Shown: positions 1-64,000 of the stretch, piece by piece
Layout: each line of letters begins with the position of its first letter
How positions within the stretch are numbered: the stretch's first letter is position 1
Origin: Arthrinium phaeospermum
Lineage: Eukaryota > Ascomycota > Sordariomycetes > Amphisphaeriales > Apiosporaceae
Reading direction: 5' to 3'
DNA length: 64,000 bases
NCBI GenBank assembly: GCA_006503535.1
Contig: QYRS01000006.1
Coordinates: 868,001 to 932,000, forward strand
Translations under genes and position numbers: made by a program
Notes under the pieces: generated by a model
Database searches by the model: none
The model's input: only the letters and a program-made list of their open reading frames with translations
What the model was told of the DNA's origin: nothing

Positions 1-1588
1 ACATCATGGTTCACAGGTTGGGCTGGCTGAGGGGACGTTCTACCCTGCAGTGCACACAGTTCTCGGGGGGTGGTACACAAGATACGGTGCATAACGCCAT
101 GTCCGATCATGCCGCACCTGGGATCTGCTAACTTGGAAACTCTCGTAGAACTTGGGAAGAGAGCATGCATTTTCTTCGCCTCAGCCTTTATTGGATCCAT
201 GTTCAGTGGTTATCTGGTACGTCGCCACCTTATCGCCTGGGAGTTGAAGCCCACTGACACTTGATCAGCAAGCAGCGCTATATACAGGTATGAACGGGGT
301 CGGAGGTCTATCTGGATGGCGGTGGTTGTTTATATTCGACGGAATCATTACCCTACCAATGGCTCTTTGGGGCAAGTATTTGACCTCTTCTGGCCGGGCT
401 TATGCTAACCGTGTGGGCAGCCTACTACGCCCTGCCTGATCTGCCAAGCAATACGCGAGTTCGATGGCTTACGCCCGAGGAGAAGCAACTGGCACTGGAT
501 CGCATGAAGAGGGCCGGAAAGCAGTTGGATGAGCCCTTTACATTAATTGGACTGAAACGCATCCTGGGGAAGTGGCACTTCTGGGTCTACACTGCCTACT
601 ACACGTATGTTGCAGACTACCTCTGGCATGTAACTTCGAAGCTTCTAACCATACTTAGGTTCTTCATCTGCAGCGAAAACATCGGGACTTACATGAACCT
701 TTGGCTGAAGAGCCTCAATCGGTGCGTGTTGTCCATATCATTTCGTGGCTACAGCTCAAGTCCTAACTTGAACAGCTACACGGTACCTCAAATCAACAAT
801 TTCCCCACAGTAACCAACGCCATCACCATCGTGACTACGCTCGCCTACGGTTGGGTCAGCGACGGCCTCCAGATCCGAGCTCCCATTGTCTACTTCTCCC
901 TCACGGTGTGCTTCTTCGCGGCCATGAACCTGGCGATATGGGATGGTGTCCCCTTCGGTCTGAAATGGGCTTCGTTCTACATGACTGGGTAATTTATACG
1001 CCCTCACTCCGTGAGCGTTGGTTGATATACTGACATTAGCCTTTTAGTTTTGCTCAGGGGTCAGGGCCCATCTTCCTTGTAAGTCAGAAACACACTACAT
1101 TGGCCATATCCAGGCAGCTTTCGACTAATCACACACCCAAACCTACCCAGACCATGGTGAACGAACATTGCGCCGGAGACAGCCTCGAGCGCAAGTTCAT
1201 CCTCGGAACAACCAACTCTATCGCGTAAGAAGCAATCACCGCCGCACTAATCGCGGGGGGAAACCACATCCATCATCATTGCTGACCCTGAATTGATATT
1301 AGCTACGCGTTCAACGCCTGGATCGCCCTGGTCACATACAACACCACCTACGCCCCGCGCTTTCTGGTGGGAAACTCCGTCACGGCCGGCTTGATCATAT
1401 GCGCCGCCATGACCCTGACGGCCGCCGTCTTGCTCCAGAGGCGCGATCGTCGTGCGTATACCCATCTACATACTGACAAGATATCTGATCCCGACTGCTG
1501 ACGCGAACACACAGGTCACGGAAAGGGGGAGTTTCCCGTTGCGGGTGACGTGATGGGCGATGATACCAGAGAAAGAGATACGGCTTAA
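1..1588 (+). CDS. MFS transporter, anion:cation symporter (allantoate permease/Dal5-like) family, 5' partial
   Basis: Plasma-membrane major facilitator of the fungal ACS group, which takes up allantoate, pantothenate, nicotinate and similar anions; the substrate cannot be told here. The gene enters from the left edge. Ten exon pieces join in frame: up to 86, 149-216, 269-371, 421-604, 659-721, 776-988, 1048-1078, 1151-1224, 1303-1451 and 1515-1588. The splices rebuild family-typical stretches: LGGWYT followed by [32 protein letters not shown], the LPDLP and LTPEE loop, and [16 protein letters not shown]. The protein ends in a short hydrophilic tail with stop TAA at 1586-1588. The intron at 372-420 appears to be GC-AG. 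The first exon may itself begin at an acceptor ending at base 16. Family is secure; exact exon edges and substrate are inferred. Confidence 0.85.
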
Positions 1589-1684
1589 GTCTATTGTCAC
1601 CGTAAAGGCCGCACCGAGAGACCCGATGTCTGTTTTCCGTAGCTTAGTTGAGATACGATGGTGCGGATGAATAGTAATTAATTA

Positions 1685-3406
1685 TTATGATTTCCAAGTC
1701 ATTCGTACTCTGCTCCCAACAACGCCCGCCCGCCTCGTGACCCTCATAACGACCTCCCGATCGGGCGTCGCCATCCCCACCACCGTATCCTTCCGCTCCC
1801 TCGGCAAGACGAACGTCTCGCCCGGCCGCGGGGCCACATCCAGAGCGGAGAAGAGCCGTATGGCCACCGTGATGGCCATATTGGTCGCCAAGAACCGCCC
1901 CGGGCAGACGGTGCCAAACAAGCCGAAAACGCGCAGTTTCCTCTGTGCCTCCGGGTCTAACTTGCCCTCCTTCAGGAACCGCCCGGGTCGGAACTGGTCG
2001 GCGTCGTCGCCCCATATCTCCGGGTCGAAATGGTGCGGTGTGAGGGGCGCCAGGGCGTAGGATCCTTTGGGTAAAAAGTAGGTGTCGGCCAGGGTCGTGT
2101 CTTCCCGCACGTACCGGCCCGCGAGGAAGGTGCCGTGGAACCGCAAGACTTCGAGCCACGTCGCTTGCAGCAGGGGACACGTTTCGGAAATCTCCGACAG
2201 GTCCATGACCCCTTCCTTGTCGTCGCTCCCGGCCAGTGCAGTATCGATTTCCTGGCGAACCGAATCCAGCAGGTCTTGGTCGTTGAGGATGTGGTAAACG
2301 TACCACGTCGTCGCGCTCATGATGTTGGGTCCCAGGCCGGCAATGAGCAGGAGCTGGTAGTCGGTCCAGCCCTCGGCCGGCGCCCCGTGGCTCTGGCACA
2401 GCCGGCGGATCCGGTCCAAGAAGCCGTCCGCGATCTTCTCATCCTGTGTTTCCTGACATGACAGCTGCGTTAGTCGCTCGCGGACGATCCTCCTGGATTC
2501 CAGCAGGCTCTTGTCGATGAACCACGTTGCCGGATTATTGAGCGCACGAACGTTGAGTAAGAAGTGGCTGGGTGTGTGTTAGTAACGACGTAATAAGCTG
2601 ATGTGGGGGATGGGAACTGCATATACATACCGTAGATGCGATAAGAAGTCGGCGTCATGAAATGGGCCATCGTTGGCTCCCCAGATGACCTTGCCGACTG
2701 CACCGACTAGACATTTGAAGATACAGTCTTCGATATTGATATCTTGGGTAGAAATCTTCTTTCTGTCGAGTTTGGTCAGCATTGGGCTCTGGATGCAAAG
2801 AGGGTTCAAGAGACGTACAAGTCAGCTTGGATGTAGCCATCCACCGTTTCGGCGTAGTATCGAAGCCTGACGCCAGGTATGAACTCCTCGCGAAACATAC
2901 GTGAGGCATGCTTGCCAACCTGCCGGCTCGCCTCTTCCTCCTCCTGCAGCAGAGTCGAAGAAAACTTGCCGAACCCCAGGCTCTTTTGGAACATGTCCAA
3001 AGCCAGGGGGTTCAAGCCGACATTCTTCAACTTGGGCAGGTACTTGGCGAGCTTCGGTTGGATCAAAGTGACTTTGGCCGTCCCAATCCAGACAGTGAAA
3101 ATGGGCAACTTTGTTGACTGGCTGTTTGTGTGCTCATCAGCTGTGCTTGTTCTATTTAGTGATGAAATTTGGAGTCTCGACTTACCAAAGCTGGGTGAAG
3201 TAGCTAGAACCCTCTTTGGCATAGTGTAGAAGGGGCCCTAGAACTGGAACATGGTGTGAGACTGACACGGGGGTGATGAGAGAGCCATGCCCGATGACAG
3301 AACCCTTCTGGGGGTTAGCAGCTTTAGCACGGATCAAACATAATACCGCGAGCAGTATTAACGTGAACGGCAAATAGCCAGGCAAGGCAAGCAGTATGAC
3401 AGACAT
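1685..3406 (-). CDS. Cytochrome P450 monooxygenase, membrane-anchored
   Basis: Heme-thiolate monooxygenase of about 512 residues, a usual P450 length. Four exons: 3186-3406, 2819-3121, 2631-2762 and 1685-2567; all phases fit. The N-terminus has a hydrophobic anchor (residues about 4-25) for the ER membrane. The K-helix ExxR motif is E358-x-x-R361, the PERF-like region is FRPGRF, and the heme loop is FGLFGTVCPGRF with Cys440 as thiolate ligand. The usual I-helix AGxDT is replaced by a GLGPNIMSATTW-type stretch, as in the CYP7/CYP8-like fungal group (E-class group IV), so oxygen activation may follow that atypical pattern. It is tail-to-tail with the MFS gene and shares an upstream region with the secreted protein at 4035. 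Substrate unknown; P450 identity is firm. Confidence 0.9.
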
Positions 3407-4034
3407 CGCTGAAAAACTTTGGAAGGTCCAGAAGAACCCCTAGCAGGTCTGGTGGCTTGGGTATACTACTGCTATAAGCCAGTTTATCTTTTCAAAAGAA
3501 GGGGCGGACTGCCGCCGAGTCTAGAACACCAATCCGGTAGACCAGCAGCTAGATCGGGGCCTGGATGGTGGCAGCTGAAGGCTGGACTCGGCTAGGCCAG
3601 GAACTATCTCACCCAGCTGAATGGGCGGACAAAAACGTGGCGCTGGGCTTCGGAGCTGATGTGCCTGACTAGAGAGATGGGGTTGCTGCGAAGCTAATCT
3701 GGGGTTGGCAAAGTCTAGAGACCTGATTGGCTTGTCGGACCCAAAACGGGGTTAACAGTGCCGGCCAGCCAATTCTACCCGCCAATAGCGTGTACGTGAT
3801 TGCGCTAAGACAAAGCGCTATGGTAAATTGCAGACTAACTAAGGGTCTTGAGCAGTCGACATGCAGACATGCAGACTAGAGAATTACTTACATGATGAAT
3901 GGCGAATTCACGCAACGGGCGAATTCGCTATTAGTACTTCGAGGATTCCCGCGGGAATTTCGGGAGAAACTTCGTCGAATCTTCGCAATCAACCACCCGG
4001 AACAAAATCCCAAGCCAACCGGACCGTCAAAGCC
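3407..4034. promoter_or_regulatory. Divergent intergenic region between P450 and secreted-protein genes
   Basis: No coding potential stands out. It lies between two divergently transcribed genes and should carry both promoters. No clear TATA box was found. Confidence 0.4.
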
Positions 4035-4763
4035 ATGCATTTCTCCTGGCGCCGCGCGATACCCGCCGCCATCCTCTTCCTGGGTGCGGCGGCGGCGACG
4101 AAGTACGAGCACTCGCCGTTCGAGAGCGGCTCAGCCATGACAACAATGGTCATCGCAGACAGGTAGGTTCGTTCAGGTCATCTATCTCCCACAGCAAGCA
4201 ACAATGCTGTGATCCAAAAGCCATGCTAATTCTGTTGCACCAATATTAGATGCTCAGCCGGCATATTGGCCCCCACAAGAGCCCCCGGCCGCGCCGCCCG
4301 CCTCGCCGACTGCGCGGCGCTGAACCAGTGGACCGTCACGCCCCCGTCCAGCGTAGTCACCGAGACGATCCGGTCCCAATTCGTCGACTACACCGCCACC
4401 ACCAGCACGGAAACCCTCATCATTATCGCTACTCCCACGACCCCGGCCCCGCGTGCAAAGCGGACCGACGGCCGCGTCACCGCGACGGGTCTGGACGGGA
4501 CGGTGACGGTGCGGCCCACCGCCATGCCGGCCTACGCCTCGCGGCACTGCGGCTCGTACGAGGAGTACTTCAGCGCGTGCAGCGCGGGCGGCGTGGCGGC
4601 GGCGACGGTGACGGCGCCCGCGGCCACGACGACGGCGACGGAGACGGTGGTGATTACCCGTCTTGGCAGCTACATCTTCACCAAGTACCTGGGCGTGCCC
4701 TTCCCGTCCGTGCTGATCCCGTTCGAGATACCGATCGCCTCCACCATTGCGACAGTCAGTTGA
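4035..4763 (+). CDS. Small secreted Thr/Ala-rich protein, unknown function
   Basis: Two exons, 4035-4162 and 4250-4763, join through an intron with a GTAGGT donor and an ATTAG acceptor to give about 213 residues. Residues 1-22 form a signal peptide (basic start, then an AAILFLGAAAA core). The mature part is rich in Thr, Ala and Pro, with runs such as TATTSTETLIIIATPTTPAP that suggest O-glycosylation. Only about four cysteines are visible, including CGSYEEYFSAC, which may pair. I do not recognise the family. It could be a cell-wall or secreted effector-like protein. The ATG at 4035 was chosen because it gives a clean signal peptide; an upstream in-frame ATG (3861) would destroy it. Confidence 0.65.
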
Positions 4764-5884
4764 GGGCGGCCTCCAAGGCGCTTACATGCGTGCGTGCGTT
4801 GGGGATGGTGTTCCGTGAGCTTGGTACGGACAATTACTACTACTAATAACTTACTTCGAATGTACATAATTCACACCTAACGAATTAATGAACTCACGAT
4901 CTACAAAAACTGCATGGCACGATATATTAAGTCTTGGTACGTGTTGGGAACCAGGTGTATGGCATTATGACGCAACGGGTAACCTGCTGTTTGTGAGTCG
5001 AGACACTTGTTATGAATCAGAGCAACTGTTGATACAAAATGACAGAAAGTCGGTAACAGTCATCCTCACTAGAAACCAAATGCATCTCACCATTCCAAGT
5101 GGCAACACCAACCTGGCCCTCATGAGGAATTGGCAGTGCCTGTCCCGGATACGGTGGCGGGCAAAACGCTGGGCAAGGTGACGAGAATTAGGTGGCTGGC
5201 CACTTGTCACAATCGGTGCTGTACTTGGATTGGGGAACTAACAATGCAAGGAAAGCTCCAGCGCAAAGCGATTGTGCTCAGTTCCAAAGCTGTCAGGATC
5301 GTGTCAACCTCAAGCGTGCCCAGAAGCGGCTCATCTGGGTCGACGCCCTTCTCTTGCACTGGCTGCAGATGGTCCAGTGGGAAGGAAGCCTGGAGTAGTG
5401 CCTCCAGCTTCTGTAGCTTCCCCCATTTGGCAATGTACTCGGGGGACAGGCTGGGAAGATGGATAAGCCAGCATGATAAGCATTTGAGATACAACCCCTC
5501 ACACTTATAGCACCTTAGCAGGAGGAGCTGTTGCACGGCCGAGGGGACCACGGGGAGTGGAATACAGTACAACCTCGTGGTTCACTGGCCAGCTGGTAAA
5601 GGGCACCTATGCCTCAAATGCAAAATAGGACTCGGGCAGGGCCCGTCCGTTTTTTTGTTTTGGAGGTCCCGGCTTCGATCTCGATTGTTTACACATCACA
5701 ATCCAATTTTATCACACCATTCTTGTTACGTTTTTCAGTCAATTAAGTGATTGTATTCTTGCCCTTAGGGCGCATTACTCTTAATTAAATGATCTCCTAC
5801 GATACAATCTCCATCCCATGCAGTTCATACCAAACAGAACGTGACTGACCCGTGAGTTTGCAGTGAGCAGGCAGTCTTCTCTCT
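4764..5884. other. Intergenic stretch without a convincing gene
   Basis: Terminal regions of two convergent genes. An open frame on the minus strand at 5207-5572 has no ATG and no recognisable domain. The 3' part holds a tRNA-like sequence (listed separately) followed by AT-rich DNA. Confidence 0.5.
5577..5695 (+). other. Degenerate tRNA-like sequence (tRNA pseudogene or SINE head)
   Basis: An A-box-like TGGCCAGCTGG lies near 5587 and a B-box-like GGCTTCGATCTC near 5670. Between them CCTAT and ATAGG can pair as an anticodon stem, but around an oversized loop. The following segment carries a T-rich insertion before the B box. The parts of a Pol III internal promoter are present, but the T-stem does not pair well, so this is not called a functional tRNA. 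Confidence 0.3.
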
Positions 5885-7366
5885 CTAGATTTTCGCCACC
5901 CGCACAATCACTCTGCGCCAAGTTGCCAGGGCCGGTGTACCGTCATCCACCACCCGAAGCATGATGTGAATATCCCTCCCCTCGGCACCTTCGGGAACCA
6001 CGAAGCGTACATCCTGCGCCGTGGCGTCGTCCAAGGTAATGGCGTCGACCCACCCGACGCCCACGACGCCCGTGTCCTGCGACCACGCGTAGCTCAGCGC
6101 GTCCCCATCCGGGTCCGCGGTGCCCTCCCCACTAATTGTCACCTCAGCCCCCGGAGCCGCCTCCACTACAGCGACCTGGTGGGAGCTGTCGCCGTTGACC
6201 ACCACCGTGGGGTTCCGATTCCCACTGCCGGTCGTAGCCCACTCGATGCGGGAAACGAAGTCGTTCATCTGGTCCTGCACGGTTCTCGAGATGGCTTCCC
6301 TGCACCGCGCGGCCGCATCGTCGTCGCGCGCGTCCATGTAGGCCCGGGTCGTGTTGTCAAAAGACAGCGCGTCGACGAACCGGCCCCCGAAGCCCCACTG
6401 CGACGGGTCTTCCGGGTCGTTCACGCCCGGCCAGGCGTACACCCAGCTGGACGTGTCGCCCTCGACCGTGTACTTGTAGTTAGGGTAGATGGAGCCCAGC
6501 GCCCCCTTGCCTTGAACCCCGGTCTGATACTGGGACCACCTGTCTCTGGTTTGCCGACCGAGGTAGCGCCAAGCCGTCTCGCTCCAGATGTAAAACAGCT
6601 TGGAGCCGAACGTCTTTCGCATCCAGGTCTGCGCCGTCTTCGGGACGTCGGTGTAGTCGTCATTCGGGTAGAAGGCGCGGTCCTGGTCCGTGATGGTATT
6701 GATGCGGACCCGAGACAGGAACGCGTCGACCTCGTCGGTGGGGCGCGTCTTCTGGACGTCCCAAAGCGATTGGGCCAGGGTGTTGCCGCTACCCCAGAAC
6801 GAGACCCACACCGGCCTCGCGTACGGGTCCTCCCGGTCGATAACCGAGGTAACGAGCCGGCTGCCATTCGTCGCCTTGTCGTCGCCCACGCCCCCCATGC
6901 CGCGCGTGGTCTGGCCCTCGGCCACGACGCCGCGCAGGTAGGCCGGGCTGGGCCAGTACCCCACGAATTGGTCCGTCTCGTCGTCCAGGAACGCGGTCTG
7001 GCCGCTGCGCTTCATCAGGTTGGGCAGGTCCTTTTCGTAGGCGTCGATGACGTCGAAGATGCGGTACATCTCGGTGCTGTTGTCGAGGTTCCAGCCCGTC
7101 ACGGCGACGATGCCGTCGATCTGGAACATGTCGGCCACCGCCAGCAGGTGGACCAGAGACTGCATGTCGTCGGGCTCGACGTCGGACCCGACGACGTCCG
7201 TCATGGCGATCATTCGAGGCTTCGGTGTTGTCGCTGAATCAGCGCGAGCTCCGGGGCCGTTGTTGCGGCCTGTGAGAGCTGGCATTGAGACGGGGGTAGC
7301 TGTTGTCGTCAAAGCCATCAGGCTGAGGCAAAATAGGCCCAACGTTTTCCAAACTGACCTCGCCAT
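5885..7366 (-). CDS. Secreted Sde182-like protein (DUF1593 nucleoside-hydrolase-like plus Ig-like C-terminal domain)
   Basis: Single-exon gene, 493 residues from the ATG at 7366. An upstream in-frame ATG would add 30 residues ahead of the signal peptide, so it was not used. Residues 1-23 are a signal peptide with an LGLFCLSLMALTTTATP core. Residues about 50-370 match the DUF1593 (Sde182-like, nucleoside-hydrolase-like) domain, beginning RMIAMTDVVGSDVEPDDMQS, an acidic cluster like the metal site of nucleoside hydrolases. The remaining C-terminus (about 395-493) reads as an Ig-like domain with the DPDGDALSYAW signature. Sde182 was named for cellulose binding in a marine bacterium; fungal members are secreted and uncharacterised. 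Likely acts outside the cell on plant or microbial polymers, or on nucleosides. Confidence 0.85.
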   Translation of the reverse strand: MARSVWKTLGLFCLSLMALTTTATPVSMPALTGRNNGPGARADSATTPKPRMIAMTDVVGSDVEPDDMQSLVHLLAVADMFQIDGIVAVTGWNLDNSTEMYRIFDVIDAYEKDLPNLMKRSGQTAFLDDETDQFVGYWPSPAYLRGVVAEGQTTRGMGGVGDDKATNGSRLVTSVIDREDPYARPVWVSFWGSGNTLAQSLWDVQKTRPTDEVDAFLSRVRINTITDQDRAFYPNDDYTDVPKTAQTWMRKTFGSKLFYIWSETAWRYLGRQTRDRWSQYQTGVQGKGALGSIYPNYKYTVEGDTSSWVYAWPGVNDPEDPSQWGFGGRFVDALSFDNTTRAYMDARDDDAAARCREAISRTVQDQMNDFVSRIEWATTGSGNRNPTVVVNGDSSHQVAVVEAAPGAEVTISGEGTADPDGDALSYAWSQDTGVVGVGWVDAITLDDATAQDVRFVVPEGAEGRDIHIMLRVVDDGTPALATWRRVIVRVAKI

Positions 7367-8535
7367 CTTGACCAAGGTGTAATGAACGGTGTGGTTTTGG
7401 GGGATCGGAAAAGATGACAGCACTAAGTAACCATCGCCTTGGGAGCTGATTCGCAACCCATTTTATAGCTCGGCCAAGTCGCGAAACCTCGGCCCCCTTC
7501 GCCAATCTACAGCAGATCCACACTCTCCATCACGAGCCGGTGGGGGAGGGGGCTCTCCACGCGGGGTACCGATCAATAGTCGCGTCTTTTGCGGGGTGGG
7601 TGGGAATACTCCAGATCGTGGGGAAGGGCCATCTCCACAACTCACTTCTCGCAAAGGATATGCGGCAAGCGGTAGGTGATCATCAACCTCACGGCGACTC
7701 GTTGTTGGGGTAGTGTTGCGTCAGTAGCAAGGATACTCCACAGCTGCCCTGGCAGAAGGGCCTTGGCGCTTGGGATTCATGACCGAGGTGACATGGATCT
7801 TGACCGGCGGTGAGAAAAGGCAGTGGAGCAAGAATATTCAGGCTAAATAGGATGGCTATTTAAGAAGAATAAAACAATACCCAGCTTAGCTATGTAACGT
7901 TAAAAACGTAGCTTTCAACATTAAGTCACGAAAGACTTGATGAACTTATAATGACCAGTCGGATCCCGCAGGAAGAGAAGGTTGGGTTCATGGCGACGGG
8001 GTCTAACTGTGCAAGACGATGCGCATCTCCGAGATCAAATGCAACGTAGATTAACTGTCAGCGTCGTAGTGCAGATAGTATGAACTCCATTATAGGCTTC
8101 CAATTCGTCGGTTTCGGCTTGGCTGGGGCTGGGCGGGTGGTCTAGACCAGAGCGTCGAGTGGACGCAACGTGCCGCTTAAATTGGCTGTTTGCGCGGCTG
8201 AGCCCAGTGATTGGTTTTGTTTACCATGATGTGTAACGATTCCGGCATGGTCCCGGCCATTGCAGCGGCACACTGCTGCTGACATGCATATTTACGCCGT
8301 ATCCCGTCACGAGAAGTGAAAAGTCCAACAGCCCCTCAGGCACCAAAACACGCATGTCGGGTTCTCTTGCCGCCATGATTTGATTCGAAAAGGAAGTCCC
8401 AACGACAGCCGATGGCTCGTGGGCAGGTTGCTATATAAGGTGCATCATCCTAGAGAATCTCTATCCATCACCATTTTACTCCTCATCATCACCCTATTCT
8501 GAATAATTGCTATTGTCTTAATCAGTAGGTCAACT
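7367..8535. promoter_or_regulatory. Divergent promoter region with TATA box
   Basis: Separates the Sde182-like gene (minus) from the FAD oxidoreductase gene (plus). A TATATAA element at 8433-8439 lies about 100 bp before the ATG at 8536, a normal fungal core-promoter position. No other feature is evident. Confidence 0.5.
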
Positions 8536-10080
8536 ATGATGGCATACTCTTGGCTCCGCATCTTCGGCATCGTCGCTCTACTTAGCAACAGTGCCTCCTC
8601 CGCAAGCACGGCTTCAAGCAATGTCCTCAAAACGGATGTCGTTATCGTAGGCGGCGGCGCCGGCGGAGCTCACGCGGCTTTGAGACTTAAGGATATGGGG
8701 AAAAGCATTGTTTTGATTGAGCAGGAAGACATCCTAGTGAGTACTAACGCCACTTTGCCATCGACTACACGCACGCCAACCAATCTAAACCATGTGGTCT
8801 AGGGCGGTAACGTAGACAGCTACTCGCCTCCAGGCACCAGCAACTCCATGGACTTCGGCGTCTTCTCCTTCGTAGACTATGCCGGAGCGACCGCGCTGTT
8901 CGAGCGTCTGAACATTTCCACCGCGCCGCCCTCGCGGGTCCGCGCCCCGACCAAGTACGCCGACTTCGCCACGGGGGAGCCCATCCCAGGGTACACGGCG
9001 CCCGACAGTGCCGCCGCGAGGACGGCGATGGAGAAGTACTTGGTCATCTGCGAAAAGTACGAGGACATGCTGGTACCCGGGCTATGGAACTTCCCGCCCG
9101 GCGACGCCGTCCCCGAGGACCTTCTGATGCGCTTCGGGGACTTTGTAGAAACATACGGAATTGTGGATGCGGTACCCCAGATCTACTCGGTCACCGGCTT
9201 CGGCCTCGGTCGAATGGAGGACGAGCTGACCATGACGGTGATGCAAGGGTTCGGGGCCCAGATGGCGCGCTCCATGTTGGGTCGGCAGGACAACTTCGTC
9301 ACGGCCTCGCACCGGAATCAGGACGTGTACGACGCCATGGCCCGGTTGATCGGCGACGAATCCATCTTGTACGAGACGAAAGTCGTGCATTCAGTACGAA
9401 CACCGGACGACGGGGTCATCCTAACGGCCCAGAACCAGAGGACCGGCGAGGAGACGACCATCCACGCCGCCAAGCTGCTCATGGCCATCCGCCCCGTCGG
9501 CGAGGAAGCCATGCGACCATTCGACCTCGACTCGCAAGAAACGGACGTCTTCTCCAAGTTCGACTACGTGCACGTATACGCGACCCTCGTGCGCCACCCG
9601 TCACTGACGGCCGGCAACACCAGCGTCACCAACCTGCCCGCGGCCGTCGCGCCCGCCAACTACCTCGAGACGCCGCGGCTGCCCTTCCTCGGCAAGTTCG
9701 AGCTGCAGGACAACACGGCCGCGGGGCTCGAGAGCGGGGTGTTCCGGTCCCTCGTGATCGGCACCAAGGACTTTGGCTACGCCGACGCCCGGGAGCTGCT
9801 GCAGTCCTCGCTGGACCGGCTGATTGAGCAGGGTGTCTTGCCCCGTTCGTCATCCGAAGAAGAACAGCAGCCTGTCGAGATAGTGGCGATCTCGGACCAC
9901 GGCCCGATGGCCCTGCGCGTTTCGGCCGAGGAGCATAGGAGAGGCTTTCACCAGAGGCTGTATGCGCTCCAGGGCCATCGGTCGACTTGGTGGACGGGCG
10001 CGGCGTTTTCGAGCCACTTTCAGACCATCATCTGGGAGTTCAACGAAGGTCTCTTGTCGCGGATGCTGGGAGGCAAGTAA
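8536..10080 (+). CDS. Secreted FAD-dependent oxidoreductase (flavin amine-oxidase-like)
   Basis: Two exons, 8536-8736 and 8803-10080 (phase-0 intron, GTGAGT donor), give 492 residues. A signal peptide covers residues 1-23. A Rossmann FAD-binding motif follows at about residues 36-65 (VVIVGGGAGGAHAALRLKDMG, then IVLIEQE). The splice joins this to GGNVDSYSPPGTSNSMDFG, the FAD-contact region seen in flavin amine-oxidase relatives. The C-terminal half contains the ALQGHRSTWWTGAAFSSH stretch of this fungal family. Homologues are annotated as flavin-containing oxidoreductases of unknown substrate, usually secreted. It is followed 330 bp later by another flavoenzyme gene in the same direction. Fold confident; substrate unknown. 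Confidence 0.85.
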
Positions 10081-10408
10081 CACGAAACAATTAAGCGTGG
10101 GATATCATCACTAGATGTCAAAATGGAGGCTATTGTCTTCTGATCTCGGTAGCCATAATTACAGGTTGAAAGGAGAAAGCGCTGTTCTGGGGCCCGAATT
10201 TGGCAAGCGCGGGATCCCATTTTACGGGATGTAGGAATCTGGCAGCTGCCGACGTTACACGAGAAGGTGCAGGGTATGCAACAACACCACGTGATTTGAA
10301 GTGCTTTTTGTTTCCATGTGATTCATCCACTGCGCGTGTCTCATCATTGTAACTCCAACAAACTCATGATTGTACCCGCACTCTCACCGTCCTCTTCTAG
10401 CTCTCTCC
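10081..10408. other. Short intergenic region
   Basis: Contains the 3' end of the FAD oxidoreductase transcript and the promoter of the next gene. No TATA box or coding signal was recognised. Confidence 0.4.
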
Positions 10409-11596
10409 ATGGAGTCCAACCCCACTACCGACCTGCCTGTCCTGATCATCGGAGCCGGAGTCGCCGGCCTCACTCTGGCGCAAGGCCTCCGACTCCGGTC
10501 CGTCCCATTCCGCCTTTTTGAGCGTCATGCACAATCGCACAAGGCGCAGGGCCACCGCTTTCGCATCTCGGGACAAGGCCGAGCGGCCCTCAACAGTGTT
10601 TTGTCGCCCCAGCTCCAGAGTCTGCTGCAACGCTCAGCCCCCGAGATCGGCTCCGCGCCGCGCTATGTCGACGCAAGGAAACTCGAGTTTCCCGACCCCC
10701 AGCCCGCGGATCCCGAGGCAATGCCTCTGGATCGAAGTTGGATCCGCGCATTGACCCTGCTGGGCATCTCCGACGCCGTGGAGTACGAGAAGGCGTTCGA
10801 AGCGTACGAGATTGTCGACGGGCAGGTCCAGGCCAAGTTTGCCGACGGCTCCGTGGCGCGTGGGCAATTCCTGGTCGGCGCCGACGGCATTCAGAGCAGG
10901 GTGCGCAAGCAGCTCCAACCAGACCGGAAGCTGCTCGACCTGGAGCGCTGCGTCATGTGGGGCCGCACCCCGCTGACAGAAGCCGTGCGGGCAAGACTAC
11001 GATCCGAACTACTGAGCTGGTGCATGTATCACGACTACGACGCCAATGTCCAGGCCGTGGTGGACCCGATGGTATGGCCCGAGAGCGGGCTGCAGGAGCT
11101 GGGGGACAGACTGCCCGAGTTCTCCAACTACGTGTATTGGGTCGTGTGCACGGCGCCCGGTCAATACTCGGCGGCGCTGCCCAAGACGACGCAGGAGAAG
11201 GAATATTTCCTGGGGCAGGTGACCCAGGCGTGGCATCCCGACCTGAAGCTTTTGTTCGATCTCGCTGCGCATGAGTTGTCCGCCTGTGCACCAGTCCTGT
11301 CGAGCAAACCCGACATCGAGCTTCGACTGGCGGGCCAAACTGGGCGGGTGACGCTCGTTGGCGATGCGGCGCACCCCATGAGTCCGATGGGTGGTTCCGG
11401 AGCCGACACGGCCATTAGGAACGCAGCGGACTTGGCATTGACCATTGCCGAAAAGGGCGTCACCAAGAAGGACATGATGGAGTACGAAGCAAGGATGGAA
11501 GAGAGAGCAAAAGCGAAGGTGGAGCATTCGTTCCGGGGCGGTCAGAAATTCTGGCACGGAAAGGAATGGACCGAATATGGCGCAGCTGGTATATAA
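10409..11596 (+). CDS. FAD-dependent monooxygenase (class A, salicylate-hydroxylase-like)
   Basis: Single-exon gene, 395 residues. Start chosen at the ATG at 10409 because it sits just before the beta-strand PVLIIGAGVAGLTLAQGLR, the N-terminal GxGxxG FAD site (residues 15-20). The FLVGADGIQSRVR segment is the DG motif of group-A flavin hydroxylases, and VTLVGDAAHPMSPMGGSGAD is the GD motif contacting FAD ribose. This order and spacing are those of FAD_binding_3 monooxygenases that hydroxylate aromatics or polyketides using NAD(P)H. No membrane segment is obvious. With the nearby P450 and FAD oxidoreductase it suggests oxidative modification of small molecules, but no core biosynthetic enzyme is present. 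Confidence 0.88.
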   Translation: MESNPTTDLPVLIIGAGVAGLTLAQGLRLRSVPFRLFERHAQSHKAQGHRFRISGQGRAALNSVLSPQLQSLLQRSAPEIGSAPRYVDARKLEFPDPQPADPEAMPLDRSWIRALTLLGISDAVEYEKAFEAYEIVDGQVQAKFADGSVARGQFLVGADGIQSRVRKQLQPDRKLLDLERCVMWGRTPLTEAVRARLRSELLSWCMYHDYDANVQAVVDPMVWPESGLQELGDRLPEFSNYVYWVVCTAPGQYSAALPKTTQEKEYFLGQVTQAWHPDLKLLFDLAAHELSACAPVLSSKPDIELRLAGQTGRVTLVGDAAHPMSPMGGSGADTAIRNAADLALTIAEKGVTKKDMMEYEARMEERAKAKVEHSFRGGQKFWHGKEWTEYGAAGI

Positions 11597-12205
11597 GTTT
11601 GATTAATCTCAAGGACTATACCCTAGGCGATAATTACTGCACTGCATTATCATCTTTCTCCGGAATTGTGACCGACACCCTCCTTAATCTCCATTAACAC
11701 AGGTCAGGATACACAGGGTCTTGTTCCCAATGTGGACAGTTTCACATCCACCCAGGCATCGTCGATGGACCGACGCAGTTTGCCGGCTTCGTTATGAGTG
11801 GCCTTGTAGAACAGGTCGAGAACGAGTGGATGCCATCTTTGGAAGTGACACTCTAATGGTGAGTGATCAGCTGGAGCTTTGTGGCTTGGAATATGCGCTC
11901 CCGGCCCAGTCTGACACGCCGACAGGGTGGTAAACAAGTAACAGGAAAGGGATTTCTCGAACTTGCTAAGAACGATATCTCTGTTGGCTCAGCGGCAGAC
12001 TCGGGCAGCTTCACAATCACTAGTGTCTACCCAGTGTTCTCATTCCTGAACGATGCGATTATTCCAAGTCTACTCCCGCTTTTTCAGTGGACCTAAACTC
12101 TTCTCTTGAACACCCATCCTGTCTTGGACTTGACCAACCTCGAGAATGAGTTCTTCATTCACCCCCTCTAGATTGCCGTAGCTATCGTTCATCGAATCAA
12201 AACTG
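11597..12205. other. Intergenic, no supported gene
   Basis: Convergent 3' ends of the monooxygenase and the aldo-keto reductase genes. Short open frames exist on both strands (for example 11704-11937 minus) and one reads plausibly, but none has a start, domain or splice structure I can support. Confidence 0.45.
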
Positions 12206-13408
12206 CTAAATGGAACTCCTCTGCACTGCCCTCTCATTCACGAACCCCGGCTCCGGGCTGTCCCAGCTGTAGTCCTGCCACTCGCCCAACGCGGGCCACA
12301 AGACCTCGCGCACCAGCCTATCCGTGCGGCGGATCCTGTCCCCGCTCCCCGACGGCGTGGCCGCGCCGTCGTGCGAATCCAGCGCCTCCAGCACTCCCTC
12401 CCACTCGCGCACCGTCTCCTCCAGCTCATCAACCGACGTGACCCCCATGACGCTGCCCCCGACCGTCGTGGTAGTGGCAGCGCCTTGCGGGCTGCAGGGC
12501 AGCTGGATGCCGACGCCAGCGAGCGCCCCCACGCGCGCCCACTCGTAGAGCGACCAGCGAATGGCCACGGCCTCGAGCCGCTCGCCCGCCGCGGCCGCCT
12601 TGTCCGCGAGCGTCTTGCAGGCCACGCGGAGGGCCGGCGGGGACGGATGCCACTTGGCCAGCGGCGAGCCCCCCGACGCGGTCTCCGGGTCCGGCGGGAT
12701 GCCCGTCGACGTCAGCAGGCCCATGTTCAGCATGCTCGCGTTCAGCACCACGTCCACCCCGGCGGACTTGAGGCGTCGGACGGGGCTGCCGTCGTCCACG
12801 ACGCCCATGACCTCGGCCCGGGCCAGCGAGCAGTTCTGCACCGTGAAGTGGCCGTAGCTGAGGACGGCGTCCAGCGGGGTCCCCGTCTCGCGCAGCACCG
12901 TCTCGGCGAGGTCGCACAAGACCAAAACGGGGAACCCGCTGATGCCGACGGCGCGGACCTGGGGGATGCGGCGCAGCTCCGCGACGGCCTCGAGGACCTC
13001 GCGGGGCGAGACGAACTCGACGTCGTGCAGGTACACGAGGTCCAGGTAAGGGGTGTGCAGCCGCTCCAGGCTGCGCCGGACGCTGGACCGGATGTGGGCG
13101 GGGGAGTAGTCGAAGACGCGAGGCGCGATGCGGCCGGCCTTGGTGATGATGCAGTACGACTCTCGCGAGACGCCGGATTCCTGCGCGGCCGCCAGGGCGT
13201 CGCCCAGAAGCAGCTCCGAGGGGCCGTAGTAGGGCGAGGTGTCGAAGGCGGTGACGCCTAGCTCGAGCGCGCGGGACACGATGCGCCGGTAGGGCATTTG
13301 TAGGGGGTCGGCGACGTATTGGGTGTTGAAGGTGGCCGTACCCAGTATGAGAGGAGGCAGGCGCTCACAGAGCGGGCGGGTCTGATGGTTTGTGGCGGCT
13401 TTTTCCAT
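12206..13408 (-). CDS. ARA2: Aldo-keto reductase, NAD-dependent D-arabinose dehydrogenase (Ara2-like)
   Basis: Single-exon gene, 400 residues. By family it oxidises D-arabinose to D-arabinono-1,4-lactone, the penultimate step of D-erythroascorbate synthesis in fungi. The AKR catalytic tetrad is visible: Asp56 and Tyr61 in AFDTSPYYGPSE, Lys90 in CIITKAGR and His128 in LDLVYLHDVEF. The start LILGTATFNTQY and the C-terminal SVMGVTSVDELEETV match the Ara2/L-galactose-dehydrogenase branch rather than typical xylose reductases. It is divergently oriented, 944 bp from a D-arabinono-1,4-lactone oxidase gene that encodes the next enzyme of the same pathway, which strongly supports the call. Cytosolic; no targeting signal seen. 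Confidence 0.88.
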   Translation of the reverse strand: MEKAATNHQTRPLCERLPPLILGTATFNTQYVADPLQMPYRRIVSRALELGVTAFDTSPYYGPSELLLGDALAAAQESGVSRESYCIITKAGRIAPRVFDYSPAHIRSSVRRSLERLHTPYLDLVYLHDVEFVSPREVLEAVAELRRIPQVRAVGISGFPVLVLCDLAETVLRETGTPLDAVLSYGHFTVQNCSLARAEVMGVVDDGSPVRRLKSAGVDVVLNASMLNMGLLTSTGIPPDPETASGGSPLAKWHPSPPALRVACKTLADKAAAAGERLEAVAIRWSLYEWARVGALAGVGIQLPCSPQGAATTTTVGGSVMGVTSVDELEETVREWEGVLEALDSHDGAATPSGSGDRIRRTDRLVREVLWPALGEWQDYSWDSPEPGFVNERAVQRSSI

Positions 13409-14352
13409 TGTGGTGATTTACTTCCAGCGGTTTACTCTCTATTGGACCAAGTGTATGCGTATAGATATGCAGAAGGTGTTGTTCGGGATGGCTTAGAAAG
13501 TGTCTTTTGTGGTCTGGGCCTAGGTGCTTATCAGCAGGATGCCGTTTGCGTGCGAGACATGACTGTTTGTTACGAGACGGGACAACAGAACTATGTACAT
13601 GCATCTGATTGATGATATGATTACTGGTTGATATGTTTTAGCCAGGGAGTTTGATCTTCCATGGCGCATGTCCTATAGCATAGCTGTCATTGTTTGACAG
13701 GCAAACGTTTCTTCTGACAAGGTCTTGTTTCTTCTTGGCAGAAGCGGTAAATGGCTGAAGCGTCGCTGACTCGCTCTCGTTTCTTCTAGATGGAGACACA
13801 GAAATAGATGCAACCCGGCGGGTCTACCCTTGTCCGTGGGTAGTGGCAAGTGCATGCAGCAGCACATGCGGGTCGATCTGGAGATCTCCGGACCCCTACC
13901 CCTGATCAAACACTGATGCGCCAAGACCTGGCCGACATGGATCCCACACAGTGTGTTTCTCCCTTTCGCATTCTACATACGTTACTCACTCCCTCGCTAC
14001 AAAGACGGGTAAATGTCATCCCATCTGTCTAAGCACCATTGAGGACGGGGCATCCCAAACATCTATTCTGAGCATCGGAAAACCCGCGTCCCGCATGACA
14101 CGATGCGACACCGCCTAGCTCATCGAAACTTACCAAGAGAGGCTTTCTCAGTCGCCAGGCTCTTTCAATGCGAGTGGCTTTTCCCATACCCAGTTCCCCT
14201 CACCACTGGTTGAAATTGATGGATGCTTCGCACATATTCGCATGCAAACAAACAAACAAACAAAAACCCAACCAGACTTCGTCCCCTTGGTCGCATACGG
14301 CAATTTCCATAATACCACACAAACAAGTTCGCTGAGCGATATTGTTAAAAAA
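13409..14352. promoter_or_regulatory. Shared promoter region of the ARA2/ALO1 divergent pair
   Basis: This 944-bp spacer separates two head-to-head genes for consecutive enzymes, so it probably holds a shared regulatory region. A CAAA-type microsatellite (ACAAACAAACAAACAAA) lies near 14250, just before the ALO1-like gene. No specific operator was identified. Confidence 0.5.
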
Positions 14353-16041
14353 ATGGCCCCCTCGTCTTCGTTGCCCACTGCGATGGACCCCCAAATCCAG
14401 ACCATCATCGACGACGTCGTCGGCCAAAGCGGCGTGCCCTTCCGGGCCCGGCGCGCCCACACGCACGCGACGTGGGCCAAGACCTTCTCGTCGCGGCCGG
14501 AGCTGTACCTCGAGCCCGAGACGCAGGAGGAGGTGGAGCAGGTCGTGCGGCTGGCCCGGCTGTGCCGGCGGCGGCTCGTCCCCGTCGGGCACGCCCACTC
14601 GCCCTCGACGCTGACGTGCACCAGTAACTGGATGCTGAGCCTCGACAAGATGAACCGGATCCTGTCCTTCGACGACGCGACGGGCGTCGCCACCATGCAG
14701 GCGGGCATCCGGCTGTTCCAGCTCAGCGACGAGCTGGCGCGGCGGGGGTTCGCCATGCCCATCATGGGCAGCGTCAACGAGCAGAGCATCGCGGGCGTCA
14801 TCAGCACGGGGACGCGGGGCAGCTCGCTCAAGCACGGCCTGCTGTCGGAGAGCATCACCTCGCTCAAGATCACGCTGGGCAGCGGGCAGACGGTCGCGTG
14901 CTCCGCGACCGAGGACCCAGACCTATTCCGGGCGGCGCTGCTGTCGCTGGGCGCGCTGGGCATCATCACCGAGGTGACGTTCCGGGCGGTCCGCTCCTTC
15001 GCGCTGCGGTGGGACCAGCGCATCGACACCGACGCCCGCGTCCTGGCGACCTGGGACACGACGCTCTGGACCCAGGCCGACTTCGTGCGGGTCTGGTGGC
15101 TGCCGTACACGCGCCGCGCCGTCCTCTGGAAGGCCGACGCCGTGCCCCAGGCCGACCTCGACAGCGGCCGCGAGGCGCTGCGCGACCCGCCCGTCGGCTA
15201 CTACGACGGCGCCCTCGGCTACCACATCTATCACAACCTGCTGGCGCTGGCGCGGTGGGTGCCGCGCATCGTGCCCTGGATCGAGTGGTTCGTCTTCGGG
15301 CTGCAGTACGGCTTCCGGAACGGCGAGTCCACGCGGACGAGCGCCGTCCAGCCCAGCGCGAAAGCCTTCTGGATGAACTGCCTCTACAGCCAGTACGTGA
15401 CCGAGTGGGCCATCCCCCTCGCCCGCGGCCCGGAAGCCCTAGCCCGTCTGGGCGCCTGGCTCAACCGGCTGCAGCCGGGCGACCCGGGCTACGTGAAGCA
15501 CGGGATCCCCTTCAGCGCCGAGGGCGTCTACGTGCACTCGCCCGTCGAGGTGCGCGTCTGCGACGGCCGCGCCCGCACCACCGGCGCCGCCCGGCCCTGG
15601 CTCGACTCCACCGTCAAGGACGGGCCCACGCTCAACATCAACGCCACCATGTACCGCCCCTACCTGCGGGATCCGCCGGGGCTGGAGCGCTGGTTCGCCG
15701 GCTTCGAGTGGCTGATGCGCGACCTGGGCGGGCGCCCCCACTGGGCCAAGAACTTCGGCGTCTCGGCCGAGGAGCTGGCCGACTGGTACGGTGACGACCT
15801 GACGCAGTGGCGGCGCGTGCGCGACGCGGCGGACCCGGACGGGCTGTTCGTGGGGCCCTGGCACCGCCAGCACGTCCTCGATCCGGCGGCGCCGCGGTAC
15901 CCGGCTGAAGAGCGGGAGACGGGCAGGGTGAGCGCGGGGGCGCAGACGGGGGTGACGGTGTTGGGGGACGTGCAGACGGTCAAGGCCGGGGAGGCGGCGG
16001 TCCACAGTCGACAGGACTCGGGCGTGTCAGCCGTGCAGTAG
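14353..16041 (+). CDS. ALO1: D-arabinono-1,4-lactone oxidase
   Basis: Single-exon gene, 562 residues from the ATG at 14353; an upstream in-frame ATG at 14242 adds only low-complexity residues. FAD-linked aldonolactone oxidase that turns D-arabinono-1,4-lactone into D-erythroascorbate with O2, forming H2O2; yeast Alo1 is a mitochondrial outer-membrane protein. The N-terminal PCMH-type FAD domain carries PVGHAHSPS (His80/His82), the conserved flavin-linking region, and the glycine-rich NEQSIAGVISTGTRGSS. The C-terminal ALO domain carries PHWAKNF, the conserved HWxK active-site signature. Length matches the family (about 550). Divergent from the ARA2-like gene, giving two consecutive pathway steps side by side. 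Confidence 0.93.
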   Translation: MAPSSSLPTAMDPQIQTIIDDVVGQSGVPFRARRAHTHATWAKTFSSRPELYLEPETQEEVEQVVRLARLCRRRLVPVGHAHSPSTLTCTSNWMLSLDKMNRILSFDDATGVATMQAGIRLFQLSDELARRGFAMPIMGSVNEQSIAGVISTGTRGSSLKHGLLSESITSLKITLGSGQTVACSATEDPDLFRAALLSLGALGIITEVTFRAVRSFALRWDQRIDTDARVLATWDTTLWTQADFVRVWWLPYTRRAVLWKADAVPQADLDSGREALRDPPVGYYDGALGYHIYHNLLALARWVPRIVPWIEWFVFGLQYGFRNGESTRTSAVQPSAKAFWMNCLYSQYVTEWAIPLARGPEALARLGAWLNRLQPGDPGYVKHGIPFSAEGVYVHSPVEVRVCDGRARTTGAARPWLDSTVKDGPTLNINATMYRPYLRDPPGLERWFAGFEWLMRDLGGRPHWAKNFGVSAEELADWYGDDLTQWRRVRDAADPDGLFVGPWHRQHVLDPAAPRYPAEERETGRVSAGAQTGVTVLGDVQTVKAGEAAVHSRQDSGVSAVQ

Positions 16042-17028
16042 TTGATTAGAAGTCAGATCGCGAGATACATATTGCGCTGTGGAGTAATCATGTCAATGTT
16101 CATTTTCTTCGAGCAAAAAAATAACGATGTTCCAACGATGCCCGTGAATTCAATGTAATCGACTTTTCTTGTGCTAGATTTGCATTGGGCCTTGCTTTGG
16201 CAGTTGTGCCATTGCCGCCGGCGATGCTAACGATGGTTCATGAGTAAGGCATCTGATCTCATGCCTCGACAATTACTCGCACATATTGCCTATTCGCGCT
16301 CATATTAGTTACTAATGCCAAGAATACTTTATTGCTTCGCCAAGAGGCCGTAAGTTAATTACACGTGGAATAAATTTATGTCGACGTCATATCAGCCGAA
16401 ATAGCTTATTCAAAATATGAGTCTCACGTAGCTAAGCTTTCGAAATGCAACATGTTCATCGAATGAAGTCTGGGACGGGGGCAGCTCTCGGCGTCGCACA
16501 GGGATGGTGCTGCTTACCGCGTTAAAGTCCGAGGCCGAGGCCGAGGGTCTAGACCCCTCATCGTACGTTGCTTGCGCTGCTGAGTCGGATATCTCCATTC
16601 AGGCTTGCAGCTCGCTCTGGTACATGACTCGCCCCATCCACTCGTACATGCCCAACTTTGAGAGATTGGCCAATAGACGGGGCCCGTTTCATACTTCAGA
16701 CCGAGATCGAACAAACCTCAGTGGGAGCTACTCCTAAACATACAATGGCCGTTTCCATTAGACAAGTTCCCATAACAAGAAACATTGAACAACATTCTAA
16801 TGGTATTCCATTGAAATAACTACATCAGTTACGTTAGGACTACTTGCATGCCATTACCATTTTACTGATGTAAATGTAACCAGCACGCACGCCGTTGATC
16901 TGAAGTGGGAAACGACTGAAAATAGTCCGTGTGGATAAAAGAAAACTCCAAAGCTAGAAATGCAGATACGTACATGCATGTACCACCAGAAGCTCTCCAC
17001 CCCCAAAGTAACCCAATCTCATCGGCAA
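16042..17028. other. Intergenic, no supported gene
   Basis: Mixed-composition DNA between the convergent ALO1-like and DUF89 genes. Short open frames at 16410-16740 show no domain or splice logic. Confidence 0.5.
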
Positions 17029-18685
17029 CTACCGAGCCTGCGAAAACTGGACCACCGCCCACTTTCCGCTCCACGCCCACCTGCGAGGCCCACTGAGAGG
17101 CGACTCATTCGCGGCAGAATCAAATCCCGGGTCGGTAGCCGCCCGCAGCTCCTCGTCCCTGCCCGGCGGGAGCCCAACCACGACATCGGCCTTGCACGTG
17201 CGCAGCGCCAGCACGTTGACGTCCGCCAGAGACGGGGTGGACGCGTCTGCGTCTTCACCCCCTCCTACTGTCTGCCTCCAGCCGGGCGCCGGCGCCGTAA
17301 TGGCCTGGAGGAAGGGGGTGGTGGGCGACCAGGCCCGGTCGCCCGTCAGCTTGCGGTAGTTCAGGTCTCCCTTGAAGATGACCAGGCCGCTGGTGCGGAG
17401 CTCCGCCAAGAGCGGCGGGTCCTCGCGCGACAGGGCGGCGAAGCCGCACGGGAGCGTCCAGAAGGGGCTGGTGCGCAGGGAGAGCCGGCCCTCTTTGCGG
17501 AACGACTCGAGCTGGGCCGAGAGGAAGGCGAGGTCCTCGACGAGGCTACTGCTGTTGTCGCTGTCTGACCCGAAGAAGAAATCCGCAGGGTTCGAGAGGA
17601 CGCCCAGGAGGGCCTCGAAGTCGGCGGGCGTCACGTCGGACACGAACCAGGGGATGTTTTTGGGGTGAAACACGACCTCGCGCGCCAGGCCGGAGGAGAG
17701 GAGGTAGCCGGCGAGGAGCAGGTCCACATAGAGCTCAAACCCGGAATTGTCCAGGACGATGTCCACCCGCGATGAAGAGGACGACGAGGACCCCCGGCTT
17801 GCGGCTGGCGGCGGCGGCGCTCCGGAGCTTCTCGTAGACCCGCGGCAGGTCGTTGACCAGGATGTTGCTCTCTGCCGCCTTGCGCGCCGCGGACCCCTGC
17901 AGCTTCTGGATGTCCTCATACGAGAGGTTCGTGAGCAGGGACAGGTCCGTGGCGTTGCCCCAGAGGCAGATCTCGAACATCTCGCCGAAGAGGACCTGCT
18001 CCTCGGCACTGCCCGGCGTGGCGGCCGCGCCCGCGTGGTGGGAGGCAACAATGCCCCGGTACCGCGCGGCGAGCTCGGCCACGGCCGGCTGGGAGGACCG
18101 GAAGGTGCTCATCTTCTGGTTCATGAAGGCGTCGTAGTCCTTCCAGTGCGCCGAGAGGCGGAAGTGGGTGCTGATGCGCTTGAACAGGTAGCACTCGCAA
18201 AACAGCCAGGGCGAGCTGTGCCACGTCTGCCGGCCCCCCGAAGCCTCGAGCTCTTCATTGTAGGAGGCTATCTCCGGACTGCCGTCATCCACCAAGGGAC
18301 TGAATAGTCATAGCCGAGACTTAGTCAACAGGTCCTCTAGTGTGGGTCTCTTTTTCTGGAGCTGTTTCTTACCAAAGCTTAGCACCTTCCAGGATGTCGT
18401 TCTTTAGGCTTTGGAGCGTTGCTATGAGTGCACAGCCCTCATCCACCTTTGCCTGCACATGCACGTGCTGGAAGACGGCTTTGGTGAGGTCGTCAACAAC
18501 TCCAGTCTACCAAATATGTTAGCCAAGATTGCAACTAAAACTGCATCTGCACTATACGGGGACAAATGCAATGGAATTGCACTCACAACTATGATGGGCC
18601 ATCTGGTTCTCGCCGTCTCGTACCCGAAAGAGGATGGGTCGGCAGTGGAATAGGGAGTAGGGCAGCTGGTGGCTGAGTGCGACAT
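17029..18685 (-). CDS. DUF89/ARMT1-family metal-dependent sugar-phosphate phosphatase, apparent frameshift
   Basis: Three exons: 18587-18685, 18373-18506 and 17029-18299. Exons 1-2 rebuild the N-terminus TARTRWPIIVTGVVDDLTKA. Exon 3 carries SSPWLFCECYLFKR, the catalytic VDIVLDNSGFELYVDLLLA (Asp/Asn/Glu metal site) and VIFKGDLNYRKLTGDR, all diagnostic of DUF89. Relatives (yeast YMR027W, human ARMT1) are Mn/Co-dependent phosphatases acting on sugar phosphates such as fructose-1-phosphate; ARMT1 was also reported as a carboxyl methyltransferase. The frame breaks between the first half of exon 3 and the metal-site half. One base fewer in the C5 run at 17791-17795 would join them into about 500 residues, the family's length. 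So this is either a consensus error or a damaged gene. It lies between the ALO1-like and SIS genes. Confidence 0.82.
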
Positions 18686-20066
18686 GGTTGGATGGGACTA
18701 AGTGGTGTGACTGAAAAAATGTATATTGATTGCGAGACTTGAAAAACATAAAAACGGCAAAGAGATGAGTAACCAACGATATCAATGGATTTTGGTAAGT
18801 CCCAGTCTGCTGTGTAAGTACTTGGAGCTGATTGACGGAGAAGAGAACCAAGTCACGGCTCAGATCCAGAGCCGATAGGCTGGGACAGGGTCGTTGTAAC
18901 CCGCGGGCTGGAAGGGTGTCAGACTGCCCGCCCGCGAGAGCCAAGAGCCAAGAGGCAGTGCTATACTTAGCCCTTCTGACGTGAACCCCGCAGGGACCCC
19001 GGCGACCCGTCAATGCATGTACTTTTCCATCGATGGTGGGGACGGGGGACAATGCGTACGTAGGCCTCGATGATGCTGTAGTGGCAGTCAGAGGCAATCA
19101 GAGGCAATCTGAAGCGCCATGGGCAACAATAGGCTGGAACATTCTAGACCCGCCGTGGGGTGGGAAGGGCATGGGATGTGCCCCTGTCGGGCATCTCTGA
19201 TTGATTGATGGATAAGATGCGGCATCTTGCAGCACGGCAGCATGGATTTGGCTTCGCCCCCGGCACCCGGCTCAGACGAAACGTCGAAACATTGGCATGA
19301 TATCGACAGGGCTCCGGGGTGGAGCTCCCCCCCCTGGCCGCACACCTCGGATCCGGATTTTCCCGACAGCCAATCGCCCAATGCAGGAAACAGCAGCAGA
19401 TAAGAGGCCAAAGTTAGATAGACAGCGAGCGATATAGAGTTTGTTGCATTGGATCCCGATAGAATGGCCTGGCTATGCTATTGGCACATGGGCAATATCC
19501 GGCCGTCCCTGGCGAACTCCCCCATATCTTGGCCAGACGAACGCGCCCCCTGTCGACCCCTGGAGGATGACCCTGTCATCTGCCCACGGCATAGAGATGA
19601 AACATAGCTGCGTATGTCGTCATCCCATTTAGATCGCTGCCAATGGAAGAGCCGCATGAGTCTCGTCAGGGGTACATGTCCGGGACCTTCACGACCTCGA
19701 CCTCGGCAATATCGGCATCTGCGCTAGGCTGCAAACAAGATGGTGAGCACGGGAGATCGATCATACCATATCTTCATGTGCATCTAGAATCATATCTATA
19801 AGATGAGAATGATTCCCAATGGAAATCATGAATAGAAACACAAGCCAATCAGACTTCCATCTCTCTATCTCTTTCTCATTCTTATCATTCTTCTTCTTCT
19901 TACCAGCCGGTCTGATCAACAATATCAAACCGTCATTTTAATCGGTCCCACAACTGAATTGCGTATTCAGCACCTCATTCTTCTTCTTCTTCTCGCCTTT
20001 ATATTCTTTCTCGCCCGTCTTCGTCAAGCACGAAGATCTTCTTGTCATCTCACTCAACTCATCAAA
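18686..20066. promoter_or_regulatory. Long divergent intergenic region with CT-rich leader
   Basis: Separates DUF89 (minus) and SIS (plus) genes. The last 200 bp before the SIS ATG are strongly pyrimidine-rich (CTTCTTCTTCTT stretches near 19890 and 19980), a common 5' leader of well-expressed fungal genes. Nothing else is recognised. Confidence 0.45.
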
Positions 20067-20879
20067 ATGGTTTCCTCGCCCATGAACCGCAAGTCCGAGT
20101 TCACCATGTTGAAGCCCCTCGACATCTCCCGTCTCTCCTCGCCGGACTGCACGCGGATCTCGTCCCCCAAGTCCCCGAACTCGATGGCCTCCTTCATGAA
20201 GCCCACCACCCTGCCGGAGCCGGAGCCCAGCACGGCCAACCGAGTCGCCGGCGCCTTCCACGTGCTCGCCACCGAGGCCAAGTCGCTCCTGGCGCTGAGC
20301 CACCTCTACGCCGTCCACCCCGAGGCGCAGACCGGCTTCACCCAGGCCATCGAGGCCATCACGCAAAGGCACGGCGAGCAGCGGGGCAAGCTCGTCCTCT
20401 GCGGCGTCGGCAAGTCGGGCCACATCGCCAAGAAGCTGGTCGCCACCTTCAACAGCCTGGGCATCCAGACCGTCTACCTGCACCCGACCGAGGCGCTGCA
20501 CGGCGACCTGGGCGTGGTGGGCCGCCACGACACCCTGCTCTTCGTCACCTACTCGGGCAAGACGCCCGAGCTGCTGCTGCTGCTGCCCCATATCGAGGAT
20601 TCCGTGCGCGTCGTCGTCCTGACCTCGGCCACGCGGCCCGGCGACTGCGAAATCATCCGCCACCGCCCCGACTCAATCCTGCTGCCCGCGCCCTGCTACG
20701 AGGCCGAGAAGACGTCGTTCGGCGTCAACGCGCCCACCACGTCCGTCACCATGGCCGTCTCGGTCGGGCACGCCCTCGCCATCGTGGCGTCCCGGGAGAT
20801 GTACCGGTCGGTGCCGGCCGTCTTTGCCAAGAACCACCCGGGCGGCGCCATCGGCGCCGGCTTCAAGACGAGCTCGTGA
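20067..20879 (+). CDS. SIS-domain sugar isomerase, KpsF/GutQ (arabinose-5-phosphate isomerase)-like
   Basis: Single-exon gene, 270 residues; ATG at 20067 is in good context (ATCAAAATGG). Residues about 60-265 form one SIS domain of the KpsF/KdsD/GutQ type, which interconverts ribulose-5-phosphate and arabinose-5-phosphate. The signature GVGKSGHIAKKLVATFNSLG gives Lys116; LHPTEALHGDLG gives His145; SGKTPEL gives Glu168; EAEKTSFGVNAPTTS gives Glu212/214; NHPGGAIG gives His257. Lys116 and Glu168 are 52 residues apart, the same spacing as Lys59 and Glu111 of E. coli KdsD. The bacterial C-terminal CBS pair is absent. Fungi make no KDO, so A5P would need another use; the nearby D-arabinose enzymes suggest one. 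Fold firm, reaction inferred. Confidence 0.85.
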   Translation: MVSSPMNRKSEFTMLKPLDISRLSSPDCTRISSPKSPNSMASFMKPTTLPEPEPSTANRVAGAFHVLATEAKSLLALSHLYAVHPEAQTGFTQAIEAITQRHGEQRGKLVLCGVGKSGHIAKKLVATFNSLGIQTVYLHPTEALHGDLGVVGRHDTLLFVTYSGKTPELLLLLPHIEDSVRVVVLTSATRPGDCEIIRHRPDSILLPAPCYEAEKTSFGVNAPTTSVTMAVSVGHALAIVASREMYRSVPAVFAKNHPGGAIGAGFKTSS

Positions 20880-22421
20880 AGTTGCTGGTAGTCTCGCACT
20901 TGATTATACTTGCTTAGACAGGCATGTCACATTTTTGTTTTCGAGGAGAGCGTCTGCGATGATGATTTTCGGGAATTGGCAATGGGTGGATTAGACTGGA
21001 GCGCCGAGGGCCGCTACGCATAGACTGCATTTCTTTTCTGCTTTTTGTTTCTTGCAAGACAAGACTGCCATGCATATAGATTGTGTCTTCTTTCTTTATT
21101 TTGCGATGCAAGACTGCGAGTATATATGGTTCGATATTGTACATAGACGGATATGAGGAGAGCGCTGCAATTTACTTCACTTGTTCAAGAGCACCATGAC
21201 CAGGATGCCCAAATGTGACACGTCTCCTGGCTTACTTGTGTGCACTTTTGAATACATGTGGCGTGTATTGACAAACTATTTAGATTTGGTTTCTAAAACA
21301 TATTCCCGTTGCCAATCTTTCACTCGTTCGTGGTGCCGAAAGCATGGCATCGACTATTTCTGGACGTTCGTGCCAAGTGAATGCCAAGGTCGATCATGAT
21401 CATCCCTGATGCGAGCATGTACAATGTAGTAGCCCCGAGAGATGGGAGAGGCGTGGGTGACACCCTGCACCCGATCACTTTCCCAGTCCGTTGGGTCCAG
21501 CCAGGGGGCAGAAGAAACAAGCGAGCTGGGTTAGAGTTTCCACGCAACAGTACCACTGCCACAGCTTTACGAGTGCATATTGTACGACCTATAGTACAGC
21601 TCTGTATAGGCAGGGTTCAGCCGGCCGCGGAGTCCGATCGATTGGCTGGCAGGGGTGAGTGTTGGGTGGGTTCCCGCCTGAAACAAGGTCACCTGCCATC
21701 CCACGTACGTGATCCTTGGCACAGTGTTTGGGGCTTGGCAGGCATGGGTTGTACCCAAGATCCCGGGATAGAACACGGCAGACCTCCCCAGCGAGTAATG
21801 TACCCATGTAGCGAGTCAGCCGCCTACTACCATGTGGGCCGAAATAGTCCCGACAATCCTGCGTGCATCATATTGGAGCCGCATGGTTGGTAGGTATACA
21901 CCTATGTATTCGCCCGATTCGGAAAACCCGGGGCAATGGTCCCAGTATAGCCGTCTCGGGCAGGCTGTCAGGGCCTGGCCTTTGGTCGGTATTTTGGTCC
22001 ATATGGGGCCTATATTCGACACAGAGGCTGGTCGGGTCTGTTTGACGATAGGCAACCATGTCGTCGAGCACTGGGATGTCGTTATCGGGGAGTGCCCATT
22101 GTTCGTTTCTGTTCGTGCCAGTGTTTGGTGTCAAAAAGTTTCATGCTCCCTCGCCAGGGTGGGAGCCATGTGGATGGGGGGTTCAACGGATATGGACACT
22201 TTGGGCGTATGCGTGTGTGTGCACGCGTCTGTGAGGTTCCTCCCATTGCAACATTGGTGACCCAGGCGTAGTTTGCAAGACGTTCGGTCCGACACCACCA
22301 TACCGAGGGCCTCCTTCCATTTCCCGTCTTCCTCGTAACACGGCGTTTTGATTGTTGTTTGTTTTTCGGGTGTACTATATGAGTATTGGTCCAACTACTA
22401 CTACACATCGAGGCTATTTCC
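20880..22421. other. Long intergenic region
   Basis: About 1.5 kb with scattered short frames on both strands (for example 21381-21893 plus and 21868-22134 minus) but no recognisable domain, repeat or splice pattern. It probably contains the promoter of the following MFS gene. Confidence 0.45.
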
Positions 22422-24398
22422 ATGGCACAGCTCAAGTCGCCCACATTGTCCTACGCACCCGAAAGGGGTAGAGACTTTGCTCCGCCGGGTGTACTGGAGA
22501 CGAACAAGCGAGCCACCAAGCGATCTTCGGCATTCCGGGAGAGCTGGCTGTTCCGGCAATCGACACATCGAGCATGGCGGTCATCCTTCCGGATACCCAA
22601 CGGCGGCGGCGGCGGAGGTCGTGCCGCCCTCGGCGATCTCAACAAGAGAACGTCCATGTTCAACACCATGGCCCAGCAGCTCGACCAGATCTTCTACCAG
22701 CAGTCGGCCCTGCCCGAGGAGTGGTTCTTCGAGATCCCCGACTACAACTTTGCCGACCTCAGCGAGATCAAGGAGAAGAGGAGGCGGAGCAGTTATGTCT
22801 TTTACAGAGAAAGTTGGGATGAGAATGAGAAGGGGATACAAGAAGAAGAGGACAACGACGACGATGATGACGTCCCGGATCCCAAGAAGGACCTGCAGGG
22901 CTTCAAGGTCAACTTCGCCCCCGGCCACGACCCGGCCAACCCCAAGTGCTGGTCCACGGCCTACAAGATGGCCATCGTGGCCGGCTTCGCCTACACGGCG
23001 CTGTCGACGGGCATCTACTCGACGGCCTACTCGAGCGGCATCGCCGAGATGTCCAAGGAGCTGCACATCGCCGACCCGACGCTGCCCTCGCTCGGCATCT
23101 CGCTCTACCTCGTGGGCTTGGCCTTTGGGGCGCTGATCATGGCGCCGCTGAGCGAGACGTTTGGCCGGAGGCCCATGTACATTGCCGGCATGTCGACTTT
23201 TGTCGCGCTGATCCCCGTCGCGGCGCTGGCTAACAGCTTCACGGCTGTCCTTCTCGCGAGGTTCTTTGGCGCCGTGGCCGGAAGCGTAATGCTGTCCAAC
23301 GTGGCGGGCTCCATCATCGACATCATCGAGCCGGGCTACCTGCCGCTCGCCCTGTCCGTCTACAACTTTGGCCCATTGAACGGACCCGTGCTCGGCCCCC
23401 TCGTTGTAAGTGACATATATTTGTTTCCGTGTTCTCAATCGTCTAGGTCTAACGGTGTTTCCATACAGGGCGGCTTCCTCGTCCAAGGCTTCGGGTTCCG
23501 GTCCCTGAGCTGGCTCTCGTTCATCACGTGCGCCCTCGGGGCCATCTTCATCATGACGATCCCCGAGACGTACCGGCCGGTGCTCCTGCGCAAGCTGGCG
23601 GCGCAGCGGCGGGCCGAGCAGAAGGACGACCGGTTCTGGAGCGAGCACGACGCCGACGGCCAGCTGCCCCTGGCGCGGCGGGTCCGGACGGCCGTGTCGC
23701 GGCCCTTTGTGCTGTCCTTCACGCAGCCCGTCCTCATGTTCTGGAACGTCTACGTCTCCGTCATCTACGCCATCGCCCAGCTGGCCTTCATCGCCTTTCC
23801 CATCGTCTTCACCCAGATCCGCGGCTGGTCGACGGCGCTGTCGGGGCTGGCGTTTATCGGCATCTTTGTGGGCATCGCCCTCGTCCTCCTGCTCTCGCCC
23901 CTGCTGCGCCGCCTCGTCAATCACCCGCGCCTGCATCCCAAGAACCCCGACACCGGCCGCCCCGAGCCCGAGGCCTCCGTGTCCGTCGTCTGCATCGGCG
24001 CCGTGCTGGCGCCCGTGGGCCAGCTCTGGTTCGCCCTCACCTCCCTGCCCGTCGAGGTGCCCTTCTACTGGAGCGTGCTGGCGGGCCTGCCCTTCGGCTT
24101 CGGCTTCGCGCTCGTCTTCATCTACGGCACCGGCTACGTCTCGGCCGTCTTCGGCATCTACGCCACCTCGGCCTCGGCCGGCAACCTCGTCTTCCGCTCG
24201 CTGCTGGGCGCCGCCCTCGTCTTCGGCGGCAAGCCCCTCTACGCCGCCCTGACCCCGCGCACGGCCGGCATCGTCATCGGGCTGGTCGAGCTCGCGCTCG
24301 CGCCCATCCCGTTCATCTTTTACAAGTACGGCAAGAGAATACGGCAGCGCAGCGCGCTGATACGCGAGCTCGAGGCCAAGGCGAGGCAGTCGACCTAG
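22422..24398 (+). CDS. MFS transporter, DHA1 (polyamine/drug:H+ antiporter) type
   Basis: Two exons, 22422-23405 and 23469-24398, give 637 residues. The 63-bp intron is a multiple of three and has no stop, but its GTAAGT donor and CATACAG acceptor and the interruption of a membrane segment (PVLGPLV then GGFLVQGFGFRSLSW) show it is spliced. A long hydrophilic N-terminus (about 180 residues, acidic run near 150) precedes about 12 membrane spans. Motif A is GALIMAPLSETFGRRPMYI and motif C-like LNGPVLGPL follows, as in DHA1 exporters (Tpo1/Flr1-like). The plasma membrane is the expected location. Start taken at the ATG at 22422 (good context CCATGG); 22386 is also in frame. Substrate unknown. Confidence 0.88.
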   Translation: MAQLKSPTLSYAPERGRDFAPPGVLETNKRATKRSSAFRESWLFRQSTHRAWRSSFRIPNGGGGGGRAALGDLNKRTSMFNTMAQQLDQIFYQQSALPEEWFFEIPDYNFADLSEIKEKRRRSSYVFYRESWDENEKGIQEEEDNDDDDDVPDPKKDLQGFKVNFAPGHDPANPKCWSTAYKMAIVAGFAYTALSTGIYSTAYSSGIAEMSKELHIADPTLPSLGISLYLVGLAFGALIMAPLSETFGRRPMYIAGMSTFVALIPVAALANSFTAVLLARFFGAVAGSVMLSNVAGSIIDIIEPGYLPLALSVYNFGPLNGPVLGPLVVSDIYLFPCSQSSRSNGVSIQGGFLVQGFGFRSLSWLSFITCALGAIFIMTIPETYRPVLLRKLAAQRRAEQKDDRFWSEHDADGQLPLARRVRTAVSRPFVLSFTQPVLMFWNVYVSVIYAIAQLAFIAFPIVFTQIRGWSTALSGLAFIGIFVGIALVLLLSPLLRRLVNHPRLHPKNPDTGRPEPEASVSVVCIGAVLAPVGQLWFALTSLPVEVPFYWSVLAGLPFGFGFALVFIYGTGYVSAVFGIYATSASAGNLVFRSLLGAALVFGGKPLYAALTPRTAGIVIGLVELALAPIPFIFYKYGKRIRQRSALIRELEAKARQST

Positions 24399-25076
24399 AT
24401 CTGGAGATGGATATTATTGGATTTAGCGGTGCGCATCTGTTGTTTGTTTCGATACCACATCTGGTTAGACTAATGTACGATTATGTAAATATCGCTGTAT
24501 ATAAACGTTGCCCTTGCATGGGATTTCTAATAGTACAACTAGATCACAATTCGATCATATGACCCCACGCTTGAGTATTCAAAACGGTGTCATGTTACAC
24601 CGATATTCTTCACCGAGAGGTCCAAGTTGCGCGTCCTGATTGGCTTACATATCTTCTCAGCAATGGCTGTAACGTTTGACGCGATGAGCTGTGTTGTTTG
24701 GCTGTGAGATACAATACACTGCTTTTGTGATACTTTGTGTCACTCGTGGCCCACACAGCGTTTTCGCGGCCAGGTGGTCATTGACTTGGTACCCGTCGTT
24801 TCTTCCCTGTCGGTGGCTGCTTTCTGTAGCACCATGTTCAGTGGCAAACGCCCCATCTGTCGCTTGTGTGGGACATAATTACACGGAAGATTCACACTGA
24901 GAAGTTGCCGCGTTGCCTAGGCATTTTGTGCATGTGCTGCCTGACCACCAAGATTTTATTTGTGCTACAGGTGTGTTCTGCCTAGAAATACAGCAGGGGT
25001 CTAAAGCCGATTGTCAATTACCCCTCCTACTCCTACTCCTCCCCTGTCACTGCCCTCCGTCGAGAATTCTCTTCAC
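24399..25076. other. Intergenic, no supported gene
   Basis: Promoter side of the AAA+ gene and 3' flank of the MFS gene. The segment just before 25077 is CT-rich. No other signal seen. Confidence 0.45.
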
Positions 25077-27363
25077 ATGATATCCCATTTCGACAGCGCG
25101 ACAACAGACGAGATGCCACCTAAGCCAGCCGAAGCAAGCAGCTCTGTGCCTCCCGACCCCATGTCTACCGAGTCGACAGATGTCTCGTCCAGACAAGTCC
25201 GTGAGATTGCCGCTAGCGGCGTCGAATGTGATGTCCAGATGCTATATCCGGGGCCGCCCAAATGCGAGTGTTGCACCAACTGGGTCGAGGAGTATCCCGA
25301 GAACTTGAGAAGCACCGTCGAGCAGGAAGAGGAGTCGAAGCGCAAAGCCCTTGTGGTACGGATGGGCATTCACCACGGCGAAGGCAAGACACTGTCGCTG
25401 GACTCCATCGTGGTTCAAAACCAGCACATCAAGGACCTGCTCGGCGATGTCTTCCAGGGGTACGGCGGGATCACCACCGACCTCAAGAAGCTGGTCTTCA
25501 GGACCCCGTTCCATGCCTTCTACTACCGGTGGGCCCGGTTCCAGGACCTGCTGGCCCAACAGAAACAGGCAGATCCCGCTGCTTCCGCCTACTCGCAATT
25601 GCTGTACAACATCGTGGAGCATGAGCTGAAAGAGCCCATGGAAGAAGCGCGCGACCTATGCAGCAAGGGAGTCATGACATACGGGCTGCTTTGGACCATC
25701 TTCCAGCCTGGTGCTCGTATCTACTCATCCATCAGCGGGCTTAATCGATTCATGATGGTGCAAAGTAGCCACTACTCGCCGGCGTCATTTGATATCATAG
25801 CCACCCACACGGACTGGGACGGCACCACTTTTGGTTGGCTTTCTACCTGCCTGGTCATCTCCCGATTTTCAGGGACAAAGAAGGTCACCGACTTGAGTGT
25901 TCACCCTACATCATACCGTGCTGATGAAGACACGATGGAAGAGGCTTTGCGGATCCGAGGCGAAAAGTTGTATCACCTTCGGGGTGTTCACTACAGAGCC
26001 TATCGGGCCTCCTGTCTGCTGTTAGACCGTAATGACGGCGGCTATAAGAGTCAGGTGAGTGAGATCGACCCGGTAGCGGTGTTGTGAGTCCAGATTCTCA
26101 TGGGTCGCAGCAAGTCAACGGACGAATAGTCATCGACCTCGCATTGGCCCCACCTAGACTTCGGGTGGGCGGCATGGTTCCCCTGGATCATCCTTCCGTG
26201 GCTCCCACGATTGATGTGAGCGACAAGGCCGTCCACCCTCATCACGCAGCACTGCGTCCAGGAATGCCTCCAAATTCTGTTCCTCGGGACTTGTCCCCTC
26301 AGGAAATCTTTTGCATGGGAGGACCGGGAGGGGAAAGATCGAGACCAGTGCAACCACCGCCGCCACCGCATCCGACTAGCAAGCGGAAAGGAACCGAAGG
26401 CAGTTCGGTGGGGAGAAACCACAAATCGAACCTTCGAGTGAACATTTCATGCTGACCGGCGGTCACGTTAGAGCGTATTCAATGGCTGACAAATGTTGGG
26501 GGTTGTTCGACGTCGACTCCGTGGAGGACATCCACTGGAACAAGGACGCGTTTCCGAACCTGAGACTCCCCGAGGGGCACAAAGACCTCATCCTCGCATT
26601 CGTCGATGGCCAGCTGTCCAAGTCGCAACCCCTTGATGACTTCATTCAGGGCAAGGGCCTCGGTCTCACCATGCTTCTCGTCGGAAGCCCGGGCACTGGC
26701 AAGACCTTGACGGCCGAGGCTATTGCTGACAGACTGCAGAAGCCGCTATACATGTTGAGTGCTGGAGAGTTGGGTCAAGATGCAGATTCCCTTGAAGCCA
26801 GGCTCAGCAGTACTCTTAAGATGACGGAGAAGTGGGGGGCAATCCTACTCTTGGACGAATGCGATGTCTTTCTAGAGAAGCGGTCGTACAGCAATTTGGG
26901 ACACAATGAGGTTGTTGCGGTTTTCTTGAGGTCAGCGAACCCTCTTCCCATATGCTTGACAAATCTCAAGTTCCACTAACTCACTCAACCTAGAACTCTC
27001 GAGTACTATCCGGGAATGCTGTTTCTGACGACCAACCGTGGCGATGCCATCGACAAGGCTTTCGAGAGCAGAATCCACCTGACGCTGCGCTATCCCGAGC
27101 TCAGCGCCGATGCCAAATACCACATCTGGGAACAGTTCCTGTCGCGCGCCGCATCCAGCGCCGTGGGTCCTCTGGAGATGTCCAAGCTGGCAAATCTGTC
27201 CCTGAACGGCCGACAGATCAAGAACATTGTCAAGACGGCCTCGCTACTGGCCAGAAGCCAGGCATCGCCTTCCATTGAAGTCGGGCACATCGAAACCGTG
27301 CTCAAGGTGACGAACCAGGAGGGTCTCGATCATGGTGACGCTGAACTGAGTCACATCGTCTGA
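25077..27363 (+). CDS. AAA+ ATPase with fungal-type N-terminal domain (DUF7025-like)
   Basis: Four exons are proposed: 25077-26054, 26111-26215, 26380-26930 and 26994-27363, about 667 residues. The third exon holds a clear AAA core: Walker A VGSPGTGKTLTAEAIAD, Walker B AILLLDECDVFLEKR, then sensor-1 region MLFLTTNRGDAIDKAFESRI with an arginine-finger-like SRI, and a lid. The N-terminal half (VFRTPFHAFYYRWARFQ, GVHYRAYRASCLLLDR) matches the large family of fungal AAA proteins that carry a DUF7025-type domain; their role is unknown. Start set at the ATG at 25077; MPPKPAE at 25113 is possible. Intron 2 (26216-26379) was chosen because it keeps phase and removes stops; this junction is the least certain part. 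Confidence 0.8.
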
Positions 27364-27787
27364 CAAGCCCATGTAGCTTGGGCGCAATGCTGCATAACCT
27401 GATGCGATGGATTACCTCAGGAGACATGTGATTAGAGTTGATGGTACAGCAAACTTGTGATGTGTTAAAAGTGCGATGAAAAACTTGGGTGACGCAAGTA
27501 TGCAGTTGCCTAATGGGCATGTAGTAATGGAGTACATAGCAGCACTGGAACCAGCTTCTGCGTGTGACTAGATTGATAACCAATCAAATCGTGCCTGAGC
27601 CGAGGTGGTACGCAAAGTGGTACGTAAGGATGGTGACAGCCTAATGGGATTTCTGTGTGACCCAATAAAGGCGGGTGAGTATTAAGTAGCAGATGCCCTG
27701 CAGTCCAAGTCGACCAAACAGTACCAAGACCAGGCTTGCTTATTTTGTTTATAATAGTCGTTTCTCAGACCTTTGACACAACGCAAA
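27364..27787. other. Intergenic, no supported gene
   Basis: Short spacer between two same-strand genes; likely terminator of the AAA+ gene and promoter of the DUF4419 gene. No distinct motif. Confidence 0.4.
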
Positions 27788-28903
27788 ATGCCCGCCACAA
27801 TCAAAGTCGCCAACCACGAAGCCAGCACAATTTACAACCCTCAGGGAGTCGACAGTCGTGGGGCTCTCCTCGATGCGCTGCACGGAGCCGGCAACCATGG
27901 AGACATTCTCCAGTCATCGCTCAACGGAGGCAACCTCCCGCCCGTTCTACTCGCTCACAAGAATGGCTTCGTCGATGCGGTAACGGCAGCCTACAGCAGG
28001 CATCACCATCTCACCCTCCGACCCGAGGACATCTGGCTAGCCATCATATCGCAGTTCAGCCTCTACGTCAACAGGAATGCCGAGAAGCTCCGCGGCAAGT
28101 TCGTGGCGCACCAGGGCCAGAAGGAGCTCGAAATCGTCTACGAGGAGGCCACACGGTACACGGTCGACTTCGCCGGCTTCGCGCAGAAGATCAGCCGCCT
28201 GATCTCGGAAAATGTCGTGGACGACGAGATCTGCCGCTGGATCACACCCGAGTTCAGCACGACGACAGGCGACGACGTCGTCGTGGCTAACATCCTGATG
28301 ATGGGCACCCTGCAGGCCTACTTCCGCTACACCTGCATAACGATGTGCGGCATACCCTCGGTCACGCTGCTGGGCACCAAGCAGGACTACGAGGAGATCC
28401 TTCGTCGGCTCGACAAGCTGGCGCACTACGGCAAGGAGCCCGAAGCGTTCGCCGACTTGCTGTGGTCGGTTCTCCAGTGCTTCGTCCGCAGCTTCGACGA
28501 GCCCGAGCACCCGGAAGTGCGCAGCTTCTGGGGCAAGATCTGCGACGAGCATAGCGGGAGCGGCTTCAACTGCTACTCGGGCTGGATCACCGCCTTTTGC
28601 TTCTGGAACGGCCAGGGGGAGCGCCAGGTATTCTCCAACGACCCTGAGGCCCGCCACATCGAGAGCATGACCCGCCGTCGCGTGGAGAAGGACTACGGCG
28701 TCGTCGAAATGAGCGACGTGCCCGCCGGCTTCACCAGGGTCCCCGTCCATCTTATCGACAATGGCGTGGAGCTCGAGGCGGAGATGATCGCCGGGTCCCT
28801 CGGCGTCAACTGCACGAGCAGCGGGAAGCCTTCGGCCGACGGGACTACGGGGCTGGACACGATGCAGAATCACCTGGGTTGGTTCATGTATGAGAAACCT
28901 TGA
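27788..28903 (+). CDS. DUF4419-family protein
   Basis: Single-exon gene of 371 residues; true ATG at 27788 (AAAATGCCC). The body matches the DUF4419 family: LLAHKNGFVDAVTAAYSRHH near the start, LRPEDIWLAIISQFSLYVN, the core VTLLGTKQDYEEILRRLDKL, FWGKICDEHSGSG and SGWITAFCFWNGQG toward the end. Proteins of this family occur in fungi, some bacteria and slime moulds; their function is not known. No signal peptide or membrane span is visible, so it is probably cytosolic. The closing residues GLDTMQNHLGWFMYEK give a normal family C-terminus, so the gene looks complete. Confidence 0.88.
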   Translation: MPATIKVANHEASTIYNPQGVDSRGALLDALHGAGNHGDILQSSLNGGNLPPVLLAHKNGFVDAVTAAYSRHHHLTLRPEDIWLAIISQFSLYVNRNAEKLRGKFVAHQGQKELEIVYEEATRYTVDFAGFAQKISRLISENVVDDEICRWITPEFSTTTGDDVVVANILMMGTLQAYFRYTCITMCGIPSVTLLGTKQDYEEILRRLDKLAHYGKEPEAFADLLWSVLQCFVRSFDEPEHPEVRSFWGKICDEHSGSGFNCYSGWITAFCFWNGQGERQVFSNDPEARHIESMTRRRVEKDYGVVEMSDVPAGFTRVPVHLIDNGVELEAEMIAGSLGVNCTSSGKPSADGTTGLDTMQNHLGWFMYEKP

Positions 28904-28969
28904 GAGCTCTATTCAACGTTCTAGATAGATATGAAACTGGATAGCTGGATTCGCGCTAAAACAGCCAAA

Positions 28970-29536
28970 TCAGTCCACGGGTTCTACCATAGCTTCAATT
29001 GTATCCACGGCGACTCCAGATACGACATTATGTGACTGTAATTCTCGAAGAACCCGCACCACCCATCCCTGGCAGTTCTCAGTAACAGCCCGTCGATTCT
29101 CTGCCTGTGGCGGAGGAGTCCCGTTGACGACCTGCCTGACCCGATCCTGGCCGGCTTGGTCGAGTTCTCTGACGACTTGGTAAGACGTGTGGGTTTCCTC
29201 TTCAATCCAGATGTTCCTGTCGTTCTCGTGGTTATAGTGCATGAAAGTAGCGTCGCCGGTGACCTGGTAGACGAGGCCGGGCTTGTTGGGGACGCCGACG
29301 ACGAGGGACCAGTGCCGGGGCTCGCCGGGGGCTTGGTTCTGGAGGACGACGGAGAGCGCGACGGGGTCGGTCAGGTCTGTGCACGGTGCAGGCTCGGGGA
29401 CGCAAGGTTCCCAATCGGTGCAGGTCCCGTCTTTTGGGTGGATCCTGCGGGTCCAGTCACATCCCTGGGCATCTTTGTAGTACTGCCTGTTGCGTACTGT
29501 GTGGTTTGGTTCGACGGTTGATCCAGGGGCGGGCAT
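28970..29536 (-). CDS. Hypothetical protein, 188 residues
   Basis: Single-exon frame from an ATG at 29536. The 5' third is Cys-rich (CDWTRRIHPKDGTCTDWEPC, then PAPC). The middle reads PRHWSLVVGVPNKPGLVYQV and TGDATFMHYNHE, a beta-rich pattern with a His reminiscent of PPPDE/NlpC-like folds that many small fungal hypothetical proteins share. The C-terminal half has ENCQGWVVRVLRELQ, where Cys-Gln-Gly-Trp could be a second conserved spot. No signal peptide. It is convergent with the DUF4419 gene, only 66 bp away. Coding character is good; function unknown and the fold suggestion is a guess. Confidence 0.65.
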   Translation of the reverse strand: MPAPGSTVEPNHTVRNRQYYKDAQGCDWTRRIHPKDGTCTDWEPCVPEPAPCTDLTDPVALSVVLQNQAPGEPRHWSLVVGVPNKPGLVYQVTGDATFMHYNHENDRNIWIEEETHTSYQVVRELDQAGQDRVRQVVNGTPPPQAENRRAVTENCQGWVVRVLRELQSHNVVSGVAVDTIEAMVEPVD

Positions 29537-29885
29537 CGTATGAGAAGGTAAAACCTGATGGTCGACTGAGACGAAGTATGATGGCGTTCAAGTCACTGGT
29601 TAAATTAACATTGAAATCATTAGTGCATGGGTTTTAAGTAACGAAATAGTATTTGAGCCATGACTCAACTGGTAAACAGTCATCCCTGGATCAGACCGCC
29701 CCATCCCAGTCCAGAAAAGTCCCTCCTCTATGTGGATATGCTGCCTACAGCCACGTTGCTCGTCTGTTATTGGGCTATTTCCGAGCTCTCTTACCGAGAT
29801 AGTACTCCCTATCCCTCAAATGCATCAGATTTGCTGCCAGTCTGTTCAAGTCGATTGGCTTGGAAGAAAACTCATCACCGGTGAC
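29537..29885. other. Intergenic, no feature seen
   Basis: Lies upstream of the 188-residue gene and downstream of the DUF3176 gene, both on the minus strand. No coding or regulatory element recognised. Confidence 0.4.
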
Positions 29886-32164
29886 TTAGTCCGAGACCCG
29901 CTCGAATCTCAGCCTAGTCCCTTTTGCCTCTCCAACCTTGCCGCCGCCGATGAGCCGGGCTTTGACCTCCTTCCCCCATTCATCTAGAGTTTCCTTGTCC
30001 ATCTTCTCTCTCCCCTTACCCGCCTTCACGAATGCATCGAACTCACCCTCCTCCCACCCTCCGGACACGGGGAACGCAAGTCCGCTTGTCTTCCACAGTG
30101 GCATGCCCCCTGTGGCAATGATGCTTGCTACCAGTAGCAAGGCCGCTAGGGTGATCTCTACAAGGGGCAGGATCATCCACGGCCAGCGGACGCGTATGTA
30201 CGTCTCATCGTAGACGGCCTTGCCCTTGACCGTCGTCGCGTTGTAGTTGTCCCCGGGGTCGGCGCTGCGGATCTGGTTTGTGAGCGCGGTAGAAAGATCC
30301 GACGAAAACTTTTCCAAGGGCGAGTTCATCAAGGCATAGCCAAGATCAAACTTGATGTTCCGGTCGAAATCGGGTCGGTAGATGTTGTTTTCCACCGTGG
30401 AGCTAAGGAGGATGGACAGGACGTTGGGGAGCATCGTTGCCATCCGGGAAATATTGTAGACTCGGCCGGTGGAGTTGGCAACGTAGCTCTTGTAGTAGGT
30501 CCCCATCTCATTGCCGGGTTCGTTGGGGGACGTGAGCGAGCCCGCGTTGGCGAGACGCTCCGAGGTCACGTTGAGCTCCGCGTAGGAGATGCCAGCAGGG
30601 GTGGCAGTCACGTTGCGGTACAATTGCTCGCACCAGCCGAATTCCGCATAGAACATCTGGACCGGAGGGGGCTTTAGCCCGCCGCCTTTGACCCGCGTCG
30701 GGCGGCCCTTGTCGAGTGCATTGATGGCGGTGAGGGAGCCAAACAATGCCCCATCGCCGTCTACGCTATTGTGGAACAGCGAACCAAAGAGCGTTGTGCT
30801 CACTCCTGCGCCTCCGGTACTCTCTTGATTCCACTTCATAACCAGACCGGCCTCTGGATATTCTCGATCCACTGCACAGTCAGTATGTCAGTAGCCGGTC
30901 ACACAAAGTTACAGTGGTGGCAAAGGGTAAAGCTTCCCCTGGTCCACTTACTCATGCCGGGGAACGTATAAGTGCAATTGATGCTGCCTGCCCGATCTTC
31001 ATCGGTGCAATTAGACACTGCAATGCTGGTCACATTTTGAAAGTCGGAGCAGATGCCCAGAGTGGTGAAGTTATCCCAGTAGCAACGGGTAGCCGGCGCA
31101 GGGCAGGAGACATGTGGCTGGAAAATGGAACCCACGGCGCTGTTGACGACCGAAGACTGCAGTTGGAGAAGGTCTGCATTGGAAACGAAGATGTAGCCTT
31201 CAAATTTGAAGGTTAGTATCGATTGCAATGCTGCATGTTGTTGGGTGAAATGCAATATTGTGGAAAGGGAAGACTGCATCTTACTTCGGTTCGGGTCCTC
31301 CCGCATCCCTTTGGAGAAATATTGGTTCGCAACACCCATTGCGACGGTGATGTTGTCCAGTGGCGTCAGCTGAGTGGGAAATTCAAGTACCTGTTGTGCA
31401 CATGGGTCGATTCCAAGCGACACGATTGTCACCAATGCAAGCCCCGAAGTAAACAAGATAGGGCCGCGGAAGGCCAGGAGCGGTAGAAGGGTTGCCGACC
31501 CCCAGGGCCCTCTACTTGCTTCGTCAAAGGTTTCGAGGTCTACCAGCTTTCTGGGTTGTTGGAAAAAGTGCCCCCATTTCAGCTGGCTGATACAACTTGC
31601 CACCGACAGCATCATAGAAGACTTGGCCACCGTCGTCAGTACTGCGATCAGCGAGTTGGGCTGGATTGGCAGCCACCAATGAGGGAGAGGGATGTTGTCG
31701 ATCTTGGTGAGGATGATAGTCAGCGCGCCCATGCAAGCTATCGACAGGATGGTGGCCAAAATCTCCCACCACCACCACCATGACGTAGCTTTCCTCCCCT
31801 TGGAAGTGCATGGCTTGGGCTGGCTTGATCCGCTGCCATGGCCTCCAAGTGCTACTGGCCGAGCTTGATGGCCTGTTGGCTGGCGCGAGCCGTCCACGTA
31901 AGCCACGGACTGGGCAGTTGCTGCTTGTTGTGTGTTGTTGCTAGGGGACAAGTGATTTGAATTCGGAATGATCTGAGTCGGAGGCTGGTTTCGATGGGAC
32001 AAGTAGCTGTTTTCAGATCCATCCAAAGGAGAGACTGGCAATGGTTGATGTGCGGAAGTCAATGGGGTTTCGCTATGTACGGCAACTGAGGAATTGCTAG
32101 ATGCGGGGCCGGAACAACTCTCCTGTCCTCCATCCATTTGCTGCTGATAGGATGGTGCACGCAT
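29886..32164 (-). CDS. DUF3176-family integral membrane protein
   Basis: Two exons, 30952-32164 and 29886-30871, joined by an 80-bp intron (GTAAGT donor, GTGCAG acceptor), give 732 residues. The first ~130 residues are Ser/Gln/Pro-rich and disordered. Then a Trp-rich segment leads into two membrane spans (ILATILSIACMGALTIIL and a span near ILFTSGLALVTIVSLGID), bracketing SLIAVLTTVAKSSMMLSVAS and WGHFFQQPRKLVDLETFDEA, the hallmark of DUF3176. A large, glycosylation-site-rich external loop with several Cys follows, then a C-terminal span WMILPLVEITLAALLLVAS and a short charged tail. The family is widespread in filamentous fungi with no known function. Confidence 0.87.
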
Positions 32165-33055
32165 GATCGATTGATTCACGGGAGTAAAAAACAGTCATGG
32201 GAGTTTCGACCGTACGTTGGGAGGGGCAATTGGCCCTAAATACTATTGGTAAACAGTCAGATGATTGGCTGATTTGCATGTAAACACAAGGCTTAAACGT
32301 TTATTATTAGTATGAACACTGCCACCCCTGGCTCCTGCATGCTGGTGACACGGCAGTTGATCGCCAGCGTACAGTGCCTGCCGATTGGTCCTAGCCTCTT
32401 GGGGGCTGCGTTTCAAGTTCGCAATTTTGGGGGCTGAAGTTGGCAGCCGCTCCAGCCTGTTTAACCCGTAGTATTTCTATCCTCGCTTGAAGGAGAATAG
32501 CAAGAGGTTTTGTGGAAGTAGATCCCAAGGTCAAACGAAAACCCTTTGTCCAAGGCAGATTACAGTCCTTCCATGGTGAGCAGTAGAACTGCCTGCATGC
32601 AAGGCAGAAACCGATGTAGGTTGTATTATTGGGCCATTCACTCATGCCAATACCTACTTGATTTAAACACTTACCATTGGTTGGTTCTTCTGTGCGCCCC
32701 ATCTGAACAGGAAGCGTCTGGTTGATCGGTTGCATCGAGCCTTTATTGATAGTTGCTTTTTCGAAGCTATCTCAGCCCACTCCTTAGGCATAACTCAGCC
32801 TGATCTGCTCGAACTTCCGAAAGGGGGCTTAGTAGCTAGCCCATGCTCCAATATCGCGTGAGCTGTGTAGCTGAGACCTCCTCATTGTCCGATTTCAACG
32901 AAAATCCATCTTATCGTTGACGACTAACGTCTATATCTCCTGTCGCTTGATGGAGGTGACATGCGAGATTTTCCACCATTATTAATTCTAAAGAAAACCT
33001 TTGACATTATGATTGAGTTAAAATTCAGCTACCAAGACCTCTTTATGTGAGCCAA
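32165..33055. other. Intergenic with one doubtful minus-strand frame
   Basis: Minus-strand frame 32391-32735 begins with ATG (114 residues) and contains a possible GTAAGT donor, but no domain is recognised and it lies in a DUF3176 promoter region. I do not call it a gene. Confidence 0.35.
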
Positions 33056-35446
33056 TTAGGTCTCTGTTTCTCGGGCCATCTCGTTATCCCTCCCCAAAAT
33101 TGCAGTTACAGCCCTCCAAAGCCCCACTGCGCTCTTTGCAATCTCGTGGCGCCCGTCATACAGCGGGTACACGACGACAGCGGAAAAGGCGAAGAACTGC
33201 CATACGATGGCAACCGACACCCAACCGGAGAAAAAGGACTTGGTAAAGATGTAATCCCGGTACAGTGGCATGGGCCAAAGGATAAACGTCACCAGTACGA
33301 TGGCGGCCCACATCACCCAGGCGATGCGATGCCAATGGTGCAACGACGCCAGGGTCGTATCGTCAAATGGATGCTGAACGTCATCTATGCTGATCTTGCT
33401 GGGCTGCTTCTTGGAGTTCTTGGGGTAGCGTGTGATTGGCGATATGTTCCCGTGTTCCTCGGAGCTGCCGCCTAAGTCCAAAGACGCAGTCTCGCCCGTC
33501 CTCTTCTCGATGATCGCATCGTTCTTGTCTTGAGGAATTCCCGGGTCCAAAGGCTGAGCCGAGCCTCGCTCTTCATTGGAACCTTTACTGATGGTGGACG
33601 ACGGAGAAGGATGGATCTGGGCCTCTTCGGCGAGCTCAATCCGCAGGAACTCGCGCCAGTCGAACTTATACGGGCGGTACAGCGATATGACGACCGAGTA
33701 GAGACCGGGCGAGAAGAAGGACGCGATGGCGCCGAAAAGCGCGGGCAAACTTGCGCCCGTGGTCTGCATGTCGACCCGCCCGTACAGCGCCTGGGCGGTC
33801 GCGAGCCAGACGGACAGGCCCGTCGCGAACCCCAGAACGGGCGCGACGATGGCGGCCGTCCGCGTCTGCCCGGACCACAGCAGCGTCAGGGCGAGCGGGA
33901 TGATGCCCGGGCACGAGAGCACGGGGCGGAAGTAGCCGATCCAGGTCATGTTGGCGCCGCCGTAGTTGAGGCCGAGGGAGACGGCGGTGATGACGAAGCC
34001 GTGGATGACGACGGTCAGGTGGCTGACGCGCACGAGCTTCTTGTCGGTCGCGCGGGGGTTCAAGTACGTCTTGTACAGGTCGAAGGACAGGATGCTGCTG
34101 ACGGCGATCATGGACGACGAGATGGTGCTCGTCAGCGCCATGAAGAGCAGCACGAAGAAGGCCACGATGCCGCCCTCGCCGATGAGCGCCTTGATCACGT
34201 ACGGCATGATGAGGCCCTCGTTGATCTCCAGGTCCGTCACGGCGCCCGGGTAGGTCGGGAAGAGGGGCGTGTTGTGCAGGGCGCGACCGGTGAGACCGAT
34301 GACCGTCCCCAGGCCCCACGGGATGCCGAACACGGCCAGGGCGGCAAGATTGTACCCCGGCACGGTGGCATTCACCTCGGTTGCGAAAGACTTCTGCCAG
34401 AATGCCGTGTCCTTGAGGCGCACATAAATTAGTTGGAGTTCTCATGTGCACGATGGATAGGCAGTGTTGACTTACCATGACGACCAAAGCCAGGTTTCCA
34501 AACTTAAGGATAAGCCCCCAAATGATAGCATCATATGACTTCATGGTAAGAAGCGAGCCCTGATAGTTCCCAGGGATGTAGTTCTCGCTGGCTGTGGCAA
34601 CGACCTTGTCATATAACCCGCCCAGGCCACCGACGGCCGAGTGGGTGAGCACAGTCAGAGTGAAGTAGATGATGAGTACAAGGGCGACGGCGGTATGCAG
34701 GAAGTCTGTCAGGAAGGTAGCTTTGAGGCCTCCCACAGCCGTGTAAAGGACAACTAATTGCCGTGTGTTAGTCGGTCCGGGTAGCGCTTTCCGACCAGAA
34801 TTCCTCGTCAAGTTGCAAGGACATGCATGTACTAACCTCCTATGGGAATCAAGACCGTAGCGGCAACGAAATGCATGCCCGAGACGCCGTGTATGAGCTG
34901 GGAGCCGGTCAAGATCATGGACGCGCATCCAAACACGTTGTTCCCCAAATTCATGACAATGAAGACCACGTGCGCAATGTTCCCGTAACGCATGCGTATA
35001 ATCTCAAGCGACGTGTGGGCGTATGGCACGCGGATCTTGGCCATGACGCCGAGTGCTGCCATCAAGGCGATCTGGAAACACAGCCCAGATCCCCACCACT
35101 ACATCAACGAGATGATACAGGTCAGTATGTTGATTTTGGTAAAACACTGCTCTTATCCACATACCAGTGGGACGGCAAGGCCGTAGCGATAGCACATGGC
35201 CGCAGCCAGAACCGTCTCATTGATCCACATCCAGGACGAGAAGACGGCTGATGCGGTGAGGCCGGTCCCGACGGAGCGGTTAGCTACCATGAACATCTCG
35301 GAGGTGCCCGAGTCCTCGGCCAGATACGCCTTTTGAAGCTTGACGGCCAGGAGAATGACGGCGCAAAAGAGGACGCCGAGCCCGATCAGCAACCCGTAGG
35401 CCGTACCCTGGGGGATCAATGCCCCCACTTGAGAGGCGGACGCCAT
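33056..35446 (-). CDS. DUR3: Urea active transporter, sodium:solute symporter family (DUR3-like)
   Basis: High-affinity urea (and in yeast polyamine) importer of the plasma membrane. Four exons: 35165-35446, 34837-35098, 34476-34753 and 33056-34411, with all phases consistent, giving 725 residues, the usual DUR3 size. Diagnostic stretches: SVGTGLTASAVFSSWMWINE (first part of the SSS fold), VPLWWGSGLCFQIALMAALG, YTAVGGLKATFLTDFLHT, DTAFWQKSFATE (typical of DUR3) and MALTSTISSSMIAVSSI with the Na-site serines. About 15 membrane spans are expected; a hydrophilic loop with acidic residues near the C-terminus follows. It is divergent from a flavin monooxygenase gene; GATA-type sites lie between them. 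Confidence 0.92.
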
Positions 35447-36346
35447 GGGAAATATGTTGCTCAACGAAGCGCTACAAACGGAATTGATGAATCAAAGACC
35501 CGGACTTCTATGATAGATTTGCAGGCCACAGGTAACTGTGACAATATGGTCTTTATACTACTCGGTGTGCGGTAAAATACATCAGTGGCGACACTTCTGA
35601 AAACCTCGCGTTCCACAGGTCCCAAAAGACCGGGGACATAGACGGCACAACGGCAGACTCAGATAGCCGAGCGAACTCGGCATCGGGCAGAGTGAGGACT
35701 GGGTCCATTACACCATGTTGCATTGCAGGCAGAGTCAACCAGGAACACATTTCGAAGTCACTGCCGTATGAGTGAAGATCATGCCCCGAGCCCGTTGACG
35801 CCATAGTGGGACAGTATGGTGGATGAGCTTATCTCAGTATCTATCTCGCCTATGCGCATCTGATTGGGGAGGCTGGCGTTGTGCCTATCAAGGTTCGGGT
35901 GTTGGTCAGGGAGCGCGACGGAGATTGTGGATTGCGTGCCGGGCGCGAAGTATGGCGAATCTCCGAGAAGGGGAAGAAAGATGCGGGGCTTGCAGTTGGC
36001 ATCCCCCCGTGGTGGAGTCAAGACGTGATGCGCCGGTTGAATCATACCAATAGTCAGAACCCAGTCCAGTACAAGATTTACTTGGTGATAAAGAACCCGA
36101 TCGGGCGAGAAGCAGGGTCGTAATTACTGCAAATCATAATTAATATCTCCAAATCCCACGTACCCCCGGCAATCCACTGTTGCCCATATCAAGTACTGCC
36201 GCCAGTTGCCTCTCGGGTTTCGTGAATATTCATGTGTAGTTGTCAAGAATCCAATTCGAAGTCATTCTAATTGCTATCTTAGCCCGGCTGGTTGATCAGA
36301 ATAACTCCCACAAGTCCACCTGCCTCTGGAACCAACACACATCACC
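35447..36346. promoter_or_regulatory. Divergent promoter with several GATA-factor sites
   Basis: Bidirectional region between DUR3 and the flavin monooxygenase. HGATAR-type sites (AreA/NIT2 consensus) appear at 35511-35516, 35661-35666, 35829-35834, 35841-35846, 36086-36091 and 36274-36279 on either strand. Two open frames on the minus strand (35553-35804 and 35779-36045) overlap and are not called genes. Nitrogen-source control is inferred from the sites and from DUR3 biology. Confidence 0.5.
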
Positions 36347-37762
36347 ATGGCAAGCAACAGCGAAGGCGGCAAGAAGCCAATGATCCTCAATGCCTTCGTC
36401 ATGAACACCCCCGGCCACTTGTCGCCCGGCCAATGGCGACACCCGCGGAACAAGACGGACCAGTACAAGAAGCTGTCCTTCTGGGTCGACTTGGCCAAGC
36501 TGCTGGACGAGGCCGGCTTCCACGCCATGTTCATCGCCGACACCCTGGGCCCCTACGACGTCTACAAGGGCCCCAGCAACGTGGTGCCGGCCCTGGCCTC
36601 GGGCGCCCAGTTTCCCGTCAACGACCCCTTGTACCTGGTCCCCAGCATGGCCGCCGCCACCAAGCGCCTGGTCTTTGGCGTCACGGCGAGCGTCACCTAC
36701 GAGAAGCCCTACTCCCTCGCCCGCCGCCTGTCCACCCTCGACCACCTCGCCGACGGCCGCCTGGCCTGGAACATCGTGACGTCGTACCTCGACAGCGCGG
36801 CGCGCAACTTTGGGCTGAGCGAGCAGATCCCGCACGACGAGCGCTACGCCATCGCCCACGAGTACATGGACGTCCTCTACAAGCTGTGGGAGGGCAGCTT
36901 CCGGGACGACGCCGTCGTCGCCGACCGGGAGAGCGGCGTCTACATCCAGCCGGACGCCGTGCGGCCGATCCGCCACGAGGGCAAGTACTTCAGCGTCCCG
37001 GGCCCGCACTTCTGCGAGCCGTCGCCGCAGCGCACGCCGCTGCTGTTCCAGGCCGGCGTGTCCGAGGCCGGCAACGGCTTCGGCGGCAAGCACGGCGAGG
37101 CCATCTTCGTGGGCGGGCAGACGCCCGAGACGACGCGCGCCGTCGTCGACAACCTGCGCGCCGTGGCCGCGGCCGAGGGGCGGCGGCCCGAGCACGTCAA
37201 GATCCTCGTGGGCATGACGGTCGTCGTGGCCGCCACCGACGAGGCCGCCGAGCGGGCGCGCGAGGAGCACCTGCGCTACGTCGACGAGGAGGGCGCGCTC
37301 GCCCTGTTCGGCGGCTGGACGGGGCTCGACCTCGCGGGCTACCCGGACGACGCCGACTTCAGCCTGCTGAGCGAGGCGCCGCGCGTGCAGTCCGTGGTGC
37401 GGCGCTGGGCCGCGACCGTCCCGGGCACCGAGGACCTGCCCTGGACCAAGCGGCGCATCGTCGAGTACCTGAGCCTCGGCGGGCTGATGGCCAAGGCCGT
37501 GGGCGGGCCCCAGACGGTCGCCGACGAGCTGGAGCGCTGGGTCGAGGTCGCCGGGGTAGACGGGTTCAACCTGGCCCACATCACGAACCCGGGCAGCTTC
37601 GAGGACATCATCGAGTTCCTGCTGCCGGAACTGCGGGCGAGAGGGCTGTTTGGGGTGGATGTAAAGGCCGAGGGCGCCACAGCTAGGGAGGTCTTTGTTG
37701 GATCGAAACGATTGCCAGATGACCACCCTGGGAGCCAATACAAATGGCGGGCTGGAGAATAG
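36347..37762 (+). CDS. FMN-dependent monooxygenase, NtaA/SnaA/DszA type
   Basis: Single-exon gene, 471 residues, ATG at 36347 in a good context. Belongs to the bacterial-luciferase-like flavin monooxygenases that use reduced FMN from a partner reductase to oxidise nitrilotriacetate, dibenzothiophene sulfone or similar compounds. Characteristic stretches: MILNAFVMNTPGHLSPGQWR at the start, AGFHAMFIADTLGPYDVYKG, SVTYEKPYSLARRLSTLDHL and GRLAWNIVTSYLDSAARNFG in the middle, and PLLFQAGVSEAGNGFGGKHG. No targeting signal. Divergent from DUR3, so it may act on a nitrogen- or sulfur-containing nutrient. Substrate unknown; no flavin reductase gene is nearby. Confidence 0.9.
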   Translation: MASNSEGGKKPMILNAFVMNTPGHLSPGQWRHPRNKTDQYKKLSFWVDLAKLLDEAGFHAMFIADTLGPYDVYKGPSNVVPALASGAQFPVNDPLYLVPSMAAATKRLVFGVTASVTYEKPYSLARRLSTLDHLADGRLAWNIVTSYLDSAARNFGLSEQIPHDERYAIAHEYMDVLYKLWEGSFRDDAVVADRESGVYIQPDAVRPIRHEGKYFSVPGPHFCEPSPQRTPLLFQAGVSEAGNGFGGKHGEAIFVGGQTPETTRAVVDNLRAVAAAEGRRPEHVKILVGMTVVVAATDEAAERAREEHLRYVDEEGALALFGGWTGLDLAGYPDDADFSLLSEAPRVQSVVRRWAATVPGTEDLPWTKRRIVEYLSLGGLMAKAVGGPQTVADELERWVEVAGVDGFNLAHITNPGSFEDIIEFLLPELRARGLFGVDVKAEGATAREVFVGSKRLPDDHPGSQYKWRAGE

Positions 37763-39001
37763 CGCGAGATGAACAATATTCACCTGCGCATGTTTTGCTC
37801 TGTTTCTTTCCCCGGGCAGGCACTGGCGCGCACACTCTACCTGATGCCGCTAAGGTCAAGTAGAGAGGGGATTGGGGCGCGACTTGGGCAACGAACCTGT
37901 TTCTACTTTCAGCTCCTTTCTATTCTTGACCTGTTCCGTTTCAAACGCTAAGCAAATGTCACCTCGGGTAGCTTATTGGGTTGGAGCCAAGATGAGCTTG
38001 AACTCGCGGCATGTGCCGCTGGACGAGGAAGAAGCACGAACTACCCCAGCTAATGCACAATATGCATATGCAGGACGTGGGGTAGCAGTTGTACATCCCT
38101 GTTTTTTGTCGTGGCTGGGGAACCATTTGGGGACACGGCATTAATGCGTAGTGGCGGTGCATACAAACCTTACTCGCGCACCCGAAACATGAAACATTCC
38201 ATTACCGGGAGCCGGCACATTTGTACTCTGCACGCCACATTCACTAGCCACATGTGTCTATATATAGGGGCCAGCCCCAACGAGCGGGTGGACCAGCTCT
38301 ATACATAGTTTGAGCCCCGTATCTGATTGGCTGCCCACCCCATTCTCAGCACCACGTACTGAGTCGTTGACGATGCCTTCGGTTACACGACCCATCATGC
38401 ATCCGGCTCAAGCCTTTACTATAGGTATTGACTGGGGTTTCGTTGACGGACAGCACCGCCATGTTTCGAGCACCACGCCGGCTATGTCTTGTCGCTACTC
38501 AATGCTATCTATCCCCTTGAGCGCAGTACAACTCAAAGAGTGGAGAACTAATTAACTCTCGTGTATTTACCTCCAATCCTGGCTGCACGATGCGCCAGGG
38601 GGTCGATGTCCCCAATCAGATATTACAGAGCCCGGCTCCAGTTTTTGAGCTGGATTCAGCGCTCAAGGGGATAGCTGGAGATAGAAACGACAAGACCATA
38701 GTTGAGGCGTGAAATGCGTATATAATCTTGGACATCGTCTCTCATCTCTTCCAACTTCCTTTTCTCTCCATCTCATTCTGCATCAGCTTGTGATTCCTGC
38801 TTCAAAACAACTTCAACTTCACTTTTCTTCGTCTCTTTGGCTTGCCAAACCATTTAACCATTCTCTTCTTCATCTTCCTCGTCGACTCTTCTTTCCAGAG
38901 ACCCCTCGGCGCTTTCTCTTTTCTGTCGGAACTAGCTTTCGATCACCTTTACTAAAACTTTCAACTACCACAATCACATTACTTTCACCTTTCCATTCAT
39001 C
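37763..39001. promoter_or_regulatory. Intergenic with TATA boxes and CT-rich leader
   Basis: A TATATAA element at 38719-38725 is followed by a ~275-bp pyrimidine-rich leader (CTTCCAACTTCC-type runs) up to the ATG at 39002, the pattern of a strongly expressed fungal gene. A second TATATATA lies near 38259. No gene was recognised between 37763 and 38700. Confidence 0.5.
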
Positions 39002-39895
39002 ATGAAGTGCACTTTCGCCATGACCGCAGCCCTCGCTGCCGCGGTCCTCGCCGCCCCTCTTCTGCCCGCCGGCATCGCCAGCGAGGCCCGCAGCCTCGAC
39101 CACTACAACCACAACATCCTCGCCCGCGACGTCGTGGTTCAGCCCGCCGCCGCCAAGCGGGACGTTGACGCGTTTGGCGTCGAGGGTGACGATGAAAGCG
39201 ATGCGGCGGCGACGGAGGCGGAGCTCGAAGCTCGCAGCAAGGTCGGCGACATTGCCAAGAAGCTCGGGAACCTGGCCAAGGACCAGGGCAAGAAGTTGCT
39301 CGGCCGCGACGGCATGACTGCCGAGCAGTACGCCCAGGAATACGACGAGGAGCATCCCGAGCAAACTGCACAGGAAGCCGAGGAATCAGACGCAGCTTCG
39401 TTGGAGGCCCGTGGGAAAGTCGGGGACATTGCCAAGAAGCTGGGACAGATCGCCAAGGACAAGGGCAAGAAGCTACTGGGCCGCGACGGCATGACGGCTG
39501 AGCAGTATGCCCAGGAGTACGACGAGGAGCACCCCGAGCAGACCGCTCAGGAGGCCGACCTGGAGGCTCGCAGCAAGGTCACGGACCTGGCCAAGAAGCT
39601 GGGCAAGGCCGCCCTGGACAAGGGCAAGAAGCTGGTCGGCGCCCGGGATGGGATGACGGCCGAGCAGTATGCCCAGGAGTACGACGAGTCGCACCCGGAG
39701 GAGACTGCGCAGGAGTCCGAGGCCGCTTCGCTGGAGGCCCGGGGCAAGCTCGCCGACTTGGCCAAGAAGCTCGCGGACGCGGCCAAGAAGAAGTTGCTCG
39801 GCGCCCGCGACGGGATGACCGCCGAGCAGTATGCGCAGGAGTATGATGAGGAGCACCCCGAGCAGACTGCTCAGGAAGCTGCCGTGATTGGATGA
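39002..39895 (+). CDS. Secreted four-repeat protein, candidate peptide precursor
   Basis: Single-exon gene, 297 residues. Residues 1-18 form a signal peptide (ALAAAVLAAP core); an A-x-K-R site at 51-53 could be cut by a Kex2-type protease after a pro-region. From residue 75 the protein is four tandem repeats starting at 75, 134, 187 and 244. Each repeat is LEAR, then a Lys-rich amphipathic stretch of about 20-24 residues ending in GR or GAR (net charge roughly +5 to +6), then an acidic spacer beginning DGMTAEQYAQEYDE. The alternation of cationic segment and acidic spacer resembles polyprotein precursors of host-defence peptides. No Cys after the signal peptide and no known domain. I do not recognise a characterised homologue; processing and activity are inference. 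Confidence 0.75.
   Translation: MKCTFAMTAALAAAVLAAPLLPAGIASEARSLDHYNHNILARDVVVQPAAAKRDVDAFGVEGDDESDAAATEAELEARSKVGDIAKKLGNLAKDQGKKLLGRDGMTAEQYAQEYDEEHPEQTAQEAEESDAASLEARGKVGDIAKKLGQIAKDKGKKLLGRDGMTAEQYAQEYDEEHPEQTAQEADLEARSKVTDLAKKLGKAALDKGKKLVGARDGMTAEQYAQEYDESHPEETAQESEAASLEARGKLADLAKKLADAAKKKLLGARDGMTAEQYAQEYDEEHPEQTAQEAAVIG
39224..39892 (+). repeat. Four coding tandem repeats of about 53-59 codons
   Basis: Repeat starts at 39224, 39401, 39560 and 39731. Units differ in length (59, 53, 57 and 54 codons) and in sequence, mostly in the cationic half, while the acidic half (MTAEQYAQEYDE) is nearly invariant. Repeats have diverged at silent sites, so they are not a recent duplication. Confidence 0.9.
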
Positions 39896-40802
39896 GAAGG
39901 CCGCTTGAGTGCTATAGATGTATATACTGCGTTTCACAGGACGGCTCGTTTCGTTTGATGTGCTGTCATCCTTAGATAGACAGGTTAAATGGATATGCTT
40001 TCGGATTTTAAAACAAATTCGGGACCGGTTCTAATGGACATACGAAACTTGTCAGATAAGGGTTTTCCTGCAGCAGCCTGCATTGTTACCGTGATTTCGC
40101 AGCATTTATACTCGCCGCCGGTTGGCATGTCGAAGTCGTCGGGGAATAAGAGCGCGACCCAGTACTTGAATGCGAAATAGAGATGACGTGGCGAAGCAGG
40201 CTCTACGGCGGTGTTGGTGACCGTGCTAGAGCACTCACCCTTTATAACTAAAGGGGTGTAATCTATTGCAATGAGATGTAGATGTGAGAGAAGATTATTG
40301 ATGAAAAGGTGAAGTATGTGAGCCCTTAGGGGGCGGTGAGAAGTTAGCTTATATGCATGCGCAGGATTTGGCACGTGACTGTTATCTTAACATAATCGGG
40401 TAATATTAAAACGTATTTAACCTTTAGTTATTTGAATTAGTATTAATCTTTATTTATTTATATCTTTCGTGAAAAATTAATACTTAAAAAGGAAAGTGTG
40501 ACTCATTACTCGATCAAGCACTGCCCGTTCAACCGCCGCTTTAAGGGGGCCTCTTAGCCAATCGCTTAACCACTACACCTACTCGCCGCCCTACGTCGTC
40601 CACCCAGCCAATCTTCCTTCTGTCGCCTCGAGTTCTAGCTAATCCCGTCACATCTACCCGATTTAGAAATGCAGTGCCAAGCGATGTTCTTCCCCCTTAG
40701 GCAATTACCAAAAGCGGTAACTACTGGTGAGCTTCTTGAGACTCGTAATATATATAGGTAGCGAGAGGAGACTGGCGCACAATCTGACTCCGTCGGACCT
40801 CA
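39896..40802. other. Intergenic, partly AT-rich (possible RIP-affected) with TATA box
   Basis: 40380-40500 is strongly AT-rich in contrast to flanking genes. A minus-strand frame at 39985-40374 reads as a plausible polypeptide but lacks a usable ATG. A tRNA-like relic lies at 40520-40590 (listed separately). TATATATA at 40749-40756, 47 bp before the next ATG, is a probable core promoter element. Confidence 0.45.
40520..40590 (-). other. tRNA-like relic
   Basis: On the minus strand, GTAGTGGTTAAGCG near 40575-40562 is a good A box and GGTTGAAC near 40534-40527 is a one-base-short B box. The stems do not close into a proper cloverleaf, so this is likely a decayed tRNA or SINE head beside the AT-rich stretch. 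Confidence 0.3.
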
Positions 40803-42779
40803 ATGCAAGTTCTGTACGCTAGAACAATGATGTCTTTTAGTTTCTACCACCCACGCGAAAGGGTCTTTCAAAAAAGACCACCTGGACGTCAACAGCCAAG
40901 GGGACAGGCAGCTGGAACGACTCATCTCATGCCGATTTACAATACCACGACCCAGAACGTTTCTCCCCAAGAGTCTCCTGTTGACCCACATGGGAGCACG
41001 TCCACTCTGGCCACTTCTCCTGAGCCCCCAGATGCGGGTGTGAAGGCGCGCAGAGAGCCTACGGTAACCCACGATGAACCCACCGCGAACTGCACTCTGG
41101 GGACGCAACGAACTCCCTTGCCTTCCTTCCGCGGAAGCCCCTTGGCCAACAAGACTATGGGTCCCGAATTCCCCAGACCCCAGTCCGATACCACCCTTGG
41201 TAGGAAGACAGTGACCGAGCCTTCTCCCCTCGCTGGTCACGTTGGGCACCAGTCAGACCAAGAGTCCAGGGTGGTCAGCATCTCCCGATGTGATGGGAAG
41301 ACGGATGGGCGAGAGCTGTCGGCCCACCCCTGTTCTCGAAGTGACCAACAGGACGAGGAAGATGCAGCCAGCCTCTCTGATCACCCTCGTGTTGGTGGGC
41401 AACTGCATCAAGGCCGAGCGCCTTCTTCGCCCCCTCATCGTCCGCATCTTGGCGACCAGTCGGATAAAGCACGAGTGGGGATAAGCATTGCCACCCTTTG
41501 TGATGAAGGTCAACTCGAACCGAGGCCAGAACTTGCTCGACCACCCCCTATCCCCCAGACAGGCAGCCACTCGAGTCCAGATCCCGACGTTTCATCGTCT
41601 AATGACGCACCTTATGATGGTGGTGGCCAGGTCGAGGATAGTGGTGGTCCCGATGGCTCACCGGTCTTCGAAGCCCAATCGGAGAGGCCGCCCAACGGGA
41701 TCAGCTCATCGAACGACCCTCGTGAGGGTGGGCAACCTGAGCAGCCGCTGGAGCCTGCTTTGCCCCCTATCCATCACAATCAAAGCCTGTCAAGCGCTAT
41801 ATGCGAGGTGACCAACGTCTCGGATAAGACCCAGGCCAACCAATGGCTAGACTCTGCCAGACTTCCTCACTTGTCACTCCTTGGCGACCAGTCGGATATG
41901 CCACCCAAAGGGATCAGCTCATCGGATGACCCCCGTGATGGTGGTCAACCTGAGCAGGGGCCAGAGCCTGATGTGACTCCTATCTCATATCGAGACAACC
42001 ATTTAGCCGCTGCGGCAGGAAAAACCACAGCCCCTCACTTGTCACTCCTTGGCGACCAGTCGGATCAAGATCCCATGGACCGCAGCGTTTCGAGCAGCTC
42101 CTGCGATGATGGTTGCCTCCCGCAGGGAGTACCAACGCCCTGCCCTCAGGCAACCGACCAAGCCAGCCAAGGGTCTGATTCGCATGACCTGTTGAGATTG
42201 GAGCCTAGACCCGACAACCAACCGGATGAAAACACTAGCAGAGCTGCGTCGCGCATGCACGGTGGCGAGGCACGGTGGGACCCCAACCGGGAACCCTCCA
42301 ACGAGAGTACCCAGGTCCCCCGCAGTGAAGAAGAGCTTACCAGTGAAGGGACTACTCTTAGTTGTCCAACCTCACCATCGTCGTCGGCTGTTGGAACTTC
42401 CCAGAAACGACGGCACGATGGCCCCTCTGCAACTCCACCCAGAAAGAAGAGAGCGCGGGAGCTTCGACCCCCCTCAGACCATGACTGTTGGGACGGCGAC
42501 TACAACGGCCTTTTGGCTTGGCTAGATGGACGTCCGAATGAAGAACGCCTAGGCTTGTTGCTGCACATGGTCAGAGAGTTCGCTGGCTGCGATACAGGCC
42601 AATCAATTGTCCCAACCCATTCACTTCCGCGATGCGCCCGGGCCGATATATTCATCCACCTATTACTTGGCCTCGGTGACAAGGACGAACTTTCCGACGA
42701 CGAACCGACACCATCGTGGTTCATGTCATCTCTTCGTAGAGGACGCACAGTGTCGGAGGCAATAGAGAGCCGGTTGTGA
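40803..42779 (+). CDS. Large disordered hypothetical protein with GDQSD repeats
   Basis: Single-exon frame of 658 residues; ATG at 40803, 47 bp after a TATA box. The sequence is rich in Ser, Pro, Asp, Gln and Gly. A loosely conserved unit recurs: LGDQSD, then GISSSNDP or GISSSDDP, then a GGQPEQ tract; examples start near residues 217, 294, 358 and 416. The C-terminal part is different and more ordered: a basic cluster (RKKRARELRPPS) followed by DHDCWDGDYNGLLAWLDGR and RLGLLLHMVREFAGC, which may be a small folded domain. No known domain is recognised. The basic patch could be a nuclear signal. Probably a lineage-specific gene; function unknown. Confidence 0.6.
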   Translation: MQVLYARTMMSFSFYHPRERVFQKRPPGRQQPRGQAAGTTHLMPIYNTTTQNVSPQESPVDPHGSTSTLATSPEPPDAGVKARREPTVTHDEPTANCTLGTQRTPLPSFRGSPLANKTMGPEFPRPQSDTTLGRKTVTEPSPLAGHVGHQSDQESRVVSISRCDGKTDGRELSAHPCSRSDQQDEEDAASLSDHPRVGGQLHQGRAPSSPPHRPHLGDQSDKARVGISIATLCDEGQLEPRPELARPPPIPQTGSHSSPDPDVSSSNDAPYDGGGQVEDSGGPDGSPVFEAQSERPPNGISSSNDPREGGQPEQPLEPALPPIHHNQSLSSAICEVTNVSDKTQANQWLDSARLPHLSLLGDQSDMPPKGISSSDDPRDGGQPEQGPEPDVTPISYRDNHLAAAAGKTTAPHLSLLGDQSDQDPMDRSVSSSSCDDGCLPQGVPTPCPQATDQASQGSDSHDLLRLEPRPDNQPDENTSRAASRMHGGEARWDPNREPSNESTQVPRSEEELTSEGTTLSCPTSPSSSAVGTSQKRRHDGPSATPPRKKRARELRPPSDHDCWDGDYNGLLAWLDGRPNEERLGLLLHMVREFAGCDTGQSIVPTHSLPRCARADIFIHLLLGLGDKDELSDDEPTPSWFMSSLRRGRTVSEAIESRL

Positions 42780-43102
42780 ATCCGGCCGAGGGATGCAGCT
42801 GAGTGACGACGATACTTTGCTCGGCGTACAGGAACTTCTTTTCTCGTCTTGGCTGGGCTAGGGTAGGGTCAATGGCTATGGTTCAGGAATAACTGCAGTT
42901 CTCTCCATCAGATCATCTGGTCACTGGTGACCAGTATGGAAATGGAGAGCTTAAGTATGGATCACCAAAAAGCTGCGTTTGTCATGCATTACCTGTCAAG
43001 CTATCGTGATAACAATACAATGAGATTCTCCCGGAACTGCCTCTAGCCTTGCCTGCTTTCATGTGCCATTTGCCTGCGAGGAACGTGCCGGCCGCCTTTG
43101 TA
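42780..43102. other. Short convergent intergenic region
   Basis: 3' ends of the disordered-protein gene and the FHA-kinase gene meet here. CTGGTCACTGGTGACCAG near 42919 is a perfect 18-bp palindrome and may be a terminator-like hairpin. Confidence 0.4.
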
Positions 43103-45144
43103 TCAAGTCTCTAGCTTGCCAGCACCCGCGACTTTCCCATCAACCCTTGGCCGCAGCCTCTTCAGCCAATCGGCACGGCAAGCCAATGCTTCGGCACCCA
43201 AAGTGCGCTTGGGCTGCCGGCGAGGCCTGGGATCAGTAGCGACTGTGGAGGCCGCCGTCCGAGTCCGGGCTCCCAAATAGTCCGGTATGTACCACGTGGA
43301 AATGTCGCATATGTCCCGGGTGGATGGTGGGGACCCGGGATGTGGAGACTCGGGACGTGGGCACTCGAAACGCAGTACGGAATATGGCGTCGCCGTGTCT
43401 GGCAAGGAATGCGGCGTCAGAACCTGCATGCTCGCTAGTCTAGCACGTGCTTCCATGTCGTCCAAAGAGGGGAAGAAGTCGTGGAGTGTGTTGCCAGCCG
43501 CTCCACCACCGGCAACGTTTGCAAGCCATGTTTCCACGCCTGGCGTTTGGGGGGTATAAACGAAACGCGAAGCCGGCGGACCCGGTGGCGGAGAGAAATC
43601 GTGCCGGCCGAAATCCCCGGCATCTTCAAGATTCTGATTGTCGTTGGCATACTGGGGACGGATAGTTGGAGGACCTCCCGTAGGCCACGCGTTGGTGACG
43701 TCGTCTTCGAATACAGCACCAGAAGGTTGCAGGTCTGGCACATCGGCGACAGGAGAAGTGATGAAAGAGTGCTCGAGGCATTTGCTTGCCGAAGGACGAA
43801 CCACCGGGTCTTCCTCGAGAGTGTGACAGATGAAGTCGGCTATTGGAGACTGGGGCCGGCTCAGGCGTTGGTACACGTCTGCGAGCCACTGGCGGGACCG
43901 GGACGGTTGTTGCTCGTCGCGAGGCCGAGGGATCCCAAAGGCGAGAGCGAGCAGGCTCATACCAAACGACCAGATATCGCGCTTTTTGGAGCGAGAATTG
44001 CCCGACCAGACCTCCGGGGCCGTGTATACGGGTGTGCCGTAGCTCAGCCGAGGTTCATCAATGTCCACCGCCTCGCCAAAGTCGAGCAAAACCACATGGA
44101 TCGGCGCACGGCAAGACAGCATGATGTTGCCAGGTTTGATATCACAGTGGATGACGCCTTGTTCGTGCATGTAGCACACCGCTTCCAGTAGCTGCTGGCT
44201 GATATCTTTCAACTCGTTGGGATTGAACCGTCCAGCGTCATTGTGCTCGTCCTGGAGGGTACGCCCGCCAACAAATTCCGTGATAAGAATTGGCATGTCG
44301 CTTTCGTAGATGAATGCCATGAACTTGACTATATGTTTCTGGATCTTGTGTCAGAGGGTCGAGAAAGGTGTAAAGGGGACGAAGTGCCTACATGAGTGAG
44401 GCGGCCAAGGAGCTCGACCTCTTGAAACCTGAAGTGCTTATGGTAGATGACTTTGCCCGCGTAGCTCGCCGCTGTCTCGTTGTGTATCATCTTGTACACC
44501 CTGGCGGCACCCCCCTTCCCGATATATTCCCCCTGTCTGAAGGCATTTACAATAGTTGTTCCCCCATAGCTGGTCCCCGCTTGGATATTCAATTGCGCTA
44601 AGAGCGGCACTTGTTCTAGCATATGCTCACTGCAATAGCGCGCCCATTCCCGCCCAAAGCCTTCTTGGTCATCATGATCGTGTCGTTGGATTCGGAATGT
44701 GTACTCCTGAAGAACGATTTCGAACTCAAATGGCGCGAATCTCGTCTGGACAACACATACAGGAGGAGTGCCGGAGTCGCCACGCCCTTCACGAATCCAA
44801 GTACCATACATGCTGAGATTCTGAATGCATAGTTGCCTGTCAGGCGTGAACCGCAAGGCGAAATGCTTTCGGCTGACGCCTTGGGTACCGGCCAGTACAA
44901 AGTCATTCGAGTCGCTTCTACCGAAGACATAGCCAAGGCTTTGGTTCTTGGGTGGCTGGGCCGTGGTGATGCAAAGAATAGGAGGAGACACGGGCGCTGG
45001 GGTGTCCATGTCTTGGCCGAGGCCACTGGCGGCATCCTGGTCGAAGAGATGGCCATGGCTCTCCTCCCGGATGGAGTAGATGGCATTGTGGGGATCTAGG
45101 AGGAACGGAAGATGAGTCGACTGGATGTCCACAATAGCTGCCAT
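43103..45144 (-). CDS. FHA-domain serine/threonine protein kinase
   Basis: Two exons, 44392-45144 and 43103-44338 (53-bp intron), give 662 residues. An FHA phosphothreonine-binding domain occupies about residues 65-130, with GRSDSND, VSRKHF, N and GTW in the right order. A kinase domain follows: glycine loop GKGGAARVYK, lysine in YAGKVIYHK, catalytic loop HCDIKPGNIM (HRD written as HCD), DFG intact, and APE in YTAPEVWSG. The remaining ~200 residues are disordered and Pro-rich. FHA-kinases such as Rad53/Dun1 act in DNA-damage signalling, but this one is diverged and lineage-specific, so a role cannot be given. Divergent from the gene at 45472. Confidence 0.87.
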
Positions 45145-45471
45145 GTTGTTTGGGGGGGCGAGAGGAAGAGAGGCATGGCTTTACTTGCTTTTTGGACACC
45201 CGCCATGAGTGCGAACTGCACACTCTTTATGTACACCATTGATGCTTGCCGCTTGCTTCGATGCCAGCCAATAGCAGGTGCATTCTTCCAACGGCCAATC
45301 GCAGGACACCTCAACATGGTACCCAACCAGACCACCCCTGCATCGGGTTTACTTACCCCACTCTGCGGATCTTGAGCCTGCCTGTCCTCAGGGGGCCATT
45401 CCTGGCAAACTTCCCTCCATCATCTCATCATCCCATCATCCAAACTCCTCATCGCCTAACACTTCACAGCC
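45145..45471. promoter_or_regulatory. Divergent promoter between FHA-kinase and hypothetical gene
   Basis: A 327-bp spacer between head-to-head genes, with two CCAAT-box-like sequences near 45268 and 45294. No TATA box is clear. Confidence 0.4.
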
Positions 45472-46209
45472 ATGGTCACTGTCGAGGAACTCGAATGCCT
45501 TGAGCAGCAGCAGTTCACATCTCATTCCCTGTCGCCCTCGTCATCGTCCACCGGAGAGGAACTGCCACATGCTGACAGGCTACGACGTGTGAAAGATTCC
45601 GTCTATGCACTCATGGCCAGCTTGCGCTATATGGGGTCTGATGGGCGTCAAGTTCTCAAACAGGACGAATTGGTCATTTCTGGGCGAAACGAAGTTCGTC
45701 TGCGGGACAAAGACGCCCCTCAGGACTTGACTAGCCTTGCGTACTGGCAGTCAAAGGAGCAGTTCTTCCGCGAGCACTACAACCGCCTCTATCGCGCCAA
45801 GTACCCGAGACCGCCCGAGATGGTGAGAACAAATAGCCCGCAACAGGCCGAGCAGGACATGTTCGACCAGTGCGTACGCGACCTGGAGAAACGCCAGAAG
45901 ACGGTCGCTGCCTGGGTACAAGAGTCGGCGCCGCTGCCACCGCCACCGCCAGCTCCCTCTCCACCCTCTCGCAAATCCCGGAACACGGCGAACCCGAAGA
46001 GGAAAAGGAATGATGAGGAAGGTGGCATGAACAAGCAGCCTGCGAAGCGCTTGCGACCGACATCCCCAACAGCACCTGCGAGTGAGAAGGACAAGGACCA
46101 CAAGCAGGGGCATCACAGCGGCAGCCAAGTGGAAAGCAGGAAACTGAGGAGTGTGCGTATAGCTCAAATGCGTGGAAGGAATCGCGGGACAGCCCGCAGC
46201 GGCCCCTAG
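45472..46209 (+). CDS. Hypothetical basic, probably nuclear protein
   Basis: Single-exon gene, 245 residues. The N-terminal half (residues about 30-140) is mildly helical: RVKDSVYALMASLRYMGSDG, then SLAYWQSKEQFFREHYNRLYR, a compact region that looks conserved. The C-terminal half is disordered, with a polyproline stretch and Lys/Arg clusters (NPKRKRND, PAKRLRP) that look like nuclear localisation signals. No known domain recognised. Shares a promoter region with the FHA-kinase, so the two may be co-expressed. Function unknown. Confidence 0.6.
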   Translation: MVTVEELECLEQQQFTSHSLSPSSSSTGEELPHADRLRRVKDSVYALMASLRYMGSDGRQVLKQDELVISGRNEVRLRDKDAPQDLTSLAYWQSKEQFFREHYNRLYRAKYPRPPEMVRTNSPQQAEQDMFDQCVRDLEKRQKTVAAWVQESAPLPPPPPAPSPPSRKSRNTANPKRKRNDEEGGMNKQPAKRLRPTSPTAPASEKDKDHKQGHHSGSQVESRKLRSVRIAQMRGRNRGTARSGP

Positions 46210-46850
46210 TCTAGTTAATGCGATGCCAGCCTATCCTGACCCGTCCCTGTCGTTCAGTGCATCCAGCCCTCACTGCCCGTGGTAGCTGGAACCCAACCAG
46301 GGGTATCTGCCAGTCCAATGCCTACCACGTCTGCTACATGCCCGGGTCGCTTCCTATTGGCAAGCCGGGGAGTGACTCAATAATCAGACCAGCCCCCATC
46401 AGCATCGCCCAGGGCGTAGTGGAGGGTCGGCTGTAGAGGGTCGGCTCGGTGCACCCAGCCGCTCATTGCCACCCAGTACGTGTTGTATATGGACATCTGC
46501 CTACCCTCATGCTCGCCCATCACTCCAACGACCCTTGGCCAACAGCATGCAGCCCACCCTCGTTTTCTCAGACCATGGATGAGAGACGACATCACCCCTT
46601 TTTGGTATCATGTGCCACTTGACAACCCTGTAGCTGTGCATAGTAAAATCCTGACAGCAACCTTGACTAGACCTCTGAGGCCTTCATGACGACCAGACTG
46701 GAGCCAATGGCCTCTCGCATCATGCTGAATGCCTCTCTGACGACGTGGGCTCAAAGAAGGACAGTACAAGGAGAAGGGATGTGAGGCATTCTATGGTAAA
46801 ACCAACAGATACTTACCCAAGTTCCCCGGGTATTTGAATCCCGCTATCTT
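46210..46850. other. Intergenic, no supported gene
   Basis: Short frames only. It leads into a 13-bp minisatellite directly before the next gene's ATG. Confidence 0.4.
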
Positions 46851-46920
46851 CCCACTCGCCATTCCCACTCGCCATTCCCACTCGCCATTCCCACTCGCCA
46901 TTCCCACTCGCCATTCCCAC
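46851..46920 (+). repeat. 13-bp minisatellite in the 5' leader
   Basis: Unit CCCACTCGCCATT repeats 5.4 times without mismatch and ends 4 bp before the ATG of the zinc-finger gene. Confidence 0.95.
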
Positions 46921-46924
46921 CAGT

Positions 46925-48568
46925 ATGCTCTTCAGTCCATACGATGCGTTAGGGCTGGATGCTCAACCAGTTACATACTCGACTGTCAAGAAGCACTTCA
47001 AGGTTGCCATTTTAGAACAGCACCCGGATAAGAACGGTGATACCGGTCGATGGCCCAGTGTCGACGACATCAAGGCAGCCAAAGAGTATCTGGACGAATA
47101 TGGCGAAACAGAAGCATTCGAGAAATACCAGGACTTTCCACGCACCTTCTTTCCTAGGACTCATCGTGTCTTTCGCCAACCAGACTTGACTGATGGGTTC
47201 TGGCAATGCAGATTCTGCCACCTTGTCGCTCGTTCCGAGTCAGCTTCGGAACATCTCGCAGTCCACCAGCGCGACGTCTGTGAGCTGTGCAAAGCTGAGA
47301 TGCCAATGGAGAGGCTCCACGAACATACTCAGTTTGAGCACTCATGTGTCTACTGCGAAGCCCGCCTGCAGAAAGACCAGCTTTATTCCCACGTCATTTC
47401 CAGTCATTCAGGAGACTTGTGCCGAGACTGTTCCGAACTGAGCGGGGCGAGTCTTTTCCAGCATCTTCGCCATGCTCACGAGGCGAGCCAGTGTCTGATT
47501 TGCTACGACAAGCACGTACAGATGCCTCAGCATCTCCGGGAGTCACACCACTGGCGGCCGTGTGACAGCTGCCCTGGTGGTGGCTACCTCCGCTACCATG
47601 TCCAGTCGGAGCATCCCGCCGTCCCATGCCCGGCGTGCAATTGGCCGGTGATCCGAACCGAGCTCGACTTTCATCTCCATACGATACACCACTTCCAACC
47701 CTGCGCCGAGTGCACATTCGATGGCCTGCAGCACATCATCGAAGGCCACCAGTGGAAGAGCTGCGAGGACTGCGGGGAAGCCATTTCAACGCCAAACTAT
47801 ACATCGCATCTGGTCCAACGACATGCCTTCTTCAGCTGTCCATTCTGCGACGCGGCAGAACCAGATAGGCCAGCGATCGAAGAGCATATGGCTCTGGATC
47901 ACTATTTTGAGCCTTGCCAATTGTGTGGCAGGCCGCAGCCTGAGGAGGGTATGGCCAGGCATCTTGTTCAAGACCATGCATGGAGCGAGTGTCCCTTCTG
48001 CGACGTCGTCATGCCAAAGGAAGAGCTCAGACTACACATACTGCAGAGACACAACGAAACCGAGACTTGCCCAGCTTGCGGAGATGTGCAAACGATAACC
48101 GGGCTCAACATCCACCTTCTTGAAGAGCATTCGTGGAGGAAATGTCCGTTTTGCGATGCGACGGAGCCCGAAAAGGACATACGAGAACACATCCTTCAGA
48201 ACCACGATACCAAGAACTGCTCGCTATGTGGGGATTCTGAGCCGGTCTTGACGTCCATGTGGACGTCCCATCTGGAACATGTCCATGCGTCTATCGAATG
48301 CCCTCTATGTCAGGCGATTGTACTGCAAAGCGAGATACGTGACCACCTCGAGGCAGAGCTACCTCCACGGTCTCTCCCTCCACCCGCAAGCCCAACACCA
48401 CCGCCACAACCTCCAGCGCCGCTGCGTCACCCAGCCACGTCAGGGAAAGGACAGTGCCCCTATTGCCCCCGGATATTCAAGATTTCGTTTATGGATGAGC
48501 ATATTCGCCGGAGGCATGGGGGGAAGAGAAAGCATCAAGGATTCAGAGGGAAAGCGATTCTATTGTAG
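46925..48568 (+). CDS. J-domain protein with a long array of C2H2-like zinc fingers; C-terminus probably frameshifted
   Basis: Single-exon gene, 547 residues as written. Residues about 5-70 form a DnaJ-like domain: YDALGLDA, then the HPD motif in EQHPDKNGD, and AKEYLDEYGE. From about residue 100 to 520 there are 17 CxxC units, most followed by HxxxH or HLxxxH at C2H2 spacing, as in CPFCDVVMPKEELRLHILQRH. The array fills the protein and would bind many zincs; such proteins often bind nucleic acid or protein partners. The frame stops at 48568, but the +2 frame continues to 48632 and encodes another finger (YCSGCGKDF, HRSRH). One G fewer in the G6 run at 48518-48523 would join them into about 568 residues. 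Function unknown. Confidence 0.78.
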   Translation: MLFSPYDALGLDAQPVTYSTVKKHFKVAILEQHPDKNGDTGRWPSVDDIKAAKEYLDEYGETEAFEKYQDFPRTFFPRTHRVFRQPDLTDGFWQCRFCHLVARSESASEHLAVHQRDVCELCKAEMPMERLHEHTQFEHSCVYCEARLQKDQLYSHVISSHSGDLCRDCSELSGASLFQHLRHAHEASQCLICYDKHVQMPQHLRESHHWRPCDSCPGGGYLRYHVQSEHPAVPCPACNWPVIRTELDFHLHTIHHFQPCAECTFDGLQHIIEGHQWKSCEDCGEAISTPNYTSHLVQRHAFFSCPFCDAAEPDRPAIEEHMALDHYFEPCQLCGRPQPEEGMARHLVQDHAWSECPFCDVVMPKEELRLHILQRHNETETCPACGDVQTITGLNIHLLEEHSWRKCPFCDATEPEKDIREHILQNHDTKNCSLCGDSEPVLTSMWTSHLEHVHASIECPLCQAIVLQSEIRDHLEAELPPRSLPPPASPTPPPQPPAPLRHPATSGKGQCPYCPRIFKISFMDEHIRRRHGGKRKHQGFRGKAILL

Positions 48569-48632
48569 CGGTTGCGGCAAAGATTTCGCTGAATCACATA
48601 GGTCACGCCACAAGAACTGTTCGAGTGGCTAG

Positions 48633-49110
48633 TCCACTTCGCACTATACCGAGGAGTCAACTGGAGTCTGTACAACAATGCAATGCATTAATGAGAAAGA
48701 AAATTAATTGATAAATATAGTTGAATGCCGGCATGACTTGATGGTAATACAGTTCAGACCGATATATTGAATCGTGTTGAGTAATCATGGGAGGCAGGTC
48801 ATCGCCATGGTCTCTGCTGCGGCTGGCTTCGGTTGAGCGTGTGCGCCAAGGATTTCCATACGGGCATGGTTCTTTGTCGGGGAAGGGGCACGCAATAGCA
48901 CTGTTATTACCACTAACACATCCCTGTCTTAGGAACCCGAGCCCACTGCCGTCCGCCTTGCGCGCCTTGCGCCCACATGTTGTATTGCAGGATTTAGTAC
49001 ATGGGCCTGATGCCAGTTTCCTATCCCATATTGAACTTCAAAAAGATAATCCATCCGATTATTAAAGCTGGCCAGCAGCCTAACAGGAAAGCTAGCTTTG
49101 AGTCTCGAAC
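48633..49110. other. Convergent intergenic region
   Basis: 3' flanks of the zinc-finger gene and the coiled-coil gene. AT-rich near 48680-48720; no gene seen. Confidence 0.4.
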
Positions 49111-52050
49111 CTACTTCTTATTCTTCTTGACTTCCTTCCGATGCGCCCGAATCTCAGATGCAACATCTAGTCTCCTGCTACCAATCCAATCTTTCATCCC
49201 CGTCTTGAAGTGATTTTCCAACACAGTTCGGCTGTAGAATTTCTCGGTAGCCTCTTCATATTCTGGCAGTGGAAGGTTCTTCAGGCGTAAAAGGACCAGT
49301 ACGTCTCCGGTATTGCGCTGTTCCTTCATGGAACCAAAGAAATTAAAGACAATGCTGTTGTCTAAATCGACATGCTTACTGAAACTGAGCGCTTTCAGGT
49401 CTTCCTGTTCCCCCTTCATAACATACGGTCCGTTCTTTGCGGCCCACCTTCTGAACGATTTTCTTGCATCTAGATATGAACCGAGTGGCAGTATGGCGCC
49501 TCTACTTTCCCTTTCCCCGCTGGAACTAGGAAACTCCACAACAAGCTGGTGCCTTTGGCTCAAACCATGGGTGTAGGCGTCGGTTTTCTCATAGGTCTCG
49601 GGATGAGTGATCTGGATCCAGCGTTTGGGGTGACGATCAAATGGGCCATAAGGAGTCCACCCCGTTTCTGGTCGATTCGGATTTGGGGAGTCCGAGCTCC
49701 AATCGAGGGTTTGAGGATGTAGTGCGAAGTGGTTAATATAGGAAAATAACAGTTTTCCCACAGGTGGGTACTGCTTCGTGTTCATTTCCGTATCAGTGGG
49801 TGAAGTAGTAGTGGATGGTACCGGATTAGTGGCTGTTGCTGTGTCAGCGGGTGGTGCTGTTTCAGCGGGTGGTGCTGTGTCAGCGGGTGGTGCTGTGTCA
49901 GTGGGTGGAGGGCCAGGACGACTAGCTCCAACTACCGCATTGATAGTCTTCATTAAAGTCCTATTGTCTTCCTCCTTTTCCAAAAGTGTCAATTTCAACT
50001 CTTGATATTTCGTTTGGAGCAGATTCAATGAATCTTCTAATTCGTCCCGCTCCTCTTCCAGTATGTCATAGTCCCTGTAGATCGATTCCTGAGCGACAAG
50101 CTCCTCCCGGAGGTTGTGAATTTCCTGAAGGAGCTCCTCCTGTCCTGGTGTCTCAACCGCAGCCTTGTTCTGTTCTTCTCTGCGCTGTAGCTCGGATTCT
50201 CTGCGCTGTAGCTCGGATTCTCTGCGCTGTAGCTCGGGCTCTCTGTGCTGTAGCTCGGATTCTCTGCGCTGTAGCTCGGGCTCTCTGCGCTGTAGCTCGG
50301 ATTCTCTGCGCTGTAGCTCGGGCTCTCTGCGCTGTAGCTCGTATTCTCTGCGCTGTAGCTCGGGCTCTCTGCGCTGTAGCTCGTGTGCGTCCGCAATGTG
50401 CTTGGTCAGTGTATTCTTCTGGCTTTCCAATGCGTCAATTTCTCCTTGACGTCGAGATTTTTCGCTGTTATGTTGCTGTTTCATTCTCTCGTTATCTTCA
50501 TTAAGCTTCCCAAGTTCGTCCGCGAGCTTTTTTCTAGCCTCTGCTTCCTTTTCGCATCGCTTCACAATATCGGCAACATCCTCGCTGGTTTTCTTTAACA
50601 ATTCGTCGAGCCCAGCGAGTTGCTGCTGCTTCTTTTGGAACAACTCGTCGACAAGCCTTCGACCCTGCTCGTCCAAAGCCTGAAGCTCCTGATACAACTT
50701 CTTGGCTTTGTTAAAGTGTTGCTCGGCCTTTTTGGCGTGTTCTTTCGACTGAGGACTATCATTGGGTAGTTTCGCAGTTTGCCAGTGTGCTTCTACCAGA
50801 GTCAAAAGGTCGCGTCCGTCGTCCACGAGATTCTCAAAAGTCCATTGGTCGTCGGTTTCTTCTTGCCCTATTTGGTTATTCAAGCTTTCCAGGTTGGATT
50901 TGGCTTTTTCGATAAGAGATTCCATCTGCTCCACTGTTTCGCCTGCTTTCTTCTCGCTGGCCAATGCTTGCTCGTCAGCTACATCAGTAGCCGGCGCCGC
51001 GCCCATGTCCACATCGCCAGGTTCCGTTCTTCCAATGCTTTGAAACTCTTCTGTTCTTTGGCCTTTGGTGCCGTGTCTTCCGTCATCATCCGAGGGAGTC
51101 CTTGAGGGTTGTCTCTTATCTCCTGTTGCAGGAGACTCCCCGCGGCTGCGCCCGGACCAAGGTGCTTTTATCGCCCCAGCCAACCGGGAAATCGCTGATG
51201 GCTGATTTGAAGCTTCCTCCGGATGTGCAGTTGGCGATGATGACGGGACCCGGATCACTGTCGATGCGGAACCGCTGCTTCCTCTGCCACGTCGCACTTC
51301 AGTATCGGGTGCCTCAGACACAGATGACGCATCTTCCTCAGGTACAGCCGCTATTGCTGCACCTTGTTTCTTCCCAGGCTCAGGTGTCGCACTGAAAGGC
51401 GGTGTATATGGCGTATCTCGTAGTCGTGGGTCTACCGACTCCGAGAAGACTCTTGGTATCACCGTCGACGTGGAAGACTCGCGACTCTGTAGAGAATCAC
51501 TTCGTCCCTCCGCGGGCCGTCCCTCCGCGGGCCGTCCCTCCGCGGGCCGTCCCTCCGCGGGCCGTTCCTCCGCGGGTTGATTCGCCGGTCCGTCATATGG
51601 GACTTCCACAGAGGGTATAGCCTGTTCTGGCACAGTCTGGGGCAGTGGCGACGTAACTGCACTATCCGGTTGCAAGATATGAGGATCATCGTCCTTGCCT
51701 AGCCACAAGTAAGATATTCCATGTTTTTTGTCCATTTCTCTGAGACGATTGGACAAGGCCATGGTTGTCCATTTTTCGAATGACCCAGGTAGGTTTCGGT
51801 TCTTGAATTCTACCTCTAGAAGTCGGGGGCTCCAACTCTCGTACTCCCGCCCTTTCCTATCCTCGTCCATCAGTTCTTGGACGTATTTAGGCTTTTTTTT
51901 CTTGGGTGCGGCGGTAATAGTTCTTAAAGTCGCATAATGCTTCAAGTGCTGCCACGGAATTGAATTGTAGAATTCCTTGCCTGGAAGCTCTTCCTCCTCA
52001 GGAGGAGGCCCCGCCCCCGACGAAGACTCAGCTCGTTCGGATTGAGACAT
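49111..52050 (-). CDS. Large coiled-coil protein with heptad tandem repeats
   Basis: Single-exon gene of 979 residues; start at the ATG at 52050 (MSQSERAES). Residues 1-110 are Lys/Glu-rich with [18 protein letters not shown] and [15 protein letters not shown], perhaps a folded domain. Then comes a disordered stretch with five PAE(G/E)R units, a long coiled coil (about residues 370-720) that includes ten heptads of the type ELQRREx, a Pro/Thr-rich linker with ADTAPP repeats, and a C-terminal domain (about 800-979) with [20 protein letters not shown] do not recognise a family. A scaffold or filament-forming role is suggested by the coiled coil. No signal peptide or membrane span. Likely lineage-specific and repeat-length variable. 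Confidence 0.65.
49843..49908 (-). repeat. 18-bp coding repeat (Pro/Thr-rich linker)
   Basis: About 3.5 copies of an 18-bp unit encoding A-D/E-T-A-P-P within the coiled-coil gene, nearly identical between copies. Confidence 0.85.
50177..50386 (-). repeat. Ten copies of a 21-bp coding repeat (coiled-coil heptads)
   Basis: Unit TCTCTGCGCTGTAGCTCGGA plus one base (21 bp) recurs exactly every 21 bp from 50177 to 50386. On the coding strand it encodes a seven-residue ELQRRE-type heptad. Confidence 0.95.
51503..51577 (-). repeat. 15-bp coding minisatellite
   Basis: Five copies of CGTCCCTCCGCGGGC (the last with two changes), encoding [10 protein letters not shown] pentapeptides in the coiled-coil gene. 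Confidence 0.95.
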
Positions 52051-52333
52051 CTGGAACCTAACAAGCCACAGACAGGATGGGTGAAAGAGTGAGCGTATGA
52101 AGTTGTTGTAGAGCGAAAGGGGAGATTGGGAGGAAAGAAGCGTGTATTTATGATATAACACGGAAAGCTTCAGCCAATGGAGGGTGATTTGTATTTCTTA
52201 AAGCAGCTTTCTGTAATTGAAATGCACAATCTGGTACTAAAGAAACCGAAACCTGAAATTCATAAGCCTGGTCGCCAGCGACCATCACCAACTAGCGCCG
52301 CGTCACCCGAACAATTCCGCACGGCCACTGCGG

Positions 52334-54249
52334 TCAAACAAGGCTTCGCGACCCATTTTTGGGCCTCGGCGGAGGTGGAACCTGAACGTGCAGGGCTGGC
52401 CTCTGCCTTGCCAGCTTATTCGGCCCCTGTGCGTTGCTGGGAGCCTTGGGTAAAGATGTCGTCTTCATGGACTCGTAGAGCGGAGCCGCTGGTCTGTACG
52501 TGATCTCCGACGCCCTCCGGCCAGCGTCTCCCTCGGGACGCAGAGACGCGGTCACCTCGGGTAGAAAGTCGATCTCGACGAAACTGATGGACCGCTGCTC
52601 CAGATGGTGAGACAGAATGTGATCCCGAAGCCGCCGGGAGAACCCGGGAGAGCCTGCGACTGTGCCATAGTCAGTGCAATGTAGCGCGGGCCAGTATTGA
52701 TCGTACTTACCGACGAACACACTACCGCCCGCAGAGAGAGATTCACGATCGACCAAGTGGGCAATGCTCTCGTTGACTCCCCAGGGGGGGCAAGGTAGGG
52801 CATTCCAGAGCTTCGAGGTAGGCAGTACTAGCTCGCCCGACTGCTTTGGGTGAAACATCTTGGCATCGACCATGGCCTTGCTCCTGTCGTCAGTGGAAAG
52901 CGCAGAAATCTGGAGGGGAGAGCTTACCTTGCCCGTATGCGAGTCCAGGGTCTGGAGAGTATCCAGTTCCTCTTGGTACCATTTCATTTGGGCGCTGCTG
53001 TCCATGCTCCACACCAGGTTGACCTTCCTTGTTCTAAGGCCATACAAGGGCTCTTGAGGCGTCAAAACGCTGCTGTTGTCTCTTGGGGGACTTGTATCGT
53101 CCCTTTTGGGTTTACTGCCGATGCTCTCGTTATGTTTCCGGCGGCGCACAATGTCCAGGGCGTACGGCAGGATGCCGGCCAGGGCGACGCCCTCGGCAGC
53201 CAAGGTAACCGTCTCGAAACGCTCCAGGCGGAGATTGCATCCATGCGGACCCTGCAGGACCAGCCGTTTGATGTGTTCCACTTTCGGTAGGTAACGGGAC
53301 TCGCGAAGTATAAAGTAAAGCTCCTTGGTTCCTTCACCATGAGACGGCGTCCAGAAGTACGCATTGACTTGCCATGCGCACAGTGTGTAGCGCAAGGGCG
53401 CGTCGGGGAAGTAGATGCTGAAAAGGAGACCGGGACGTGCCGGTATGCTATGTTGCAGCCTGACTTTCAAGCGAATCATACCATTGATCCTCGTGGCCTC
53501 GATGTCCCTGCTGTAGCGGAAGAGTCGCAGCCGCCACACCAAGGAACAGGCCCAAACGGCCGCTGCTACGAATACGGCGACCTGTTTCGCCGCTTCCTGG
53601 AATACCAGGTGCCAAAATAGCACAACCAAGACGCCAAGAGCCAGAAGTAGATGGAGGTACGCTTTGTAGTTCGGGACATTGCGGAGTGCCAGCGGGGAGA
53701 GGAGCAAGATGCCGAAGAGAGCCACAACCTGATATCACTGTCAGCATATACTTCAGTCCTTCGTTTTGTCAGCGTGGAGCTTACAATCCAGCCTGAAGAG
53801 CCTTGATCAGGGGCAGCCTTGGGCTGGAAATAGAGAATGATGATGCCGTGAAGGAGGCCTTGCGCGGTGACGGTGAAGCCGATGCAGTAGTGCCAGAACC
53901 AATAGGTATGCGATGACACGTCGGCGGCATTCACAAACGGACTTACACGCCCGCCTAGAAACAACGGTATGAGGTTCACCGTCGATAGCAGGGCGGCTCG
54001 CTGCTCCAGGTCTCTATAGCTCTGGAGGAACAGCGCCAAGGCGAAGGTGTTGAGGGCCATGTAGAGAAAGAGCTGCAGGAAATGGAGCCGAGTCAGCTTC
54101 CAGGCCAGTATAGGGTAGACAAGATGCCGCTTGAGCCATCGATCCACCCAGGGCCACGCCTTCCGTATGTGAGGCACTACGAGCACAACGGCACTGATGA
54201 CACCCAGAATGATGGCGTACCAGCCTACAAGCGATACGAGGACTGCCAT
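52334..54249 (-). CDS. Ferric-reductase-like transmembrane protein (NOX/FRE superfamily), divergent
   Basis: Three exons, 53785-54249, 52711-53728 and 52334-52659, give about 602 residues; an extra in-frame 51-bp intron at 52877-52927 is possible. About six membrane spans carry heme-ligand-type histidines: FWHYCIGFTVTAQGLLHG and YLHLLLALGVLVVLFWH. A flavoreductase-like C-terminus follows, with LQGPHGCNLRLERFETVTLA and the end motif VAGSPGFSRRLRDHI (the GPPGF motif of FRE proteins is changed to GSPGF). The canonical FAD-binding HPFT/HPxS is not evident, and the NADPH glycine motif AxGxG is AAEGVA. So it is FRE-like but may not reduce iron in the normal way. Plasma or endomembrane location expected. 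Confidence 0.75.
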
Positions 54250-54621
54250 GCTACAGGTGTCGAGTGCGTTAATTGGGCAGCCGCTCGAGCTGGCTGGAGA
54301 TTCCAGGTAGAAGAAGCTCGCGGGGTAGCTAATTGAATGCCGAATTCAGCTACACGGTTCCAGCAAACGGAAATAACGCCCAAGCACTGCCGCGCGCATG
54401 TTGGTTTCACTCCGGGGACGCGCGTACTTTTGGCGCCCGGGATTGGCGCGCGCGTGGGGTAAGGTACCTCCCTCCCTGTCTGGGACAGGACACTAATGCA
54501 AAGCAAGTCGGTAGATATAAATATCCATTCGTCCCCTAGCAAGGACAAAACTTTGCTTCACCAACAAGTCCCTGCATACACTTCTTCATCTGAACACCAC
54601 ACCTGCTAGTACATTCCCAAC
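54250..54621. promoter_or_regulatory. Divergent promoter with TATA box
   Basis: Between the FRE-like gene (minus) and the MADS-like gene (plus). TATAAATA at 54516-54523 lies about 100 bp before the ATG at 54622. GGCGCCCGGGATTGGCGCGCG around 54433 is GC-rich. Confidence 0.5.
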
Positions 54622-55224
54622 ATGGCTGCCACCGCTCGAAACTTTATGAACCGCCGCAATGGCGTTATGAAGAAGGCGAATACGCTTTATCGTATTCACG
54701 GAGCTCGCACCGCAGTCTTGATTGAAATGAACAGCACTCTATATTGCTATCGCTCTCACCAAGACTGGCCCCCCCTGAACATGGACGTGGATCCTGCCAA
54801 CTGCTTTACATCTGACAATTTCGAGACGGTGGCCGACAGGACCGTTCCCGAAGCGGAATTCACGCTAGACTCCCTCCTCCGGCCCTGCGGGCTCTCCATT
54901 TCCGATGACAGCTCCTTGACCGCGCTGGGTTCTTCGACGTCCTCCTCCACGATCCCTTCGGCCGCGTCGTCCGTCCGTAGCTCTTTCAATGCTAGTTTGG
55001 CCAACCTGCCTTCGGGTCTGTTCGGGCCCACGTTGCTCTCGGAAAGTCCCGCGCCCATCGACCCGGCCTTGGGGCATTGTGCCCAGGCCTTGGGCGACGG
55101 AGAAGCCCCGTCGACTCTGGCCTCGGAAGAGCACGCTCCGCCGGAAAAGCGGAGGCGCATTGGCGCAAGGCCCACGCCTGTTATCACTCGTGCCCAGAAG
55201 CGCAAGCGCTATTTCGACCAGTGA
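54622..55224 (+). CDS. Small MADS-box-like protein
   Basis: Single-exon gene, 200 residues, with TATA box and Kozak-like start (ACATGGCTGCC). Residues about 7-46 resemble a MADS/SRF DNA-binding domain: RNFMNRRNGVMKKANTLYRI mirrors the RxTFxKRKNGLxKKAxEL core, and ARTAVLIEMNSTLYCY mirrors the AxVALIxFSSxGKLxxY strand. The first ~10 residues of a normal MADS box (GRGKI) are missing. The rest is Ser/Pro-rich, disordered and ends in basic clusters (EKRRRIG and QKRKRYF), likely nuclear signals. Not Mcm1 or Rlm1; probably a lineage-specific, reduced MADS-like regulator. DNA binding is an inference. Confidence 0.62.
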   Translation: MAATARNFMNRRNGVMKKANTLYRIHGARTAVLIEMNSTLYCYRSHQDWPPLNMDVDPANCFTSDNFETVADRTVPEAEFTLDSLLRPCGLSISDDSSLTALGSSTSSSTIPSAASSVRSSFNASLANLPSGLFGPTLLSESPAPIDPALGHCAQALGDGEAPSTLASEEHAPPEKRRRIGARPTPVITRAQKRKRYFDQ

Positions 55225-55595
55225 GGAAAGCCCATAGCAGGCGGGGGGTACAAGGCGTTCATCATGAAAATTCGGAGCAGGTCTCCAATGGGTTGCTTCT
55301 ATTAGCTGTAGCTATCCAAAAGAATCAGAATATACGTCTTCTCATAACTATGGCATATGGCATCTGATGTACCCGCCCTGGCTTTCACATAGTGCTTAGC
55401 TGTTCGGATAGTGTCACGAGACACAAGATGGCCTATAAAAGTATGCATTCCAGCAGGCCACGAAGTCCCCATCCCAGGGCCTAAAGATATCATCAGGTCT
55501 TATCGTAATACTTTATCCCCTAGATAATATTATTTTAAGGTAACATATTCGATTAAATAAGGCGTTTAATCGAAATAGAATTGTAATTTTCCTAT
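55225..55595. other. Convergent intergenic region, AT-rich at its right end
   Basis: 3' flanks of the MADS-like gene and the patatin-like gene. 55500-55600 is AT-rich. No gene seen. Confidence 0.4.
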
Positions 55596-58056
55596 TTATC
55601 TAATGATGCGATTAATAGTTACTAACAGCTCTTGCAGCTTATTAATCTCGGTGACGACCCTTGACCCTGATACACCCTGTTCTTGATCCTTGGCTTCATC
55701 AAGGCTCTCCAACGTAGTCGCCGAGGTAAGACTTGGCACATCCATTGACGTATCACACTCTTTCCCCACCTCGTCTTCTGTCCCGTACTCGGATTCGTCA
55801 ACAGGCGAAGGCGGCTGTGATGCTTCCACCATCACGTCACTTGCCTTACATGGCGAATTAGCGATGTTTTCGATATCATCTGACTGTGTGATGTTCCCCA
55901 GCGCCACGCGAAGCTCGGAGCCAGGCTGAACTGTGTCAACGGCAAAGCGTCGGCTGAACTGCTGCCCTGTGTTACGCATGGACATGGCATCCTCGTTGCA
56001 AAAGGACAATTGCCTGGTCAAGTGTCCATTGACGTAGCAGTACAGCTGGGCGTCTCGCTCGCGCAAGGTCCGTAGCAGACTGGCCAGGTGGGGACCACAC
56101 TCCAACCGGCAGTGGATGCAGATCATGTACCCCACACAGTTTGACGTGACACTAGTGTAGAACAGCGCTGCCACGAGCTTTGCGACTATCGTCAGCACAT
56201 CGCTCTTTTCTCCATCTCCATAGATCTCAAGATCTGGCCAGAAATCTTTGCAGAGATCGGCAATAGCCGTGCCCGTAGGGCGTCCCCTGAACAGGGCGTT
56301 AGCCGGACAAAGTGAGAACGTAAGACGGCCAGTACCCACCGCAGCTTCTCGCTCTTCGAACTCCAGCTTGTGGAGATCTTGTCCTTGTCTATGATAGCGA
56401 CTTGAAGACTTCCCGGGTATCGCGCACCGACATCCAAGCTCCGGTGTCGCGATAAAGACCTCGATACCATACCTAGTTTGGACGCATGCTTCGCGATGAC
56501 CCGTTTTGGTTCCATGTCCCTACAAAACATGTCCTCGACAGCAAAGCGTGCTGGTACGTGTTAGCTCATGACAGAGTTGCGCACGAAGTGATCGTACCCT
56601 CGTCGATCCCGACAAAAAGATCCACATATTCATGTATAGGCCCGAACAGCCGGCTTCTGATATCACGGAGAAGAGACAGGCCTCGAGTCACGGTATCGGC
56701 TTTGATCAGAAGGACTCGAGCCCGTGCGGCAGGCGGCTGCAGTACTTGCTTCCGTGTGTTTAGCTCTTGGCAGAACGGACAGGTTGCCAGTTCAGCGTCT
56801 GTACCCTCGACCTTGCCGATAGACGCCACACACGCGCCACACAACACGTGCTCGCAAGAAAGGACGTGGATGGGCGGTCGGATCAGACAGGAGAAGCAGA
56901 CCTTGACACCGGTCGGTAGCGAATGATGTCGCAGCTGGCCGAGATGTGTGGAAAGGGGCGGGTCGCCTAAGATCTGGCTTCGCCTCACAGATCGACGATA
57001 CTCGGAGCGCACTCGCCACATGATATCCTTTTTCTTGGAGCCAAGAGCTTTTTCGAGAACATCGACACATACTTTGTTAAACGTCTCATCAAGACTGTAA
57101 CCTGAAGGAAGATATGATCAGTATGGCGATGAAACCCTGGAACACATAAGGATATAGCTTACTCTTCACATAGCAAGCTGTCGCATAGCCCAGACAGGAG
57201 GCCAACAGAGGCGCCGGATCTGATCGAGTCTTCTTGGCTACGTCTAGGAACTGGCGGATGTAACGTGGGCTGCTCTCCGGAAGCTGGGGCCGAGACGAAG
57301 GCCCCACGTGCTCGGACTCTTGGGTGCTGCTCTTGAAGTCAAGCAACATCAGGTCGAAGGTGATATTCGAGATTGGTCGTTGTACCTCGCCTGCGTCAGG
57401 TGCCATTGCTTGACCTAGGCCATCTGTGGGCAGTATCTCTATGCTTTGGAACCATGCGTCTCTGATGGATGAGACCTCGGCAAAGGAATATGGCCGTTCC
57501 GGGCTCGCTCGTCGTAGCCGGGACAGGATCTCGATGTTGATATAGCGACGCAGGTCACGGCCGCTGTGCACGGGGGACTTTTGCGCCAAGACCAATCGGG
57601 GTGAGTCGGTGGTCCGGTCATCCATCGACAACTCGACCCATTCGGCAATCATCTCAGCTGTGTGGCTCACACCCCCAGATCATCCGCGAAAAGGATGACA
57701 GTCGACGCGAGATGCCGCACAAAGCGAGCCACGAACTTGGCCAGGCCACCGTGGCTCAGGTGGTGGAGTTTGGTGTCTTGGCGTAGTGGGCCCCCTTGCA
57801 GGCGCTTCGGCTTCTTATGGCGACCAATATGGTAGTCAACAATGGTGCGCGCACCCCATGGATACAAGGAAAATGTACTATGCTCTGGCGTTGCCGCGCC
57901 ACATAAGCTTGAGAGATACTGGGACTTAGATGTGCTGCCAATACACAGCAGCAGCTGAGAAGACTGGCCGAGACTTTTGGCGGCATTCTCCACCAAGTAC
58001 AGCCCGGGAAAGCCCGGAGCAGGGGAACAAAACTCGAGCCAAAGTTGCGGTTCCAT
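55596..58056 (-). CDS. RING-finger/patatin-like protein, degenerate phospholipase domain, apparent frameshift
   Basis: Four exons: 57163-58056, 56598-57101, 56340-56550 and 55596-56286; intron phases agree. The N-terminus matches a group of fungal patatin proteins (LFADDLG then EMIAEWVEL). A RING-type finger follows: CFSCLIRPPIHVLSCEHVLC then CATC-like CPFC. Next comes a patatin-like start (VLLIKADTVTRGLSLLRDI, EYVDLFVGID), but the GGGxRG oxyanion loop is altered and the GxSxG nucleophile site is lost across the 47-bp intron at 56551-56597. The DGG aspartate region is also missing, so lipase activity is unlikely. In exon 1 the frame slips at the C5 run at 57672-57676; one more base would join it, giving about 766 residues. 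Either a pseudoenzyme or a decaying gene. Confidence 0.65.
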
Positions 58057-58563
58057 AGCGAAGTGGCCAGCTTCAATGAGCGGGCGCCCTGCATGGTTCC
58101 ATTTAAGGTCGTTCTATCAGGGCAATATCTTGTTTTCTGGAAGCTCAATCTTATATCACGTTTACGAAAACCGGCTGAGCAAACAGAGCAGATGCGTTGC
58201 GTGGCTGCTTCATAATCCTGGCCATAATTAGCAGCCAAGCGCGCGGTGACCCCAAGACTGGTAGCATTGCTCAAGACCCCTTGCAGAGGATCTAATTATA
58301 GCCCAAGTAGGTAGGCAAACAAACCAAGTGCCAAGATTACTGAAATAGGCTATGGTGGAGCCTGCCACGAACTAGCGTCATCGGCTAATTATGGAACTGC
58401 CAAATACGGAAGCTAAAGTACCTAGGTACATATCCGCGGGGAGAATACATACACTCAAACCCAAAAGAGGAAAGTCGCACTGGTAACCCAACGTCATCCC
58501 TTGCCCCTTACAGCGTCGGCAGCCAGGCCATGCTGAATAAGCAACTCAAACGGCAGTCCGTGC
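58057..58563. other. Intergenic, no supported gene
   Basis: Upstream of the patatin-like gene. A minus-strand frame reaching to 58274 overlaps its 5' end in another frame and is not supported. Confidence 0.4.
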
Positions 58564-59144
58564 TTACACGCCATCGCATCGAAGCAGGTCTTTCATCATC
58601 TCCTCAAATTCGCTCTTCTCCGGTACTTCTGGTGTAGTCTCCACGAAGCTGGTCATGCGACGCTTGGGCGGCGGCGGCGGCGTCTCGAATTCAAGGACTC
58701 GCTTCTGAACTACAGTCAATGGAGGATATACCAAGTGCTGCAACCCTGAGCGCGACCTACCATGTTCCGAATCAGATGGCCGGACTCTTCAAGGTCTTCA
58801 TATTTTCGCTGCAGAGCCAGCTGCTGGTATGCGTCTTCGTAATTCCGGATGATATCTTGCTTTCTAGTATCATGGTCACTCTCCAGCTCCTCCTCGCGTC
58901 TGGTTATGGTCTCGATTCTTAGCTCGACCGCTGAGACATTCGCCCGGAGTTCCTCGAGCTGTTCCTCGAGCTGGCATTTCTCCTGTCTAGGTGAGTCCAG
59001 AAGAGCGGCAAATTCGCAGTCGACTTGGTGTAGCTCTGCAGCGACAGCAGCACATTTCGAGTCGTCGGCATAGTCCCGCGACTCTGATCTATGGTCCTGC
59101 TCCTCGAGGAATTGCGAGAGGAGTTCCCTGATGACGTTGCACAT
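58564..59144 (-). CDS. Small coiled-coil hypothetical protein
   Basis: Two exons, 58757-59144 and 58564-58709, with a 47-bp intron, give about 177 residues. A GTAGGT donor 4 bp upstream is a rival, but it shifts the second exon into a short Arg-rich frame; the chosen junction yields KRVLEFETPPPPPKRRMTS and then an acidic helix SEFEEMMKDLLRCDGV. The first exon is almost all coiled coil (residues about 40-115, QEKCQLEEQLEELRANVSAV). No known domain. The basic-proline patch may be a nuclear signal. It is divergent from the DUF3723 gene with a 309-bp spacer. Function unknown. Confidence 0.6.
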
Positions 59145-59453
59145 TGTCTCAACTGGCTCGTGCTTAGGGAATTGCCTGCATGGTGTGCTGGTGCACTAAT
59201 GGCAGAGGTTGGGTCCCTTTTAAGCCGCAGGCGCTATTCCCAAAAACGAAATTTCGAAAGCGATTACCGTATCAGGAAAGATACTTTCCAGAACTCGAAA
59301 AGCCACATTGCCTATTCAGGCCGTCTGCATATATAACCCCTTTAGCAGTTCCCTTCAAATGACTTACTACTGATTTCTTTCCCACAATCCTCCAGTGTAG
59401 TATCACGACATAGCTTGTGAAGTACAGTTTTACATACAGTCGATCTTGTCACC
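59145..59453. promoter_or_regulatory. Divergent promoter
   Basis: Spacer between the coiled-coil gene and the DUF3723 gene. A TATATAA element lies at 59329-59335, roughly 120 bp before the ATG at 59454. Confidence 0.45.
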
Positions 59454-62303
59454 ATGGCACCGTCATCAGCAAATGTACCGCTGTACGCAAAGTATCTTGT
59501 CGGCTTTATCCAGGTACCAGTTGCCATGCTCCGATTCGAGCCCCGAGGGAATATGCCACGTGAGCTCGACGAGCGTATCACCCAAGGCCTTGAAAAGCTC
59601 TTTACGCAGGTCTACGAACCTGAAGTGCCACACAACCACATAGCAGGTCTCGTCAACGAGGCGCAATTGGCACACATACTAGGTGAAGTCTCCGTCTCTA
59701 GGTCTACGCTGAAAGAATCAGTCTATAGTGGGAATTACCCGTTGGTGCGAGGGACAGAGATCTGGTGCCCAGCCGACCGGCATCGCGTCCAAGCAGCAGC
59801 TCGCGTGTTTGGCCACGATACCAAGTGGGTCATCCAGCTGCACTGCCCCCCTGACGACTTGCCCGAACCCATCCTGTTCGAACTCATCCGATTCCTGTCC
59901 GAGCGGTACTATGCTACATATGGCCATTCCGACGGAGAAATCTACCGAAACATCCGCCGATACGAGAACACAGAGTTCTCCAAGGCCTGGCTGGCGCGAC
60001 TAAGCGCGAGCAAGCGGGTAAGCCTAGATATGCTTCTTGGTAGTAAGGGGAAACGAGGTATCAGAAAGCAGGTGAGCGCTGTGGATCCGATAAGGGTCAT
60101 GTTCGACCGCATGCTTGTTTTCCCGGGTTTGTGGGAAGGTCTCGAGCTGGGGAACCTGCACAAACACATTGCTTTACACTGCGAGAAGGAGATCTGCCAC
60201 AACCTCACCCGGATCTATACGGAATGGGATGGCTTCACTCTTCACGATATGGAAATACAGAAGTCCACAGACATAAATACTGTACGAAATCTTCAGTTGC
60301 TCGCACCAGCGGCGAGCACTTACGACTCTGAGCTCATACGCTCACTCATGGATACCCATCAAATATTTACAGGGGTTGTAGATGCACAAAAGCGCCAAAG
60401 GATAAAGGCTAAGCTCTTGAGCACCGAAGCTGTTATTCCGAGTATCAAATCGTTCCATGAAAACATGAAGTTGTTTTCAATCGCAGCCAAAATTGTGCGC
60501 TGCTACCTTCTGCCCGAAGGGTCGCGTGGCTCCTTGGTCGATTCGCTCCGTGATATCTGGACCCCGCCGAGGTACCTATACGTAGAATACGGCGAGGGTC
60601 AGTTCCAAACGTTTGATGCACCGCCGTCCTTCGAGCTCGCCTATCAACAGGTATTCCTGGCTGCTTTGCGGAACTTCCCCGAACTGTCCGACGAGGCCCC
60701 CAAGATTGACTCTGGCGACAAGATCCGATCCCGGATCCAGCCTTCTACCATTACTACTTTCTATCGCAGGGCCACCCTTCTAGGTTTCACTGTCATGAAG
60801 AAAGGAAGGGCCCATAGACCTCGGAATGTCCGTGGCCCTAGGCATGTTCTCGATGCTGGTGATCTAGAGGTAGAAGTGGCGGGCAAAGACCGTCGCTGGG
60901 GCCGACCCTTTTCCAAGATTTTACGCCAGATGCGGCGGGTGTGCTTTTTGCCATCCTTTCGAGCCAGCTGGACCAAAGGCACGTATCCCACTGTACTATA
61001 CCTGCAGAGAGACTTTTTCGAAGCGTTCTTTGGTCCAGTCACCTACGAAATGCGTCGACCTTCAAGGCTGACCTCGATCTGCCCGAGGGAAGAAAGCCTA
61101 GACCTGATAGAAGAGGAGCCCGACGACTGCATTTCTGGTGGTTCTCAGCAAGACATCGTCATGGGCGGGACAGAGGAAGACCAGAGCCTGCAGGACCAGC
61201 CCTGGTCTTTTCGCCACATGGCGACCCAAACTGAAAGCAACATTTCGGAAGAAGATGTAGAGATGGCGGATTCCCCGGTTGAAACACCCGACGCACTCGA
61301 GATAACCGAGATCGAAGAAAGCTTGGCGAGTGCCTGGGCTGATGAACATGACACAACAGATAGCCAAGGTGACAGCCCACCAATCGGAACAGCGCCGATA
61401 GGGGAGCTCCCCATGGCATTCAGCTTCGAGGGTGTGTCTTCGGTGTTTCCAGCTGACTACACCGCCCCTAGTATGTCGGAGAGGTCACAAGTTTCGCCAC
61501 GGTATTGGGGAGTTCGGTCATCGATCGGCTCGGTAACTGATCAGAACCCGCAGCTCTCGGCGGATGCGTCTTTTACCGAAACACCCTTCTTCTGGTTGGA
61601 CGATGGGCCTCGGCACGGGCTAGGGACTCGGTATTCTGCCAACGCGTCAGAGAGATCACAGGTGTCGCCACGCGGGATGAGGGGCGAGCCGTACGGCACC
61701 GGCCTAAATGGACCCGCTCGTCTATCCGAAAACTATTCAACTAGCATGTCAACAGGCATGTCTCCTACATCAGCGCGAATGGGCGGGCCTGTGTACCCTT
61801 GGCGTATGCCCCGGCATTCACAGGTGTCAGATACCAGTGCACTCTTCGACCACCAGGTCGATGGTCAACTTGTATCCAGGGGTCGCGAGGAACTTAACTG
61901 GGGTATTTTTGCGCCGACCCCTAGCACGGTTTCGCTCAACAGCTACCCCGCCCAGTTTCAGATGCTTCACATGGCGCAACATGACGATGACCCCGAAGAA
62001 GCAGGACCGCAGGACGATGCGCAGGACGATCCCATGTCGATAGACGACCCCCCATGGTCCCAGAACGGCTATGGATCCTTCGTATTGTCAGCACAGCATT
62101 CACCCCGAGCTTTCCCATGGGCTCAACGGCCGACAGGCTCCAGGTGTAGCCCAGATACTGCAGGGAGTATGGTATCCGTTAGTCTTCTCCCCGTCTTAGA
62201 CGATACCCAGGCCTCATCTGTTCTTGATCGGTCCATTGCGCCAAGTCCACAGCAGGGGTTACAGACAGGGCTGTATAGTCCCAGCGATTATTGGAATTTT
62301 TAA
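59454..62303 (+). CDS. DUF3723-family protein
   Basis: Single-exon gene, 949 residues. The N-terminal 500 residues match the fungal DUF3723 family: WCPADRHRVQAAARVFGHDT corresponds to the GxHRxxAAxxxL core, and FLSERYYATYGHSDGEIYRN to the EEYxxExxxSDGEIYRxIR signature. This family is large and expanded in some Sordariomycetes with no known role. The C-terminal ~400 residues are acidic then Ser/Pro-rich and disordered, with a weakly repeated SERSQVSPR unit (three times near residues 675-800). No membrane or signal sequences. Its stop codon is followed at once by an AT-rich palindrome array, which is unusual. Confidence 0.82.
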   Translation: MAPSSANVPLYAKYLVGFIQVPVAMLRFEPRGNMPRELDERITQGLEKLFTQVYEPEVPHNHIAGLVNEAQLAHILGEVSVSRSTLKESVYSGNYPLVRGTEIWCPADRHRVQAAARVFGHDTKWVIQLHCPPDDLPEPILFELIRFLSERYYATYGHSDGEIYRNIRRYENTEFSKAWLARLSASKRVSLDMLLGSKGKRGIRKQVSAVDPIRVMFDRMLVFPGLWEGLELGNLHKHIALHCEKEICHNLTRIYTEWDGFTLHDMEIQKSTDINTVRNLQLLAPAASTYDSELIRSLMDTHQIFTGVVDAQKRQRIKAKLLSTEAVIPSIKSFHENMKLFSIAAKIVRCYLLPEGSRGSLVDSLRDIWTPPRYLYVEYGEGQFQTFDAPPSFELAYQQVFLAALRNFPELSDEAPKIDSGDKIRSRIQPSTITTFYRRATLLGFTVMKKGRAHRPRNVRGPRHVLDAGDLEVEVAGKDRRWGRPFSKILRQMRRVCFLPSFRASWTKGTYPTVLYLQRDFFEAFFGPVTYEMRRPSRLTSICPREESLDLIEEEPDDCISGGSQQDIVMGGTEEDQSLQDQPWSFRHMATQTESNISEEDVEMADSPVETPDALEITEIEESLASAWADEHDTTDSQGDSPPIGTAPIGELPMAFSFEGVSSVFPADYTAPSMSERSQVSPRYWGVRSSIGSVTDQNPQLSADASFTETPFFWLDDGPRHGLGTRYSANASERSQVSPRGMRGEPYGTGLNGPARLSENYSTSMSTGMSPTSARMGGPVYPWRMPRHSQVSDTSALFDHQVDGQLVSRGREELNWGIFAPTPSTVSLNSYPAQFQMLHMAQHDDDPEEAGPQDDAQDDPMSIDDPPWSQNGYGSFVLSAQHSPRAFPWAQRPTGSRCSPDTAGSMVSVSLLPVLDDTQASSVLDRSIAPSPQQGLQTGLYSPSDYWNF

Positions 62304-62760
62304 ATATTAATTGTAAAATAAGTAGCACTTTTACTAGTAAACCCTTTTTATTTTTAGATTTTCTATTTACTCTTTATTAGTAAAAAGAAAATATTATTTT
62401 TTTAAAAATTCACGTTATTTTACTAGTAAAGAATTATAGCATTTTAATATTTAAACTTATTATTTACTAGTAAATTTTTATTATTAAAAATAGAAAAATT
62501 AATAATAAGGAATAAATTACTAGTAAAGTTATTTTATTATAATCCTATGAATTTTTATTTTACTAGTAAATATAAAAGGTATTTTTTAATAATCTAGATA
62601 TTTATTTTTACTAGTAAAATAAAAGTATTTAAATATTAAGCTAAATTAATTATTTTATATTCTAGTTAAATAACAACGTAGATCTAGCTTTACTAGTAAA
62701 TTATTATTTCATTATTTAATAATGCTAAATAATAAAGAATAACACTAATGAAATAATACA
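62304..62760. repeat. AT-rich island with seven TTTACTAGTAAA palindromes
   Basis: Perfect 12-bp palindromes TTTACTAGTAAA occur at 62330-62341, 62419-62430, 62463-62474, 62559-62570, 62607-62618 and 62689-62700, with a seventh core (TTACTAGTAA) at 62517-62526; 62374-62385 is a near copy. Spacing is 42-89 bp. The intervening DNA is AT-rich and not itself repeated. No gene is coded here apart from the 3' end of the membrane-protein gene. Confidence 0.95.
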
Positions 62761-63160
62761 GTGCCGCATTTATACCCTGAAGAAACAAGCTTGCCAGTAC
62801 AACATTGACAGGGATGATGCAGATCCTCCATTTGATTGAGTAGGAGAAGCGCCCTCTCCAGCAAGGCCATTCCCACGCCAGGATAAGAATGGCGCTTCCC
62901 AAGTTCAGCGACTGAACTATCGGTACCGGGTCGACGAGGAAGTAGGAGCCCTTCCAAAGCACCTGAGGCCATATGAAGCCGTGTATGGCGGCTGCAAGTT
63001 GGTCTAATAATGTGAGCAGGGTTTCTTGCTTCGGTGTGCGATACAGGGGATGATCAACGTACAGGATGCTGCGGCCAGAGTGATCAAACGAGCCAGCTGG
63101 GCCTTTGCTAATCGGCCCATCTGGAATATCTAGTGTTTGCTGTGGTACCAAACCCGGCAT
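62693..63160 (-). CDS. Small multi-pass membrane protein, hypothetical
   Basis: Single-exon frame of 155 residues, ATG at 63160. After a 45-residue hydrophilic start, three to four hydrophobic spans follow: around QLAAAIHGFIWPQVL, LNLGSAILILAWEWPCW, IIPVNVVLASLFLQGIN and YYFISVILYYLAL. The loop RGRFSYSIKWR is basic. No recognised domain. Its stop codon (62693-62695) lies inside the last palindrome of the AT-rich array, and its last residues (NNEIIIY) are AT-coded, so the original C-terminus may have been replaced. Possibly incomplete; a spliced upstream exon cannot be excluded. Confidence 0.5.
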   Translation of the reverse strand: MPGLVPQQTLDIPDGPISKGPAGSFDHSGRSILYVDHPLYRTPKQETLLTLLDQLAAAIHGFIWPQVLWKGSYFLVDPVPIVQSLNLGSAILILAWEWPCWRGRFSYSIKWRICIIPVNVVLASLFLQGINAALYYFISVILYYLALLNNEIIIY

Positions 63161-63376
63161 GGGGGAAGCGAAGTTCCAACGGACAAGCGGCTTAAGTAAT
63201 GCCTAGGCATAACGGTGTCAGATTTCCACTTTCCAAATCCAGAAACCGCTTTCCAGAAACCGGAAACCGGAAACCGGAAACCGAATCCAGAAACTGGAAA
63301 CATGCACGCACCGCCTACGCCACATTTCATAGTGCTGCTCGCACACGTTTTTCTTCCATCTTCCACATCTTCAACC
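63161..63376. repeat. Short tandem and dispersed CCAGAAAC/CGGAAAC repeat upstream of a gene
   Basis: 63254-63281 contains CAGAAAC followed by three CGGAAAC units; related CCAGAAAC pieces occur at 63238 and 63286. This lies within 120 bp of the next ATG, on its promoter side. Confidence 0.8.
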
Positions 63377-64000
63377 ATGGCGGGGAACTGCCCATTAGAC
63401 CAGTCCTTTTATGTTTGCAACATCAATGCGTTCCGAGGCTGTTGCCCTTTTGATCCGTGTGCTCTGAGCACGGGATGCCAGCAGCCTCCAGTGACAGCTA
63501 TTGATAACGATAAGGTATCAAGTACACGCGAGCGTTCCACAGAACACCTCATCACAGCCAGTATCACCAGCAGCACTACCTCTATAGTTACCACTATTCC
63601 TACAGCTACCATCGCCCCCACCACTACGCTGCCATCAGCTACCGTTGCCCCCACCACTACGCCTACGCTGCCATCGGATGACGCAATGCTCCCGGCCGCC
63701 CACGACGCCAATGGCTCCAAAGTGGTGCCACTTGCCGCCGGTATTGGTGGGGGTGTTGGTTTGATCTTGGTCATAGTCGCAGGTGGCTGCCTCATACGGC
63801 GGCGGCGGCGGCGAACCCGCGCATGCGCCCGGGGTCTCGACGACCAGGGACAAGGTAAGCAGCACCGTACGGTCACTTCTCACAGCATTGTGTAACACTT
63901 GGTTCCAGGCAAGGAGGCGCAAACTGGCTGCGCTAGGGATACGGATACGGAGTCCCCTGCCGCTGCCGCTGACACAATGCAGCCGATCGAGCTGCCTGCG
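63377..64000 (+). CDS. Single-pass membrane protein with Thr-rich stalk, 3' partial
   Basis: Exon 1 is 63377-63854 and exon 2 starts at 63909 (GTAAGC donor, TTCCAG acceptor) and runs off the window. The N-terminus MAGNCPLDQSFYVCNINAFR continues to a Cys-rich CCPFDPC motif, a pattern seen in many fungal single-span membrane proteins. Next is a Ser/Thr/Pro-rich stalk with ATIAPTTTLPSATVAPTTTP, likely O-glycosylated, one membrane span GIGGGVGLILVIVAGGCLI, and an Arg-rich stop-transfer RRRRRR. No classic signal peptide, so the span probably acts as anchor. Could be a wall-sensing or surface protein; role unknown. Confidence 0.7.

What the first reader, a model, noticed from the sequence alone, without database searches (positions are those of the whole stretch)
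12206..20879. Candidate complete D-erythroascorbate pathway: isomerase, phosphatase, dehydrogenase and oxidase genes side by side
Four neighbours fit one linear route. A KpsF-type SIS isomerase (ribulose-5-P to arabinose-5-P), a DUF89 sugar-phosphate phosphatase (arabinose-5-P to D-arabinose), an ARA2-like D-arabinose dehydrogenase and an ALO1-like lactone oxidase lie within 8.7 kb. The last two are divergent neighbours. The source of D-arabinose for fungal erythroascorbate is, as far as I know, unsettled, so a physically linked isomerase and phosphatase would answer it. No other gene interrupts the group. The last two steps are established; the first two are inferred from family and position.
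Basis: partly seen in the sequence, partly recalled or inferred. Interest (0 to 1): 0.85.

Follow-up and report, generated by a model that had tools for sequence, protein, structure and literature searches.

The report
Fungal D-erythroascorbate gene cluster candidate
Four neighbouring fungal genes look like a complete route from a common sugar phosphate to D-erythroascorbate, the fungal stand-in for vitamin C, and may show where fungi get the D-arabinose it is made from.

Summary
The four genes are there: an ARA2-like aldo-keto reductase (12209-13408, -), an ALO1-type lactone oxidase (14353-16041, +), a DUF89/ARMT1-like phosphatase (18685-17029, -; one frame change in this assembly) and a KpsF-type SIS isomerase (20067-20879, +), as two head-to-head pairs. 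The genome is Apiospora. Strongest new evidence: each gene has one clear second copy elsewhere (C10, C6, C1, C8), none beside another. On trees (three families; no ARA2 tree) these other copies sit among Xylariales, while the clustered copies form separate, divergent clades. Records show isomerase and phosphatase as consecutive genes in A. phragmitis and A. arundinis, and together on one 14-kb contig; in A. phragmitis the oxidase is next. Contig data for A. marii, A. kogelbergensis and A. saccharicola disagree. The isomerase model matches E. coli arabinose-5-phosphate isomerase and its nearest kin best and keeps their catalytic residues, with one odd substitution. The phosphatase's use of arabinose-5-phosphate is inferred only. 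A 2024 paper calls that phosphatase unidentified and finds no obvious eukaryotic isomerase homologue. A dedicated ribulose-5-phosphate to D-erythroascorbate cluster is the best explanation (0.55). Linkage outside Apiospora was not found; ARA2 linkage elsewhere could not be tested.

The parts
12209..13408 (-). ARA2-like D-arabinose dehydrogenase (aldo-keto reductase, 400 aa, no intron)
   Evidence: PF00248 2.3e-38; closest solved chains 8k1i (2e-45), then L-galactose dehydrogenases 7ezi, 8scc, 7smi; Asp-Tyr-Lys-His tetrad positions visible in that alignment (tetrad recalled); one full-length second copy, C10:2736155-2737336, 57% identical by the genome search, 51% over 417 columns by blastp
13409..14352 (.). 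divergent promoter region between the ARA2-like and ALO1-like genes (944 bp)
   Evidence: gene orientation; shares the 11-mer at 13816-13826 with the DUF89-SIS region, not beyond chance
14353..16041 (+). ALO1-like D-arabinono-1,4-lactone oxidase (562 aa)
   Evidence: TIGR01678 sugar 1,4-lactone oxidase 424.3 bits, cut-off 396.8; PF04030 2e-81; second copy 58% identical at C6:2851928-2853556, about 2 Mb away on the same contig; clade with Colletotrichum, Thozetella, Paramyrothecium and Stachybotrys copies
17029..18685 (-). DUF89/ARMT1-like metal-dependent phosphatase; exons read as about 18685-18587, 18506-18373, 18299-17029; one frame change in the last exon between about 17738 and 17800
   Evidence: PF01937 on both pieces; solved relatives are fission yeast Duf89 proteins and yeast YMR027W; nine named Apiospora homologues and three unnamed ones in the same clade; second copy at C1:529-1247
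18686..20066 (.). divergent promoter region between the DUF89 and SIS genes (about 1.38 kb)
   Evidence: gene orientation; no Pfam match in the ORFs 18555-19097 and 19091-19477
20067..20879 (+). KpsF-type SIS sugar-phosphate isomerase, SIS domain only (270 aa)
   Evidence: PF01380; TIGR00393 kpsF 114 bits, below the curated 203.7; predicted fold closest to 3etn, 2xhz, 3fxa, 5uqi; K116, E142, H145, E168, E214, H257 invariant in the 38 proteins aligned (window and 37 of 120 hits)

Best explanation
A dedicated gene cluster for D-erythroascorbate. The SIS enzyme isomerises D-ribulose-5-phosphate to D-arabinose-5-phosphate, the DUF89 enzyme removes the phosphate, the ARA2-like enzyme oxidises D-arabinose to D-arabinono-1,4-lactone, and the ALO1-like enzyme oxidises that to D-erythroascorbate. 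Phosphate removal and the two oxidations would pull the reversible isomerisation forward. The four genes are extra, diverged copies kept as two head-to-head pairs, so each pair can be switched on from one promoter region; the other copies in the genome would serve the basal pathway. Shown: gene identities, the second copies, separate clades for three of the four, partial linkage in some other Apiospora. Established for the families elsewhere: the last two steps. Inferred: the first two steps, co-regulation and the product.
For: Gene identities. One clear second copy of each gene, none adjacent to another. Separate clades for clustered ALO1, SIS and DUF89, while the genome's other copies sit among Xylariales. 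Locus tags: A. phragmitis PG994_005213 (ALO1), 005214 (DUF89), 005215 (SIS); A. arundinis PG995_006505 (SIS), 006506 (DUF89), with an ALO1 on a contig of the same length; an unnamed 14,085-bp contig with SIS and DUF89. The first nine Foldseek rows of the SIS model are chains of 3etn, 2xhz, 3fxa and 5uqi (TM by target 0.74-0.87): 2xhz is the E. coli arabinose-5-phosphate isomerase domain, 5uqi holds A5P, 3etn and 3fxa are titled putative sugar-phosphate isomerases; MurR, GmhA and MurQ come lower among the 50 rows shown. Labelling in Crithidia points to ribulose-5-phosphate as precursor of D-arabinose, with an unidentified phosphatase (PMC11301363; abstract, introduction, results and discussion read, methods not).
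Against: No substrate is known for any of the four. Yeast Ymr027w and human ARMT1 act best on fructose-1-phosphate (PMC8669784, passages). A GDALA motif, present in 108 of 121 fungal proteins and as GD in three of the four solved relatives (2xhz, 5uqi, 3etn; not 3fxa), reads GHALA in the window protein and its eight Apiospora-clade relatives and in no other of the 121, so activity or specificity may have changed. TIGR00393's curated cut-off is not reached. Contig lengths differ for SIS-DUF89 in 2 of 7 comparisons (A. marii, A. kogelbergensis) and for ALO1-DUF89 in 2 of 4 (A. marii, A. saccharicola), though several assemblies may be mixed in these lists. Linkage of ARA2 elsewhere was not tested. 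GFAT is an experimentally supported alternative isomerase (PMC11301363). The DUF89 frame is broken in this assembly.
Confidence: 0.55

Rival explanations
1. The four genes are one module, but the product is not plain D-erythroascorbate: a related lactone, a glycoside, or a precursor of oxalate or of a secondary metabolite, possibly with the neighbouring flavoenzyme-like genes (8803-10080, 10370-11596) and the MFS transporter (22383-24398).
For: A FAD monooxygenase-type gene and a transporter flank the group, and a P450 (1685-2575) and a luciferase-like monooxygenase (36305-37759) lie in the window. The ALO1 copy belongs to a patchily distributed clade, as accessory pathways often do. Fungal D-erythroascorbate can be glycosylated and has been linked to oxalate (PMC8782026, passages).
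Against: No polyketide, peptide or terpene synthase domain and no glycosyltransferase among the 42 window stretches scanned with Pfam (small exons and other ORFs were not scanned). Whether the flanking genes stay with the group in other species was not testable.
Confidence: 0.17
2. Only ARA2 and ALO1 make D-erythroascorbate. The isomerase and phosphatase next door do something else, such as clearing by-product sugar phosphates (fructose-1-phosphate), and D-arabinose comes from GFAT side activity or from outside.
For: Yeast Ymr027w and human ARMT1 act best on fructose-1-phosphate (PMC8669784, passages). Yeast and human GFAT rescue an E. coli isomerase mutant, and human GFAT converts ribulose-5-phosphate to arabinose-5-phosphate (PMC11301363). 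The GDALA to GHALA change.
Against: It leaves unexplained why diverged copies of an arabinose-5-phosphate-isomerase-like gene and of a sugar-phosphate phosphatase gene lie beside ARA2 and ALO1 copies, with SIS and DUF89 consecutive in two other Apiospora.
Confidence: 0.2
3. Chance or hitchhiking neighbours in an accessory region, with no shared function.
For: Linkage beyond Apiospora was not found; contig data of three Apiospora species disagree; cluster-type ALO1 occurs in genera for which no cluster-type DUF89 appeared among the 120 listed hits.
Against: All four are second copies of pathway-compatible genes within 8.7 kb; two divergent pairs; SIS-DUF89 kept adjacent in A. phragmitis and A. 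arundinis; catalytic residues kept.
Confidence: 0.08

Closest known systems
Yeast/fungal D-erythroascorbate pathway (ARA2, ALO1)
   Same: Last two steps: aldo-keto reductase and TIGR01678 lactone oxidase.
   Different: In yeast the two genes are not in a cluster with an isomerase or phosphatase (recalled). Here divergent copies sit with both.
Bacterial arabinose-5-phosphate isomerases KdsD/GutQ/KpsF and SIS-only relatives (3etn, 5uqi)
   Same: Fold, positions of the catalytic Lys/Glu/His residues, nearest solved structures.
   Different: SIS domain only, below the TIGR00393 cut-off, GDALA changed to GHALA, N-terminal extension of low predicted confidence. In bacteria the product feeds lipopolysaccharide (PMC11301363).
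GFAT-based route to D-arabinose (PMC11301363)
   Same: Ribulose-5-phosphate to arabinose-5-phosphate, then an unidentified phosphatase, then D-arabinose.
   Different: Here a dedicated isomerase and a phosphatase candidate lie with the last two steps. That paper states that there are no obvious eukaryotic homologues of the bacterial isomerase; one search lists fungal ones, and C. albicans orf19.1797 carries that annotation in a table (PMC9887641, one passage).
DUF89 damage-control phosphatases (YMR027W, S. pombe Duf89, human ARMT1)
   Same: PF01937, DN(S/A)GFEL and GDLNYRKLTGD motifs.
   Different: The Apiospora cluster copies form a long-branched clade apart from the other fungal rows of the tree, with changed residues next to the conserved motifs.

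Membership tests
Sugar 1,4-lactone oxidase (TIGR01678; ALO1 type) | score above the curated cut-off over the whole protein | tested here: met
   424.3 bits against 396.8
Sugar 1,4-lactone oxidase (TIGR01678; ALO1 type) | oxidises D-arabinono-1,4-lactone | not testable with these tools
   needs an assay
ARA2 / L-galactose dehydrogenase-type aldo-keto reductase | AKR family with Asp-Tyr-Lys-His tetrad, closest to the L-galactose dehydrogenase group | tested here: met
   PF00248; 8k1i and then five L-galactose dehydrogenase chains head the PDB list, tetrad visible in the alignment (tetrad and kinship of ARA2 recalled). No tree was built.
ARA2 / L-galactose dehydrogenase-type aldo-keto reductase | D-arabinose as substrate | not testable with these tools
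   needs an assay
KpsF/GutQ family (TIGR00393) | score above the curated cut-off | tested here: not met
   114.3 bits against 203.7; only model positions 1-151 of 268 are matched
Arabinose-5-phosphate isomerase, SIS-only type | fold and catalytic residues of solved arabinose-5-phosphate isomerases | tested here: met
   Foldseek rows 1-9 are 3etn, 2xhz, 3fxa, 5uqi; K116, E142, H145, E168, E214, H257 invariant in the 38 aligned. Roles of KdsD K59, E111, E152, H193 are recalled. The D of GDALA, conserved in three of the four, is H here.
Arabinose-5-phosphate isomerase, SIS-only type | interconverts ribulose-5-phosphate and arabinose-5-phosphate | not testable with these tools
   needs assay or rescue of E. 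coli kdsD gutQ
DUF89/ARMT1-like phosphatase (PF01937) | score above the gathering cut-off and metal-site motifs | tested here: met
   174 and 87 bits for the two pieces against 25; motifs
DUF89/ARMT1-like phosphatase (PF01937) | unbroken reading frame | tested here: not met
   one frame change in this assembly; 9 of 12 Apiospora-clade protein models run on across the stretch
Conserved gene cluster | same genes adjacent in related species | tested here: inconclusive
   Consecutive SIS-DUF89 tags in A. phragmitis and A. arundinis, both on a 14-kb contig, ALO1 next in A. phragmitis; 5 of 7 SIS-DUF89, 3 of 3 SIS-ALO1 and 2 of 4 ALO1-DUF89 comparisons share a contig length. ARA2 not tested; outside Apiospora no adjacency seen.

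The most novel reading that the evidence does not exclude
The KpsF-type isomerase and the DUF89 phosphatase are the missing first steps of D-erythroascorbate synthesis in filamentous fungi generally. The usual unlinked copies do the same job across Pezizomycotina, and Apiospora has assembled diverged duplicates of all four steps into one inducible cluster, giving the eukaryotic D-arabinose route a dedicated isomerase and a first phosphatase candidate.
Probability: 0.35. Interest if true: 0.85.

Novelty: new variant of a known kind. Interest (0 to 1): 0.68.

Why it matters
D-erythroascorbate is the fungal counterpart of vitamin C. Loss of its last enzyme in Magnaporthe oryzae lowers growth, conidiation, peroxide tolerance and infection, and added D-erythroascorbate restores infection (PMC8782026, abstract in listing and passages). 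The origin of its D-arabinose was still called unknown in 2024, with the phosphatase unidentified (PMC11301363). A cluster naming both an isomerase and a phosphatase makes the question directly testable with four genes.

Tried and rejected
Ancient versus recent origin of the copies: not resolved. Holding the Apiospora SIS copies together with the short Colletotrichum SIS proteins is not rejected (p-AU 0.30), nor with Xylariales (0.11). For DUF89, holding them with Xylariales (0.24), with all Sordariomycetes rows (0.50) or with the own C1 copy and its nearest rows (0.11) is not rejected. So I do not claim horizontal transfer.

Absence of the usual Apiospora SIS and DUF89 proteins from the hit lists: uninformative. 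The pieced-together C8 and C1 copies score 250 and 465 bits, below the last listed rows.

Decay of the C8 and C1 copies: both change frame several times in this assembly while residues stay conserved. Assembly indels or pseudogenes; not decided. Pfam on neighbouring ORFs did not help: 1 of 6 had a domain.

Shared promoter motif: CGGCGGGTCTA occurs exactly once in each divergent region and nowhere else exactly in the window, but 0.74 shared 11-mers were expected by simple shuffles, and 7 of 100 shuffles of the window have as many near-matches. Shared 9-mers (26 against 9.3) and 10-mers (8 against 2.5) are in excess of simple letter shuffles, which ignore neighbouring-base bias. No Yap1-type site was found in the two divergent regions.

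Motif counts by pattern for E111 (105 of 121) and E152 (44 of 121) used patterns that were too narrow; the alignment replaces them.

Linkage in Colletotrichum: the lists name different species for ALO1 and SIS, so it could not be compared.

Prior report: searches (17 papers, all listed; 1; 12, all listed; 1; 20 listed of 140,714; 8 listed of 45) showed no paper on such a cluster; the library holds open-licence papers only. Huang et al. 2016 is not held. Of PMC10999098 only the start of the abstract in the listing was seen.

Composition: GC3 of the four genes is 0.86-0.97 against 0.75-0.93 in six other window genes; the second ALO1 has 0.94. No claim made. The second ARA2 row of that call was cut in the wrong frame and is dropped.


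Full report
What is there. The window is C6:868001-932000 of a 48.45-Mb, 19-contig genome. Protein matches place it in Apiospora, nearest to A. marii: SIS 98%, ALO1 96%, DUF89 88%. They form two head-to-head pairs placed tail to tail. No further gene was recognised between them. The DUF89 frame changes once inside its last exon; 9 of 12 Apiospora-clade protein models read on across that stretch, three (P0123, P0130, P0131) are odd at or near it.

Identity of each protein. The oxidase passes the curated cut-off of TIGR01678, sugar 1,4-lactone oxidase. The reductase is closest in the PDB to 8k1i and then to L-galactose dehydrogenases, the neighbourhood expected of ARA2 (that kinship is recalled). 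The phosphatase's solved relatives are fission yeast Duf89 proteins and yeast YMR027W. The SIS protein reaches 114 bits with the KpsF/GutQ model, below its cut-off of 203.7; only the first half of the model is matched. Its AlphaFold2 model has mean pLDDT 80, with low confidence over most of the first 50 residues. Its first nine Foldseek rows are chains of 3etn (Bacteroides fragilis, putative phosphosugar isomerase), the E. coli arabinose-5-phosphate isomerase domain 2xhz, 3fxa (Listeria, putative) and the A5P-bound E. coli CFT073 protein 5uqi; MurR, GmhA and MurQ follow. Residues corresponding to KdsD K59, E85, H88, E111, E152 and H193 (catalytic roles recalled) are K116, E142, H145, E168, E214 and H257, invariant among the 38 aligned proteins, the window and 37 of 120 hits. 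The motif GDALA is found in 108 of 121 proteins (120 listed hits and the window); it reads GHALA in the window protein and the eight Apiospora-clade hits (seven named, P0002 unnamed), and the remaining four have neither. That may mean altered activity and counts against a simple reading.

Second copies. Searching the own genome shows one further clear copy of each gene: SIS at C8:734301-734974, DUF89 at C1:529-1247 (only the C-terminal piece was the query), ALO1 at C6:2851928-2853556, 58% identical, ARA2 at C10:2736155-2737336, 57% identical (51% by blastp). None is near another; the second ALO1 is on the window's contig, about 2 Mb away. Weaker matches to ALO1 (21-33%) and ARA2 (about 35%) are other family members. 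A short ARA2 fragment (residues 212-280, two frames, 65-72% identical) lies at C6:3458526-3458737. In trees of hand-picked hits the C6 ALO1 groups with a Xylariales protein (47 of 120 hits, quick method), the C8 SIS with Neoarthrinium and its kin at moderate support (37 of 120 hits, SIS core only), and the C1 DUF89 with Neoarthrinium, Seiridium and Neopestalotiopsis (99/95; 44 of 120 hits). The clustered copies form separate clades: ALO1 with six Apiospora rows including the window plus three Colletotrichum, Thozetella, Paramyrothecium and Stachybotrys (SH-aLRT 100); DUF89 with 13 rows, Apiospora-named or unnamed only (100/100); SIS with eight Apiospora-clade rows (99/98) and one unnamed long branch. 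AU tests do not reject that the SIS and DUF89 copies arose within Xylariales, so their age is open. Four diverged duplicates of compatible enzymes lying together while the other copies are scattered is the strongest argument that the four work together.

Linkage in other genomes. The hit lists give locus tags and contig lengths. A. phragmitis has PG994_005213 (ALO1), 005214 (DUF89) and 005215 (SIS). A. arundinis has PG995_006505 (SIS) and 006506 (DUF89), with an ALO1 (P0247) on a contig of the same length. A. hydei and Apiospora sp. TS-2023a have SIS and DUF89 on contigs of equal length. An unnamed 14,085-bp contig carries both. Against this, A. marii and A. kogelbergensis show different lengths for SIS and DUF89, and A. 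marii and A. saccharicola for ALO1 and DUF89. Counted where both genes are listed: SIS-DUF89 5 of 7, SIS-ALO1 3 of 3, ALO1-DUF89 2 of 4. Rows without a partner to compare are left out: one further A. arundinis SIS row (P0006), three further A. arundinis ALO1 rows (P0244-P0246), and for SIS-DUF89 the DUF89 rows of A. saccharicola, A. rasikravindrae, A. aurea, P0128 and P0132. Each row stands for a 90%-identity cluster, so assemblies may be mixed. Equal length is indirect; adjacency is shown only by the consecutive tags and the short contig. Outside Apiospora I could pair SIS and DUF89 rows by eye for 23 species or strains: 5 have equal contig lengths (Bombardia, Apodospora, Lasiosphaeria hispida, Lasiosphaeris hirsuta, Cercophora LCS_1), all Sordariales, and in Cercophora the tags are 128 apart; 18 differ. 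So the usual copies are not clustered. ARA2 linkage elsewhere was not testable.

What is known. In Crithidia, labelling points to ribulose-5-phosphate as the source of D-arabinose. The authors propose GFAT as the isomerase in eukaryotes, leave the phosphatase unidentified, and write that eukaryotes have no obvious homologue of the bacterial isomerase (PMC11301363; abstract, introduction, results and discussion read). One search found 1371 proteins matching the window SIS at E <= 0.001, and those of the 120 listed that carry an organism name are fungal; a C. albicans gene already carries the annotation D-arabinose 5-phosphate isomerase (PMC9887641, one passage). So that statement does not hold for many fungi, although activity is untested here. 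Yeast Ymr027w and human ARMT1 act best on fructose-1-phosphate (PMC8669784, passages). I found no paper describing such a cluster (two of these lists were capped).

Judgement. A functional four-gene module is likely. The reading that it makes D-erythroascorbate from ribulose-5-phosphate is the best single explanation (0.55). The first two steps rest on family, structure and position. The rivals are a related product (0.17), a partial module in which isomerase and phosphatase do something else (0.20), and chance (0.08).

Noticed in passing
G000:C8:734154-735356 (in L003, L025) and G000:C1:514-2014 (in L007, L026): The unlinked SIS and DUF89 copies change reading frame several times in this assembly although residues stay conserved: local assembly indels or recent decay. 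The C1 copy lies within about 2 kb of the contig start.
   Followed up: partly
G000:C6:3458526-3458737 (L021, L022): A fragment 65-72% identical to residues 212-280 of the window ARA2-like protein, in two frames: a partial relic or an intron-split piece closer to the cluster copy than to the C10 copy.
   Followed up: partly
window SIS, residue 235 (GHALA): An Asp conserved in three of four bacterial SIS isomerase structures and 108 of 121 fungal proteins is His in the window protein and its eight Apiospora-clade relatives.
   Followed up: partly
P0079, P0085, P0113 (Colletotrichum): Colletotrichum has a SIS-only protein of about 270 aa on a long branch, besides a second ALO1 type (P0248-P0250) that groups with the Apiospora cluster copy; whether these are linked could not be seen.
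   Followed up: partly
Bombardia, Apodospora, Lasiosphaeria hispida, Lasiosphaeris hirsuta, Cercophora LCS_1 rows: In these five Sordariales the usual SIS and DUF89 genes lie on contigs of the same length (5 of 23 pairs compared by eye); in Cercophora the locus tags are 128 apart.
   Followed up: no
13816-13826 and 19145-19155: The 11-mer CGGCGGGTCTA occurs exactly once in each divergent promoter region and nowhere else exactly in the window; sharing is not beyond chance by simple shuffles.
   Followed up: partly
8803-11596 and 22383-24398: Upstream a FAD monooxygenase-type gene and an ORF judged flavoenzyme-like by eye (no Pfam match), downstream an MFS transporter: possible further cluster members.
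   Followed up: no
5885-7459 (-): Gene with a Sde182 nucleoside-hydrolase-like domain and its C-terminal domain, near the group.
   Followed up: no
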